Shown: positions 1 to 64,000 of the stretch, piece after piece
Position numbering within the stretch: position 1 is the first letter of the stretch
Layout of the letters: the number at the start of each line of letters is the position of its first letter
The notes under the pieces: generated by a model
Told to the model about the DNA's origin: nothing
Databases searched by the model: none
What the model saw: the letters and a program-made list of their open reading frames with translations, nothing else
Assembly (NCBI GenBank): GCA_946699065.1
Contig: CAMPDV010000039.1
Span: forward strand, 1,144,898 to 1,208,897
Reading direction: 5' to 3'
Length of the DNA: 64,000 nucleotides
From: Loxodes magnus
Taxonomy: Eukaryota; Ciliophora; Karyorelictea; Loxodida; Loxodidae
Position numbers and translations under genes: made by a program

Positions 1-484
1 TTAAAGAAATTTTTTAGATCAGATAGTAGAATTAAAGATAATAATTATCTAATAAAGCTAAAATATTATAAAAGATAGCACAATTTTTAAAATTTTAAAA
101 ATAGAGAAAATATAATAAAAAGGATTGCAATACAAAAACTAATAAAAAATATAAGAAACAAATTTTAAAATTTTAAATTTAAACAAAAGCAAAAATAATT
201 TAAAATGATATAAAAATTCAAAAAAAGTGTATATTTTGTTTTAAAATTTAAAAACATAAGAGAATAATTTAAATTTAAAAGTAAATAAAATAGAAAATAA
301 CGAGAAAAAGAGGAAAGATAAATGAGTTAAAATTTAATAAGAAAATTCTTAAAATAAATGACTTATTTAAATAAATATAAATAATATTTGTTTAATGAGT
401 AGAAGATTCAAAATAAATATTATTAAAAGAAGTTAATAATTTTAGATAAAGAATTCATATTTAAAAATAATTAATAAAGGTATG
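1..484. other. A-rich leader, no gene seen
   Basis: The plus strand is strongly A-rich with short purine runs. I see no recognisable protein, RNA gene or repeat before the minisatellite starts. Confidence 0.5.
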
Positions 485-1696
485 AAAGAAGAGAAAGAAG
501 AGAAAGAAGAGAAAGAAGAGAAAGAAGAGAAAGAAGAGAAAGAAGAGAAAGAAGAGAAAGAAGAGAAAGAAGAGAAAGAAGAGAAAGAAGAGAAAGAAGA
601 GAAAGAAGAGAAAGAAGAGAAAGAAGAGAAAGAAGAGAAAGAAGAGAAAGAAGAGAAAGAAGAGAAAGAAGAGAAAGAAGAGAAAGAAGAGAAAGAAGAG
701 AAAGAAGAGAAAGAAGAGAAAGAAGAGAAAGAAGAGAAAGAAGAGAAAGAAGAGAAAGAAGAGAAAGAAGAGAAAGAAGAGAAAGAAGAGAAAGAAGAGA
801 AAGAAGAGAAAGAAGAGAAAGAAGAGAAAGAAGAGAAAGAAGAGAAAGAAGAGAAAGAAGAGAAAGAAGAGAAAGAAGAGAAAGAAGAGAAAGAAGAGAA
901 AGAAGAGAAAGAAGAGAAAGAAGAGAAAGAAGAGAAAGAAGAGAAAGAAGAGAAAGAAGAGAAAGAAGAGAAAGAAGAGAAAGAAGAGAAAGAAGAGAAA
1001 GAAGAGAAAGAAGAGAAAGAAGAGAAAGAAGAGAAAGAAGAGAAAGAAGAGAAAGAAGAGAAAGAAGAGAAAGAAGAGAAAGAAGAGAAAGAAGAGAAAG
1101 AAGAGAAAGAAGAGAAAGAAGAGAAAGAAGAGAAAGAAGAGAAAGAAGAGAAAGAAGAGAAAGAAGAGAAAGAAGAGAAAGAAGAGAAAGAAGAGAAAGA
1201 AGAGAAAGAAGAGAAAGAAGAGAAAGAAGAGAAAGAAGAGAAAGAAGAGAAAGAAGAGAAAGAAGAGAAAGAAGAGAAAGAAGAGAAAGAAGAGAAAGAA
1301 GAGAAAGAAGAGAAAGAAGAGAAAGAAGAGAAAGAAGAGAAAGAAGAGAAAGAAGAGAAAGAAGAGAAAGAAGAGAAAGAAGAGAAAGAAGAGAAAGAAG
1401 AGAAAGAAGAGAAAGAAGAGAAAGAAGAGAAAGAAGAGAAAGAAGAGAAAGAAGAGAAAGAAGAGAAAGAAGAGAAAGAAGAGAAAGAAGAGAAAGAAGA
1501 GAAAGAAGAGAAAGAAGAGAAAGAAGAGAAAGAAGAGAAAGAAGAGAAAGAAGAGAAAGAAGAGAAAGAAGAGAAAGAAGAGAAAGAAGAGAAAGAAGAG
1601 AAAGAAGAGAAAGAAGAGAAAGAAGAGAAAGAAGAGAAAGAAGAGAAAGAAGAGAAAGAAGAGAAAGAAGAGAAAGAAGAGAAAGAAGAGAAAGAA
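485..1696 (+). repeat. Perfect 9-bp polypurine minisatellite, about 135 units
   Basis: The unit AAAGAAGAG is repeated about 134.7 times with no substitution or length change that I can see. The plus strand is pure purine, so the tract is a long polypurine/polypyrimidine run able to form triplex DNA. In the frame of the ATG at 482 it would encode (Lys-Glu-Glu)n, a highly charged helix. That frame does not end at the TAA near 1712 if TAA is Gln, and runs on into Lys-rich sequence. Whether any protein is made is unknown. The perfect repetition points to recent expansion or an assembly artefact rather than selection on a protein. Confidence 0.95.
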
Positions 1697-2763
1697 ATTA
1701 AATATTATGAGTAACGAAAATATTTCTAAAGATAAAAAATATTATAAAAAAAATGGAGAAGATTAAATTAAATATAATTATAAGAGAGAAAATATTAAAT
1801 ATTAAAAACAGAATCATTGAAAGAAAAGTCAGAAATTTTTATAGTTGAAATGTAAAAGCGAGTGAAGAAAAAGAAGAAAAAGATGAAAAAGATTAGAGAT
1901 TTGAATATAAGAATCAATAAAAAATGTAATTTAAAAAAAAAAATAAAAAAAGCTTTTTTAATTAGCGATTTTTATTATAAAAATTTTAAGGCAAAAATTT
2001 TTTATTTTAATTAAAAGAGAATAAAGAGAAAAAAGATTTCTGGAAATAAAGTAAAGTAAAACGTAAAAAATTTCTAATATAATTTGAAGAAAAAGAGGAA
2101 AGCATTTTTTAATTTAAAAATAAAGTTTGTTAGGAACAATGTCGAAATATTGGACAGAAAAAAGTCAAAAGTAACTGCTAAAAGCCAAAATTTTGCCAAA
2201 GCTTAATCTTTATTTGCTCAGGGTTTTATACTATAGATTTTTTGAATGGACAACATTTAGAAATTTTAAATATAACTATACTCAAAAAGCTATTTTTATT
2301 AAATAATAGTTGCTGAAAAATTTAATTTTCATTTAATATGCAAAAAAAGAATAAGAAACATAAAGAAGAAATAGTTTTCAAGATCATTTTTGCATTTTTT
2401 GCTCAGAGGTTTATATTACAGGAAATTAATGATGGAAAAAAATAAATTATAAAAAATTTTTAAGTTAGAAATATTTAAAAAAGAGTAAATCATTTTAACT
2501 CATTTTACTGTTATAATAACTATTACTTAACATAAATTATTTTATCATATCTCTCTCTAAATTTTTTAATATAGAATAAAGAATGAAAATCTATTCTTTA
2601 AGTTCTATTAATAATATTAAATATAATTATTAAAGTAGTAAAGCAAGAAAATTCGTGCTATGTAGGAATAAAATAACTTAAATTTAAGTTTTGAAAATTA
2701 AAGGAGGAAAGACTTAGTTTAAATAAAAATAAAATAAGTTAGATTATTAAATATATATATAAA
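1697..2763. other. A-rich stretch, no gene recognised
   Basis: The frame leaving the minisatellite continues as Lys/Gln/Ile-rich sequence, but nothing in it resembles a known domain. In this code nearly any frame stays open, so this is not evidence of a gene. A GCTCAG/GTTTATA-like segment recurs near 2217 and 2400. The function is unknown. Confidence 0.35.
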
Positions 2764-3609
2764 ATGGCTTCTAAGAAATAACAGAACTTTGAACAAAACA
2801 TTTAAACAGGAAAATTTTCTAAAAAATAAAAAAACGAAATAATTACAATGAGTGAAAGTGAGAAATATGATTGATATGAAGAACATTAACCACTTGGAAA
2901 TCCAGAACTAAAAAAACTTCCGACACAAACTCAAATAGAAATATCATCTAAGTCATTAAAAGAGTTTATTTTTAAAAATAGATACCTCACTGATAAAATA
3001 GAAAAATTAGAAAAACTAATAACTTCTTTACTTGAGAAATAATATTAATAATCATAAGAAATAGAAAACAAACTGGAACAAAGAATTCTTTAAATTTAAT
3101 AATAAATTCAGGTTACGCCATTTTCGGTTTAACAGAATTAATCAGATCCTATGGAAATAGAAAATGAAGCCTCAAATTAAAATAAACAGTAAACGTTTAT
3201 TTAAAATAATTAGTAAATTTAAATTAAATAAGTGTTACAGGAATAATAGTTTAAAAAAAGAATAAAATGCTACGTGTGCAATAAATAACACCAATGAAAA
3301 TACTGCTACTAACTAAGCGAAATTTAAAGAAAGAATAAATAAGATATTTTTAGAAAATTATTTAGGATATATCCAACATAAAGCGGAAAAATTTATAGAA
3401 AAAATTCTTCAATTCAAATCTTAATCCTTGGAGAAATAATTAGGAAAGCTACTTGCAAGATGAAAACTATTCCGAATATTAAAGGATGGTGCAGTAATGA
3501 AGTGCTACACCGCTTAACTAAGCCTAGTAAGAATTCAAGACAAACTAATAGAGACAAGCTGATAGAATAGGTCAGATGGGTGACTACTAAGGCTTTAACA
3601 AAGCTTTTT
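2764..3609 (+). CDS. Gag-like retroelement ORF1 with zinc knuckle (copy g1, decayed)
   Basis: Read with TAR = Gln and TGA = Trp from the ATG at 2764, the frame begins MASKKQQNFEQ. It passes through a Leu/Lys/Glu coiled-coil region (about residues 70-120) and a Gln/Asn-rich stretch, then reaches the knuckle KCYVCNKQHQ-W-KYC near 3268-3307. The spacing is CX2CX3HX4C, one residue short of the canonical CX2CX4HX4C, and the W is a TGA codon. This layout resembles ORF1 proteins of non-LTR retrotransposons, which bind element RNA. The 3' limit is uncertain. The related frames are at 11.3-12.1, 17.6-18.4 and 34.9-35.7 kb. No reverse transcriptase follows it. It may be a remnant. Confidence 0.55.
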
Positions 3610-3802
3610 AACTTTAACTTTTTATTAAGGAAAATAAATAAAAAAAAGTATTAATTCATTCCAAGTATATTTATGAATACTATATTACTAAAAAATAAAA
3701 TAGAATTGAACAAAATTATGTCTAATATATAAAATAAGTTTTAATAAAAAGAATAAATAATAAGATTAGAAAAAAATTAAATAAATAAATAAATTTGATT
3801 AT

Positions 3803-3836
3803 AGAGCGCGTAGCACTCTCGTTGGTGCGCAGCTCT
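3803..3836. other. GC-rich bulged hairpin of repeat S, copy 1
   Basis: AGAGC and GCG pair with CGC and GCTCT, with one bulged A. Inside, CAC pairs with GTG around an 8-nt loop, leaving a TAG bulge. The only difference from copies 2 and 3 is a loop base (G for A). In DNA this AT-rich a 34-nt GC-rich hairpin is conspicuous. It could be an RNA recognition element for reverse transcription. Confidence 0.7.
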
Positions 3837-4257
3837 TCAAAAGTTAAAAAAGCTAATTTAATCAACAAAACATAAACATATTATGGAAATTAATAAGACA
3901 GAAAATTTAGATTTTTGGTATAATTATTCAGTACTGATAAAAATGTTCAATACTGATATAATTTTAGAATACTCGCAATCTTATCTACTTGTTGGAGGTC
4001 CAAGGACATGGCAGGATTGTGTCTCATTGCATCACCATAGCAGAGGACGACATGTGTCAATTATGGGTACTTAAATTCCCCACCTCTGATGAAGCTCGCA
4101 ATATTATTTCTTTTTCGTTCCAGAATTAAAAATAAACGAAGCCAAGCCAGTGTCGAAGGTCTAAGAATCTTATGTCTCGAGGTCAAACCAAAGCAGAGGA
4201 AGACATAAAGTCGATTATGGGTACTTAACTTCCCCAACCTCTGATGAAGATGACCTT

Positions 4258-4277
4258 GTTGTTCACCTTCGAACAAC
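4258..4277. other. Terminal hairpin of repeat S
   Basis: GTTGTTC and GAACAAC form a perfect 7-bp stem around ACCTTC, shortly before the TTTTAAAA end of the repeat. The same hairpin is at 18840-18859. Confidence 0.6.
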
Positions 4278-4294
4278 TATGGCGGTTTTAAAAA

Positions 4295-5970
4295 ATATAT
4301 ATAAATAGTGAATATTTAAATCTATCAAGCTAGATTATTAAGCATTTATTTATCAAAAAATAAAATCTTAATCAATTCTTTAATTTAGAATTGAATAAAA
4401 ACTATTCTAACTTTTTATAAATATATATAGAAATTAATTTTTTATCATTCAGATATTCTAAAATAAAGTCTATTCATTAAATTACAATCTATCAAATTAC
4501 TAATATAGATATATTACTACTAGCTTTGTGAGCTGCATTGACAACGGTTTAAATTTATTGCTCTTCTTCTTTTGAATCAAGAAATTTAAAGAGAATGTTA
4601 TATATTTAATCATGTTTTCCATATCATATTAAAGATTCTAAGTAATATGGAATGCATTTGTAAATTTTTCTATATTTTCTGTTAACCTACCAAGATATTT
4701 TGCCTTTTTAATGCATTTATGCTTGTAATGCTTATTTCATTCTTTAACTTTTTCTATCATTTCTATGTAATAAATCTTATCATTTGCTTCTGTACTAACT
4801 TTTATTTAGATTTCTATTATTTGCTTTAGTCTGACTGGAGTTTCTGCTAGTATTTGAACTAGATTCTTCGTGTACCATAAGATTTTTTTAATTTCTTAAA
4901 GCCCATTAGTTTTTTTATCAATTATATCTTACTCAATGAATGAATGGAGAGCAAATATATAATTATGTAATGCTTTTCAAGTCATCTTGGTGTTTTCAGC
5001 ATTTGTAGCAGTAGTTAATACAAAAATCTTTATGCTAATTCAAAGATAGGAGTTTTAATTTATCAATGTAGCCCAGTGTAATATAAAATCCAATCAAATG
5101 TTTCATTAATTGTTTCATAATAATTCTTTAAATTACCAATAAGTAAGAAAGGTTTCCCAAAAAAGTATCCATACTTGGATTCTTCGTAAGATCCATATAT
5201 AAATTTTACTTAGCTTTTTGCTTGCTTTTTCTATATTACTTCTTTTTAATTCCTAGCTTATAGTAATTAATTAACTATTCTAAAATGAGGGCTATAAGCT
5301 AAACCTCTTTACAACTCTTCCTACTAAATCTTTTGGACTATATTTTAACTAGTTTAGTTTAAGCTTTTCATTTATTTTTTATTTTAAAGTATCAAACTTT
5401 TCTTCTCACCTTACTAGAAATTCTATTTCAAAGAAGAGAAAGTTTTTATTTACCATATGCAACTAAATTTTCTAACTATTTCTATTTAAAGTAGTTAAAG
5501 AACATCAGGTAATACATGACAACAGTGCCAATTTATTGGGAGAGTAAAGCTAACTTTAGCAATAAGGATTAAAGAATTTTCACTGTGAAAATGATTTTAA
5601 CTTTCCATTTATATTATATAATCAAATGTATATAACTAAAAACCTTCCTCATCAATTTTACATTCTATCATATTTTTATTTTTCCTTCCTTCATTTTCTA
5701 GTTAATTATTTTTAGAAATTATATTTTGGTATTTTGAAAGTGAATCTGAAGTTGAGATTTATTTTTGATTTGTTAATCTTAATAAATATACTTTAAATTA
5801 TACAACTAATATTAATTATCTTCTGAGGCATTTTTTAATGTTTGACCTCCTTTACTGATTATCCTTCCACTCTGTTTTGAAACTTAAGTTATAGAGTTTT
5901 TTATCTTTTATATAATATTTTTTCTATTTAATGATGAATATTCATGATTAATAATTCCTATTTAAAAAAA
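4295..5970 (-). other. T-rich tract, possible decayed coding on the minus strand
   Basis: On the minus strand between about 5520 and 4500 two alternative frames both give protein-like stretches (for example YGSYEESKYGYFFGKPF near 5190). No continuous motif set appears, and frames must be switched to follow it. It may be a decayed retroelement or gene. I cannot name a domain. From about 5520 to 5970 I see nothing. Confidence 0.25.
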
Positions 5971-7860
5971 ATGGAGTCTTAAAATCTTGTTCTTGGCTTT
6001 TTCTTGAGCAAAGAAGAGAAAAAGACTCTGGAGAAAAAGCAGGCATAAAAAAAGAATCAAGAGTCTTCTTCTCCTCACTTACAAAACTAATAAAGAACCT
6101 AATAAATATAATAAACACCTCCTAAAGTAATAAAAAGAAAGGAATCTAATATAATATAATAACAGGAAAAGAACTTCCATCAAAGATAATTAAAAAGGAA
6201 ATCAATATTTAACAGTTAGTATTTGAAATATCCAATCTCTAGGAAGAGATTAAAGTGCTTAAGTAGGAAAATTAAGAACTAAGAAACTTATTATCGCTTG
6301 GATAAGATAACTTAGAGATTAGAATTATTAATTAAGAAAGGGAACTCCAAGCATATTGGAACATTTAAACTGAACATAGATAAGAAACAGCAAGGCTTGA
6401 AAATATCGTATAAAAACAAGAGTTGGAGTTTATTAAGCAAAATAATATCAGCACAAGCATAATAAACATCACCAAAAGTTTAATACTAATTAGAGCTCCA
6501 AAAGATTTTAATTAAACAGTAAACTTCGAAATCATATTCCTCTATAGACGCACCTTTTTGTGTTTAGAACGAGATACTGGAACATGAGTTATAATTTATG
6601 AAGTTTAAACATTATTCATGAAAAAAACTATAAGACTAAGGGGGAAATTATTAGAAAACTAAGGAAAATCACTCGATGGACTTATAGGAGAACTTAGCAG
6701 AGAAGAAGACTATATATTTGAATAATGCTGTACGATAATAAAATCGGAATTAAAAATCAACGATGTAGATATTTATTTAGAGGATGGTGATAACAATAAA
6801 AAGGTAAGAAAAACATTAGTCGTGCAATATGAGAACACAGAGTTTACGAAGAAGACAGGTGAAGAATAGACCAAATGATAACAACTCTATAATATAGAAG
6901 CTTTTGACTTGATGAGTTTATAATAGGTCCACCAAACTATTTAAGGTATAACAAACAAAGAAAGGAAGAAATATGTTACATTTTTAGACTAAGAACAAGA
7001 TATAATGAAAGCTAAGACTGCTTAAAAGTAAGACATTTAGCAGACATAAGTTAATGTCCTTTTGGTGATAGCTAAAAGGAAGACGAAAGAAATATCATAG
7101 AATAGTGTGATGAATATAAAGAAGAAAGAGAAATATGTATAAATAATCTGGAAAAAATAGTATCAGATTGGAAAGGGATTTAATTATTTGATATGATATG
7201 AGGTACAGTTAAATTTGAAAAAATTATTAGAAAATAAGAATTAGAAAAAAGAATTAAAATAGACTTAGAAGTTAAAGAATTCATCAAATATATCCTAGAA
7301 CAAAGAAAAAAAGGATATATACAGAGTAGAGGAACGAAATGTGGCAAAAGAAAATATGGCTAAAATTTATTAAAAAGAATTAATAAAAAGAAGATAAGTG
7401 GAAGATAGATACTTAATATGAGAGAACAATGTAGAAGAAGAAATGGACGAGATTGAAGAAGAGTTCCTAATTCCAAAAGGCATACTTGAAGAGATAGAGC
7501 AGGATCAAACGAAAATACAAGGATTCATAACTAAAAGATCAAAGGAAAGAAACAAAAATTGGATCAGGCAGCTTTGGTTCTATTCTAAAGCAATGTTGAA
7601 CAAAATCTGAGATGTGCGAAAAAAATAAACAGACTCAGTAGCTTACGAAAGATAAATGCAGATGCATAGAAAGATATAAATAAAAAGCAGAACATATTGG
7701 ATTTAATAAAGTTTATTTAAATAAATAAATTCAAACATTTCAGTTAAGAATGAATGTAATTGATGGAAGATCAAGTTGATGTTATAGAAGAAACCGAAGA
7801 CAATCTGAGTAATCTAGCTTATTTGCAAGATTTTCTGTGAAACTCTAAACTTTTTGATTA
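5971..7860 (+). pseudogene. Coiled-coil protein, probably retroelement ORF (frameshifted)
   Basis: The ATG at 5971 opens a frame beginning MESQNLVLGFF and rich in Lys/Gln, with a Ser-Ser-Ser-Pro stretch like the other gag-like frames. Around 6150-6180 the coding signal shifts frame into a convincing coiled coil (LQEEIKVLKQENQELRNLL, about 6228-6290). This frame runs on as mixed, protein-like sequence to about 7310, then shifts again into an acidic segment with EEEMDEIEEEFLIPKG near 7440-7485. In-frame TGA occurs at plausible Trp sites. No CCHC knuckle or polymerase motif was found. The start resembles the gag-like family and an ATT-rich tract follows, so a decayed LINE of the same group is the best guess. 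Confidence 0.45.
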
Positions 7861-7904
7861 GTGGAAAATCAAATAAAGGTGACACCACGTTAATAAATTA
7901 TGTT

Positions 7905-8560
7905 ATGTTATAATTTATATTTTTATTTATGATATTATAATTACTATTATAGTAATTGATTTATTATTGTTTTTATTATTATAATAGTTGATATTATTAT
8001 TATTATTAAATTATTATTAGTTCTATTATTATTTTTTATATTATTATTATATTTAAAATTATTAGTTTTAACATTTTTATTTTTATTGATATATGTATTT
8101 GCTATAATTATTTTAATTATTATTCTTATCATTCCAATTATTAATTTTAATATACCAATTATCATAATTATTGTTATTACCATTATTATCGAAAATAATA
8201 TTATTTTTATTAATATTGATATTTTTAATATTATTATTATTTCAAATGTAATTTTTATTTATTATATTATAAATATAATAATTATTATTTTTATATCATT
8301 GTAATGTATTTTATTATTATTTGTATTACTATTATTTTTATTTTTATTATTATTTTCTTTAATATTATTAGTATCATTACTATCATTTATATTATTATTA
8401 TTATTATTGATAAAATTATTTATATTTATTATATAATAAATATTATTATTATTATTTATTTTCCTTTTATTACTATTATTTCTATTAGTACTATAAGTAT
8501 TATTATTATTATTATTATTTTTATTAATATTTATTTTATTTTTTTATTATTAATAAATAA
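7905..8560. repeat. ATT/TTA-rich imperfect microsatellite
   Basis: About 650 bp is dominated by ATT/TTA triplets with interruptions, including pure runs of four to six triplets. It lies between a probable retroelement ORF and repeat S copy 2. The gag-like elements in this window end in short TTA runs, so this could be an expanded element tail. The Ile-rich frames here are a by-product of the repeat. Confidence 0.75.
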
Positions 8561-8574
8561 ATAAATTTTATTAT

Positions 8575-8608
8575 AGAGCGCGTAGCACTCTCATTGGTGC
8601 GCAGCTCT
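8575..8608. other. GC-rich bulged hairpin of repeat S, copy 2
   Basis: The 34-nt structure is identical to that at 18541-18574. The CAC/GTG inner stem and AGAGC-GCG/CGC-A-GCTCT outer stem are intact. Confidence 0.7.
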
Positions 8609-8617
8609 TTAAAAAAA

Positions 8618-8735
8618 ATGTTTCATACTGACAAGAATGTTTCTTACTGATAAAATTATCAGATACTGGTAGACCTTGTTCAATACTGGTATAATTATTC
8701 AGTACTGATAAAAATGTTCAATACTGATATAATTT
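8618..8735. repeat. 19-bp imperfect direct repeats inside repeat S
   Basis: About six consecutive units share the core ATACTGATA or ATACTGGTA at 18-20-bp spacing, beginning just after the GC hairpin. The same array is in copy 3 (about 18583-18700). Copy 1 keeps only the last two or so. Confidence 0.7.
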
Positions 8736-8815
8736 TAGAATACTCGTAATCTTTAATACTTGCTGGAGGTACAAGGACATGGCAGGATTGTGTCTCATTG
8801 TATCACCAAAGCAGA

Positions 8816-11280
8816 TTACATAATTTATTATATGTTCATATAAACATTAATAAAATATTTTAAATATTTATTTAAATATAATTTAGAATTTAATATTTTT
8901 AAATTATATTTAATTAGTTTCTTTGCATTTACTTTGGTTTTTTATAAATAATTAAGAGATTTTATATAAATTATTTTACATTTTTATTAAGCGAAAAGAA
9001 AAATATTAATTTTCCTTATTTTTATTTTAATTTAAAATATTATTCCTCATTAATAAGAAATGCAATCTCAGTTTTATTAAATATTTTATCTAGAGGATAA
9101 GAAAATTTCTTATTATTCTCTAATTAAACCTATCTTTAACTAGTTAAAGTAATTAGAATATTTGAAAGTACAGTTAAGGTAAAAAGGATTTTTCTTTTTA
9201 GTTTTTATGAATTAATATTACTAAATGAGTTAGTAAAGGAGGTTATAATATATTAAACACTTACTTTAAGATAAATAGAGGATTTTAGATATATGAATAA
9301 TTGACTCTATTGAAGATTCAACCTAGCTTTTCTTTATTTAATTATATAGAAGAATAATGTTTTCTCTTTACTATCTATTTTAGTGCATATAGTTACCAAA
9401 GTACTTTATTTCTAGAACTAGTATAATTAATACTTTAAACAAAATGTACCTTTTTATCAGTTTTCCAAACGAACGTTAATTAGAATGAACAAAAGAAAGG
9501 TAATAAAAAGGAATATATAAACATAATTTAAATTTAGGAAAATTGTAAATAATCTAAAAGTCTAGCTCATTTTAATGTCTCAGCTTCAAATAATTCTATA
9601 ATTATCTATATCATCTTTTTATGTTTTATTCATTTGTAATGTATAAGATTAATAATTAATGATGTGCTATAAAGCAAGACATGAAGCATAGTTGATTAGG
9701 AACAGAAAGATATAGAATAATAGTAGAATAATAAAATAAAATGTATTAAGAGCAAATAATAATCTGCTAGATTAGTTTTAAATAACTTATATTAGCTAAT
9801 TAAAACTTATATTATCTCATACTTATTACAAAGAAACATATTATGTTAAGTTTACTCTTTCTATTAATTCAGAAAATAGTAATAGAAGATAATAAAATAT
9901 GTTTTCTATCTTAAAAGCTTATAATTTTCTTAATAGCAAACAACTAATTTTAAGAAAGAGAGTATTAATAGTGGTAGCAATATAATATAGATTTGTATAG
10001 AATAATAGAAAAGAAGCAAGTGTAGTATAAAGTAAAATAATTTAGGTATTATTAATTTGAAATTATAATTCGTAAAATAACATAAATAATAAGTATAATA
10101 TTAGTTTACTATAAAAAGAGTAAGTGATCTAAATGTATTAATTATAACTAATCTAATATCTTTATAAATTAAAGAGAAGCTAAATTTAAATTAATAACTA
10201 AAAAGCTAAAAGGATAAAGATTGAAGTATTTTAATATACATAATTAAACATATTAAAGCTTATTTTAATAATAAAATTAAATATTACTATTTAATAATTG
10301 TAACTAAAATTAGTTATCAAACATTTCTAGTTAGTTTAAATGTTTACTTTCTAATACTTCTATTTATTACATTTATATAATCATTTTTGCTTAGAATCAA
10401 CATTAAAATTAATAAATGATATTAGTTTGTTATTTTAAGAGAGACTTTATAAATAAAAAGTTTCAATGAAATAGTAGTAAGAAAGTGGATAATTAAAAGA
10501 TTTAATCTTATAGATTCTAAAAATGCTTTGTTTTAAATAATTTGATGCTTCTTAATATTTATTCAAACTAGTTAATAAAAAACTTATTTTATTTCATTTT
10601 TTTTATTAGTAAAAGCTTAAAGAAATCATTTTTCGATTGAATGTAAGTGAAAAACAATAATTAATAACAGTAGATTTAAAAGAATTGGAATATTTTATTT
10701 ATCATTTAAAAGGGTCTACAACGAAAAAAGGTTTTCTTATTATGAGTCTTTGATTTAAAATACAAATAGGTTGTAATTAATAAATGCATATTAAAGTTAG
10801 TATAATAAGGATATAATTCTTCGTTATAAAACTTTCGATATAATAAATTATCTTTTTATTTAAAAGTTAAAAGATATAAAATAATTAAAATTTTAAAGGC
10901 TTGCACACTGTACAGATAATTTAATATCTGTCTTGTTTTAAGTCAAAAATAGAATTTTTAAATCAATGTTTAGAAATAAGATACTTATAAGTATACTTAA
11001 TAAATAAATAATTGAATTGTTTAATTTATTGAAATTAAGTCAGAAAAAGTATTAAGTGAAGTTATTTTAATCAAATAGTTTTTGAAGTAAGTTATAAAAA
11101 CAAAAATGGAGAAAAAAGAAAAATAATTTACTAAAAGTATTTTTTTACGAAAACTCCTAAGAGTGAGAAACCACATCCTAGGAAAAATATCTCTTCTTCA
11201 TTTTAAGTATGAAATTCTTCCCAACTTATGTTACTAAAAACTATAAATAAGATTAACTATGATCAAAGTAAAGGTATTTC
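8816..11280. other. AT-rich stretch, nothing recognised
   Basis: There is no convincing coding frame, RNA gene or long repeat. Both strands are low-complexity A/T with scattered short ORFs. Confidence 0.45.
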
Positions 11281-11287
11281 TTATAAT

Positions 11288-12121
11288 AATAATAATAAAA
11301 TACTTAAAGTTAGTAGAGTTTTGCATTCTCTGGAATTGCAACCAGTTCCTGCGGACAGTTTTTTTAACGTGGGTGTGATCCACGACCTTTTTATTAAGTG
11401 GAAGGTTACCACTGTAACCGTTCAAGTGGTCTTGCAAAAAGCTTTTATTTGTAGATCCCTGTTGGAGTTATTCATAGTTTATTGAGTTGTCTCCATGTTC
11501 TTTTCTGCTCTTATTCGTTTATTTTCTTTCATTATCAACAGTTTTTTAAAATATGTTGATTTGATTTGCAACATCAACAAAGTTTGTATTATTGTCTTTA
11601 TTTCGTTCTTTTTTATGATAATTTATTTTCTATATTTTCTAATCTTTTAATGAAACTTGTAGCAATCATTTCTTTTTCTGGATTCAATTCTGTTTTTAAT
11701 TCTATTGGTATTTTTTCTATTTCCATTTTTGTGTCGTATTTAAAATTTTATTATGATTAAGTTCAGAGTTATTCTTCCGTTATTAATTTGCTACAAATAA
11801 GTTATCTTCTAAGTATTAGTAATTCGTTGTTCTAATCTTCTATGTTACTCATTAGTTCCCGTATTTTTTCGCCTAAGTTGTAAGTTGTTTCTTCATAATT
11901 TGAGATTACTTTTTACATTTGGTCTAATTAAATTTAAAGTTTTTGATTAGTTTCGTTTTTAGGTTAACTTATCTCTATTTACCCTACCATAACTTTACCT
12001 TCTGAAGAAGAGCTTGACTCCTCCTATTGTTATTATTTTTTCTAAATTTCTTTTGCCGCTTTTCTCTTTAGGTTTCTAAGTTAATTTTTTGAGAGTCGAA
12101 GAGATTAATCCATTTTTTTTC
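11288..12121 (-). mobile_element. Gag-only retroelement, copy g2
   Basis: This copy is nearly identical to the inserted element at 34871-35718, in the opposite orientation. It has the same A-run and start codon at one end and the same TTA-repeat tail at the other, which defines the element as about 0.85 kb. A short AAGAAA match lies on both sides and could be a target duplication, but it is weak. The end-to-end agreement with an element having a clear target-site duplication shows both are complete copies of one family. It lies head-to-head with the LINE ORF2 at 12.13 kb. Confidence 0.85.
11312..12113 (-). CDS. Gag-like protein of element g2: coiled coil plus CCHC knuckle
   Basis: The frame from the ATG at 12113 starts MDQSLRLSKNQ, has Gln and Ser runs, then a coiled coil (LGEKIRELMSNIEDQNNEL). 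A TGA at 11763-11765 follows about 116 residues. Read as Trp, the same frame continues through a second Met and reaches a canonical CX2CX4HX4C zinc knuckle (C-W-C-C...H...C, where W is another TGA) near 11555-11600. It then runs into the TTA tail with no obvious stop. If TGA were always a stop the knuckle would be lost. RNA binding is inferred from the family. The conserved hairpins near the 3' end lie within this frame. Confidence 0.65.
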
Positions 12122-12129
12122 TTCTAAAT

Positions 12130-15100
12130 AACCTTAATAATGAGCTATTTTTGTTATATTCTAAATTATTAGACAACTGAATTAAAATTTATAATTTAAA
12201 GTATGATATCAACTGAAAATTGCTAGATTATTTAAAGATAAAAGCTTAATTATAAAGCAATTCTTTTATAAGATAAACAGTGATAAGATGATATTATAGT
12301 TTAAAAAGAAAATCTTATTGCAAATTGATTTCTAAAGGAAAACTTAATTTTATATGAGATTAATTGAAGATGTGCAAGAATTTGAGGAAATATAAAATAA
12401 ATAGGTTATAAGATGCAATAGATCGTCAAAAATATTTAGAATCTTTCCTGCAAACTTATCTAGAATTCTTTTAGATAGATTAAGATAATCTTGAAATTTA
12501 ATATGAATTTATCAAAAATAACATCTAATACAATGCTGATTAAACATTAGGATTCTTTATTTCAGACTCAAGTTATAACAAATTTCCTCGAGATCTTACT
12601 AAGAAATATGTAGGTCTAAAAGCGCTAACTCAGTATATAAAGAAGCATGCATTATATCTGGAAGAATAAACTAATAAGTAACTAATCTTCATGAAACACC
12701 TTAACAACTTTGGAAAGACTTCAAGTCTAATTTGTGAAAGTTTAAAAAAATAAAGCAAAAAAGAAATTTTTACTTCTAAATGGAGATGTTAAAGAAATAT
12801 TTTCACATACTAAGAAAATTAAAAACCCTAAAAAATAAATTAAATGAACTTTAATTAAGAAATCAAAAATAAATCCATTTATTCATGGAAGAATGTATTT
12901 TAGCAAACATTCTAATCTAACTCAATAATAAATAAATCTTAGTAATTAAAAAATAGATAAAATATAAGATAGTATTTAAGAAATTAAATATTATCAAATC
13001 TCATATTTATAAGGATTGATCTTTTTACCATACAAGAAATACAATAAATTATAAAAGAAATTACGAATGGAAAAGCAGCTGATCCAGATGGAATAAAAAG
13101 TGAACTTCTGAAATATGGTGGATAATATCTGTTTTTAATTCTTCACTCTTTTCTTAATAATATGTTAAGATTTGGATGAATCCCTTAGGAATTAAATACA
13201 TTGACGATAATTCCAGTATTTAAAAAGGAAATAAAGATGACTGGAAAACTGACTACTTATTTCTCTTATTAATATTATTATAAAACTATATGATAAAGCT
13301 TTAGCAAGAAGACTATACAATCTGATTTATTAGAGAAATTTGATTCACTCTTCATAAATGGGATTATTAAAAATTAGATAAACAACTTAATAAATTTGAA
13401 TAATATAACAAATATCTGATAACTATCGGAAACGTGCTACAGGTAAGGCTAAATAGATGGCAACACTAATAGATATTGAAAAAATGCTTGGCTCAATAGA
13501 AAGAAGACTTTTGTTAGATCAAATAAAGAGAGTTAAACTACCACTTGGAATAATAATAGTCTTAGAATCGTTTTGCAAAAACCTAAATTCTAGATATAAA
13601 TAGATGGAAAGAACACCAGAACATTATAATACAACAATGAAGTTATGTAAGGAAGTTCGCATGGACCAGTTTTAGCGTTGTTGTATTATGACATAGTAAT
13701 TAGATATTTGGAAAGTAAAAGTATCTAATTAGGATTCAAATGCCAGGGTTGGAGTATTAGCTTCGCATGTAGACGATGAGCAGATGATCTGATTCTTCTT
13801 TCCAAATCTGCAAAGAAGATGTAGAATTTAATTAATGAAGCAAGTAAGATTTTTACATAAACTCAATTAAAAATCAATGTTATAAAATCTGAATGCATCT
13901 AAATTTTAAAGAAACATTATAAATAAATAAAATTTAAATTTATGATTAGATAATCAACCAATTATTTAAAAGGAACAAGTAACATATTTAGATGTAATGC
14001 TACATCGGAAGAAGAATTTTAATCCTCATTGTAGAAATGTCGCGATCAAGTATTTAGCTTAAATGAAAAAAGCTGTTTTTTAACTGATGAGATATAAGAA
14101 CATAACTCCTTGACAATTTAAAACTTTATATAGACTTTTTACACTACCTAAAGCAGAATATGGAGGAGACTTGTACCATGTGTATTCAGAAAGGAATAAC
14201 TGGAGTTTTGGATAGAATTTAATCAAGTAGAAGAATGATTTCAAGAAATGCATTTTAAGCAGCAACTTCAACATAAATATGTTATGTTTCATTGATTTAA
14301 ACTGGTTATCTTTCAAACAAATTATGGCAATAAAGTTTTTTAAATTCTATTATAAAATGAAATAAGAAAGTATTTATTTTCCAACATCGACAGTAGGCTT
14401 TCTTTTCATTACTAACTAAAAAAAAAGGATTTCAATGCTATGATCAAGTTTATCAATTATCAGACCTCTATAGTATCAACCTGTAGAATTCTAAGATTAG
14501 TACAAATTAAAAAATTTTACTAAATATATAAGAGACAAAATTAAGCAATATTTCTATAATACAGCTACTCAAAAGTTTAAGAGGATAAAAAAAGCTAAAA
14601 TATATACTAAACAGTTTAATAATCTTAACCAATTTCCAGTAATTGCTTACACTAATTTGAACAAAGGATTTAGACAAGAAATTATCACTATAAATAAACT
14701 TAGAACCAAATCCTATAATTTTCCAAAAGATCTTTAAGATCGTCATTATCCAATTGATAATCCCTACTGTATGTGTGGAGAGTATGATGCAATTCAAGCA
14801 CATTTTTAAATGGATATGTTATTCTAATATAAGAAATCGACTATCGTAAAAAATTGGGAATTATGACTTAAGACGCTTTATAATATATGATTAAGGACTT
14901 ATAAACTCCCTTCCAAAGTCATATTTGGGATATTTAGATTTATAAATAAAAATATTTCGCAAGAAACTTATATCAAGAAGATAAGAATTATTAGAAATGG
15001 AAAAAGTAAAAAAGGAAGACATAAAAGAGAGACTATAACAAGAGTAATTAAAAATTGATGAGATCAAGATTATATTAAAAAACATTAAAAACATTTACTA

Positions 15101-15130
15101 ATGTCTATAATTGAAGGAAGCAATTCATAC
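12130..15130 (+). pseudogene. LINE ORF2 reverse transcriptase, 5'-truncated and frameshifted
   Basis: A linker frame (about 12430-12840) leads to the RT domain. The recognisable blocks are GKAADPDGIKSELLKYGG (13070-13123), an RFG-W-IPQE segment followed by IIPVFKK (about 13170-13220), ATLIDIEKMLGSI (about 13459-13497), QGSSHGPVLALLYYDI (about 13650-13697) and the catalytic ADDLILLS (13780-13803). The base triplet before ADD, normally Tyr or Phe, is TGA, giving W-ADD. At the C-terminus CMCGEYDAIQAHF (about 14768-14806) is the Cys/His motif found after RT in many LINEs. Frames must be switched around 13240-13300 and elsewhere, so it is inactive or poorly assembled. No endonuclease domain was found. 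It belongs to the non-LTR class. The clade was not determined. Confidence 0.8.
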
Positions 15131-16330
15131 AGTTATAGATGTAAAAAAACTCTTTTAATTTAAATAAATAGTTTCATGCAATAACTATTTCATTAAAATG
15201 AAATATTATTACTAAATAGCTTTAAGTTATACCCTTTATTTTTATAAATAAATATTAAAATTTAGGTTCTAAAAACTAATTAAATTGCTAATGAAGCCAT
15301 TTAAAGAACTCTTTATTTAACTATAATTAATAAAACATAGATAATATAAAGAAAGAAATATCTAAAAGGAATTTAAGTTTTAAGTAAACCAAAGGAAACT
15401 TTAACTTTATTACTTTAATAGTATAAAATTCTAAATGATAGCAAAATATAGCTTAAAATAATCCTTTATAATAGTAAGATATTAATATTAAAAATACTAT
15501 CTAAAATAATTAAATAATTATATGCTTAGCTAGAATTAATTATCTTTGTATCAATTCAAAAATAATAAAGAAAATGCTTTTCATAATTTTGATATGAGTT
15601 TAAAACAATTGGTTAACAATAAGCATTTGATTACTAGATTATAAAAATATAAAAATTCCCTTTTGATAATTAATGTCTATAATGATTAAAACAATAATTT
15701 AGTGAATTAAAAAAGTAAATATAGTTAAACATATCTTTAGAGATAACTGTATAAAATAAAATAAATAAAGAATTATCAATAATTATAAATTTAATGAATG
15801 TATAATTTTTAGTTCGGTATAATATAAGTAATTATAATAATAATCTTAACTAACTTTTATTAGATCTTAAAGTTAAGTATAAATTATTAATTAATATATC
15901 AAAATTTAATTAAACTTACAAAAATTATAATTATGTAAATTATTTATTTTATCATTTTCAGTTAAAGAAATTTAAAGAAATATAAGCCATTATTATTAAT
16001 TTGCTAGTAATAAGAAAATTGTATTTATATAAATATTTAAATATAATTAAATTACTTTATTTCTTAAAGATATTTTAACTAAAACTATCCTTTAAAATTA
16101 TAAGTGCTAAAGAATAACATTTATTTTATCTAAGCTATCATTTTTATTATTTATATATATCAAGCTATTTAATTATATTAGAAAATTCCCATATTTTAGC
16201 TTAAAAATAATAAAATAAATGATAATTATTAAAATAATTCATTTTAATTTAAAAATCTTATTCACTATTTAAAAGTTTAAATATTAAGTAATAATAAACT
16301 ATAACAGTTTAAATATTTTAAATATTGAGA
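15131..16330. other. AT-rich stretch, nothing recognised
   Basis: This follows the LINE C-terminal region. It may include its 3' UTR, but no clear tail or target duplication could be placed. There is no gene or structured repeat. Confidence 0.4.
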
Positions 16331-17590
16331 CATAATTGTATAATTAATGGCGTTTAACCATGCAAATTACGTTAAATTTACAAGTTTCTATATTTTCATT
16401 CCTGGTTCTCTTTCACTCTCATCTTGATAAAGAATTTTTCAGCTTATTAAATCTGTTTATGATTTTTTAATATAATCTATTTTCTTTTCACTCTAGTTCT
16501 AAGAATCTTTAACTTTCTTCTAAATATTATTGATGAAATATTTTTATGTACTTATCTAATTTAATTATCTTATCTTTTGTAAACTATTTATTAATATATT
16601 TTTAGTCATATAAAGCAAATCTTTTACACCATTAATTATTTTAAGTTTATTAACATTTTTTAAAATATCTGCAGATGATTACGCTTGAAAATGTGCTCAA
16701 ATGTATCAAAATCCTATCTACTTAAGCAAAGTTTATTGAATTGAGTTTTGATATATCGATGATTCAGTTCATTAAGAATTTTAAGTATAAGTCATTAGTT
16801 TTTAAATTGAAATAGTTTATTAAATTAGATGTCTATTGTATTTAGCGTATATTATTAAAGGGAAAATATTTAAACTAATTTCTTTTAAATCAACAAATCT
16901 TTCTGCTGTTAACATAACTGCATTTCTTTAAAGGCATTCTTAGAATTATTTTTTAGATTTAAATATTGCTGTATTTGTTAAACTCTTTGAAAACATCAAT
17001 TATAATATCTATTTGCAAAAATTAATAAGTAAGCAAGGTTTTGATTATCTTGCTAACTCTTCATTTAAAAAAATTAGTTATCTTACTTCAGATTTATTTC
17101 TTAACTCTGATTTTCGGAATAAAGATTAAATGGTGTAATTTTTATAGTTTTACAAGTAGAAGTTTATTTGCTAAATTGGAGCTAGAATTGCTGATATTGT
17201 AATGAAAGATAAAAATTAGCTTTAGAGGAATTCAGAATGCTGGGAACAAGATATCTAGAAAGAGAGTAATACTCTAATAAATTTATAATATAACATAATT
17301 TATTAAAGTGATTTCACCTTTTTTTGGATATCACAAAATTAGAGTTTGTAAAAAATTGTTCTTATCAGAAATTTTCTACGTTATATTTATCTGGTTTTTC
17401 CGGATCATAAGTTCTTGTAAATTGCCTTCTTTGTCCTCATGCTACTGCTTGGAAATCAAATCCTACTTATCAACTCTCAAATTGTCTCAGTGCATGTGTA
17501 ATCTTTGAAGCTTCTTAGTAAGGCTAAAATTTTTTTAATATATTCTTCCGTTTGGTGTGCAATAGATCTTAAATAGATTTTGAATTCCTC
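16331..17590 (-). other. Possible decayed coding, minus strand, unidentified
   Basis: On the minus strand one frame from about 17510 down to 16340 gives mixed, protein-like composition with Trp at both TGG and TGA codons. No domain is recognised. Its position just 3' of gag-like copy g3 on the same strand makes a retroelement remnant plausible. It could equally be chance sequence. Confidence 0.25.
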
Positions 17591-17599
17591 TTTTTTTTT

Positions 17600-18445
17600 C
17601 ATAATATTAATAATAATATACTAAATTAAAGTGTTCGTATCTCTGGGGATTTTAAACCCCTTCAATACATACCTCCAGAGTTCGTTCCTTGAGGTTTAAT
17701 AAAAAATTTCGGGACTCCCAGTTTTTTTGGAGTTCTGGCACTCATTTGAAAAAGCCTCCTTCTAAATATTCTTCCATTCTTGTCTAAAAAATTCTTGAAG
17801 GTACTCTCCAAATCTCTTCACTGTTTCTTCTCTGTTTATCCAAATATATCTTGCATCTCTTGTATGTGTGGAATCTTGATTTGCACAGGTAGCACAGCTT
17901 GACGATCCTTCTGGGATGAGTTATCTCTAAGGGTTTTGTGTATTCTAGTTTCATTTTATTTTCAGCTAAGGTTTAAGGTTAAATTCTTTTTTCTCCCAAA
18001 AGTTTCACTTCGATTTCCTGTTTAATTAATCTTTCTTCATTGCTTTAACTTTTCTATAATAATTTTTTGTTTTCTTTCTTTAATATCTAAACTTCTTCTT
18101 ATAGGTTACGGATAAATTTCATAAGTTATTCTATTTTTAGCTATTCAACATTTTTCTATTTCTACATTATTTTTTAGTTACCACTTTTCATGTAGTTGCT
18201 TGATCGTGGCTATGGGAGTAAAAAGTCTCGCTTGGTTTAGACAGTTTCTGTTTATTTAATTTCTTATTCAATTTAAGATTATCTTTATTTTTCTAAATTT
18301 GGGGGTTAAAGAGCCTAAGAAAAATATTAAGTTATTAAAGAAGACGTGGTAGGAGAAGAATTAGAAGCCTCTGGTTTTTTTTCCTTTTTCTATGTAGCTG
18401 GAAAAAACCCTTCTTGAGACCTTCTGCCATTTTTTTATATAAAAA
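17600..18445 (-). mobile_element. Gag-only retroelement relative, copy g3
   Basis: The layout is the same as the elements at 11.3 and 34.9 kb: an A-run and ATG at the 5' end (18430 on the minus strand), coiled coil, CCHC knuckle, and a TTA/TAT-rich tail at about 17600-17625. The sequence is diverged from those two, so it is a separate subfamily. No target-site duplication could be seen. Confidence 0.6.
17625..18430 (-). CDS. Gag-like protein of element g3 with canonical CCHC knuckle
   Basis: The ATG at 18430 begins MAEGLKKGF. A one-base shift in the following T-run is needed to join the rest. Then come a Pro/Ser/Thr-rich stretch, a coiled coil (LMKFIRNLQEEVQILKKEN, about 18062-18115) and the knuckle KLCYLCKSRFHTYKRC near 17850-17900, a perfect CX2CX4HX4C. 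A Trp/Arg/Glu-rich tail ends in the TTA run. One TGA lies downstream at a plausible Trp. The role is inferred as element RNA binding. Confidence 0.6.
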
Positions 18446-18519
18446 TTAATATCTTTATTATATCCTTTTATAATGCTGCCTTAATTATATAGTCAAATCA
18501 ACTAGATTCTATGAATCTA

Positions 18520-18875
18520 TAAATAAATAAATTTTATTATAGAGCGCGTAGCACTCTCATTGGTGCGCAGCTCTTTAAAAAAATGTTTCATACTGACAAG
18601 AATGTTTGTTACTGATAAAATTATCAGATACTGGTAGATCTTGTTCAATACTGGTATAATTATTCAGTACTGATAAAAATGTTCAATACTGATATAATTT
18701 TAGAATACTCGTAATCTTTAATACTTGTTGGAGGTCCAAGGACATGGCAGGATTGTGTCTCATTGTATCACCAAAGCAGAGGACGACATGTGTCAATTAT
18801 GGGTACTTAACTTCCCCAACCTCTGATGAAGATGACCTTGTTGTTCACCTTCGAACAACTATGGCGGTTTTAAAA
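18520..18875 (-). mobile_element. Short structured repeat S, copy 3 (longest simple copy)
   Basis: This is the most complete copy without the internal duplication. It has an (AAAT)n run, the GC hairpin at 18541-18574, about six 19-bp units, the shared block with CAGAGG and CCTCTG complementary arms around an inner GGG/CCCC, a 7-bp terminal hairpin at 18840-18859 and the end GGCGGTTTTAAAA. It encodes no protein that I can recognise. A (TTTA)n 3' tail on the minus strand suggests mobilisation by a LINE. Confidence 0.7.
18541..18574. other. GC-rich bulged hairpin of repeat S, copy 3
   Basis: This has the same sequence and structure as the copy at 8575-8608. Conservation among three dispersed copies supports a function in the element's RNA. 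Confidence 0.7.
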
Positions 18876-19895
18876 TATAATAAAATAAGCATCATTTACA
18901 AAACTATTTTGCAATCTTCATGAAAAAATTAATTTTTAGTTACCAAGCGTAGCAAGCTATTTTACTAAGCCATATTAATATAGTTTATTATTATGAAAAT
19001 GACTTAAACATTAACAAATAACTTGATTTTAAGAATGATTGAGGGAAAAATAAATCAATTAGTAATATTTGAATAAAGAAGACTTAAAATAATTATTTTT
19101 AGAATGAACAAAGATACAAGAAGAAGAGAAACTAAACTAAAAAAATCAAATCAAAACAATAATGAAGACCTAAGAGTTTCAGAATGAGAGTGATATCATA
19201 AAAATTATTTTATTAAGCTGAAAGGTGAACATTATTTAATTTAATTTAATCCTAAATGAAAATGACTAGGATTTAACTTTTAAATTATTGTTCTTACTAA
19301 GAGTTAATTATTTTATGAATATAAGTGTTTTTATCTTTATTTAAGCAATATCGTTTAGGAATAATAAATCAAATCATGATAGAAATTTATCTGCTTTATT
19401 ATTATTATTTTTATCCCTCAGAGAATTTATATTAGCTTCAATTTACTATTGAAACCCAGCGTATATATTTTAAATGGTACCCAGTATAGAATCGAACCCG
19501 CTCATATTAAACTTACTTACTAAAACTTTTTACTGAACCACTTACTTGATTGAGTTAACAATTTATAAAAATCTAAGTATATAATAAAGAACCAATTTAA
19601 ACCTGCTATTAGAAATAATTAGCGATAAAGCTTATTTATTAGTTAGATCTTTATATCATATTTTATTATTATTTAATAATATTCTAAAGCTAAATTTTAT
19701 TAAGATTTTAAACTGTGATTCCTTACTCTATTAAACATATATCACTACTTTTTTATTTGAACCTTACAAAAAAATTAAATTAAATAATTGAAAGATAGTT
19801 AAAGAAAATTCCTTAATGAGGCTTTTAAAAATAATTAAGGAGCTTAATTTAGAGATCAATTATATAATTAATTCCTTTTAAAAAAGTATAAAAAG
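18876..19895. other. AT-rich stretch; tRNA-like fragment only
   Basis: There is no gene. On the minus strand near 19475-19545, A-box-like and T-loop-like motifs sit at normal tRNA spacing, but the stems do not pair, so I do not call a tRNA. Confidence 0.4.
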
Positions 19896-22800
19896 TCACT
19901 AGTCATTTTTAATAGTTATCAAAGGAATACTTATCTCCAGATTTAAACTATTCATATTCTCTTCATTTTCTGTTCTAATATATTAACTTTTTTAATCTTC
20001 ACTGCTTTTGTTATCCTGAATACTTTCTCCTTTTTATTAAGCAAAATAAGATTCTTCTTAGAGTTTAGTAATAAATTTATTTGTTAGCTTCAATTTAAGT
20101 AAATCAATATTAGCTTCTATTTAGTTGCTCTTTAAAATTTTCCTTAGAATCTATATTATTTCTTCTATCTTTGGCCTTTAGCTCGGTTTAAAGCTGAAAC
20201 ATCTATTTATCATATCTTTTAATTCTCCCTTAATTGCTATACAGATTTCAGGATGCTTTTATTATGATAGATTGTTTACTATATTGAAATCATCTAACTT
20301 ATTTCATGGCCTATTTTATGTAAATAGCTCATTCAAAATACATCCAAATGCCCAGATATCTACAGGAGTTCCTATTTAAGTATCTAAAAAGAATTCAGGT
20401 GCCATATATTAAATAGTTCCAATCAACTAGCTATCAAAATGTCTGGTTTATTAATTATCTCCTGTAAATCTTGACATTCCAAAGTCTGCTATTTTTACGT
20501 TCAGCTAATCATCTAAGAGTATGTTTTCAGGCTTCAAATCTCGATGAATAATTTTATTAGGATGACTATGAAGATCACTTATTCCATAAGCTATTTATAG
20601 AGCTATTTATAGTCTAGTGCTGACACTTACTTCTTATTAGTTTTCATATATAAACTATAGTAAAGAGCAACTCATCAAATCCGAAATCAAACAAAACTGA
20701 TGCCTTACATCTAGACAAACTCCTCATAAGTGTAATAGATGATTTGATTTAAGTTCCATTACTATGATGATTTCCTTTAGCAAATCTTGAATTTATTCAT
20801 GATCTTAAGTTTATAAATTTGCTACTTTTATCGCCACATTTTTCTTATCAATCACTCCTTAAAACACTTTTCCGAAACTTCCTTCTCCTATTTTCGACTA
20901 AATAGAGTTTACTATTTTATCAAAGGTAAGAATTGCCACGTTACGCTAATCCAGTTCTTCCATTATTTGCAAATAGAGCTCATAAATTTCTTTCTTTTCC
21001 AGCTTCTCGTAGAGTTACATCAACTTCATTCTTTTTCTCTAGATCTTGGAGAAAACACTAAGTTAATATAGAATAGCAATAAGAGTTAGAAGTAGAATAC
21101 TGACATAAACATAAACTTCTAGATTTCCAGGTAAGAAGGAAGAAATAGTAATTTCATATCCTAACTGCTCTGGATTATTCAGGTTTATGGCAATTCAATA
21201 TTCAGGATAATAAGCACTTAAAGTACACTCATCTGACTTTTGCACTTCCGGATATAAAAAGAATTCATCTTGAAACTACTTTAACTTAAATACTTCTAGG
21301 ATATCTTACCAACTAAAATGAAGAACATAATTCTCTGCTCAGCAATTAACATCTAATCTTCTTTTAGTATGGCATATTCCTTAATCTCTTTTATAGAGTT
21401 TTAAGTATTACTATTGATATCTTTTGGCTTCATCTGAGTTTGTTCCTGCTTCACAATACTTCTTAGTATCATTTTTACTTTTTACACATTTACATTTAAA
21501 ACTTCAAAGTTATCCTTCTTTATTAGACTTCAAACAATCGGTATCTTAACCACAAAATTTATACTCAGAATCAAAAGGATATGCACAGACTATTTCACTA
21601 TCATGTATACAAGTAAAGCTTTAACAAGCAAACTAAACTATATTTGTACAGTTTTGATCAGTAAAAACATATCCTAAAGGAGCTGAAAAATAATCCATGC
21701 ATTTTTTATTTCTACACAGCTATGAGTTTATACATTAGTAGTCATTTTCGCAAAACGAGGAATTTATTTGCTCTTAGCATTAGTATCCTTATTTTTCTCT
21801 GTTATATATACAACTTAAACCTATATCACACGAAAAATCTTCACTACCGGTACAGTTTTCCAATAATCCTTTTCCTTTACAAACTCCGTTTATACAACTA
21901 ACTGTTGGAATACACTGATCATCACTTGTACAAAATGCTCCAGGATATAAATTTATTTGTTACTAAATTCTCTAATCGCAATAGAAATCTTATTGGTCAG
22001 TGAGTTAACATTAATCTTTTTTTTTCTTACAATTCTTTAAAAATCTTGTATCTGAACTCTCATCTAAGTGACCACATTGATAATTAGACCAAATGTATTA
22101 GAAATCTTCTTCACTTCAACACCCATACTTACTACATTGATATTCACTTTCGTTTTTTAATTGTTTTGCTATTTCAAATCAAAAGAAAATTGTATCTAAT
22201 ATACAAGAATCGGAGGATTAAACCTATAATTTATTAAAACTTACAAATGGAAAGAAATGATATTCGGTTGATGCAATAACCCATTAAGCTATTTTAATAA
22301 AGTCTAATTTATCTCTATTCTTGTATCAACATTCATAAGATCTTCTAAAATACGTTTAACAGATATCTTAATCATCATACATTACGCCTTTAAATGCTTC
22401 AATGTATTTCTATGTTTCGTCTGAACCTGAAAATGCTTCGCAATATGCATGCCCTTCACTATCACAAATGCATTTCCCTCTTACTTCGTCTCCATCTATG
22501 TTGCTAACTTAACAATCGCTTCCATATGCACATGGAATGTACTCGATATTAAAAGACTCTATACAAACTGCATATTCTCCTTGTTGTTTACAAGTAAAGC
22601 TTTAGCAAGCATAATTACAATATTCACACATTCCTATAGGATTCTCTTATTTGCATTACCCTTTTCATTTCCAACCCACTGGTTTTGAGAAATACAGAAT
22701 ACATTTCTATTCTCTACATACAGCATAATTAACACATTACCAATCATTTTCACAACTTACATCTTATGAAAGCTTTATCTACTTTTAGCATTTATAACTC

Positions 22801-25181
22801 TCATCATTTTAATGCTTTATACAAGCTAAACCTACTGAACATTCTACATCACTTCCATTTTTGCATTATTCTCCTTCTTTCTTTGAATCATTGAAGGAAA
22901 TTACACATTAATCTTAGGGACTTTCTCTATAATAATTTTAAATATAACAAGGAGATCTTAATAAATAATCTTTTTCTTCTATAATTTCCTAATAACTACA
23001 ATTTTACTCACTGAAATAATAAACTCCTGCTTGTCAATCAATTTTCATCGTACTATTGCAGTACAGTTATCCTTCACATTCTTAGTTAGCTCAATATTTT
23101 TCTCTTGCTTAATACTTTTAACATTCAAAAGGATTAAGACTTTAACTTTTCGAGCACCCATGTTCGAGACAAGTCATTTCCGGATAGAATTTCTTATTAA
23201 ATCCTTCTGTTTTTGCAATTCAGTATTCGGCAAAAATTATTTCTTAGGTGCAGTTTTCAGTTAAGTTATAGGATAAAGCAGGATAGTATTTTCACTCCCA
23301 TTACTTAATGATATATTAAGTTAATAAACCAATGCTTTCTTAATCCAAGTTATAGATTCAACATTCTATTTTAAGTCTATTCTTTGTATAACATTTATCT
23401 TAATCAATATCTTTCACTCTTTTAAGACTTTCTATATACTCTAACGTTACGTTATCTCCTGTATGAGCTCCACAGTAAGTTTCTCCTTAACTATAATCAC
23501 ATGAGAGGTTTACAAAGTTCAACTCATCTTTTTAGTTAATGCTTCTACAGTCTCATTTATTATCTGCTTTAATGGGTTATTCTTATGATGCTTTATAAGG
23601 AAAAGTACATTTCGATTACTTATTCTCCAGAGTTAAAGGTTCGCAGGTAAAAGACCTACATGCTAGTTACTGCTTTGTATTTAAATCGCAAGGAGCATTA
23701 ATGATCTCATTTATATTGAGAGAGAAGATTCCATAACATTAGTTTCCTAAACAAACAGCATCATTAGTACAATCATAATCATCTAAGCATTTTCTATCTT
23801 CTCCAGGTATAATTTATTTCTAGCACTTCTAATTTATACATGAAAGTCCAACTTCGCATATATGATCTTAGCATTCTTCGAATTCCTTTAATCCTTTACA
23901 TCTAAAGTTCATACACTTATTAGAAAAGCATTACTTATCTTGTATACAGAACTCTCCAGCATAAGCTTTAGCTAGTATGTATTTTTTATCTTATTAGCAG
24001 TATTAATTTTCTATATCTGTCTATTAATCTTAATAGCATGTTTAATTAATGCAGGGATCTAAAAATATTAAATCTTATTATTTATAGATGCATAAATTAT
24101 TTTAAAGCTCCTAGCATTAGAAAGTATAGCACTCTTGATGAAAAGTCAAAAATTATTTTGAATTGTAATATTAGAAATTAGTACTCAAAATGGAGTATAA
24201 TAATGTATCATCTATGTAACTGTAATTGACTCCATAGTTTATAATAGGTAGTCATTCCATTAGTACTATACCACTTAATATTGTTAAAGCATATGTGTTA
24301 AGATGATATTTCCAACATTCAAAATTAAACCTTTGTGAGGTATAACAAACTCCGTTTGTAAGTTATAATCAAGGAACTAAGTAATTCTTGAAATCATGCT
24401 TAAAGTTTTATGCTAAGTTAGAGGACATTTCTACCTTACAGAATGAGTTACTTTCTTTGGAAGATACAGCACATCCACATATACCAAAACTGCCAGATTC
24501 ATAAGCGCAATCATTCATTTTAGTTTCATCAGAACAAGGCATAGGAGGAGTGTGAAGACTTACAGGAGGATCCATACATTTATAGCCTTAAGTTAGATTA
24601 TCTAAAGAGCAATACATAGATTCACACTAAATGTAAAAGATATCCATAAAGTTATATGAAGAATAATTTTAGTAATAGCATATTGAATCAAAATTTTCAA
24701 GTTATTCTATTTAACATTACTAATTGTTTTAAACTGATAAGTAAGGAACGCAAACTGAATTACATGTTAAGTTATTTAAGCAATCAGTTGATTATTAGCA
24801 AATCTATCCTTCTAGTTTCTATTTTTAGCACTAATTGGACGTCAAATTACAGAATTCTCCAATCTCACAATCGTAGAAAGCTGTGCAAGTATTATGTTTA
24901 ACACTTTAACATGTGTTATTATTGCAATTTTTACTTACGCAAAAAGCATTATTAATACAGTATTCTCCTGTATTGTTTTGGTTTATCAAGCAAATTCCCT
25001 TAAAATGCAAATTTACACATGTCTGCTGATTAACTTCTTTACAAAACTAAACTTTTATTATAGGAGGATCCCTGCATATGTAGCAATGTTTTTACTAAAT
25101 AGTAGTGGAAACGAACTTTGCGCATTCTATACTTAATCCCAACTAAACTAAAGTGAGAATTATGAAAATGTGAGTTTTCAT
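19896..25181 (-). CDS. Receptor protein kinase A: Cys-rich ectodomain, TM, TKL-like kinase
   Basis: This is a single 1,761-residue frame from the ATG at 25181 to the TGA at 19896-19898, with TAR = Gln and 17 internal TGA = Trp. The signal peptide is MKTHIFIILTLVQLGLS. The ectodomain (to about residue 1350) is dense in Cys with NxS/T sites and has four internal repeats, each marked by a Cys-Trp pair at residues about 290, 608, 952 and 1281. The TM segment is at about 1355-1374 (VSILLLTLIAILY). The kinase domain has GEGSFGKV (about 1431), VAIK, HRDLKPEN (about 1546), DFG (about 1566), YMAPE, DIWAFG, and PSQRP near the C-terminus. All catalytic residues are present. It probably senses an external cue and phosphorylates proteins at the cell surface. 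The ligand is unknown. The C-terminal tail (from about residue 1690) is unlike B and C. The family level is secure and the role is inferred. Confidence 0.9.
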
Positions 25182-27130
25182 TTTATAAATGTGGTATAAT
25201 TGAAAATAAGTTGAGTAATTAGGACTTTATGCTCTCTTTTAGATAAAATTAATATAAGATAAGTATAAATTCCTGAATAAGCTTTTATTAGAGAGTTCGA
25301 AGATATACTTTATGAAGTATTAGTTTATGAGTAAAGGCTTTAATTCAATGATTAGTATAGTTGATCTAAGAATTAATAGGATAATTACTTCTAAAGTTGG
25401 TTTTGATTTTTTTTATGATATATCAAATATTATTATATTTAGCTTATTTAAGTTCTAAAAACCATTTTGTACTTATATGATTTATAGGTATTATTTCTCT
25501 ATCCCTAAGTTTGATAAGTCTGTTTTTTACTTAAATCTCATTTAATAAAAGATTTTGCTTAGTTCTAGGAAGTTTTTGCTTTGAAGTATAAATTTGTATA
25601 TGTTTATACTTAGCTCTTTTAAAGAGTTCTAATGGAAGTAATAAAAGTGATAAGTCTCATTTTATTATTCCTAGATTTTATGCTTTTTAATTAGTTTCGC
25701 TAATGAATTTTAAAATCCCTCTTTATTATAGTTCTGCTTATAAATTACTGCTAGAAAAATGAATAATAATCAGCATCAAAATACAAACAAGCTATTTATA
25801 ATGCAATATCTTAAATTTAGGTGTAATATTCAATCTCATGCTGGAAGAAATAAGACTTAATAAATATCTTATTAGAGGTAATAAAATCTGAAAGTATTCA
25901 GATAAATTTAGTTATTAATCAACAAATCTCATATATTATGCATAAAAGAACTGCTAATACTAATGTAATCATTTATACTAAGATATATTTAGAAAAGAAG
26001 CAACGAACTCTTAACCCAACTGCTATTAAGAAGTATATTGATTTCTCTTTTAGAGTAATAATAAATATATAGGATATTTTATAAAAATAAGCTTTTCTAT
26101 TTAAATAAATAAAATAAGCTTTAATCACGTACAACTAATAAAACTTATAAAGGTATTAGTAAGATGCTAAAGAATTAAACTAAGCTATATAATCTAAATC
26201 TAATATTAATAATAATAGCTAGAAATTTAAAAGAAGAGTTTATTTCATCTTCTTTAAATGTATATTATGCACCTTATTTTCTTAAATTAGTTTAATAACT
26301 AACTAATTATATTTACTAAATATAACTTCAATTATACATCTTTTACCATACCATTTATTAGGAGATATGATTTTTAACTAAATTTATTTCGTTTTGCTAT
26401 AAAATATTTAGACTTTACTCTTTTATTATATTTTACAGTTATAATTGAGATTTAATACTCATTTAATAGTTTAAATTATCAAAATAATTTAAAACCTTAG
26501 CCTATGACAAATTCTTGACTTTATCCCTTGTTTAATTTGGCTTTAAATTAATTATATTGCTTATCTAGACATTAAATCTATATTAAGGATTTAATTCCTT
26601 ATATTATATACAACATTGAAGTTAAATTTTTAGAAATATTTTAATTTTATTAGCATGCTTTATTTAGATTAAGCATTTAATATATGTACTTAGAAATTCA
26701 TTAAGTGTAAATTATAACTGGAAACTTAAAAATTCAAGGTTTTTTTTGGGTTTTTAACCAGTTTAGATTGTTCTATTTTTGTTATAATGGAATTCTCATT
26801 CGTTTTTAAATATGAATTGCTAGCTTTATCTTAATAAAATTTTATCTGTCTCATATATTTTTTTGTAAGGTTCTATTATTATTTATAAATGAGGCTTAAA
26901 AATTCTTCAATTTCTTTATCCTTTATTTTTAAGTCTTTTTTAGTGCTAAAGCAACAATTTACTAGATGATAGACAGAATTGTAATATAATCATATTTTTT
27001 ATTCTATTTCAGCTCTGGCTATGGAAGAATGTATTTTTTTAGTTTTCCCAATCTTTTATTAACTTTGCTTTTTATTTTATTTTATATTCAAGCAATCACG
27101 ATATTAGTCTTAATTATCATTCGAAAATGT
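25182..27130. other. Upstream region of kinase A, no clear gene
   Basis: A TTTATAAA-like stretch sits just upstream of the kinase start and is a possible promoter element. Further up, the frame of the small ORF at 27131-27463 continues past its TGA as protein-like sequence to about 26,720, so that gene could be longer. Repeated in unit 2 at 44424-46390 with more indels than in the coding parts. Confidence 0.4.
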
Positions 27131-27463
27131 TCAATTTAGTCGAGTTAGGATTTTATGCGCTGATTATTTTAATTTTTTGAGCAAGCTATTTATAAGGATA
27201 TGGATCTTCTAAACTTAGTTACTTGTTATGTATAAAAAATCTCTTATTTTCTTTGAAAGATTACTCATATGATTGTCGAGCATTTATTTTATTTCCGCAT
27301 TGCTTTATACAACTTCGCTAGTTTACAATTATAAGAGTTCTAATTTAACTTACTTTAAGTTGAATGTTTTGAAACTATAACAAAAATCTTAGTTATTTTT
27401 GCTTCTTTTCAGCTAATCTTATGATTTTCCATTTAATTTTTTAAATAACTTGTAAATTTCCAT
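27131..27463 (-). CDS. Small Lys/Leu-rich protein (110 aa), unit 1
   Basis: The ATG at 27463 opens MEIYKLFKKLNGKSQDQLKR and reaches a TGA at 27131-27133. Composition is helical and charged, with no known domain. It starts 70 bases after the Gln-rich gene's probable stop and on the same strand, so it could be a separate gene or a later exon of it. The unit 2 copy (ATG at 46711) has a one-base insertion near the 3' end, which argues against strong constraint there. The call is tentative. Confidence 0.35.
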
Positions 27464-27532
27464 TTTAATTTAATTGCTTAAATAATAAAATATCAAATTA
27501 AATTAATTTTCTTAGATTAAAAGTATAAAAAT

Positions 27533-30500
27533 TCATAGCTTTATTTCTTCAGCTGGATATTACTTATCAAGTATCTATTTCTACAAATTCTCTTGTAGCT
27601 TATTAATATAACCTTGTTCAAAATATTTTGGGTAGAATTCAGAAATTTTTTAAATATGCTAAACCAATATTTTGCTTATTAGTATGTTAGAATATTTCTC
27701 ATCTTTTTTTAAAACTGGAGGAAGCTATTATTGTAGAGGCTAAACTTATTACTTACTTTATTATGATTGGACTGATTCCATATTCTTTTATGTTTCTTAA
27801 TTTGGAACTGCTTTAATATCTTAGTTGTATAATATTTTGACAGTTTCTTTTATTTAAAAGCTGGAGTATGAAGCTTGACAATTTTCAATAAATGTAATGC
27901 AACTCTACTGAGGTAATAGAATTATCTATTCTTTTAGTTTGCTTGATAGTTCATAATTCTCTTATCTTTACTATTTAGTAGCTTTTAATAGTTCTTCATT
28001 TGAACTTTCTTCACTTTCTTCATCTGATTCTATCTCGATGCTTGATTTGAATGCATTTTCTTATAGCAGGGAACTCTAAGCGATCAAGAATACAGATCTA
28101 TAAGAAAGTGTTTGAATGGCTGAAAGTTTGCGTTCAAAAGTTTTTTGCATACTGCTAAGGGACAGTTAAAGTTCTTAAAGTAGCTTGACATCTATTGCAA
28201 GAACATCGTCTAAATGGCTATTAATTTAATAGTCTAAAAGCTATTTTTTTTCTTATTTGCTGTGATCACTAGATGAATCTTCGGCCATAAAGTAGATTTT
28301 GAATTATTTGAGTACACTAGGAGGTAGAAACCCTGAGTTTGCTATAGTCAATAGTTACTTAATTAATCCTTTTGCGATTTATTCATCTTGCTTTGACAGT
28401 AAAAGACTTCTATCGAACTTCTTTTAATTTATCCATTATATGCTTCAATCTGATTTTTTCATATTAACGAAAGCAATTTTATTACTTCTTTGAACTGCCT
28501 GAATGACTTCTTGATTTTCAGGTTTGCTAATGATTTTATAGACCGTATCATTAGAGATATCATCAGTATTGAACTTAACAAGATAGTTAATATTCTCTAC
28601 TTTCGTTAAGAGTTCATGCTTTTATAGCTAAATTCATCTAATGCTAGAAATCATTTTATGCAAGCTAAGTTAACTTTAAAACTGCTTACTTAGAGTCATG
28701 AGTTCTTCATACTTACTATTTACTTAATGAATTCTTATTTGAATTGCTTCTTTATCACTTATCATTCCATAAATATATCAATTAAAAAGCACCGTGAAAC
28801 CACCATAATTGCTTAGCTCTTAGTATATTTGATGAGTTTCAAAATCTTGAGAAGATAAAAGCTGGAAAATAACCAAAGCACTGAAAGGAATAATATTAGC
28901 TGTATTTTTAATATAATCATCAAGTCCTTTTCTTTCCATGTATAAAGCCAGCGATACTATCTAGAAACTATTGAGCTAGAAATCTCTTACTACTTGCTTA
29001 AAGTAGTTATATAGCTACCTTTATTTACACCAGCTAAATAATTATTTCGTACTTCATTTTTCTTCTCTAGCTACTTCGCTAATTTATAAAAGCTTTCTAA
29101 ATTCTTAGTGTAAGTTATATTGAAAAGCTTAGTCATTAAAAATTCAAATAATCAAACCTTTTAAAAGCTATTTTTCAAATTTTTTATAATCTTTATCATA
29201 ATTAACCTTTAGAATTTTAATCCTCTCAGTTTACTTCTATAAGCTATCTAGTCATTGCTATTTTTATTCATTTGTAATATTAATTTTAGTCTTATTTGAG
29301 TAATTTTATATTACTTATTAGTAAACTTTGAGAAGATTTGAGTTTTCCTCTTATTAATCCATATTATTTAAGAAACTGTTCAATTTGCTAAAGAAGTCTG
29401 CATATTAGAGTTTCTGATTATTCCTTTATTTTTCTGTTTAAGACATTTAGTATTGTTTCGTTGATGTCTTGCTGTTTGCCTTCTCTAAATTTTACCTTTG
29501 CACCGATTTTTATTTCTTATCTTCTGTTTTTTTAATCCAGTTTTATAAAGTTTGTTGAATGAGTTATTAATCTCCAGCTTATGAAAAGGTAATTTACTAA
29601 TTTAGCTGATTTTCAATCACAATCACTAGGCTTTACATTTCCTGTACCTGGCTTTAATTTAAATTCTGCTAGCATGAAATAAAGGTTTTAACGAACATTA
29701 TTAAGGTATTTTATTTTGGATTTGCATTAGTCTAGAAGTTAACTAGCTAAATAAAGTTCTTATATTGTTATCTTTCTTCCAGTTTAGTTTCTACTAATTA
29801 TTAATCTTAAGCATCTTAAAGTTATAATAAGTTACTTACAAGTAAGATTATCTAATTAACTATCAGTCGGTAAAAGTCTATATTTCCTACTCCTTAACTC
29901 ATTAGGCTTAGTTATTCTTATGGTATATACTTATAGTTATCAGGATTACTCTCAAGTATTAGAAATATTTAGTTTTTTAAGAGTTCAAGCTAGACTGGCT
30001 AGTTTAAAAATCTAACCGTTTATAAGTCTTAACTAACTAGAACTGAATACCCTTAAAGTATTACAAGTAAATTAGATTAAAGGAGTTTTAAGGTAAAAGT
30101 TAAGACTTTATAAACGAATAGTTCTAACTATTAACAAGTGAAACTATCATTTTGATTCCTTTGCTGCATTAATTAAGATAATGGATATAGTTAGTTTTGC
30201 TCTATTGATTACGGGATTTTTATTTCATTAATGCTCATGATACTACTTTCATTAGTTGATTCTCTTATTTAATGACAGACTAAGCAAATATCACTAATAT
30301 TTTATTTCTTAAAGTATTAAATTTACTTTCTCTTATAGCATTCCATTAAAGTGTATTACTCTATATCTTTGTATATTTCAATTTTAATAAGTCTATAATT
30401 CTTTTCTTTATCTTAAACTGTCAAATAAAATTCTATTCGAGATTTTCCAAGGCTATAGGCAGAAACAATCTTAGGCTCACTAAAGTTTAAATCTTTGAAT

Positions 30501-31087
30501 GGGATTATAGCTATATAGTTTGAATAAGCTTTTTTGAGCATTCCTGATAAGCTCTATATCTCTTTTGAAGAAATAACCTTTTTACTGTCTTCTTTTGCTA
30601 AATATTCTAGTAATTTTTTATTTTTCTCTTTTCTTAATTCTTGAACTTAACTATAAGAATTTTCCTTGTTATATTTTTATTTTTTATTTCGTATTTTTTC
30701 ACTTTTTGGCTCAGAATATTCACTTGGCAAGTTAGTATCTGCCTTAGTATTTAATGTGCCTTAAGTTTACTCTGATGAGTTACTTTGCCATTTTTATTCG
30801 ATCTAATCTTAAAAATCTGAAGATTTAACATAGTTAATATGGTTTTATTCTAAGAAATGCGTAATTTATTTTTAGAATTCTTCAAAACTATCTAAGTTTA
30901 AGATCTACATAAATTTAGCATTATCATAATTAACAAATTCACTATTTGATTCTTGAGCCTTCTTTTAATTGCCATAGCATAATAATTACTCCAAGCTTTA
31001 TTATTTAGTATTCTAGCTTATTTCCTTCCTGTTTTAAAAAAGATCTCTTAGTTATTTATTGGTAAAACATTAAGATCCTTTCTCCAT
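27533..31087 (-). CDS. Gln-rich protein of unknown function (1,184 aa), unit 1
   Basis: The frame from the ATG at 31087 (MEKGSQCFTNKQLRDLF) to the TGA at 27533-27535 is 1,185 codons, with six internal TGA codons at plausible Trp sites and a handful of TGG. It has Gln/Lys-rich low-complexity parts, coiled-coil stretches and an acidic Ser/Glu run (about residue 1000). No signal peptide is evident, so it is probably intracellular. Residues about 190-430 have a rhythm faintly like a protein kinase fold, including YKYIPQEQL where a kinase has YxAPE, but HRD and DFG are absent. A pseudokinase is a guess only. It is transcribed in the same direction as kinase A, 2.3 kb upstream, and is repeated in unit 2. 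Confidence 0.6.
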
Positions 31088-32823
31088 TTTAAGAAATGGT
31101 TATAGACTTACATTATAAATATTTGTTTAATCATAAATTACATTATAATATAGTATAATTGAATATTAGTTTAAATAGTAATATAGCTAATTATATAAGT
31201 TTATTTAACTTTTAAATAGTCAAGTTCTATTATAAGTTATTAGGTTGTATTTTATTTCTACCTTTACTAAATTTATATCTAAATATCTTAGTTACTTTTA
31301 AATCCTATAGCTTCATTTAAGCAGAGGATGTATGCATTATATAATTTAGAAATGCTTTATCTACTTAAAGTGCAGAATTTATAATGGTTCCTTTAACTAT
31401 CTTTCCTGAAGCTAAAAAACTGCTTAGTTTACAAAGGATATAAAATAATTAAAGAAGCAAAGACTTAAGGTTACTGTAAAAATAATAAAATAATAATAAT
31501 TATATTAGATCTAATAAAGCTATATAAGGAAAGGAATCATTTATCTTACAAATAAACTAACATAGCTAATTTAAATAATTTACATCTATTTAATTAATAA
31601 ATTAGATCAAACTCTAAAGGGTAGTTAAAATTAATTAATTAACTTATTTCTCATAATTATTAAAAATTTAAATCCCACCCTTGATTGCTATGCTATAAGT
31701 ATTTTTACTTCTATTAGAAACAATTATACACAGAATAAAACATTTAATTTATGAGCATTTTAATAAGCTTAATTTATGTAAATTGGTAGAATCTAATTAT
31801 GATAAACTAGTTGCTTTCATTATATTCTTTCTCCTAGATTCAAAGTTAATTTTGTTGTAGTTAGAGTATCTCTAATCTTATGTTTTTAAATTCTTTAATC
31901 TAAGTATTAGCTATTTAATATAAATAGTAAAAGCAAATAAAGAATCAAAAGTAAAGCTTTAAGCTACTTTATATTTATTCAGAAAGCTATTTTTCTTTGT
32001 TTATAAATTCCTTCTAAAATGTAAGCAGCGCTTTATATTTATTAAATTTGGTTACTTGCAGCACTTGCATCTAATACTAGCAATATAATTTACAAAAGAT
32101 GATGTTTTATCTATTAATGATCCTTAATCTATGATACTTAAAGTTTCTATAATTTTAGATAAACTGATACTTATATCCTTTAAATTTAATTATATTCCAA
32201 TTATACTCGTAGCTTATAATATTTCCCTTTAAATAGTTAATTAATCTTTATATGGCTATTAACAATTTAATAATAGCTTCTTAAAATATTATTAAAAGTA
32301 TTGTAATAGTTAATTATTATTATTACAAATACCACCCTTTTAAATTATAAACCCATATAACCTATAATTCTATTTATTATGCATAAGATATTTACCTTTC
32401 CAATTTTTAATAAAGATATCTTTCCTTACAAATTAATTATATTTAGTTTATACCATTTTAGGCTTTAACTTCATATATCCTGGCTTAAGCTTATCATTTT
32501 AGTATATTAAAATCACCTAGAAATGTTTAGAAAGATAATTATTTTCATTTCCTCAAGTAAATAGGGAGTTAGTTATACAGGAAAGCATATCAAATATAAA
32601 TAATTAATCTTTAATACAGTCTTCCTAATAACCATTTATTGTATTATCAAACCTTTTATATAGTTAATGATATCTATAGGAGCCAAAAGCCAATTTAAAA
32701 TATTCCATCTCTAAATTATAGCCCTTCAAATTATTTACTTATCCATTGCTAATAAATAAAGGGGGACAATTATTGCTATAGCTTTTTATCAACCAACTCC
32801 CTGATTAGAACTATAATCCTTAA
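31088..32823. other. Divergent intergenic region, unit 1
   Basis: This lies between the minus-strand Gln-rich gene and the plus-strand remnant X. The first part is the likely promoter region of the Gln-rich gene. From about 32640 on the plus strand a frame related to X gives a hydrophobic, TM-like stretch (IFHLQIIALQIIYLSIANK), one frame off from X, so X probably once extended upstream. Confidence 0.35.
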
Positions 32824-33288
32824 ATGCTTTTAAAAATAAACAAATTGAATAGAAACACAGAACACACTCATCCATAATAAGAGTTCCTGAATATGAAATA
32901 TGGACAATTCATTTAGCTAGATACCTTTTAATTATACTCCTATTTGAAGACACTCTAGATAGAAAATCATAAATGGATAGAAGATAAATTTGATCAAAAT
33001 AAACTAAAAATTAATGATACAGATTGCTATTAAATTCATATTAAACTAACTAGAAAAGAATCAGCTAGATTTCAGAAAGCTAAACTAGATTTTGCAAAAT
33101 CTATTCGTAATTTTTAAGAAAGTTGCCTTAAATATTTTTTAGTTTTAAGTCTATTAATAATTTTCCTCATTTATCAACCAAAAATAAATAAAATTTAATT
33201 TTTACAATATTCAAAGGCAAAATAACTTAATTAAGATAGAATTATCCAAATCTGAGAATTTAATTAGTCAAATGATATAAACTGCTGA
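32824..33288 (+). CDS. Remnant X: partial protein with C-terminal TM, unit 1
   Basis: The frame beginning MLLKINKLNRNTEHTHPQQ continues through YLKTLQ-IENHKWIEDKF to a membrane segment (YFLVLSLLIIFLIY) and ends at TGA 33286-33288. A TGA at 33253-33255 is CGA in unit 2, so it is probably Trp here rather than the end. The 5' side is related over about 100 residues to remnant Y at 36.8 kb, and the similarity starts upstream of this ATG, so the start is probably internal. The pattern recalls the helical linker that follows TM segments in large ciliate PAS-type membrane proteins. That is inference from memory of the family. Confidence 0.35.
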
Positions 33289-34855
33289 AATACAGGAACT
33301 AATCTTATTTCAATTAATAATTTGAAAATATTTTAATTTAATGAAAACTTACTTGCTTGCTATTTAAAACTTGAACAATCATTAAGTAACTATCATTATG
33401 GGCAAATATTGATTAAATTCAATTTCCTTTGCTATCTCAAATTTATTCCTAGCATTTCAGTTTGTATTTAACCCAATCATTTTTTTCAAGAGAATCTACT
33501 GTTTAAAACTTCCAATCAAATCCAAGCTTGGGTAAAGTTGGCTTAATGAGTTATAGTTGGTATACTTGAAGAGAAATGATTTGATTAAATAATTTAAAAT
33601 AAACTTAATTAATTTAATATCCTAATAATTCTTATAAGCATCAAATCATACCTACTTTATTAAAGACTATTAATATGCTACATCTATACCAATATTTCCC
33701 TATTAATATATTCATGTTCAAAGTTCATAATTCAATCTTTATTCTTTCGGTAAATCTTAACAAATTGCCTCAAATTTATCTACAAATGTAGTTCTAAAGG
33801 TAAACATGGAATGATTACAATGTGAACTTATATACAAAAAGATAAATAATATGATCTAGTAAGATTAAAACAGATCTAAGCATTAAGAGAAGTAGTCTCT
33901 AGGTTTATTTATTAAATCTTGTTTAGATAACTTGTAAAATCCTCTTTATAATGATCTTCTATATAATGGTATTTCTTTACTATTTAGTGATCTAAGCTAT
34001 TCTTTATCTTTCACTTATTCATGAAACTAGAAATATTTTATTAATTAATACTTTACCTTTTCTTATACTATTCAGATAAGCCAAACTAGAACGACTCACG
34101 GATGCGAATTTAAGAATGATATACTTGCTTGAAGCACTAGTAGATTAAAAGATATTATTTAGCAGTTAAATCTGATACATTTAGTATTTATAAGCTAATT
34201 TATTCTTTACTTTAACAGATCTCCAGCAAAGAATCACTAAATTATCTCAGTCTGATATATCTTCCTTCAAACCCATTATTTCGTAATTTATAAAAATGGC
34301 TGGATTTATTTCATACAATCAGTCTAAATTTGGTTAAGTTCTGAACTAAATAGGAGCATAAAAAGTTAATGATCTATAATGGTATAATAAATAGAATTAG
34401 TTAGAATGTAAAAGGTTTAAATAATGAACTGTTTAATTTAATTTAGCTAGCCACTATTAAAGAAAAAAGCTTTTATTTCTAATTATATTCTCCTTTTTGT
34501 TAATTTAATTAGATCTAATTAAAGATAAACTTGTCTATGTTTAGACTTTATATTAGGCTTAATATAAAATAGATAGTTTCATTTAAGAAAATTATAAAGT
34601 TTAATATCTTAGAATTAACTAGAAGATAATTTAATTAGAAGCTATTCTAATATAAACGTTATTAAATAAAATACTACCATTATAAAGGAAAATAAACTCT
34701 TAAAAAAGTCAGAATTAATCAGTAAACTGGTTTTAAGCAGAAAAGATAAGGAGATATAATTAGCAGACCAGAATAGGATATCTAGCAAATAAATATAGTT
34801 AAGATTGTTGTTAAGGTAATTTAAATAAAATTTATCTCTTCTCTAAATAAATAAA
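33289..34855. other. Intergenic, nothing recognised
   Basis: AT-rich sequence between remnant X and the retroelement insertion. It is duplicated in unit 2 (52544-54110) almost unchanged, but no coding or RNA signal was found. Confidence 0.4.
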
Positions 34856-34870
34856 AAGAGTCAATTATCT
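34856..34870. repeat. Target-site duplication, left copy
   Basis: AAGAGTCAATTATCT is present immediately before the A-run of the inserted element and again at 35719-35733. Unit 2 has it once, at the uninterrupted site. Confidence 0.95.
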
Positions 34871-34886
34871 AAAAAAAAAAAAAAAA

Positions 34887-35712
34887 ATGGATTAATCTCT
34901 TCGACTCTCAAAAAATTAACTTAGAAACCTAAAGAAAAAAGCGGCAAAAGAAATTTAGAAAAAATAATAACAATAGGAGGAGTCAAGCTCTTCTTCAGAA
35001 GGTAAAGTTATGGTAGGATAAATAGAGATAAGTTAACCTAAAAACGAAACTAATCAAAAACTTTAAATTTAATTAGACCAAATGTAAAAAGTAATCTCAA
35101 ATTATGAAGAAACAACTTACAACTTAGGCGAAAAAATACGGGAACTAATGAGTAACATAGAAGATTAGAACAACGAATTACTAATACTTAGAAGATAACT
35201 TATTTGTAGCAAATTAATAACGGAAGAATAACTCTGAACTTAATCATAATAAAATTTTAAATACGACACAAAAATGGAAATAGAAAAAATACCAATAGAA
35301 TTAAAAACAGAATTGAATCCAGAAAAAGAAATGATTGCTACAAGTTTCATTAAAAGATTAGAAAATATAGAAAATAAATTATCATAAAAAAGAACGAAAT
35401 AAAGACAATAATACAAACTTTGTTGATGTTGCAAATCAAATCAACATATTTTAAAAAACTGTTGATAATGAAAGAAAATAAACGAATAAGAGCAGAAAAG
35501 AACATGGAGACAACTCAATAAACTATGAATAACTCCAACAGGGATCTACAAATAAAAGCTTTTTGCAAGACCACTTGAACGGTTACAGTGGTAACCTTCC
35601 ACTTAATAAAAAGGTCGTGGATCACACCCACGTTAAAAAAGCTGTCCGCAGGAACTGGTTGCAGTTCCAGAGAATGCAAAACTCTACTAACTTTAAGTAT
35701 ATTATTATTATT
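34887..35712 (+). CDS. Gag-like protein of element g4: coiled coil plus CCHC knuckle
   Basis: The ATG at 34887 begins MDQSLRLSKNQLRNLKKK. Residues about 28-40 are Gln/Glu/Ser runs, about 60-115 a coiled coil. TGA at 35235-35237 would stop it at 116 residues. As Trp the frame continues in phase to C-W-C-C-K-S-N-Q-H-I-L-K-N-C near 35417-35458, a canonical CX2CX4HX4C RNA-binding knuckle whose W is also TGA, then a Trp/Arg/Pro-rich tail into the TTA repeat. The same codons are present in g2. The true 3' end of the protein is uncertain because no stop is clear. It is probably the element's own RNA-binding protein. Confidence 0.7.
35570..35680 (+). other. Three consecutive hairpins at the 3' end of g4
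   Basis: GGTTAC-AGTG-GTAACC (about 35580-35595), CGTGG-ATCACAC-CCACG (about 35615-35631) and GGAACTG-GTTG-CAGTTCC (about 35651-35668) are perfect short stems placed just before the TTA tail. They also lie in g2, where one base of the last stem is changed. A structured 3' end next to the tail is what a LINE reverse transcriptase would recognise in trans. Confidence 0.65.
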
Positions 35713-35718
35713 ATTATT

Positions 35719-35733
35719 AAGAGTCAATTATCT
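35719..35733. repeat. Target-site duplication, right copy
   Basis: This is the same 15 bases as 34856-34870, followed by the flank TTTAATTTAAGG that continues in unit 2 directly after its single copy. Confidence 0.95.
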
Positions 35734-36778
35734 TTAATTTAAGGATATAGCAAATATTCGAACTCAGCTTTTATATATAATAATTGTTTTTTAAAGGATG
35801 AGCTATATAGTATAGCATACTATAAAGATTGATTATTTAAGATTAAGATTATACCTAGAAAATTCTAGGACTTTAAGCCTAACTTGGAGTGCTAAATTTT
35901 TATTGTTTATTGGGTAAAGTTAAAAGGAAGAGTAATAATGTCAAGGTACTAATTATTTAAGATATGGTTGAAGTAAATTAATATCCAATAGCTGATTAAG
36001 TATTTTAAATAAATATCTTAAAGGAAATCTATTTTAAATTGTAAGCTATTATATCAAGTTAATTTAAACTAAGATTTAGTTTCTTATTACTATTTTTATA
36101 TAGTTTATATAATTTAATTCTTTAATATCAAAAGGAATTAACAAACAGTCTCACTTTATTGAGAAAGTCTAAACTCCAAATCCAAGCATTAATACTTAAA
36201 AAATTTGACTTAATGGAATTATTTTTAGGTAGTGAAATATAAAGCAAGGGTATTCTTTACTAATTTCATAATAGTACATTTTTAAATTAAGATTGCTATA
36301 CCATATAATTCCAATTTATAATCTGAGCTAAAATTTTAGATGGTACTTTAAGTATTTATAGTTATTAATAAGCATCTAAAGCATAAAATTATAAAAATAA
36401 GAATTATAACTATAAAATGCATAAGACTTTTACAATCTAATTATATTATTTATTTTAAATAGGCTTTATTATTGCTCTTATATCTATTATAGATTTAATC
36501 TAAGTTGCTTATAATTAAGTCTTATTCCTTTTTTTCCTATAAACAACATCTTTAAATATTATTCTTAAATATCCTTTTTCTCATAATTTAAGCAAAAGAA
36601 AGGTACGAAAAGAATTTGACTGAGATGAATCTTTTATTGTAGTTACATACATTTATTACATGCTTTGGTATTTTTCTTGATTGGTTTTATAAATATTAGC
36701 TTTTAATATATTTAAATAAAGCTTTTATTTCTTTATTTTAGTAAATTGAACTTACTAAAGATTAGTATACTATAAATT
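35734..36778. other. Intergenic, nothing recognised
   Basis: AT-rich flank between the insertion and remnant Y. It is nearly identical to 54129-55170 in unit 2. No gene was identified. Confidence 0.4.
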
Positions 36779-37323
36779 ATGATAGAATAATACTTAAAGC
36801 TTAATCTTAGCTAAAATAGAGTCATAATAGATCTGCTTTTTTTCTTTAATATATAGATCTTTTAAAGAGTTTATATTAATTATTAGTTCAGGCTAGTCTA
36901 AGTTTTATCCATAAGCTATTTAGATTTATATTATCCATTTAATAATTTAAAAGGATATCACTAAGACTTATAAATTATTCTATGCCAAGCTTGTCTAAAT
37001 AGTGAGAAAGTAGTTAATGCTATAGATAAATATCAATCATTTAAAGTGTCAGAGCTTTTCTTATGGAGATTTTAGAATAATCAAGATAGATAGAATTAGA
37101 AACATACTTACTCTTTACTAGAGCTACTAAAGATAAAATATGCTTAACTATTCTGCTAGGTATCGCTAAGCAATTTCTCTTATTTGTAGACACTCTAAAA
37201 TATAAAATGCGATAAGTAGGTAGAAGCTAAATTTGAACATTATGAACTAAAACTTCATGATATATATTACTATTATAACCAGATTAAAATTACTTGAAAA
37301 GAAGTAATTAAATAAAAACCTAT
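36779..37323 (+). CDS. Remnant Y: partial membrane-protein linker, unit 1
   Basis: From an ATG at 36779 (MIEQYLKLNLSQ) the frame gives a hydrophobic stretch, then a segment including CQACLNSEKVVNAIDKY and YLQTLQNIKCDKQVEAKFE that aligns with remnant X (YLKTLQ...IEDKF). A TGA near 37285 matches an Arg codon in X. The rest downstream to about 38,900 stays open but becomes low-complexity, so the 3' limit is arbitrary. An A-rich helical linker after TM segments is typical of large ciliate PAS-type proteins, but no PAS domain was found here. It may be a degraded paralogue of X. Confidence 0.3.
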
Positions 37324-39224
37324 ATTTACTTTATACCACAAATCAACCCTAGTAACCTTCATAGTTTAAACCATAAGTCTTCCTTGCTGAAGAATAACTA
37401 AACAAATCTAAACTAAACATAGAGACTGTAAAAGCTAATTTAAAGAAGTATAAATTTAATTTAATTTCAACTTAAACTTAAACTTAAAAACGTTTATTTC
37501 TGTTAAGCATACTCTTTATAAAATAACTATCTTACTATAATTAACCAATCTATAAACTTTATCACCTTTGGAGACTACTTTAAAACTTTACTATACTTTT
37601 GAATAAAATTAAGCTTTAAGAAGCTAATTTAATTATAAGAATAGACCAACTATTTACAGCTTCAGTAAAGTAATTTAGATATATCAAATATCATGCAAAT
37701 TTAAATGATTTTAACTAAATAAAATATTACTTAAAACAGCTTGGGAACTAAAAGCTGCTTTATTATTAATTAATAATAAAACTTTATCTAATTAAGAGAA
37801 ATATAGGATATAAAATGTAGATAAAATAACTAAATTATATGGTTTTATAATAAACTAACTTAATATTTAATTAATAAATCTAATTAGATAAGCTTAAAAA
37901 GCTTTTAATTTAAATTCAGATAAAATTTATTTAATAATGCTTTTAAATTAAGCAATTTAGTTGCTTCTATTTATATTTAACTAAATAACTAGTATCTATC
38001 AAATTAAGCAAACTAAATAAAGAAGAGAGAGCTTAATGAATGTAAGCACTAAAATAAATAGATGATTGATAGTAAAATAATTATTATATTTTAAAATTAC
38101 TAAACATTTAGTAATAAATATACCATAATTCAAATAATTTACTCAAAACTATCAAAATTTATTTAAAAGCATTTCTATCTAAAAATGTTTTTAAGTAAAA
38201 GTAAGTGACTGTAAATAGGTATATTTTAAGTTATTAGATATTGTGGAGTTAGGATAGAAAAAAAATTTATTAAAGAAACATAAATAGAACAATCTGGTAT
38301 TGATAGTTAAAATTTATTTTAGTTATTAGAGTCTATTTTACAATATTTGCAATAAAATTTATTGGATTATCTTCGAGCTATTAACTTAATTAAGCTATTA
38401 AGCTTATAAAAATTCTGAATGTGAAATAAGTGGTAAAATATTTAAAATATTCACATTCTTTATTTTATCTTTAGACTAATTAAAATATAATCCTTTTTCT
38501 TAAGATGATTTAAAATATTTTTCATTTAAGATACAAACCTAAATAATCTTCTACTATTTTTAAACTAGTTATTAATAATAAGTTTAAATGGGAATGATAT
38601 TTATTAAGTTAATTAATAGTTAGTGTCTATCTATTGAATATCTAGAATAATTTTTTAATCCATAGATGATTTATGATTTAGATTATAAAAAGTGGAAATA
38701 GAAAATTAAAGACTTATTAAACTTTATATAAGTCTTAACGATGAAAATATCTCTTGCTTAAAAATTGAAATGACTTCTTTTTATTAAATCATTCAAACTA
38801 AAATTCTACAATTTTTAAACTTTTCTTTCTAACTTGGAAAGATTAATAAAGGGGTTTGATTATAGCATATTAATAAAGATAAAATCTGATAAGTTAGTCC
38901 TTTCTCTTTTATCTTAAGAACTTAATCATAGTTTTTGAGTTTGCTCAAGCTGTTTAGCAAGCCAGGTTTTAGGTTTATAAATATTAAATATTTAGCTAGT
39001 TTTAAAATGATAAATGGTTAATTTTATATGGCTTTAGATATAGAGTATATCATCCTTTTATTATTTAGTTATCATTAGTGATATAGAGAATGTATACTAA
39101 ACTTATTATTATATAAATCCTTTATTTTATTTTGCTACTAGAGTATAAGCCTAAGATATTATAACTTTTATAAAGACTCTTTAATTATTAAATTTAATTA
39201 TAATTTAAACTAAAAGTTAAAATC
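37324..39224. other. Intergenic, convergent with kinase B
   Basis: No reliable gene. It holds the 3' flank of kinase B and low-complexity sequence. Repeated at 55716-57616 with some small indels. Confidence 0.4.
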
Positions 39225-42200
39225 TCAATTATTAGAAGTGTAGGAAGGAGATCTTATTTCAAAATATTTATTAAACTACTTTGTTCTCACATTTACCTCC
39301 TATCTTTCAACTTAAAATTTGGTTATATTTTTATTATTGTCTATTAATTCCTTAGAATTAATATTAGCTTCTATTTCGTCTTTCTCTAAAATTTTTCTTA
39401 GAATCTGTATTATTTCTTCTATTTTTGGCCTTTAGCTTGGATTAAAACAGAAGCAACTATTTATTATTGATCTTAATTCCCCCTTAATTGATGTACAGAT
39501 TTAAGGATATTTTTGCTAAACCAAGTTACTAATTATTTAATAATTATCCAACTTATTTTATGTAAATAGCTCAGTCAAAATACATCCAAATGCCCAGATA
39601 TCTACAGGAGTTCCTATTTAAGTATCTAAAAAGAATTCAGGTGCCATATATTAAATAGTTCCAATCAACTAGCTATCAAAATGTCTGGTTTATTAATTAT
39701 CTCCTGTAAATCTTGACATTCCAAAATCTGCTATTTTTACGTTCAGCTAATCATCTAAGAGTATGTTTTCAGGCTTTAAATCTCGATGAATAATTTTATT
39801 AGGATGACTATGAAGATCATTTATTCCATAAGCTATTTATAGAGCTATTTATAGTCTAGTGCTGACACTTACTTCTTATTAGTTTTCATATATAAACTAT
39901 AGTAAAGAGCAACTCATCAAATCCGAAATCAAACAAAACTGATGCCTTACATCTAGACAAACTCCTCATAAGTGTAATAGATGATTTGATTTAAGTTCCA
40001 TTACTATGATGATTTCCTTTAGCAAATCTTGAATTTATTCATGATCTTAAGTTTATAAATTTGCTACTTTTATCGCCATATTTTTCTTATCAATCACTCC
40101 TTTAAACACTTTTCCGAAACTTCCTTCTCCTATTTTCGACTAAATAGAGTTTACTATTTTATCAAAGGTAAGAATTGCCACGTTACGCTAATCCAGTTCT
40201 TCCATTATTTGCAAATAGAGCTCATAAATTTCTTTCTTTTCCAGCTTCTCGTAGAGTTACATCAACTTTATTCTTTTTCTCTAGATCTTGGTGAAAACAC
40301 TGAGTTAGTATAGAATAAAAATAAGAGTTAGAAGTAGAATACTGACATAAACATAGATTTCTAGATTTCCAGGTAAGAAGGAAGAAATAGTAACTTCATA
40401 TCCTAACTGCTCTGGATTATTCAGGTTTATGGCAATTCAATATTCAGGATAATAAGCACTTAAAGTACACTCATCTGCCATTTGCACTTCCGGATATAAA
40501 AAGAATTCATCTTGAAACTACTTTAACTTAAATACTTCTAGGATATCTTACCAACTAAAATGAAGGACATAATTCTCTGCTCAGCAATTAACATCTAATC
40601 TTCTTTTAGTATGGCATATTCCTTAATCTCTTTTATAGAGTTTTAAGTATTATTATTGATATCTTTTGGCTTCATCTGAGTTTGTTCCTGCTTCACAATA
40701 CTTCTTAGTATCATTTTTACTTTTTACACATTTACATTTAAAACTTCAAAGCTATCCTTCTTTATTAGGCGTCAAACAATCAGTATCTTAACCACAAAAT
40801 TTATACTCAGAATCAAAAGGTTATGCACAGACTATTTCACTATCATGTATACAAGTAAAGCTTTAACAAGCAAACTAAACTATATTTGTACAGTTTTGAT
40901 CAGTAAAAACATAACCTAAAGGAGCTGAAAAATAATCCATGCATTTTTTATTTCTACACAGCTATGAATTTATACATTAGTAATCATTTTCACAAAACGA
41001 GGAATTTATTTGCTCTTAGCATTAATATCCTTATTTTTCTCTGTTATATATACAACTTAAACCTATATCACACGAAAAATCTTCACTACCGGTACAGTTT
41101 TCCAATAATCCTTTTCCTTTACAAACTCCGTTTATACAAATAACTGTTGGAATACACTGATCATCACTTGTACAAAATGCTCCAGGATATAAATTTATTT
41201 GTTACTAAATTCTCTAATCGCAATAGAAATCTTATTGGTCAGTGAGTTAACATTAATCTTTTTTGTTCTTACAATTCTTTAAAAATCTTGTATCCGAACT
41301 CTCATCTAAGTGACCACATTGATAATTAGACCAAATGTATTAGAAATCTTCTTCACTTCAACACCCATATTTACTACATTGATATTCACTTTCGTTTTTT
41401 TATTTTTTCGCTAGTTCAAATCAAAAGAAAATTGTATCTAATTTACAAGAATCGGAGGATTAAACCTGTAATTTATTAAAACTTACAAATGGAAAGAAAT
41501 GATATTCAGTCGATGTAATAACCCATTTAATTATTTTAAGTAAGTCTAATTTGTCTCTATTCTTGTACCAACATTCATAAGATCTTCTAAAATACGTTTA
41601 GCAAATATCTTAGTCATCATACATTACGCCTTTAAGTGCTTCAATGTATTTCTATGTTTCGTCTGAACCTGAAAATGCTTCGCAATATGCATGCCCTTCA
41701 CTATCACAAATGCATTTCCCCCTTACTTCGTCTCCATCTATGTTGCTAACTTAACAATCGCTTCCATATGCACATGGAATGTACTCGAAATTAAAAGACT
41801 CTATACAAACTGCATATTCTCCTTGTTGTTTACAAGTAAAGCTTTAGCAAGCATAATTACAATATTCACACATTCCTATAGGATTCTCTTATTTGCATTA
41901 CCCTTTTCATTTCCAACCCACTGGTTTTGAGAAATACAGAATACATTTCTATTCTCTACATACAGCATAATTAACACATTACCAATCATTTTCACAACTT
42001 ACATCTTATGAAAGCTTTATCTACTTTTAGCATTTATAACTCTCATCATTTTAATGCTTTATACAAGCTAGACCTACTGAACATTCTACATCACTTCCAT
42101 TTTTGCATTATTCTCCTTCTTTCTTTGAATCATTGAAGGAAATTACACATTAATCTTAGGGACTTTCTCTATAATAATTTTAAATATAACAAGGAGATCT

Positions 42201-44423
42201 TAATAAATAATCTTTTTCTTCTATAATTTCCTAATAACTACAATTTTACTCACTGAAATAATAAACTCCTGCTTGTCAATCAATTTTCATCGTACTATTG
42301 CAGTACAGTTATCCTTCACATTTTTAGTTAGCTCAATATTTTTCTCTTGCTTAATACTTTTAACATTCAAAAGGATTAAGACTTTAACTTTTCGAGCACC
42401 CATGTTCGAGACAAGTCATTTCCGGATAGAATTTCTTATTAAATCCTTCTGTTTTTGCAATTCAGTATTCGGCAAAAATTATTTCTTAGGTGCAGTTTTC
42501 AGTTAAGTTATAGGATAAAGCAGGATAGTATTTTCACTCCCATTACTTAATGATATATTAAGTTAATAAACCAATGCTTTCTTAATCCAAGTTATAGATT
42601 CAACATTCTATTTTAAGTCTATTCTTTGTATAACATTTATCTTAATCAATATCTTTCACTCTTTTAAGACTTTCTATATACTCTAACGTTACGTTATCTC
42701 CTGTATGAGCTCCACAGTAAGTTTCTCCTTAACTATAATCACATGAGAGGTTTACAAAGTTCAACTCATCTTTTTAGTTAATGCTTCTACAGTCTCATTT
42801 ATTATCTGCTTTAATGGGTTATTCTTATGATGCTTTATAAGGAAAAGTACATTTCGATTACTTATTCTCCAGAGTTAAAGGTTCGCAGGTAAAAGACCTA
42901 CATGCTATTTATTGCTTTGTATTTAAATCGCAAGGAGCATTAATGATCTCATTTATATTGAGAGTGAAGATTCCATAACATTAGTTTCCTAAACAAACAG
43001 CATCATTAGTACAATCATAATCATCTAAGCATTTTCTATCTTCTCCAGGTTTAATTTATTTCTAGCACTTCTAATTTATACATGAAAGTCCAATTTCGCA
43101 TATATGATCTTAGCATTCTTCGAATTCCTTTAATCCTTTACATCTAAAGTTCATACACTTATTAGAAAAGCATTACTTATCTTGTATACAGAACTCTCCA
43201 GCATAAGCTTTAGCTAGTATGTATTTTTTATCTTATTAGCAGTATTAATTTTCTATATCTGTCTATTAATCTTAATAGCATGTTTAATTAATGCAGGGAT
43301 CTAAAAATATTAAATCTTATTATTTATAGATGCATAAATTATTTTAAAGCTCCTAGCATTAGAAAGTATAGCACTTTTCATGAAAAGTCAAAAATTATTT
43401 TGAATTGTAATATTAGAAATTAGTACTCAAAATGGAGTATAATAATGTATCATCTATGTAACTGTAATTGACTCCATAGTTTATAATAGGTAGTCATTCC
43501 ATTAGTACTATACCACTTAATATTGTTAAAGCATATGTGTTAAGATGATATTTCCAACATTCAAAACTAAACCTTTGTGAGGTATAACAAACTCCGTTTG
43601 TAAGTTACAATCAAGGAACTAAGTAATTCTTGAAATCATGCTTAAAGTTTTATGCTAAGTTAGAGGACATTTCTACCTTACAGAATGAGTTACTTTCTTT
43701 GGAAGATACAGCACATCCACATATACCGAAACTGCCAGATTCATAAGCGCAGTCATTCATTTTAGTTTCATCAGAACAAGGCATAGGAGGAGTGTGAAGA
43801 CTTACAGGAGGATCCATACATCTATAGCCTTAAGTTAGATTATCTAAAGAGCAATACATAGATTCACACTAAATGTAAAAGATATCCATAAAGTTAAATG
43901 AAGAATAATTTTAGTAATAGCATATTGAATCAAAATTTTTAAGTTATTCTATTTAACATTACTAATTGTTTTAAACTGATAAGTAAGGAACGCAAACTGA
44001 ATTACATGTTAAGTTATTTAAGCAATCAGTTGATTATTAGCAAATCTATCCTTCTAGTTTCTATTTTTAGCACTAATTAGATGTCAAATTACAGAATTCT
44101 CCAATCTCACAATCGTAGAAAGCAGTGCAAGTATTATGTTTAACACTTTAACATGTGTTATTATTGCAATTTTTACTTACGCAAAAAGCATTATTAATAC
44201 AGTATTCTCCTGTATTATTTTGGTTTATCAAGCAAATTCCCTTAAAATGCAAATTTACACATGTCTGCTGATTAACTTCTTTACAAAACTAAACTTTTAT
44301 TATAGGAGGATCCCTGCATATGTAGCAATGTTTTTACTAAATAGTAGTGGAAACGAACTTTGCGCATTCTATACTTAATCCCAACTAAACTAAAGTGAGA
44401 ATTATGAAAATGTGAGTTTTCAT
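39225..44423 (-). CDS. Receptor protein kinase B (chimeric, apparently intact)
   Basis: The frame from the ATG at 44423 to the TGA at 39225-39227 is 1,733 codons with no frameshift found. The signal peptide, four-repeat Cys-rich ectodomain, TM segment and kinase motifs match gene A nearly residue for residue, including most TGA = Trp codons. Differences cluster in the kinase C-lobe: four residues equivalent to RPWN in A are missing before KLDN, and the tail from about residue 1630 is like gene C, ending near SPSYTSNN. A-like 5' and C-like 3' halves indicate origin by unequal crossing-over. It is likely functional; the missing residues lie after the conserved Asp-Ile-Trp and Gly of helix F, outside the active site. 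Gln-rich gene copy 2 lies upstream. Confidence 0.88.
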
Positions 44424-46390
44424 TTTATAAATGTGGTATAATTGAAAATAAGTTGAGTAATTAGGACTTTATGCTCTCTTTTAGATAAAATTAATATAAG
44501 ATAAGTATAAATTCCTGAATAAGCTTTTATTAGAGAGTTCGAAGATATACTTTATGAAGTATTAGTTTATGAGTAAAGGCTTTAATTCAATGATTAGTAT
44601 AGTTGATCTAAGAATTAATAGGATAATTACTTCTAAAGTTGGTTTTGATTTTTTTTATGATATATCAAATATTATTATATTTAGCTTATTTAAGTTCTAA
44701 AAACCATTTTGTACTTATATGATTTATAGGTATTATTTCTCTATCCCTAAGTTTGATAAGTCTGTTTTTTACTTAAATCTCATTTAATAAAAGATTTTGC
44801 TTAGTTCTAGGAAGTTTTTGCTTTGAAGTATAAATTTGTATATGTTTATACTTAGCTCTTTTAAAGAGTTCTAATGGAAGTAATAAAAGTGATAAGTCTC
44901 ATTTTATTATTCCTAGATTTTATGCTTTTTAATTAGTTTCGCTAATGAATTTTAAAATCCCTCTTTATTATAGTTCTGCTTATAAATTACTGCTAGAAAA
45001 ATGAATAATAATCAGCATCAAAATACAAACAAGCTATTTATAATGCAATATCTTAAATTTAGGTGTAATATTCAATCTCATGCTGGAAGAAATAAGACTT
45101 AATAAATATCTTATTAGAGGTAATAAAATCTGAAAGTATTCAGATAAATTTAGTTATTAATCAACAAATCTCATATATTATGCATAAAAGAACTGCTAAT
45201 ACTAATGTAATCATTTATACTAAGATATATTTAGAAAAGAAGCAACGAACTCTTAACCCAACTGCTATTAAGAAGTATATTGATTTCTCTTTTAGAGTAA
45301 TAATAAATATATAGGATATTTTATAAAAATAAGCTTTTCTATTTAAATAAATAAAATAAGCTTTAATCACGTACAACTAATAAAACTTATAAAGGTATTA
45401 GTAAGATGCTAAAGAATTAAACTAAGCTATATAATCTAAATCTAATATTAATAATAATAGCTAGAAATTTAAAAGAAGAGTTTATTTCATCTTCTTTAAA
45501 TGTATATTATGCACCTTATTTTCTTAAATTAGTTTAATAACTAACTAATTATATTTACTAAATATAACTTCAATTATACATCTTTTACCATACCATTTAT
45601 TAGGAGATATGATTTTTAACTAAATTTATTTCGTTTTGCTATAAAATATTTAGACTTTACTCTTTTATTATATTTTACAGTTATAATTGAGATTTAATAC
45701 TCATTTAATAGTTTAAATTATCAAAATAATTTAAAAGCTTAGCCTATGACAAATTCTTGACTTTATCCCTTGTTTAACTTTGCTTTAAATTAATTATATT
45801 GCTTATCTAGACATTAAATCCATATTAAGGATTTAATTCCTTATATTATATACAACATTGAAGTTAAATTTTTAGAAATATTTTAATTTTATTAGCATGC
45901 TTTATTTAGATTAAGCATTTAATATATGTACTTAGAAATTCATTAAGTGTAAATTATAACTGGAAACTTAAAAATTCAAGGTTTTTTCTGGGTTTTTAAC
46001 CAGTTTAGACTGTTCTATTTTTGTTATAATGGAATTCTCATTCGTTTTTAAATATGAATTGCTAGCTTTATCTTAATAAAATTTTATCTGTCTCATATAT
46101 TTTTTTGTAAGGTTCTATTATTATTTATAAATGAGGCTTAAAAATTCTTCAATTTCTTTATCCTTTATTTTTAAGTTTTTTTTAGTGCTAAAGCAACAAT
46201 TTACTAGATGATAGACAGAATTGTAATATAATCATATTTTTTATTCTATTTCAGCTCTGGCTATGGAAGAATGTATTTTTTTAATTTTCTCAATCTTTTA
46301 TTAACTTTGCTTTTTATTTTATTTTATTTTATACTCCAACAATCACGATATTCGTCTTAATTATCATTCAAAAATGTTCAATTTAGTCGA
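44424..46390. other. Upstream region of kinase B
   Basis: This is the counterpart of 25182-27130. It has a TTTATAAA-like element before the start and no clear gene. It differs from unit 1 by several single-base and short T/A-run changes around 46300-46400. Confidence 0.4.
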
Positions 46391-46711
46391 GTTAGGATTT
46401 TTATGGGCTGATTATTTTAATTTTTTGAGCAAGCTATTTATATGGATATGGATCTTCTAAACTTAGTTACTTGTTATGTATAAAAAATCTCTTATTTTCT
46501 TTGAAAGATTACTCATATGATTGTCGAGCATTTATTTTATTTCCATATTGCTTTATACAACTTCGCTAGTTTACAATTATGAGAGTTCTAATTTAACTTA
46601 CTTTAAGTTGAATGTTTTGAAACTATAACAAAAATCTTAGTTATTTTTGCTTCTTTTCAGCTAATCTTATGATTTTCCATTTAATTTTTTAAATAACTTG
46701 TAAATTTCCAT
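46391..46711 (-). pseudogene. Small Lys/Leu-rich frame, unit 2 copy
   Basis: The ATG at 46711 opens the same sequence as the unit 1 frame at 27463. A one-base insertion near 46400 changes the last residues, and the TGA seen in unit 1 is out of frame. It is a weak gene candidate, given here for completeness. Confidence 0.3.
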
Positions 46712-46780
46712 TTTAATTTAATTGCTTAAATAATAAAATATCAAATTAAATTAATTTTCTTAGATTAAAAGTATAAAAAT

Positions 46781-49700
46781 TCATAGCTTTATTTCTTCAG
46801 CTGGATATTACTTATCAAGTATCTATTTCTAAAAATTCTCTTGTAGCTTATTAATATAACTTTGTTCAAAATATTTTGGGTAGAATTCAGAAATTTTTTA
46901 AATATGCTAAACCAATATTTTGCTTATTAGTATGTTAGAATATTTCTCCTCTTTTTTTAAAACTGGAGGAAGCTATTATTGTAGAGGCTAAACTTATTAC
47001 TTACTTTATTATGATTGGACTGATTCCATATTCTTTTATGTTTCTTAATTTGGAACTGCTTTAATATCTTAGTTGTATAATATTTTGACAGTTTCTTTTA
47101 TTTAAAAGCTGGAGTATGAAGCTTGACAATTTTCAATAAATGTAATGCAACTCTACTGAGGTAATAGAATTATCTATTCTTTTAGTTTGCTTGATAGTTC
47201 ATAATTCTCTTATCTTTACTATTTAGTAGCTTTTAATAGTTCTTCATTTGAACTTTCTTCACTTTCTTCATCTGATTCTATCTCGATGCTTGATTTGAAT
47301 GCATTTTCTTATAGCAGGGAACTCTAAGCGATCAAGAATACAGATCTATAAGAAAGTGTTTGAATGGCTGAAAGTTTGCGTTCAAAAGTTTTTTGCATAC
47401 TGCTAAGGGACAGTTAAAGTTCTTAAAGTAGCTTGACATCTATTGCAAGAACATCGTCTAAATGGCTATTAATTTAATAGTCTAAAAGCTATTTTTTTTC
47501 TTATTTGCTGTGATCACTAGATGAATCTTCGGCCATAAAGTATATTTTGAATTATTTGAGTACACTAGGAGGTAGAAACCCTGAGTTTGCTATAGTCAAT
47601 AGTTACTTAATTAATCCTTTTGCGATTTATTCATCTTGCTTTGACAGTAAAAGACTTCTATCGAACTTCTTTTAATTTATCCATTACATGCTTCAATCTG
47701 ATTTTTTCATATTAACGAAAGCAATTTTATTACTTCTTTGAACTGCCTGAATGACTTCTTGATTTTCAGGTTTGCTAATGATTTTATAGACCGTATCATT
47801 AGAGATATCATCAGTATTGAACTTAACAAGATAGTTAATATTCTCTACTTTCGTTAAGAGTTCATGCTTTTATAGCTAAATTCATCTAATGCTAGAAATC
47901 ATTTTATGCAAGCTAAGTTAACTTTAAAACTGCTTACTTAGAGTCATGAGTTCTTCATACTTACTATTTACTTAATGAATTCTTATTTGAATTGCTTCTT
48001 TATCACTTATCATTCCATAAATATATCAATTAAAAAGCACCGTGAAACCACCATAATTGCTTAGCTCTTAGTATATTTGATGAGTTTCAAAATCTTGAGA
48101 AGATAAAAGCTGGAAAATAACCAAAGCACTGAAAGGAATAATATTAGCTGTATTTTTAATATAATCATCAAGTCCTTTTCTTTCCATGTATAAAGCCAGC
48201 GATACTATCTAGAAACTATTGAGCTAGAAATCTCTTACTACTTGCTTAAAGTAGTTATATAGCTACCTTTATTTACACCAGCTAAATAATTATTTCGTAC
48301 TTCATTTTTCTTCTCTAGCTACTTCGCTAATTTATAAAAGCTTTCTAAATTCTTAGTGTAAGTTATATTGAAAAGCTTAGTCATTAAAAATTCAAATAAT
48401 CAAACCTTTCAAAAGCTATTTTTCAAATTTTTTATAACCTTTATCATAATTAACCTTTAGAATTTTAATCCTCTCAGTTTACTTCTATAAGCTATCTAGT
48501 CATTGCTATTTTTATTCATTTGTAATATTAATTTTAGTCTTATTTGAGTAATTTTATATTACTTATTAGTAAACTTTGAGAAGATTTGAGTTTTCCTCTT
48601 ATTAATCCATATTATTTAAGAAACTGTTCAATTTGCTAAAGAAGTCTGCATATTAGAGTTTCTGATTATTCCTTTATTTTTCTGTTTAAGACATTTAGTA
48701 TTGTTTCATTGATGTCTTGCTGTTTGCCTTCTCTAAATTTTACCTTTGCACCGATTTTTATTTCTTATCTTCTGTTTTTTTAATCCAGTTTTATAAAGTT
48801 TGTTGAATGAGTTATTAATCTCCAGCTTATGAAAAGGTAATTTACTAATTTAGCTGATTTTCAATCACAATCACTAGGCTTTACATTTCCTGTACCTGGC
48901 TTTAATTTAAATTCTGCTAGCATGAAATAAAGGTTTTAACGAACATTATTAAGGTATTTTATTTTGGATTTGCATTAGTCTAGAAGTTAACTAGCTAAAT
49001 AAAGTTCTTATATTGTTATCTTTCTTCCAGTTTAGTTTCTACTAATTATTAATCTTAAGCATCTTAAAGTTATAATAAGTTACTTACAAGTAAGATTATC
49101 TAATTAACTATCAGTCGGTAAAAGTCTATATTTCCTACTCCTTAACTCATTAGGCTTAGTTATTCTTATGGTATATACTTATAGTTATCAGGATTACTCT
49201 CAAGTATTAGAAATATTTAGTTTTTTAAGAGTTCAAGCTAGACTGGCTAGTTTAAAAATCTAACCGTTTATAAGTCTTAACTAACTAGAACTGAATACCC
49301 TTAAAGTATTACAAGTAAATTAGATTAAAGGAGTTTTAAGGTAAAAGTTAAGACTTTATAAACGAATAGTTCTAACTATTAACAAGTGAAACTATCATTT
49401 TGATTCCTTTGCTGCATTAATTAAGATAATGGATATAGTTAGTTTTGCTCTATTGATTACGGGATTTTTATTTCATTAATGCTCATGATACTACTTTCAT
49501 TAGTTGATTCTCTTATTTAATGACAGACTAAGCAAATATCACTAATATTTTATTTCTTAAAGTATTAAATTTACTTTCTCTTATAGCATTCCATTAAAGT
49601 GTATTACTCTATATCTTTGTATATTTCAATTTTAATAAGTCTATAATTCTTTTCTTTATCTTAAACTGTCAAATAAAATTCTATTCGAGATTTTCCAAGG

Positions 49701-50342
49701 CTATAGGCAGAAACAATCTTAGGCTCACTAAAGTTTAAATCTTTGAATGGGATTATAGCTATATAGTTTGAATAAGCTTTTTTGAGCATTCCTGATAAGC
49801 TCTATATCTCTTTTGAAGAAATAACCTTTTTACTGTCTTCTTTTGCTAAATATTCTAGTAATTTTTTATTTTTTATTTTTCTCTTTTCTTAATTCTTGAA
49901 CTTAACTATAAGAATTTTCCTTGTTATATTTTTATTTTTTATTTCGTATTTTTTCACTTTTTGGCTCAGAATATTCACTTGGCAAGTTAGTATCTGCCTT
50001 AGTATTTAATGTACCTTAAGTTTACTCTGATGAGTTACTTTGCCATTTTTATTCGATCTAATCTTAAAAATCTGAAGATTTAACATAGTTAGTATGGTTT
50101 TATTCTAAGAAATGCGTAATTTATTTTTAGAATTCTTCAAAACTATCTAAGTTTAAGATCTACATAAATTTAGCATTACCATAATTAACAAATTCACTAT
50201 TTGATTCTTGAGCCTTCTTTTAATTGCCATAGCACAATAATTACTCCAAGCTTTATTATTTAGTATTCTAGCTTATTTCCTTCCTGTTTTAAAAAAGATC
50301 TCTTAGTTATTTATTGGTAAAACATTAAGATCCTTTCTCCAT
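46781..50342 (-). pseudogene. Gln-rich protein, unit 2 copy with 7-bp frameshift
   Basis: Start (50342) and end (46781-46783) match the unit 1 gene at 27533-31087. The length, 3,562 bases, is seven longer because an extra ATTTTTT-type unit lies in a T/A run at about 49863-49878. Read from the same ATG the frame is lost near residue 160. A downstream Met could still give a shorter protein. Otherwise the sequence is nearly unchanged, so the loss is recent or is a homopolymer error. Confidence 0.6.
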
Positions 50343-52078
50343 TTTAAGAAATGGTTATAGACTTACATTATAAATATTTGTTTAATCATAAATTACATTA
50401 TAATATAGTATAATTGAATATTAGTTTAAATAGTAATATAGCTAATTATATAAGTTTATTTAACTTTTAAATAGTCAAGTTCTATTATAAGTTATTAGGT
50501 TGTATTTTATTTCTACCTTTACTAAATTTATATCTAAATATCTTAGTTACTTTTAAATCCTATAGCTTCATTTAAGCAGAGGATGTATGCATTATATAAT
50601 TTAGAAATGCTTTATCTACTTAAAGTGCAGAATTTATAATGGTTCCTTTAACTATCTTTCCTGAAGCTAAAAAACTGCTTAGTTTACAAAGGATATAAAA
50701 TAATTAAAGAAGCAAAGACTTAAGGTTACTGTAAAAATAATAAAATAATAATAATTATATTAGATCTAATAAAGCTATATAAGGAAAGGAATCATTTATC
50801 TTACAAATAAACTAACATAGCTAATTTAAATAATTTACATCTATTTAATTAATAAATTAGATCAAACTCTAAAGGGTAGTTAAAATTAATTAATTAACTT
50901 ATTTCTCATAATTATTAAAAATTTAAATCCCACCCTTGATTGCTATGCTATAAGTATTTTTACTTCTATTAGAAACAATTATACACAGAATAAAACATTT
51001 AATTTATGAGCATTTTAATAAGCTTAATTTATGTAAATTGGTAGAATCTAATTATGATAAACTAGTTGCTTTCATTATATTCTTTCTCCTAGATTCAAAG
51101 TTAATTTTGTTGTAGTTAGAGTATCTCTAATCTTATGTTTTTAAATTCTTTAATCTAAGTATTAGCTATTTAATATAAATAGTAAAAGCAAATAAAGAAT
51201 CAAAAGTAAAGCTTTAAGCTACTTTATATTTATTCAGAAAGCTATTTTTCTTTGTTTATAAATTCCTTCTAAAATGTAAGCAGCGCTTTATATTTATTAA
51301 ATTTGGTTACTTGCAGCACTTGCATCTAATACTAGCAATATAATTTACAAAAGATGATGTTTTATCTATTAATGATCCTTAATCTATGATACTTAAAGTT
51401 TCTATAATTTTAGATAAACTGATACTTATATCCTTTAAATTTAATTATATTCCAATTATACTCGTAGCTTATAATATTTCCCTTTAAATAGTTAATTAAT
51501 CTTTATATGGCTATTAACAATTTAATAATAGCTTCTTAAAATATTATTAAAAGTATTGTAATAGTTAATTATTATTATTACAAATACCACCCTTTTAAAT
51601 TATAAACCCATATAACCTATAATTCTATTTATTATGCATAAGATATTTACCTTTCCAATTTTTAATAAAGATATCTTTCCTTACAAATTAATTATATTTA
51701 GTTTATACCATTTTAGGCTTTAACTTCATATATCCTGGCTTAAGCTTATCATTTTAGTATATTAAAATCACCTAGAAATGTTTAGAAAGATAATTATTTT
51801 CATTTCCTCAAGTAAATAGGGAGTTAGTTATACAGGAAAGCATATCAAATATAAATAATTAATCTTTAATACAGTCTTCCTAATAACCATTTATTGTATT
51901 ATCAAACCTTTTATATAGTTAATGATATCTATAGGAGCCAAAAGCCAATTTAAAATATTCCATCTCTAAATTATAGCCCTTCAAATTATTTACTTATCCA
52001 TTGCTAATAAATAAAGGGGGACAATTATTGCTATAGCTTTTTATCAACCAACTCCCTGATTAGAACTATAATCCTTAA
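50343..52078. other. Divergent intergenic region, unit 2
   Basis: Same content as 31088-32823. No additional signals. Confidence 0.4.
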
Positions 52079-52543
52079 ATGCTTTTAAAAATAAACAAAT
52101 TGAATAGAAACACAGAACACACTCATCCATAATAAGAGTTCCTGAATATGAAATATGGACAATTCATTTAGCTAGATACCTTTTAATTATACTCCTATTT
52201 GAAGACACTCTAGATAGAAAATCATAAATGGATAGAAGATAAATTTGATCAAAATAAACTAAAAATTAATGATACAGATTGCTATTAAATTCATATTAAA
52301 CTAACTAGAAAAGAATCAGCTAGATTTCAGAAAGCTAAACTAGATTTTGCAAAATCTATTCGTAATTTTTAAGAAAGTTGCCTTAAATATTTTTTAGTTT
52401 TAAGTCTATTAATAATTTTCCTCATTTATCAACCAAAAATAAATAAGATTTAATTTTTACAATATTCAAAGGCAAAATAACTTAATTAAGATAGAATTAT
52501 CCAAATCCGAGAATTTAATTAGTCAAATGATATAAACTACTGA
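52079..52543 (+). CDS. Remnant X, unit 2 copy
   Basis: This is 155 codons from the ATG at 52079 to TGA 52541-52543, the same length as unit 1 when its internal TGA is read through. The codon equivalent to 33253-33255 is CGA (Arg). It includes the same TM segment. The function is unknown. Confidence 0.35.
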
Positions 52544-55170
52544 AATACAGGAACTAATCTTATTTCAATTAATAATTTTAAAATATTTTAATTTAATGAA
52601 AACTTACTTGCTTGCTATTTAAAACTTGAACAATCATTAAGTAACTATCATTATGGGCAAATATTGATTAAATTCAATTTCCTTTGCTATCTCAAATTTA
52701 TTCCTAGCATTTCAGTTTGTATTTAACCCAATCATTTTTTTCAAGAGAATCTACTGTTTAAAACTTCCAATCAAATCCAAGCTTGGGTAAAGTTGGCTTA
52801 ATGAGTTATAGTTGGTATACTTGAAGAGAAATGATTTGATTAAATAATTTAAAATAAACTTAATTAATTTAATATCCTAATAATTCTTATAAGCATCAAA
52901 TCATACCTACTTTATTAAAGACTATTAATATGCTACATCTATACCAATATTTCCCTATTAATATATTCATGTTCAAAGTTCATCATCCAGTCATTATTCT
53001 TTCGGTAAATCTTAATAAATTGCCTCAAATTTATCTGCAAATGTAGTTCAAAAGGTAAACATGGAATGATTACAATGTGAACTTATATACAAAAAGATAA
53101 ATAATATGATCCAATAAGATTAAAACTGATCTAAGCATTAAGAGAAGTAGTCTCTAGGTTTATTTATTAAATCTTGTTTAGATAACTTGTAAAATCCTCT
53201 TTATAATGATCTTCTATATAATGGTATTTCTTTACTATTTAGTGATCTAAGCTATTCTTTATCTTTCACTTATTCATGAAACTAGAAATATTTTATTAAT
53301 TAATACTTTACCTTTTCTTATACTATTCAGATAAGCCAAACTAGAACGACTCACGGATGCGAATTTAAGAATGATATACTTGCTTGAAGCACTAGTAGAT
53401 TAAAAGATATTATTTAGCAGTTAAATCTGATACATTTAGTATTTATAAGCTAATTTATTCTTTACTTTAACAGATCTCCAGCAAAGAATCACTAAATTAT
53501 CTCAGTCTGATATATCTTCCTTCAAACCCATTATTTCGTAATTTATAAAAATGGCTGGATTTATTTCATACAATCAGTCTAAATTTGGTTAAGTTCTGAA
53601 CTAAATAGGAGCATAAAAAGTTAATGATCTATAATGGTATAATAAATAGAATTAGTTAGAATGTAAAAGGTTTAAATAATGAACTGTTTAATTTAATTTA
53701 GCTAGCCACTATTAAAGAAAAAAGCTTTTATTTCTAATTATATTCTCCTTTTTGTTAATTTAATTAGATCTAATTAAAGATAAACTTGTCTATGTTTAGA
53801 CTTTATATTAGGCTTAATATAAAATAGATAGTTTCATTTAAGAAAATTATAAAGTTTAATATCTTAGAATTAACTAGAAGATAATTTAATTAGAAGCTAT
53901 TCTAATATAAACGTTATTAAATAAAATACTACCATTATAAAGGAAAATAAACTCTTAAAAAAGTCAGAATTAATCAGTAAACTGGTTTTAAGCAGAAAAG
54001 ATAAGGAGATATAATTAGCAGACCAGAATAGGATATCTAGCAAATAAATATAGTTAAGATTGTTGTTAAGGTAATTTAAATAAAATTTATCTCTTCTCTA
54101 AATAAATAAAAAGAGTCAATTATCTTTAATTTAAGGATATAGCAAATATTCTAACTCAGCTTTTATATATAATAATTGTTTTTTAAAGGATGAGCTATAT
54201 AGTATAGCATACTATAAAGATTGATTATTTAAGATTAAGATTATACCTAGAAAATTCTAGGACTTTAAGCCTAACTTGGAGTGCTAAATTTTTATTGTTT
54301 ATTGGGTAAAGTTAAAAGGAAGAGTAATAATGTCAAGGTACTAATTATTTAAGATATGGTTGAAGTAAATTAATATCCAATAGCTGATTAAGTATTTTAA
54401 ATAAATATCTTAAAGGAAATCTATTTTAAATTGTAAGCTATTATATCAAGTTAATTTAAACTAAGATTTAGTTTCTTATTACTATTTTTATATAGTTTAT
54501 ATAATTTAATTCTTTAATATCAAAAGGAATTAACAAACAGTCTCACTTTATTGAGAAAGTCTAAACTCCAAATCCAAGCATTAATACTTAAAAAATTTGA
54601 CTTAATGGAATTATTTTTAGGTAGTGAAATATAAAGCAAGGGTATTCTTTACTAATTTCATAATAGTACATTTTTAAATTAAGATTGCTATACCATATAA
54701 TTCCAATTTATAATCTGAGCTAAAATTTTAGATGGTACTTTAAGTATTTATAGTTATTAATAAGCATCTAAAGCATAAAATTATAAAAATAAGAATTATA
54801 ACTATAAAATGCATAAGACTTTTACAATCTAATTATATTATTTATTTTAAATAGGCTTTATTATTGCTCTTATATCTATTATAGATTTAATCTAAGTTGC
54901 TTATAATTAAGTCTTATTCCTTTTTTTCCTATAAACAACATCTTTAAATATTATTCTTAAATATCCTTTTTCTCATAATTTAAGCAAAAGAAAGGTACGA
55001 AAAGAATTTGACTGAGATGAATCTTTTATTGTAGTTACATACATTTATTACATGCTTTGGTATTTTTCTTGATTGGTTTTATAAATATTAGCTTTTAATA
55101 TATTTAAATAAAGCTTTTATTTCTTTATTTTAGTAAATTGAACTTACTAAAGATTAGTATACTATAAATT
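52544..55170. other. Intergenic with empty insertion site
   Basis: It carries the pre-insertion site: GAGTCAATTATCT followed directly by TTTAATTTAAGG at about 54113-54137. This proves the exact ends of element g4. Nothing else was recognised. Confidence 0.6.
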
Positions 55171-55715
55171 ATGATAGAATAATACTTAAAGCTTAATCTT
55201 AGCTAAAATAGAGTCATAATAGATCTGCTTTTTTTCTTTAATATATAGATCTTTTAAAGAGTTTATATTAATTATTAGTTCAGGCTAGTCTAAGTTTTAT
55301 CCATAAGCTATTTAGATTTATATTATCCATTTAATAATTTAAAAGGATATCACTAAGACTTATAAATTATTCTATGCCAAGCTTGTCTAAATAGTGAGAA
55401 AGTAGTTAATGCTATAGATAAATATCAATCATTTAAAGTGTCAGAGCTTTTCTTATGGAGATTTTAGAATAATCAAGATAGATAGAATTAGAAACATACT
55501 TACTCTTTACTAGAGCTACTAAAGATAAAATATGCTTAACTATTCTGCTAGGTATCGCTAAGCAATTTCTCTTATTTGTAGACACTCTAAAATATAAAAT
55601 GCGATAAGTAGGTAGAAGCTAAATTTGAACATTATGAACTAAAACTTCATGATATATATTACTATTATAACCAGATTAAAATTACTTGAAAAGAAGTAAT
55701 TAAATAAAAACCTAT
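55171..55715 (+). CDS. Remnant Y, unit 2 copy
   Basis: This is the counterpart of 36779-37323 with the same ATG and the same X-like segment. It is tentative for the same reasons. Confidence 0.28.
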
Positions 55716-57616
55716 ATTTACTTTATACCACAAATCAACCCTAGTAACCTTCATAGTTTAAACCATAAGTCTTCCTTGCTGAAGAATAACTAAACAAATC
55801 TAAACTAAACATAGAGACTGTAAAAGCTAATTTAAAGAAGTATAAATTTAATTTAATTTCAACTTAAACTTAAACTTAAAAACGTTTATTTCTGTTAAGC
55901 ATACTCTTTATAAAATAACTATCTTACTATAATTAACCAATCTATAAACTTTATCACCTTTGGAGACTACTTTAAAACTTTACTATACTTTTGAATAAAA
56001 TTAAGCTTTAAGAAGCTAATTTAATTATAAGAATAGACCAACTATTTACAGCTTCAGTAAAGTAATTTAGATATATCAAATATCATGCAAATTTAAATGA
56101 TTTTAACTAAATAAAATATTACTTAAAACAGCTTGGGAACTAAAAGCTGCTTTATTATTAATTAATAATAAAACTTTATCTAATTAAGAGAAATATAGGA
56201 TATAAAATGTAGATAAAATAACTAAATTATATGGTTTTATAATAAACTAACTTAATATTTAATTAATAAATCTAATTAGATAAGCTTAAAAAGCTTTTAA
56301 TTTAAATTCAGATAAAATTTATTTAATAATGCTTTTAAATTAAGCAATTTAGTTGCTTCTATTTATATTTAACTAAATAACTAGTATCTATCAAATTAAG
56401 CAAACTAAATAAAGAAGAGAGAGCTTAATGAATGTAAGCACTAAAATAAATAGATGATTGATAGTAAAAAAATTATTATATTTTAAAATTACTAAACATT
56501 TAGTAATAAATATACCATAATTCAAATAATTTACTCAAAACTATCAAAATTTATTTAAAAGCATTTCTATCTAAAAATCTTTATAAGTAAAAGTAAGTGA
56601 CTGTAAATAGGTATATTTTAAGTTATTAGATATTGTGGAGATAGGATAGAAAAAAATTTATTAAAGAAACATAAATAGAACAATCTGGTATTGATAGTTA
56701 AAATTTATTTTAGTTATTAGAGTCTATTTTAAAATATATGCAATAAAATTTATTGGATTATCTTTGAGCTATTAACTTAATTAAGCTATTAAGCTTATAA
56801 AAATTCTGAATGTGAAGTAAGTGGTAAAATATTTAAAATATTCACATTCTTTAATTTTATCTTTAGAATAATTAAAATATAATCCTTTTTCTTAAGATGA
56901 TTTAAAATATTTTTCATTTAAGATACAAACCTAAATAATCTTCTACTATTTTTAAACTAGTTATTAATAATAAGTTTAAATGGGAATGATATTTATTAAG
57001 TTAATTAATAGTTAGTGTCTATCTATTGAATATCTAGAATAATTTTTTAATCCATAGATGATTTATGATTTAGATTATAAAAAGTGGAAATAGAAAATTA
57101 AAGACTTATTAAACTTTATATAAGTCTTAACGATGAAACTATCTCTTGCTTAAAAATTGAAATGACTTCTTTTTATTAAATCATTCAAACTAAAATTCTA
57201 CAATTTTTAAACTTTTCTTTCTAACTTGGAAAGATTAATAAAGGGGTTTGATTATAGCATATTAATAAAGATAAAATCTGATAAGTTAGTCCTTTCTCTT
57301 TTATCTTAAGAACTTAATCATAGTTTTTGAGTTTGCTCAAGCTGTTTAGCAAGCCAGGTTTTAGGTTTATAAATATTAAATATTTAGTTAGTTTTAAAAT
57401 GATAAATGGTTAATTTTATATGGCTTTAGATATAGAGTATATCATCCTTTTATTATTTAGTTATCTTTAGTGATATAGAGAATGTATACTAAACTTATTA
57501 TTATATAAATCCTTTATTTTATTTTGCTACTAGAGTATAAGCCTAAGATATTATAACTTTTATAAAGACTCTTTAATTATTAAATTTAATTATAATTTAA
57601 ACTAAAAGTTAAAATC
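55716..57616. other. Intergenic, convergent with kinase C
   Basis: Counterpart of 37324-39224. No gene was recognised. Confidence 0.4.
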
Positions 57617-60600
57617 TCAATTATTAGAAGTGTAGGAAGGAGATCTTATTTCAAAATATTTATTAAACTACTTTGTTCTCACATTTACCTCCTATCTTTC
57701 AACTTAAAATTTGGTTATATTTTTATTATTGTCTATTAATTCCTTAGAATTAATATTAGCTTCTATTTCGTCTTTCTCTAAAACTTTTCTTAGAATCTGT
57801 ATTATTTCTTCTATTTTTGGCCTTTAGCTTGGATTAAAACAGAAGCAACTATTTATTATTGATCTTAATTCCCCCTTAATTGCTGTACAGATTTCAGGAT
57901 ATTTTATTATGATAGATTGTTTACTATATTAAAATCATCTAACCTATTTCATGGTCTATTTTATGTAAATAGCTCATTCAAAATACATCCAAATGCCCAG
58001 ATATCTACAGGAGTTTTTTATTTAAGTATCTAAAAAGAATTCAGGTGCCATATATTAAATAGTTCCAATCAATTAGCTATCAAAATGTCTGGTTTATTAA
58101 TTATCTCCTGTAAATCTTGACATTCCAAAATCTGCTATTTTTACGTTCAGCTAATCATCTAAGAGTATGTTTTCAGGCTTTAAATCTCGATGAATAATTT
58201 TATTAGGATGACTATGAAGATCACTTATTCCATAAGCTATTTATAGAGCTATTTATAGTCTAGTGCTGACACTTACTTCTTATTAGTTTTCATATATAAA
58301 CTATAGTAAAGAGCAACTCATCAAATCCGAAATCAAACAAAACTGATGTCTTACATCTAGACAAACTCCTCATAAGTGTAATAGATGATTTGATTTAAGT
58401 TCCATTACTATGATGATTTCCTTTAGCAAATCTTGAATTTATTCATGATCTTAAGTTTATAAATTTGCTACTTTTATCGCCACATTTTTCTTATCAATCA
58501 CTCCTTTAAACACTTTTCCGAAACTTCCTTCTCCTATTTTCGACTAAATAGAGTTTACTATTTTATCAAAGGTAAGAATTGCCACGTTACGCTAATCCAG
58601 TTCTTCCATTATTTGCAAATAGAGCTCATAAATTTCTTTCTTTTCCAACTTCTCGTAGAGTTACATCAACTTCATTCTTTTTCTCTAGATCTTGGTGAAA
58701 ATACTAAGTTAGTATAGAATAAAAATAAGAGTTAGAAGTAGAATACTGACATAAACGTAGATTTCTAGATTTCCAGGTAAGAAGGAAGAAATAGTAATTT
58801 CATATCCTAACTGCTCTGGATTATTCAGGTTTATGGCAATTCAATTTTCAGGATAATAAACACTTAAAGTACACTCATCTGACTTTTGCACTTCTGGATA
58901 TAAAAAGAATTCATCTTGAAACTACTTTAACTTAAATACTTCTAGGATATCTTACCAACTAAAACGAAGAACATAATTCTCTGCTCAGCAATTAACATCT
59001 AATCTTCTTTTAGTATGGCATATTCCTTAATCTCTTTTATAGAGTTTTAAGTATTACTATTGATATCTTTTGGCTTCATCTGAGTTTGTTCCTGCTTCAC
59101 AGTACTTCTTAGTATCATTTTTACTTTTTACACATTTACATTTAAAACTTCAAAGTTATCCTTCTTTATTAGACGTCAAACAATCGGTATCTTAACCACA
59201 ATATTTATACTCAGAATCAAAAGGATATGCACAGACTATTTCACTATCATGTATACAAGTAAAGCTTTAGCAAGCAAACTAAACTATATTTGTACAGTTT
59301 TGATCAGTAAAAACATATCCTAAAGGAGCTGAAAAATAATCCATGCATTTTTTATTTCTACACAGCTATGAGTTTATACATTAGTAGTCATTTTCGCAAA
59401 ACGAGGAATTTATTTGCTCTTAACATTAATATCCTTATTTTTCTCTGTTATATATACAACTTAAACCTATATCACACGAAAAATCTTCACTACCGGCACA
59501 GTTTTCCAATAATCCTTTTCCTTTACAAACTCCGTTTATACAACTAACTGTTGGAATGCACTGATCATCACTTGTACAAAATGCTCCAGGATATAAATTT
59601 ATTTGTTACTAAATTCTCTAATCGCAATAGAAATCTTATTGGTCAGTGAGTTAACATTAATCTTTTTTGTTCTTACAATTCTTTAAAAATCTTGTATCTG
59701 AACTCTCATCTAAGTGACCACATTGATAATTAGACCAAATGTATTAGAAATCTTCTTCACTTCAACACCCATACTTACTACATTGATATTCACTTTCATT
59801 CTTTTATTTTTTCGCTAGTTCAAATCAAAAGAAAATTGTATCTAATATACAAGAATCGGAGGATTAAACCTATAATTTATTAAAACTTACAAATGGAAAG
59901 AAATGATATTCAGTCGATGTAATAACCCATTAAGCTATTTTAATAAAGTCTAATTTATCTCTATTCTTGTATCAACATTCATAAGATCTTCTAAAATACG
60001 TTTAACAGATATCTTAATCATCATACATTACGCCTTTAAATGCTTCAATGTATTTCTATGTTTCGTCTGAACCTGAAAATGCTTCGCAATATGCATGCCC
60101 TTCACTATCACAAATACATTTTCCTCTTATTTCGTCTCCATCTATGTTGCTAACTTAACAATCACTTCCATATGCACATGGAATGTACTCGATATTAAAA
60201 GACTCTATACAAACTGCATATTCTCCTTGTTGTTTACAAGTAAAGCTTTAGCAAGCATAGTTACAATATTCACACATTCCTATAGGATTCTCTTATTTGC
60301 ATTACCCTTTTCATTTCCAACCCACTGGTTTTGAGAAATACAGAATACATTTCTATTCTCTACATACAGCATAATTAACACATTACCAATCATTTTCACA
60401 ACTTACATCTTATGAAAGCTTTATCTACTTTTAGCATTTATAACTCTCATCATTTTATTGCTTTATACAAGCTAAACCTACTGAACATTCTACATCACTT
60501 CCATTTTTGCATTATTCTCCTTCTTTCTTTGAATCATTGAAGGAAATTACACATTAATCTTAGGGACTTTCTCTATAATAATTTTAAATATAACAAGAAG

Positions 60601-62829
60601 ATCTTAATAAATAATCTTTTTCTTCTATAATTTCCTAATAACTACAATTTTACTCACTGAAATAATAAACTCCTGCTTGTCAATCAATTTTCATCGTACT
60701 ATTGCAGTACAGTTATCCTTCACATTCTTAGTTAGCTCAATATTTTTCTCTTGCTTAATACTTTTAACATTCAAAAGGATTAAGACTTTAACTTTTCGAG
60801 CACCCATGTTCGAGACAAGTCATTTCCGGATAGAATTTCTTATTAAATCCTTCTGTTTTTGCAATTCAGTATTCGGCAAAAATTATTTCTTAGGTGCAGT
60901 TTTCAGTTAAGTTATAGGATAAAGCAGGATAGTATTTTCACTCCCATTACTTAATGATATATTAAGTTAATAAACCAATGCTTTCTTAATCCAAGTTATA
61001 GATTCAACATTCTATTTTAAGTCTATTCTTTGTATAACATTTATCTTAATCAATATCTTTCACTCTTTTAAGACTTTCTATATACTCTAACGTTACGTTA
61101 TCTCCTGTATGAGCTCCACAGTAAGTTTCTCCTTAACTATAATCACATGAGAGGTTTACAAAGTTCAACTCATCTTTTTAGTTAATGCTTCTACAGTCTC
61201 ATTTATTATCTGCTTTAATGGGTTATTCTTATGATGCTTTATAAGGAAAAGTACATTTCGATTACTTGTTCTCCAGAGTTAAAGGTTCGCAGGTAAAAGA
61301 CCTACATGCTAGTTACTGCTTTGTATTTAAATCGCAAGGAGCATTAATGATCTCATTTATATTGAGAGAGAAGATTCCATAACATTAGTTTCCTAAACAA
61401 ACAGCATCATTAGTACAATCATAATCATCTAAGCATTTTCTATCTTCTCCAGGTTTAATTTATTTCTAGCACTTCTAATTTATACATGAAAGTCCAACTT
61501 CGCATATATGATCTTAGCATTCTTCGAATTCCTTTAATCCTTTACATCTAAAGTTCTTACACTTATTAGAAAAGCATTACTTATCTTGTATACAGAACTC
61601 TCCAGCATAAGCTTTAGCTAGTATGTATTTTTTATCTTATTAGCAGTATTAATTTTCTATATCTGTCTATTAATCTTAATAGCATGTTTAATTAATGCAG
61701 GGATCTAAAAATATTAAATCTTATTATTTATAGATGCATAATTATTTTAAAGCTCCTAGCATTAGAAAGTATAGCACTCTTGATGAAAAGTCAAAAATTA
61801 TTTTGAATTGTAATATTAGAAATTAGTACTCAAAATGGAGTATAATAATATATCATCTATGTAACTGTAATTGACTCCATAGTTTATAATAGGTAGTCAT
61901 TCCATTAGTACTATACCACTTAATATTGTTAAAGCATATGTGTTAAGATGATATTTCCAACATTCAAAATTAAACCTTTGTGAGGTATAAAAAACTCCGT
62001 TTGTAAGTTACAATCAAGGAACTAAGTAATTCTTGAAATCATGCTTAAAGTTTTATGCTAAGTTAGAGGACATTTCTACCTTACAGAATGAGTTACTTTC
62101 TTTGGAAGATACAGCACATCCACATATACCGAAACTGCCAGATTCATAAGCGCAATCATTTATTTTAGTTTCATAAGAACAAGGCATAGGAGGAGTGTGA
62201 AGACTTACAGGAGGATCCATACATCTATAGTCTTAAGTTAAATTATCTAAAGAGCAATGCATAGATTCACACTGAATGTAAAAGATATCTAAATGATTAT
62301 TAACAGCGGAAAAATAGTTATTACATAAAATAGAATCATATGCAATAGGTCTGATTGAACATTAATTTTAATTATAAACTGATAAGTAAGGAACGCAAAC
62401 TGAATTACATGTTAAGTTATTTAAGCAATCAGTTGATTATTAGCAAATCTATCCTTCTAGTTTCTATTTTTAGCACTAATTAGATGTCAAATTACAGAAT
62501 TCTCCAATCTCATAATCTAAATCTGAGAAGCAATTCTATTTGTTAGACTTTTAGCATATATTTTCAATGCATTCTAAACTCTTACAGAAAGAATTACCTA
62601 AGCACTACTCTCCCGTATTATTCTACTTTAAAGCACAAATGCCATCATTTCCATGAATATTACAAATTTGACCTTTAGGTTCAGTACATAACTAAGTTTG
62701 AATAGCATCAAATGGGTCATAGCAAGTATAGCAGTGATTTTTCTAAATATCTTTTACAAAAAATCTAGGGCATTCTAAAGTAAAGCTGAGTTGAACTAAA
62801 GCTAAAGTAATAATAATAGCTTCTTTCAT
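57617..62829 (-). pseudogene. Receptor protein kinase C, frameshifted, with distinct N-terminus
   Basis: The homology runs from the ATG at 62829 to the TGA at 57617-57619. The signal peptide (MKEAIIITLALVQLSFT) and the first 120 or so residues differ from A and B but keep Cys spacing and NxT sites. Length is 5,213 bases, not a multiple of three, and agrees with three visible indels: loss of one A near 61739, gain of one base at about 58014-58020, and loss of one near 57900. The last two put about 36 residues of the kinase C-lobe (including DIWAFG) out of frame, and the first truncates the protein near residue 360. If these are real the gene is dead. If they are assembly errors it is a third full kinase. 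Its 3' tail matches B. Confidence 0.8.
57761..62250. repeat. Tandem duplication unit 3 (partial)
   Basis: Only the kinase gene is present. Similarity to units 1 and 2 is high until about 62236, breaks between about 62280 and 62375, resumes briefly to about 62510, then is lost. This gives gene C a distinct N-terminus. Confidence 0.85.
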
Positions 62830-64000
62830 TAAATTTAAAATAATTATTCCCTATAACTAAAGACTTTCATTAAAATCCTTATTTCTATTAACTGTCTACT
62901 ATAAATACACTAACTAGATAGATTATCATTGAACTTATCTTCTATTACAGTATTAAATCCTTTATTAGAGTATAATTAGTGAAAAATAAATTAACTATGA
63001 AGTTGCTTTAAATTAGATATGGACTGGTAAAAGAATATTAAAAGAAGCTTAAAAGAGTAATAAATAATAAGGTATTAGTAATTACTACTGATTTGAGACT
63101 AATTTTAGTGAATATTTAGTTGATTTATAGGTAATACACACTTTAGATATAAGTTGATAAGCAAACGATTGCATAAATTATTTCTATTGTAGATATTTAT
63201 AATTATAACAATCAGAAATTATTACGTCTTGTTGAGTCTAAATTGCTTACTTTTAAGCAAAATGCCTAAGCTTTGAAAATAAGCTTTTATATAAAAGTAA
63301 GGAATAATAAATATATGAGTTCATGATATTTACTTAGTTTAAATAAAAAGTTCTAAATTATTACACTTAGCTTCATAGCTAGTTGTATGCTTGTTATAAA
63401 ATAAAACACTTTCAGAAGCTAAATTAAAGAAAGATCTATATATGCTTATTAAAAGCAAAAATTAGTTAATAATTGAGTGTATTAGATATAAACTGTAAAT
63501 AAATCCCTTTATTTCTAGTTAAATACAATTTGTTTATTATATGGATAAATCATATTAAAGGCCTAAACTTTAAATTTAATTCTACTATTAATCAAATATT
63601 ATCAAAACCTATCGAAATACCCTTCCAGAGATGCAATTTTCATAAGTATAATATACTTTTATATTTCAAAACCTAATTTTAACGTAATACAGTTATTAAA
63701 TATCCTATCAGTGTAATCAGATAAAAATGGTTAATTCTTAAGTTAAACCCAAATTAATAACTAGCAATGATTTTAACTTTTATAAAGCAGAATGAAATAT
63801 TAATAGAAAAATAGATGTATAATTGTAATAAAACAACTTAACTCTATAAATATTAAGAAAGCTAATTAAAAGAAGTAAGTAGAGTAGAAATAATTAAAAG
63901 TATTGCCATATTCAGATTACTTATATTATTAATCAAAAGTTAAAGGTAAGCTAAGTTATTTCTAAAGAAAAACTTATATACAACCACTTTAATTTAATGT
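62830..64000. other. Upstream flank of kinase C, no gene
   Basis: This is outside the tandem array and unlike the regions upstream of A and B. It is AT-rich with no coding or structured signal that I can support. Confidence 0.45.

Follow-up and report, generated by a model that had tools for sequence, protein, structure and literature searches.

UGA as tryptophan and as probable stop in a receptor-like kinase gene of Loxodes magnus: support for nuclear code 27 from genomic DNA

The window, by which we mean the whole 64,000-nucleotide stretch of DNA analysed (C39:1144898-1208897) from the karyorelictean ciliate Loxodes magnus, carries a receptor-like protein kinase gene on its minus strand, together with further copies of that gene. 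The features on which the following discussion depends are listed here, with the codons found at the same sites in related loci of the genome (n, the number of loci compared at a site).

19896..25181, minus strand: receptor-like protein kinase gene, copy 1; 1761 sense codons plus the terminal TGA
24312..24317, minus strand: Cys-Trp pair (TGT-TGG) of repeat 1; relatives TGG 16, TGA 4 (n = 20)
23358..23363, minus strand: Cys-TGA pair of repeat 2; relatives TGA in 21 of 21
22326..22331, minus strand: Cys-TGA pair of repeat 3; relatives TGA 15, TGG 9 (n = 24)
21339..21344, minus strand: Cys-TGA pair of repeat 4; relatives TGA 21, TGG 3 (n = 24)
20724..20726, minus strand: TGA in the kinase domain, motif L-x-GVC; relatives TGA 20, TGG 2, AGA 1, AAG 1 (n = 24)
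20304..20306, minus strand: TGA in the kinase domain, motif RP-x-N; relatives TGA 21, TGG 2 (n = 23)
19896..19898, minus strand: terminal TGA of copy 1, taken as the stop
39300..44423, minus strand: kinase copy 2 (matched part); 98.8% DNA identity starting at 39356, the 3' end being different
57692..61780, minus strand: kinase copy 3, partial (main piece), corresponding to the genome match C39:1202589-1206677

The minus-strand frame from 25181 to 19896 comprises 1762 codons and is open if TAA and TAG are read as glutamine and TGA as tryptophan (table 27). In this frame there are 101 TAA and 31 TAG codons, 17 sense TGA codons in addition to the terminal one, and 8 TGG codons. Over the length of copy 1, TGA occurs 18 times in the coding frame, compared with 27 and 76 times in the other two frames. 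A Pkinase/PK_Tyr_Ser-Thr domain occupies the C-terminal part, at about residues 1427-1679 (Pfam, E ~1e-53), and Cys-rich repeats and a putative membrane span can be recognized by eye. The coordinates that the first-pass annotation gave for this gene are exact throughout, and its four Cys-x pairs are as it described them, with TGG at 24312-24314 and TGA at 23358-23360, 22326-22328 and 21339-21341.

Most of the region 39302-64000 is a copy, 97-99% identical, of the DNA between 20102 and 44114. The annotation had also placed TGA-encoded tryptophan in gag zinc knuckles, in a LINE polymerase and in a Gln-rich gene. These assignments were not confirmed: no Gln-rich gene of this kind was identified, and neither a gag nor a LINE polymerase domain was detected by Pfam (E<=0.01) in the frames scanned, with introns left in. 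The scans covered 1700-18401 and 25200-39301 on the plus strand and 1700-19501 and 25300-39301 on the minus strand, with domains possibly cut at the borders. CCHC-like motifs containing TGA occur once each at 35421 (plus strand) and 11538 (minus strand), and one without TGA lies at 17853 (minus strand). Sub-threshold Pfam matches to CIDR1_gamma and CYTL1 were taken as chance. No RNA genes were found in the window by ARAGORN (bacterial code) or at Rfam gathering scores.

The exchange of the sense TGA codons with TGG was followed across the genome. A search of the genome (705,730,643 bases in 7843 contigs) with the window kinase protein gave 30 matches: the gene itself and 29 further loci, which were codon-aligned to it. 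The cells of this alignment are not independent, since many of the loci arose by recent copying and some represent fragments of a single gene. Read with this in mind, the 17 window TGA sites give 380 cells, with TGA in 328 and TGG in 21, and the 8 window TGG sites give 184 cells, with TGG in 129, TGA in 42 and other codons in 13. TGA therefore accounts for 42 of the 55 cells that differ from TGG. A swap between the two codons is seen at 15 of the 25 Trp sites (8 of the 17 TGA sites and 7 of the 8 TGG sites). TGA or TGG is read in every one of the 89 cells at the four Cys-x sites; this, together with the lower TGA count of the coding frame, goes beyond chance. Among the kinase relatives, TGA at Trp sites trades mainly with TGG. 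TAA, TAG, CAA and CAG also interchange among the 29 relatives. The remaining 31 of the 380 cells at window TGA sites carry neither TGA nor TGG.

It could be argued that UGA is only a stop codon in this genome, as in codes of the Paramecium/Tetrahymena type with UAR as glutamine, and that the loci bearing TGA are decaying pseudogenes. The position of the kinase within a recent multi-copy repeat would suit such an explanation. However, TGA is found at Trp sites, where it is replaced mainly by TGG, and relatives as little as about 50% identical still retain long frames.

We examined which residue is favored at TGA sites by means of a profile of the kinase domain. In-frame TGA is present in 91 of the 136 kinase domain matches of the genome (counted by eye). 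The set read comprised 48 of these domains: 26 drawn from the 45 that lack TGA, and 22 from the 91 that contain it, 20 of these 22 being picked for having at least two TGA codons. The 26 TGA-free domains, with TAA and TAG masked, supplied the profile, and all 20 residues were scored at each TGA site of the other 22. Tryptophan has the highest summed score of the 20 residues over the 48 TGA sites in the 22 domains (W +118, Y +64.5, F +49.9) and is the best residue at 23 of them; another residue is best at 25. Reading TAA and TAG as glutamine instead of masking them again gives tryptophan as the best residue at 23 of 48. At 23 TGG sites used as a control, the picture is similar, with tryptophan best at 17 (W +77.2), and the controls TGT and AGA return Cys and Arg, as expected. 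For TAA and TAG, glutamine is first or level with lysine by sum, but site by site lysine wins more often. Of the glutamine controls, CAA returns Gln, whereas CAG scores Lys at 20.0 and Gln at 19.5; since the CAG control favors lysine, the profile test is weak for glutamine.

The two TGA codons in the window's own kinase domain are less informative. The first-pass annotation correctly noted TGA at L-x-G and RP-x-N, and its argument that tryptophan is common at these sites in TKL kinases turned out to be weak. The L-x-GVC site is occupied by L or M in three solved kinases aligned to it, and the RP-x-N site by Trp in CTR1 and by Tyr in EGFR and ABL1. Scored against PF00069, the domain gives Y 186.2, F 185.9 and W 185.4, tryptophan being third of 20 residues; against PF07714 it is eighth of 20. 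The two codons do not single out tryptophan, and the argument from the kinase domain is thus weak by itself. For a domain with four TGA codons (locus L054), tryptophan gives the highest Pfam score (269.5 bits), followed by Tyr (263.1). In a D-hydrophobic-W motif, the 48 kinase loci have TGG in 26 cases and TGA in 16, a ratio influenced by the choice of loci.

These results also bear on the question of whether UGA could specify a different residue, be it Cys, which it encodes in Euplotes, or an aromatic amino acid other than Trp. The runners-up in the profile tests are Tyr and then Phe, Tyr is the best residue for the window kinase domain taken alone, and TAT is present at TGA sites in some distant relatives. 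Conversely, Phe and Tyr also follow Trp at the TGG controls, and in the alignment TGG is the commonest replacement, present in 21 of the 52 cells without TGA. Together with the dynein comparison described next, these observations leave a different amino acid very improbable.

The dynein heavy chains provide evidence from outside the kinase family. In-frame TGA is found in 15 of 33 Dynein_heavy match rows, some of which appear to be separate exons of a single gene; one row lies below the cut-off. Four domains were examined (4 of the 15 TGA rows, with nine TGAs), and two of them were aligned to solved dyneins with TGA masked as X. The residue opposite TGA in the solved dyneins is Trp in 23 of 25 cells and Phe in 2 (Trp in 15 of 15 in one domain and 8 of 10 in the other); the cells come from five main alignments per domain, in which several chains are axonemal heavy chain 1 from different entries and one chain is shared by the two sets. 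In the remaining two domains, the TGAs are at the same motif positions. For the pseudogene explanation to hold, all these dyneins, with TGA at the Trp sites of solved dyneins, would need to be dead. The tryptophan meaning of sense TGA is shown by the present tests.

Not every conserved gene uses the codon in this way. Both eRF1 copies above the cut-off have no sense TGA, write all four tryptophans as TGG and carry TGA only at the end. Among the class-I synthetases, 12 of 13 match rows are free of sense TGA; four of these have equal scores and lie on one contig. It follows that some conserved genes write tryptophan as TGG only. The annotation had named conserved single-copy genes with UGA solely as a terminal stop as an observation that would refute its reading; some genes, such as eRF1, use the codon in this way, and others clearly do not. 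In Blastocrithidia, reassigned codons have been reported to be avoided in highly expressed genes (PMC12153298). A third, sub-threshold match to the eRF1 family contains one TGA.

The eRF1 and synthetase genes are what would be expected if UGA were simply a stop, and they are the second point in favor of the pseudogene explanation. Set against the codon exchange, the long frames and the dyneins, this explanation retains hardly any probability. The same unevenness, with TGA frequent in kinases and dyneins and absent from the eRF1 copies and the 12 synthetase rows, could also arise if UGA were a stop subject to programmed readthrough in a few genes, with no general reassignment. However, one gene alone has 17 sense TGA codons, two-thirds of the kinase matches contain TGA, and tryptophan is favored at these sites. 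We know of no readthrough case that comes near 17 sense TGA codons per gene or 91 of 136 matches, and consider readthrough extremely unlikely as the cause.

The nearest sense TGA lies 136 codons upstream of the terminal TGA of copy 1, an observation on one gene, and the GC content falls from 28.9% in the kinase CDS to 19% (0.190) in the 100 nt after the terminal TGA. For Loxodes, GC contents of 18.6% in 3'-UTRs and 33.5% in CDSs have been published, as has a genome-wide depletion of sense UGA over about the last 20 codons (PMC11441545). Of the 12 near-relative loci listed, 11 retain the terminal TGA. In the exception (L019), TAG-TAA stands in its place, and the reading frame runs on for about 168 codons beyond the match before it reaches a TGA. 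Among the four distant relatives listed, the next in-frame TGA lies 2, 7, 75 and 117 codons past the match end, not at the exact place. From published work, we infer that a UGA close to the mRNA 3' end would act as the stop and that termination may prevail only in the vicinity of the poly(A) tail.

Taken together, we assign code 27 to the nuclear (macronuclear) DNA of Loxodes magnus, with UAA and UAG as glutamine, internal UGA as tryptophan and UGA near the mRNA 3' end as the presumed stop, with a probability of about 0.97. The reading of UGA as Trp, of UAR as Gln and of UGA also as a stop fits both the tests and the published Loxodes code, in which UAA and UAG are Gln and UGA is Trp or stop (NCBI table 27; PMC11441545). 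The proposal that no dedicated stop codon remains agrees with that code as well, UGA being the only stop and ambiguous. The kinase observation is real and correctly read; the code is already known, and the finding is not new. The 2024 Loxodes genome paper, which describes a macronuclear assembly of 706 Mbp for Loxodes magnus, states the code and cites a 2022 paper on karyorelict ciliates for it (PMC11441545). Ambiguous codes of this type, in which the sole stop also has a sense meaning, had been reported in 2016 from Condylostoma and from the karyorelict Parduczia (PMC4967479).

Comparison with the karyorelict code of table 27 (Loxodes, Parduczia) reveals no difference: UAR as Gln, UGA as Trp and putatively also as stop, and AT-rich DNA past the terminal TGA are shared. 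Condylostoma magnum (table 28) likewise reads UAR as Gln and UGA as Trp, and the ambiguity there is, according to published work, settled near the mRNA 3' end; in that species UAA and UAG are stops as well. Ribosome profiling in Condylostoma gave even coverage across internal TGAs (PMC4967479). A codon that is the only stop and doubles as a sense codon is biologically striking. The present analysis adds independent confirmation based on raw DNA, a corrected view of which sites carry weight, and the presence of two classes of tRNA-Trp(CCA) in one genome.

A search for a tRNA-Trp with a UCA anticodon had been suggested as a check. A plant tRNA-Trp query led to one gene, which then served as the query for a second search, in which 40 of 131 candidates were scored. 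Of the 40 matches listed, 34 are on contig C148; 33 of these are spaced at 241-242 bases in a tandem array, and one stands apart, inverted. Ten tRNA genes in nine loci were read. No UCA anticodon was present among the ten; what was found is a tRNA-Trp(CCA) with a 4-bp anticodon stem. The four C148 genes read (three from the array and the inverted one, out of at least 34 copies) are identical, with anticodon CCA, T27 and C43 unpaired, and hence a 4-bp stem. Three genes on contig C110 have anticodon CCA with T27 and A43 paired and a normal 5-bp stem. One gene on contig C7736, also CCA, is disrupted at a lower pair of the stem and is not called by ARAGORN. Two further C110 genes share the same backbone and have the anticodons CCT and CAT. 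MFE folding of one C110 tRNA gave no cloverleaf. In an Rfam tRNA search of the genome, 63 of 42,786 candidates were scored.

Papers on the 4-bp mechanism report that Loxodes has a 4-bp-stem tRNA-Trp (PMC13092985 and PMC12005148), so this element is known too. Following published work, it is plausible that loosening of the top anticodon-stem pair would allow tRNA-Trp(CCA) to read UGA as a near-cognate codon. A similar tRNA occurs in Amoebophrya, with anticodon CCA and an unpaired U and C at the top of the anticodon stem. There, one of seven tRNA-Trp(CCA) is reported to be of the 4-bp type (PMC12005148), in contrast to the array of 4-bp copies and the 5-bp copies on another contig seen here. The portions of the literature at hand contain no mention of the tRNA array or of its coexistence with 5-bp copies in Loxodes. 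If both classes were expressed, their ratio might set the strength with which UGA is read as Trp, and genes written with TGG only, such as eRF1, would be insulated from it; we regard this as a tentative and rather unlikely possibility.

The eRF1 of this genome was also aligned, over 404 residues, to the solved eukaryotic eRF1 3j5y, which we take to be the human protein. TASNIKS is replaced by RAQNIKS and YLCDNKF by FLCENTF, and the Ser of 'RLSVLGAI', presumably Ser70, by Ala. If this numbering is right, the position that is Gly in Blastocrithidia eRF1 (PMC12153298) is Ala in Loxodes magnus.

The kinase gene under study (window 19896-25181, reverse strand) occurs three times in the window as a result of segmental duplication, which comprises two large repeats:

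Window 20102-34870 and 39356-54125: large segmental duplication, repeat A, 14.8 kb at 98.8% identity
Window 35719-44114 and 54111-62517: large segmental duplication, repeat B, 8.4 kb at 98.0% identity

The third copy of the gene in the window is partial. A protein search of the same genome returned 10 more kinase loci that match over at least 1700 residues with a protein identity of 83-98%, located on contigs C39 (which contains the window), C1755, C176, C226, and C228. One close relative, L019, carries TAG-TAA where the 11 other near relatives listed have a terminal TGA. The first in-frame TGA beyond this pair lies approximately 168 codons downstream. L019 may be extended or may be dead.

Multiple in-frame TGA codons were observed at the end of both eRF1 frames, three in copy L039 and two in copy L040, in each case within six codons. 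Such clustering is possibly a safeguard for the ambiguous stop.

Contig C148 contains an array of tRNA-Trp-like genes:

G000:C148:157290-165068: 33 or more such genes in tandem, period 241-242 b

On contig C110, a single backbone is common to five tRNA-like genes (L082, L083, L085, L086, and L087), while their anticodons differ, being CCA (with a 5-bp stem), CCT, and CAT.

Two further features were noted in the window:

Window 35421 (forward strand) and 11538 (reverse strand): CCHC-like motif with an internal TGA, the same at both places
Window 484-1696: 9-base unit GAAAGAAGA repeated perfectly in tandem, 134.8 copies, 100% match

Pfam scans found no domain around either CCHC-like motif. Because the same motif occurs at two sites in opposite orientation, both sites likely belong to a repeat. 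In the GAAAGAAGA array, no reading frame is closed, and all six are open.
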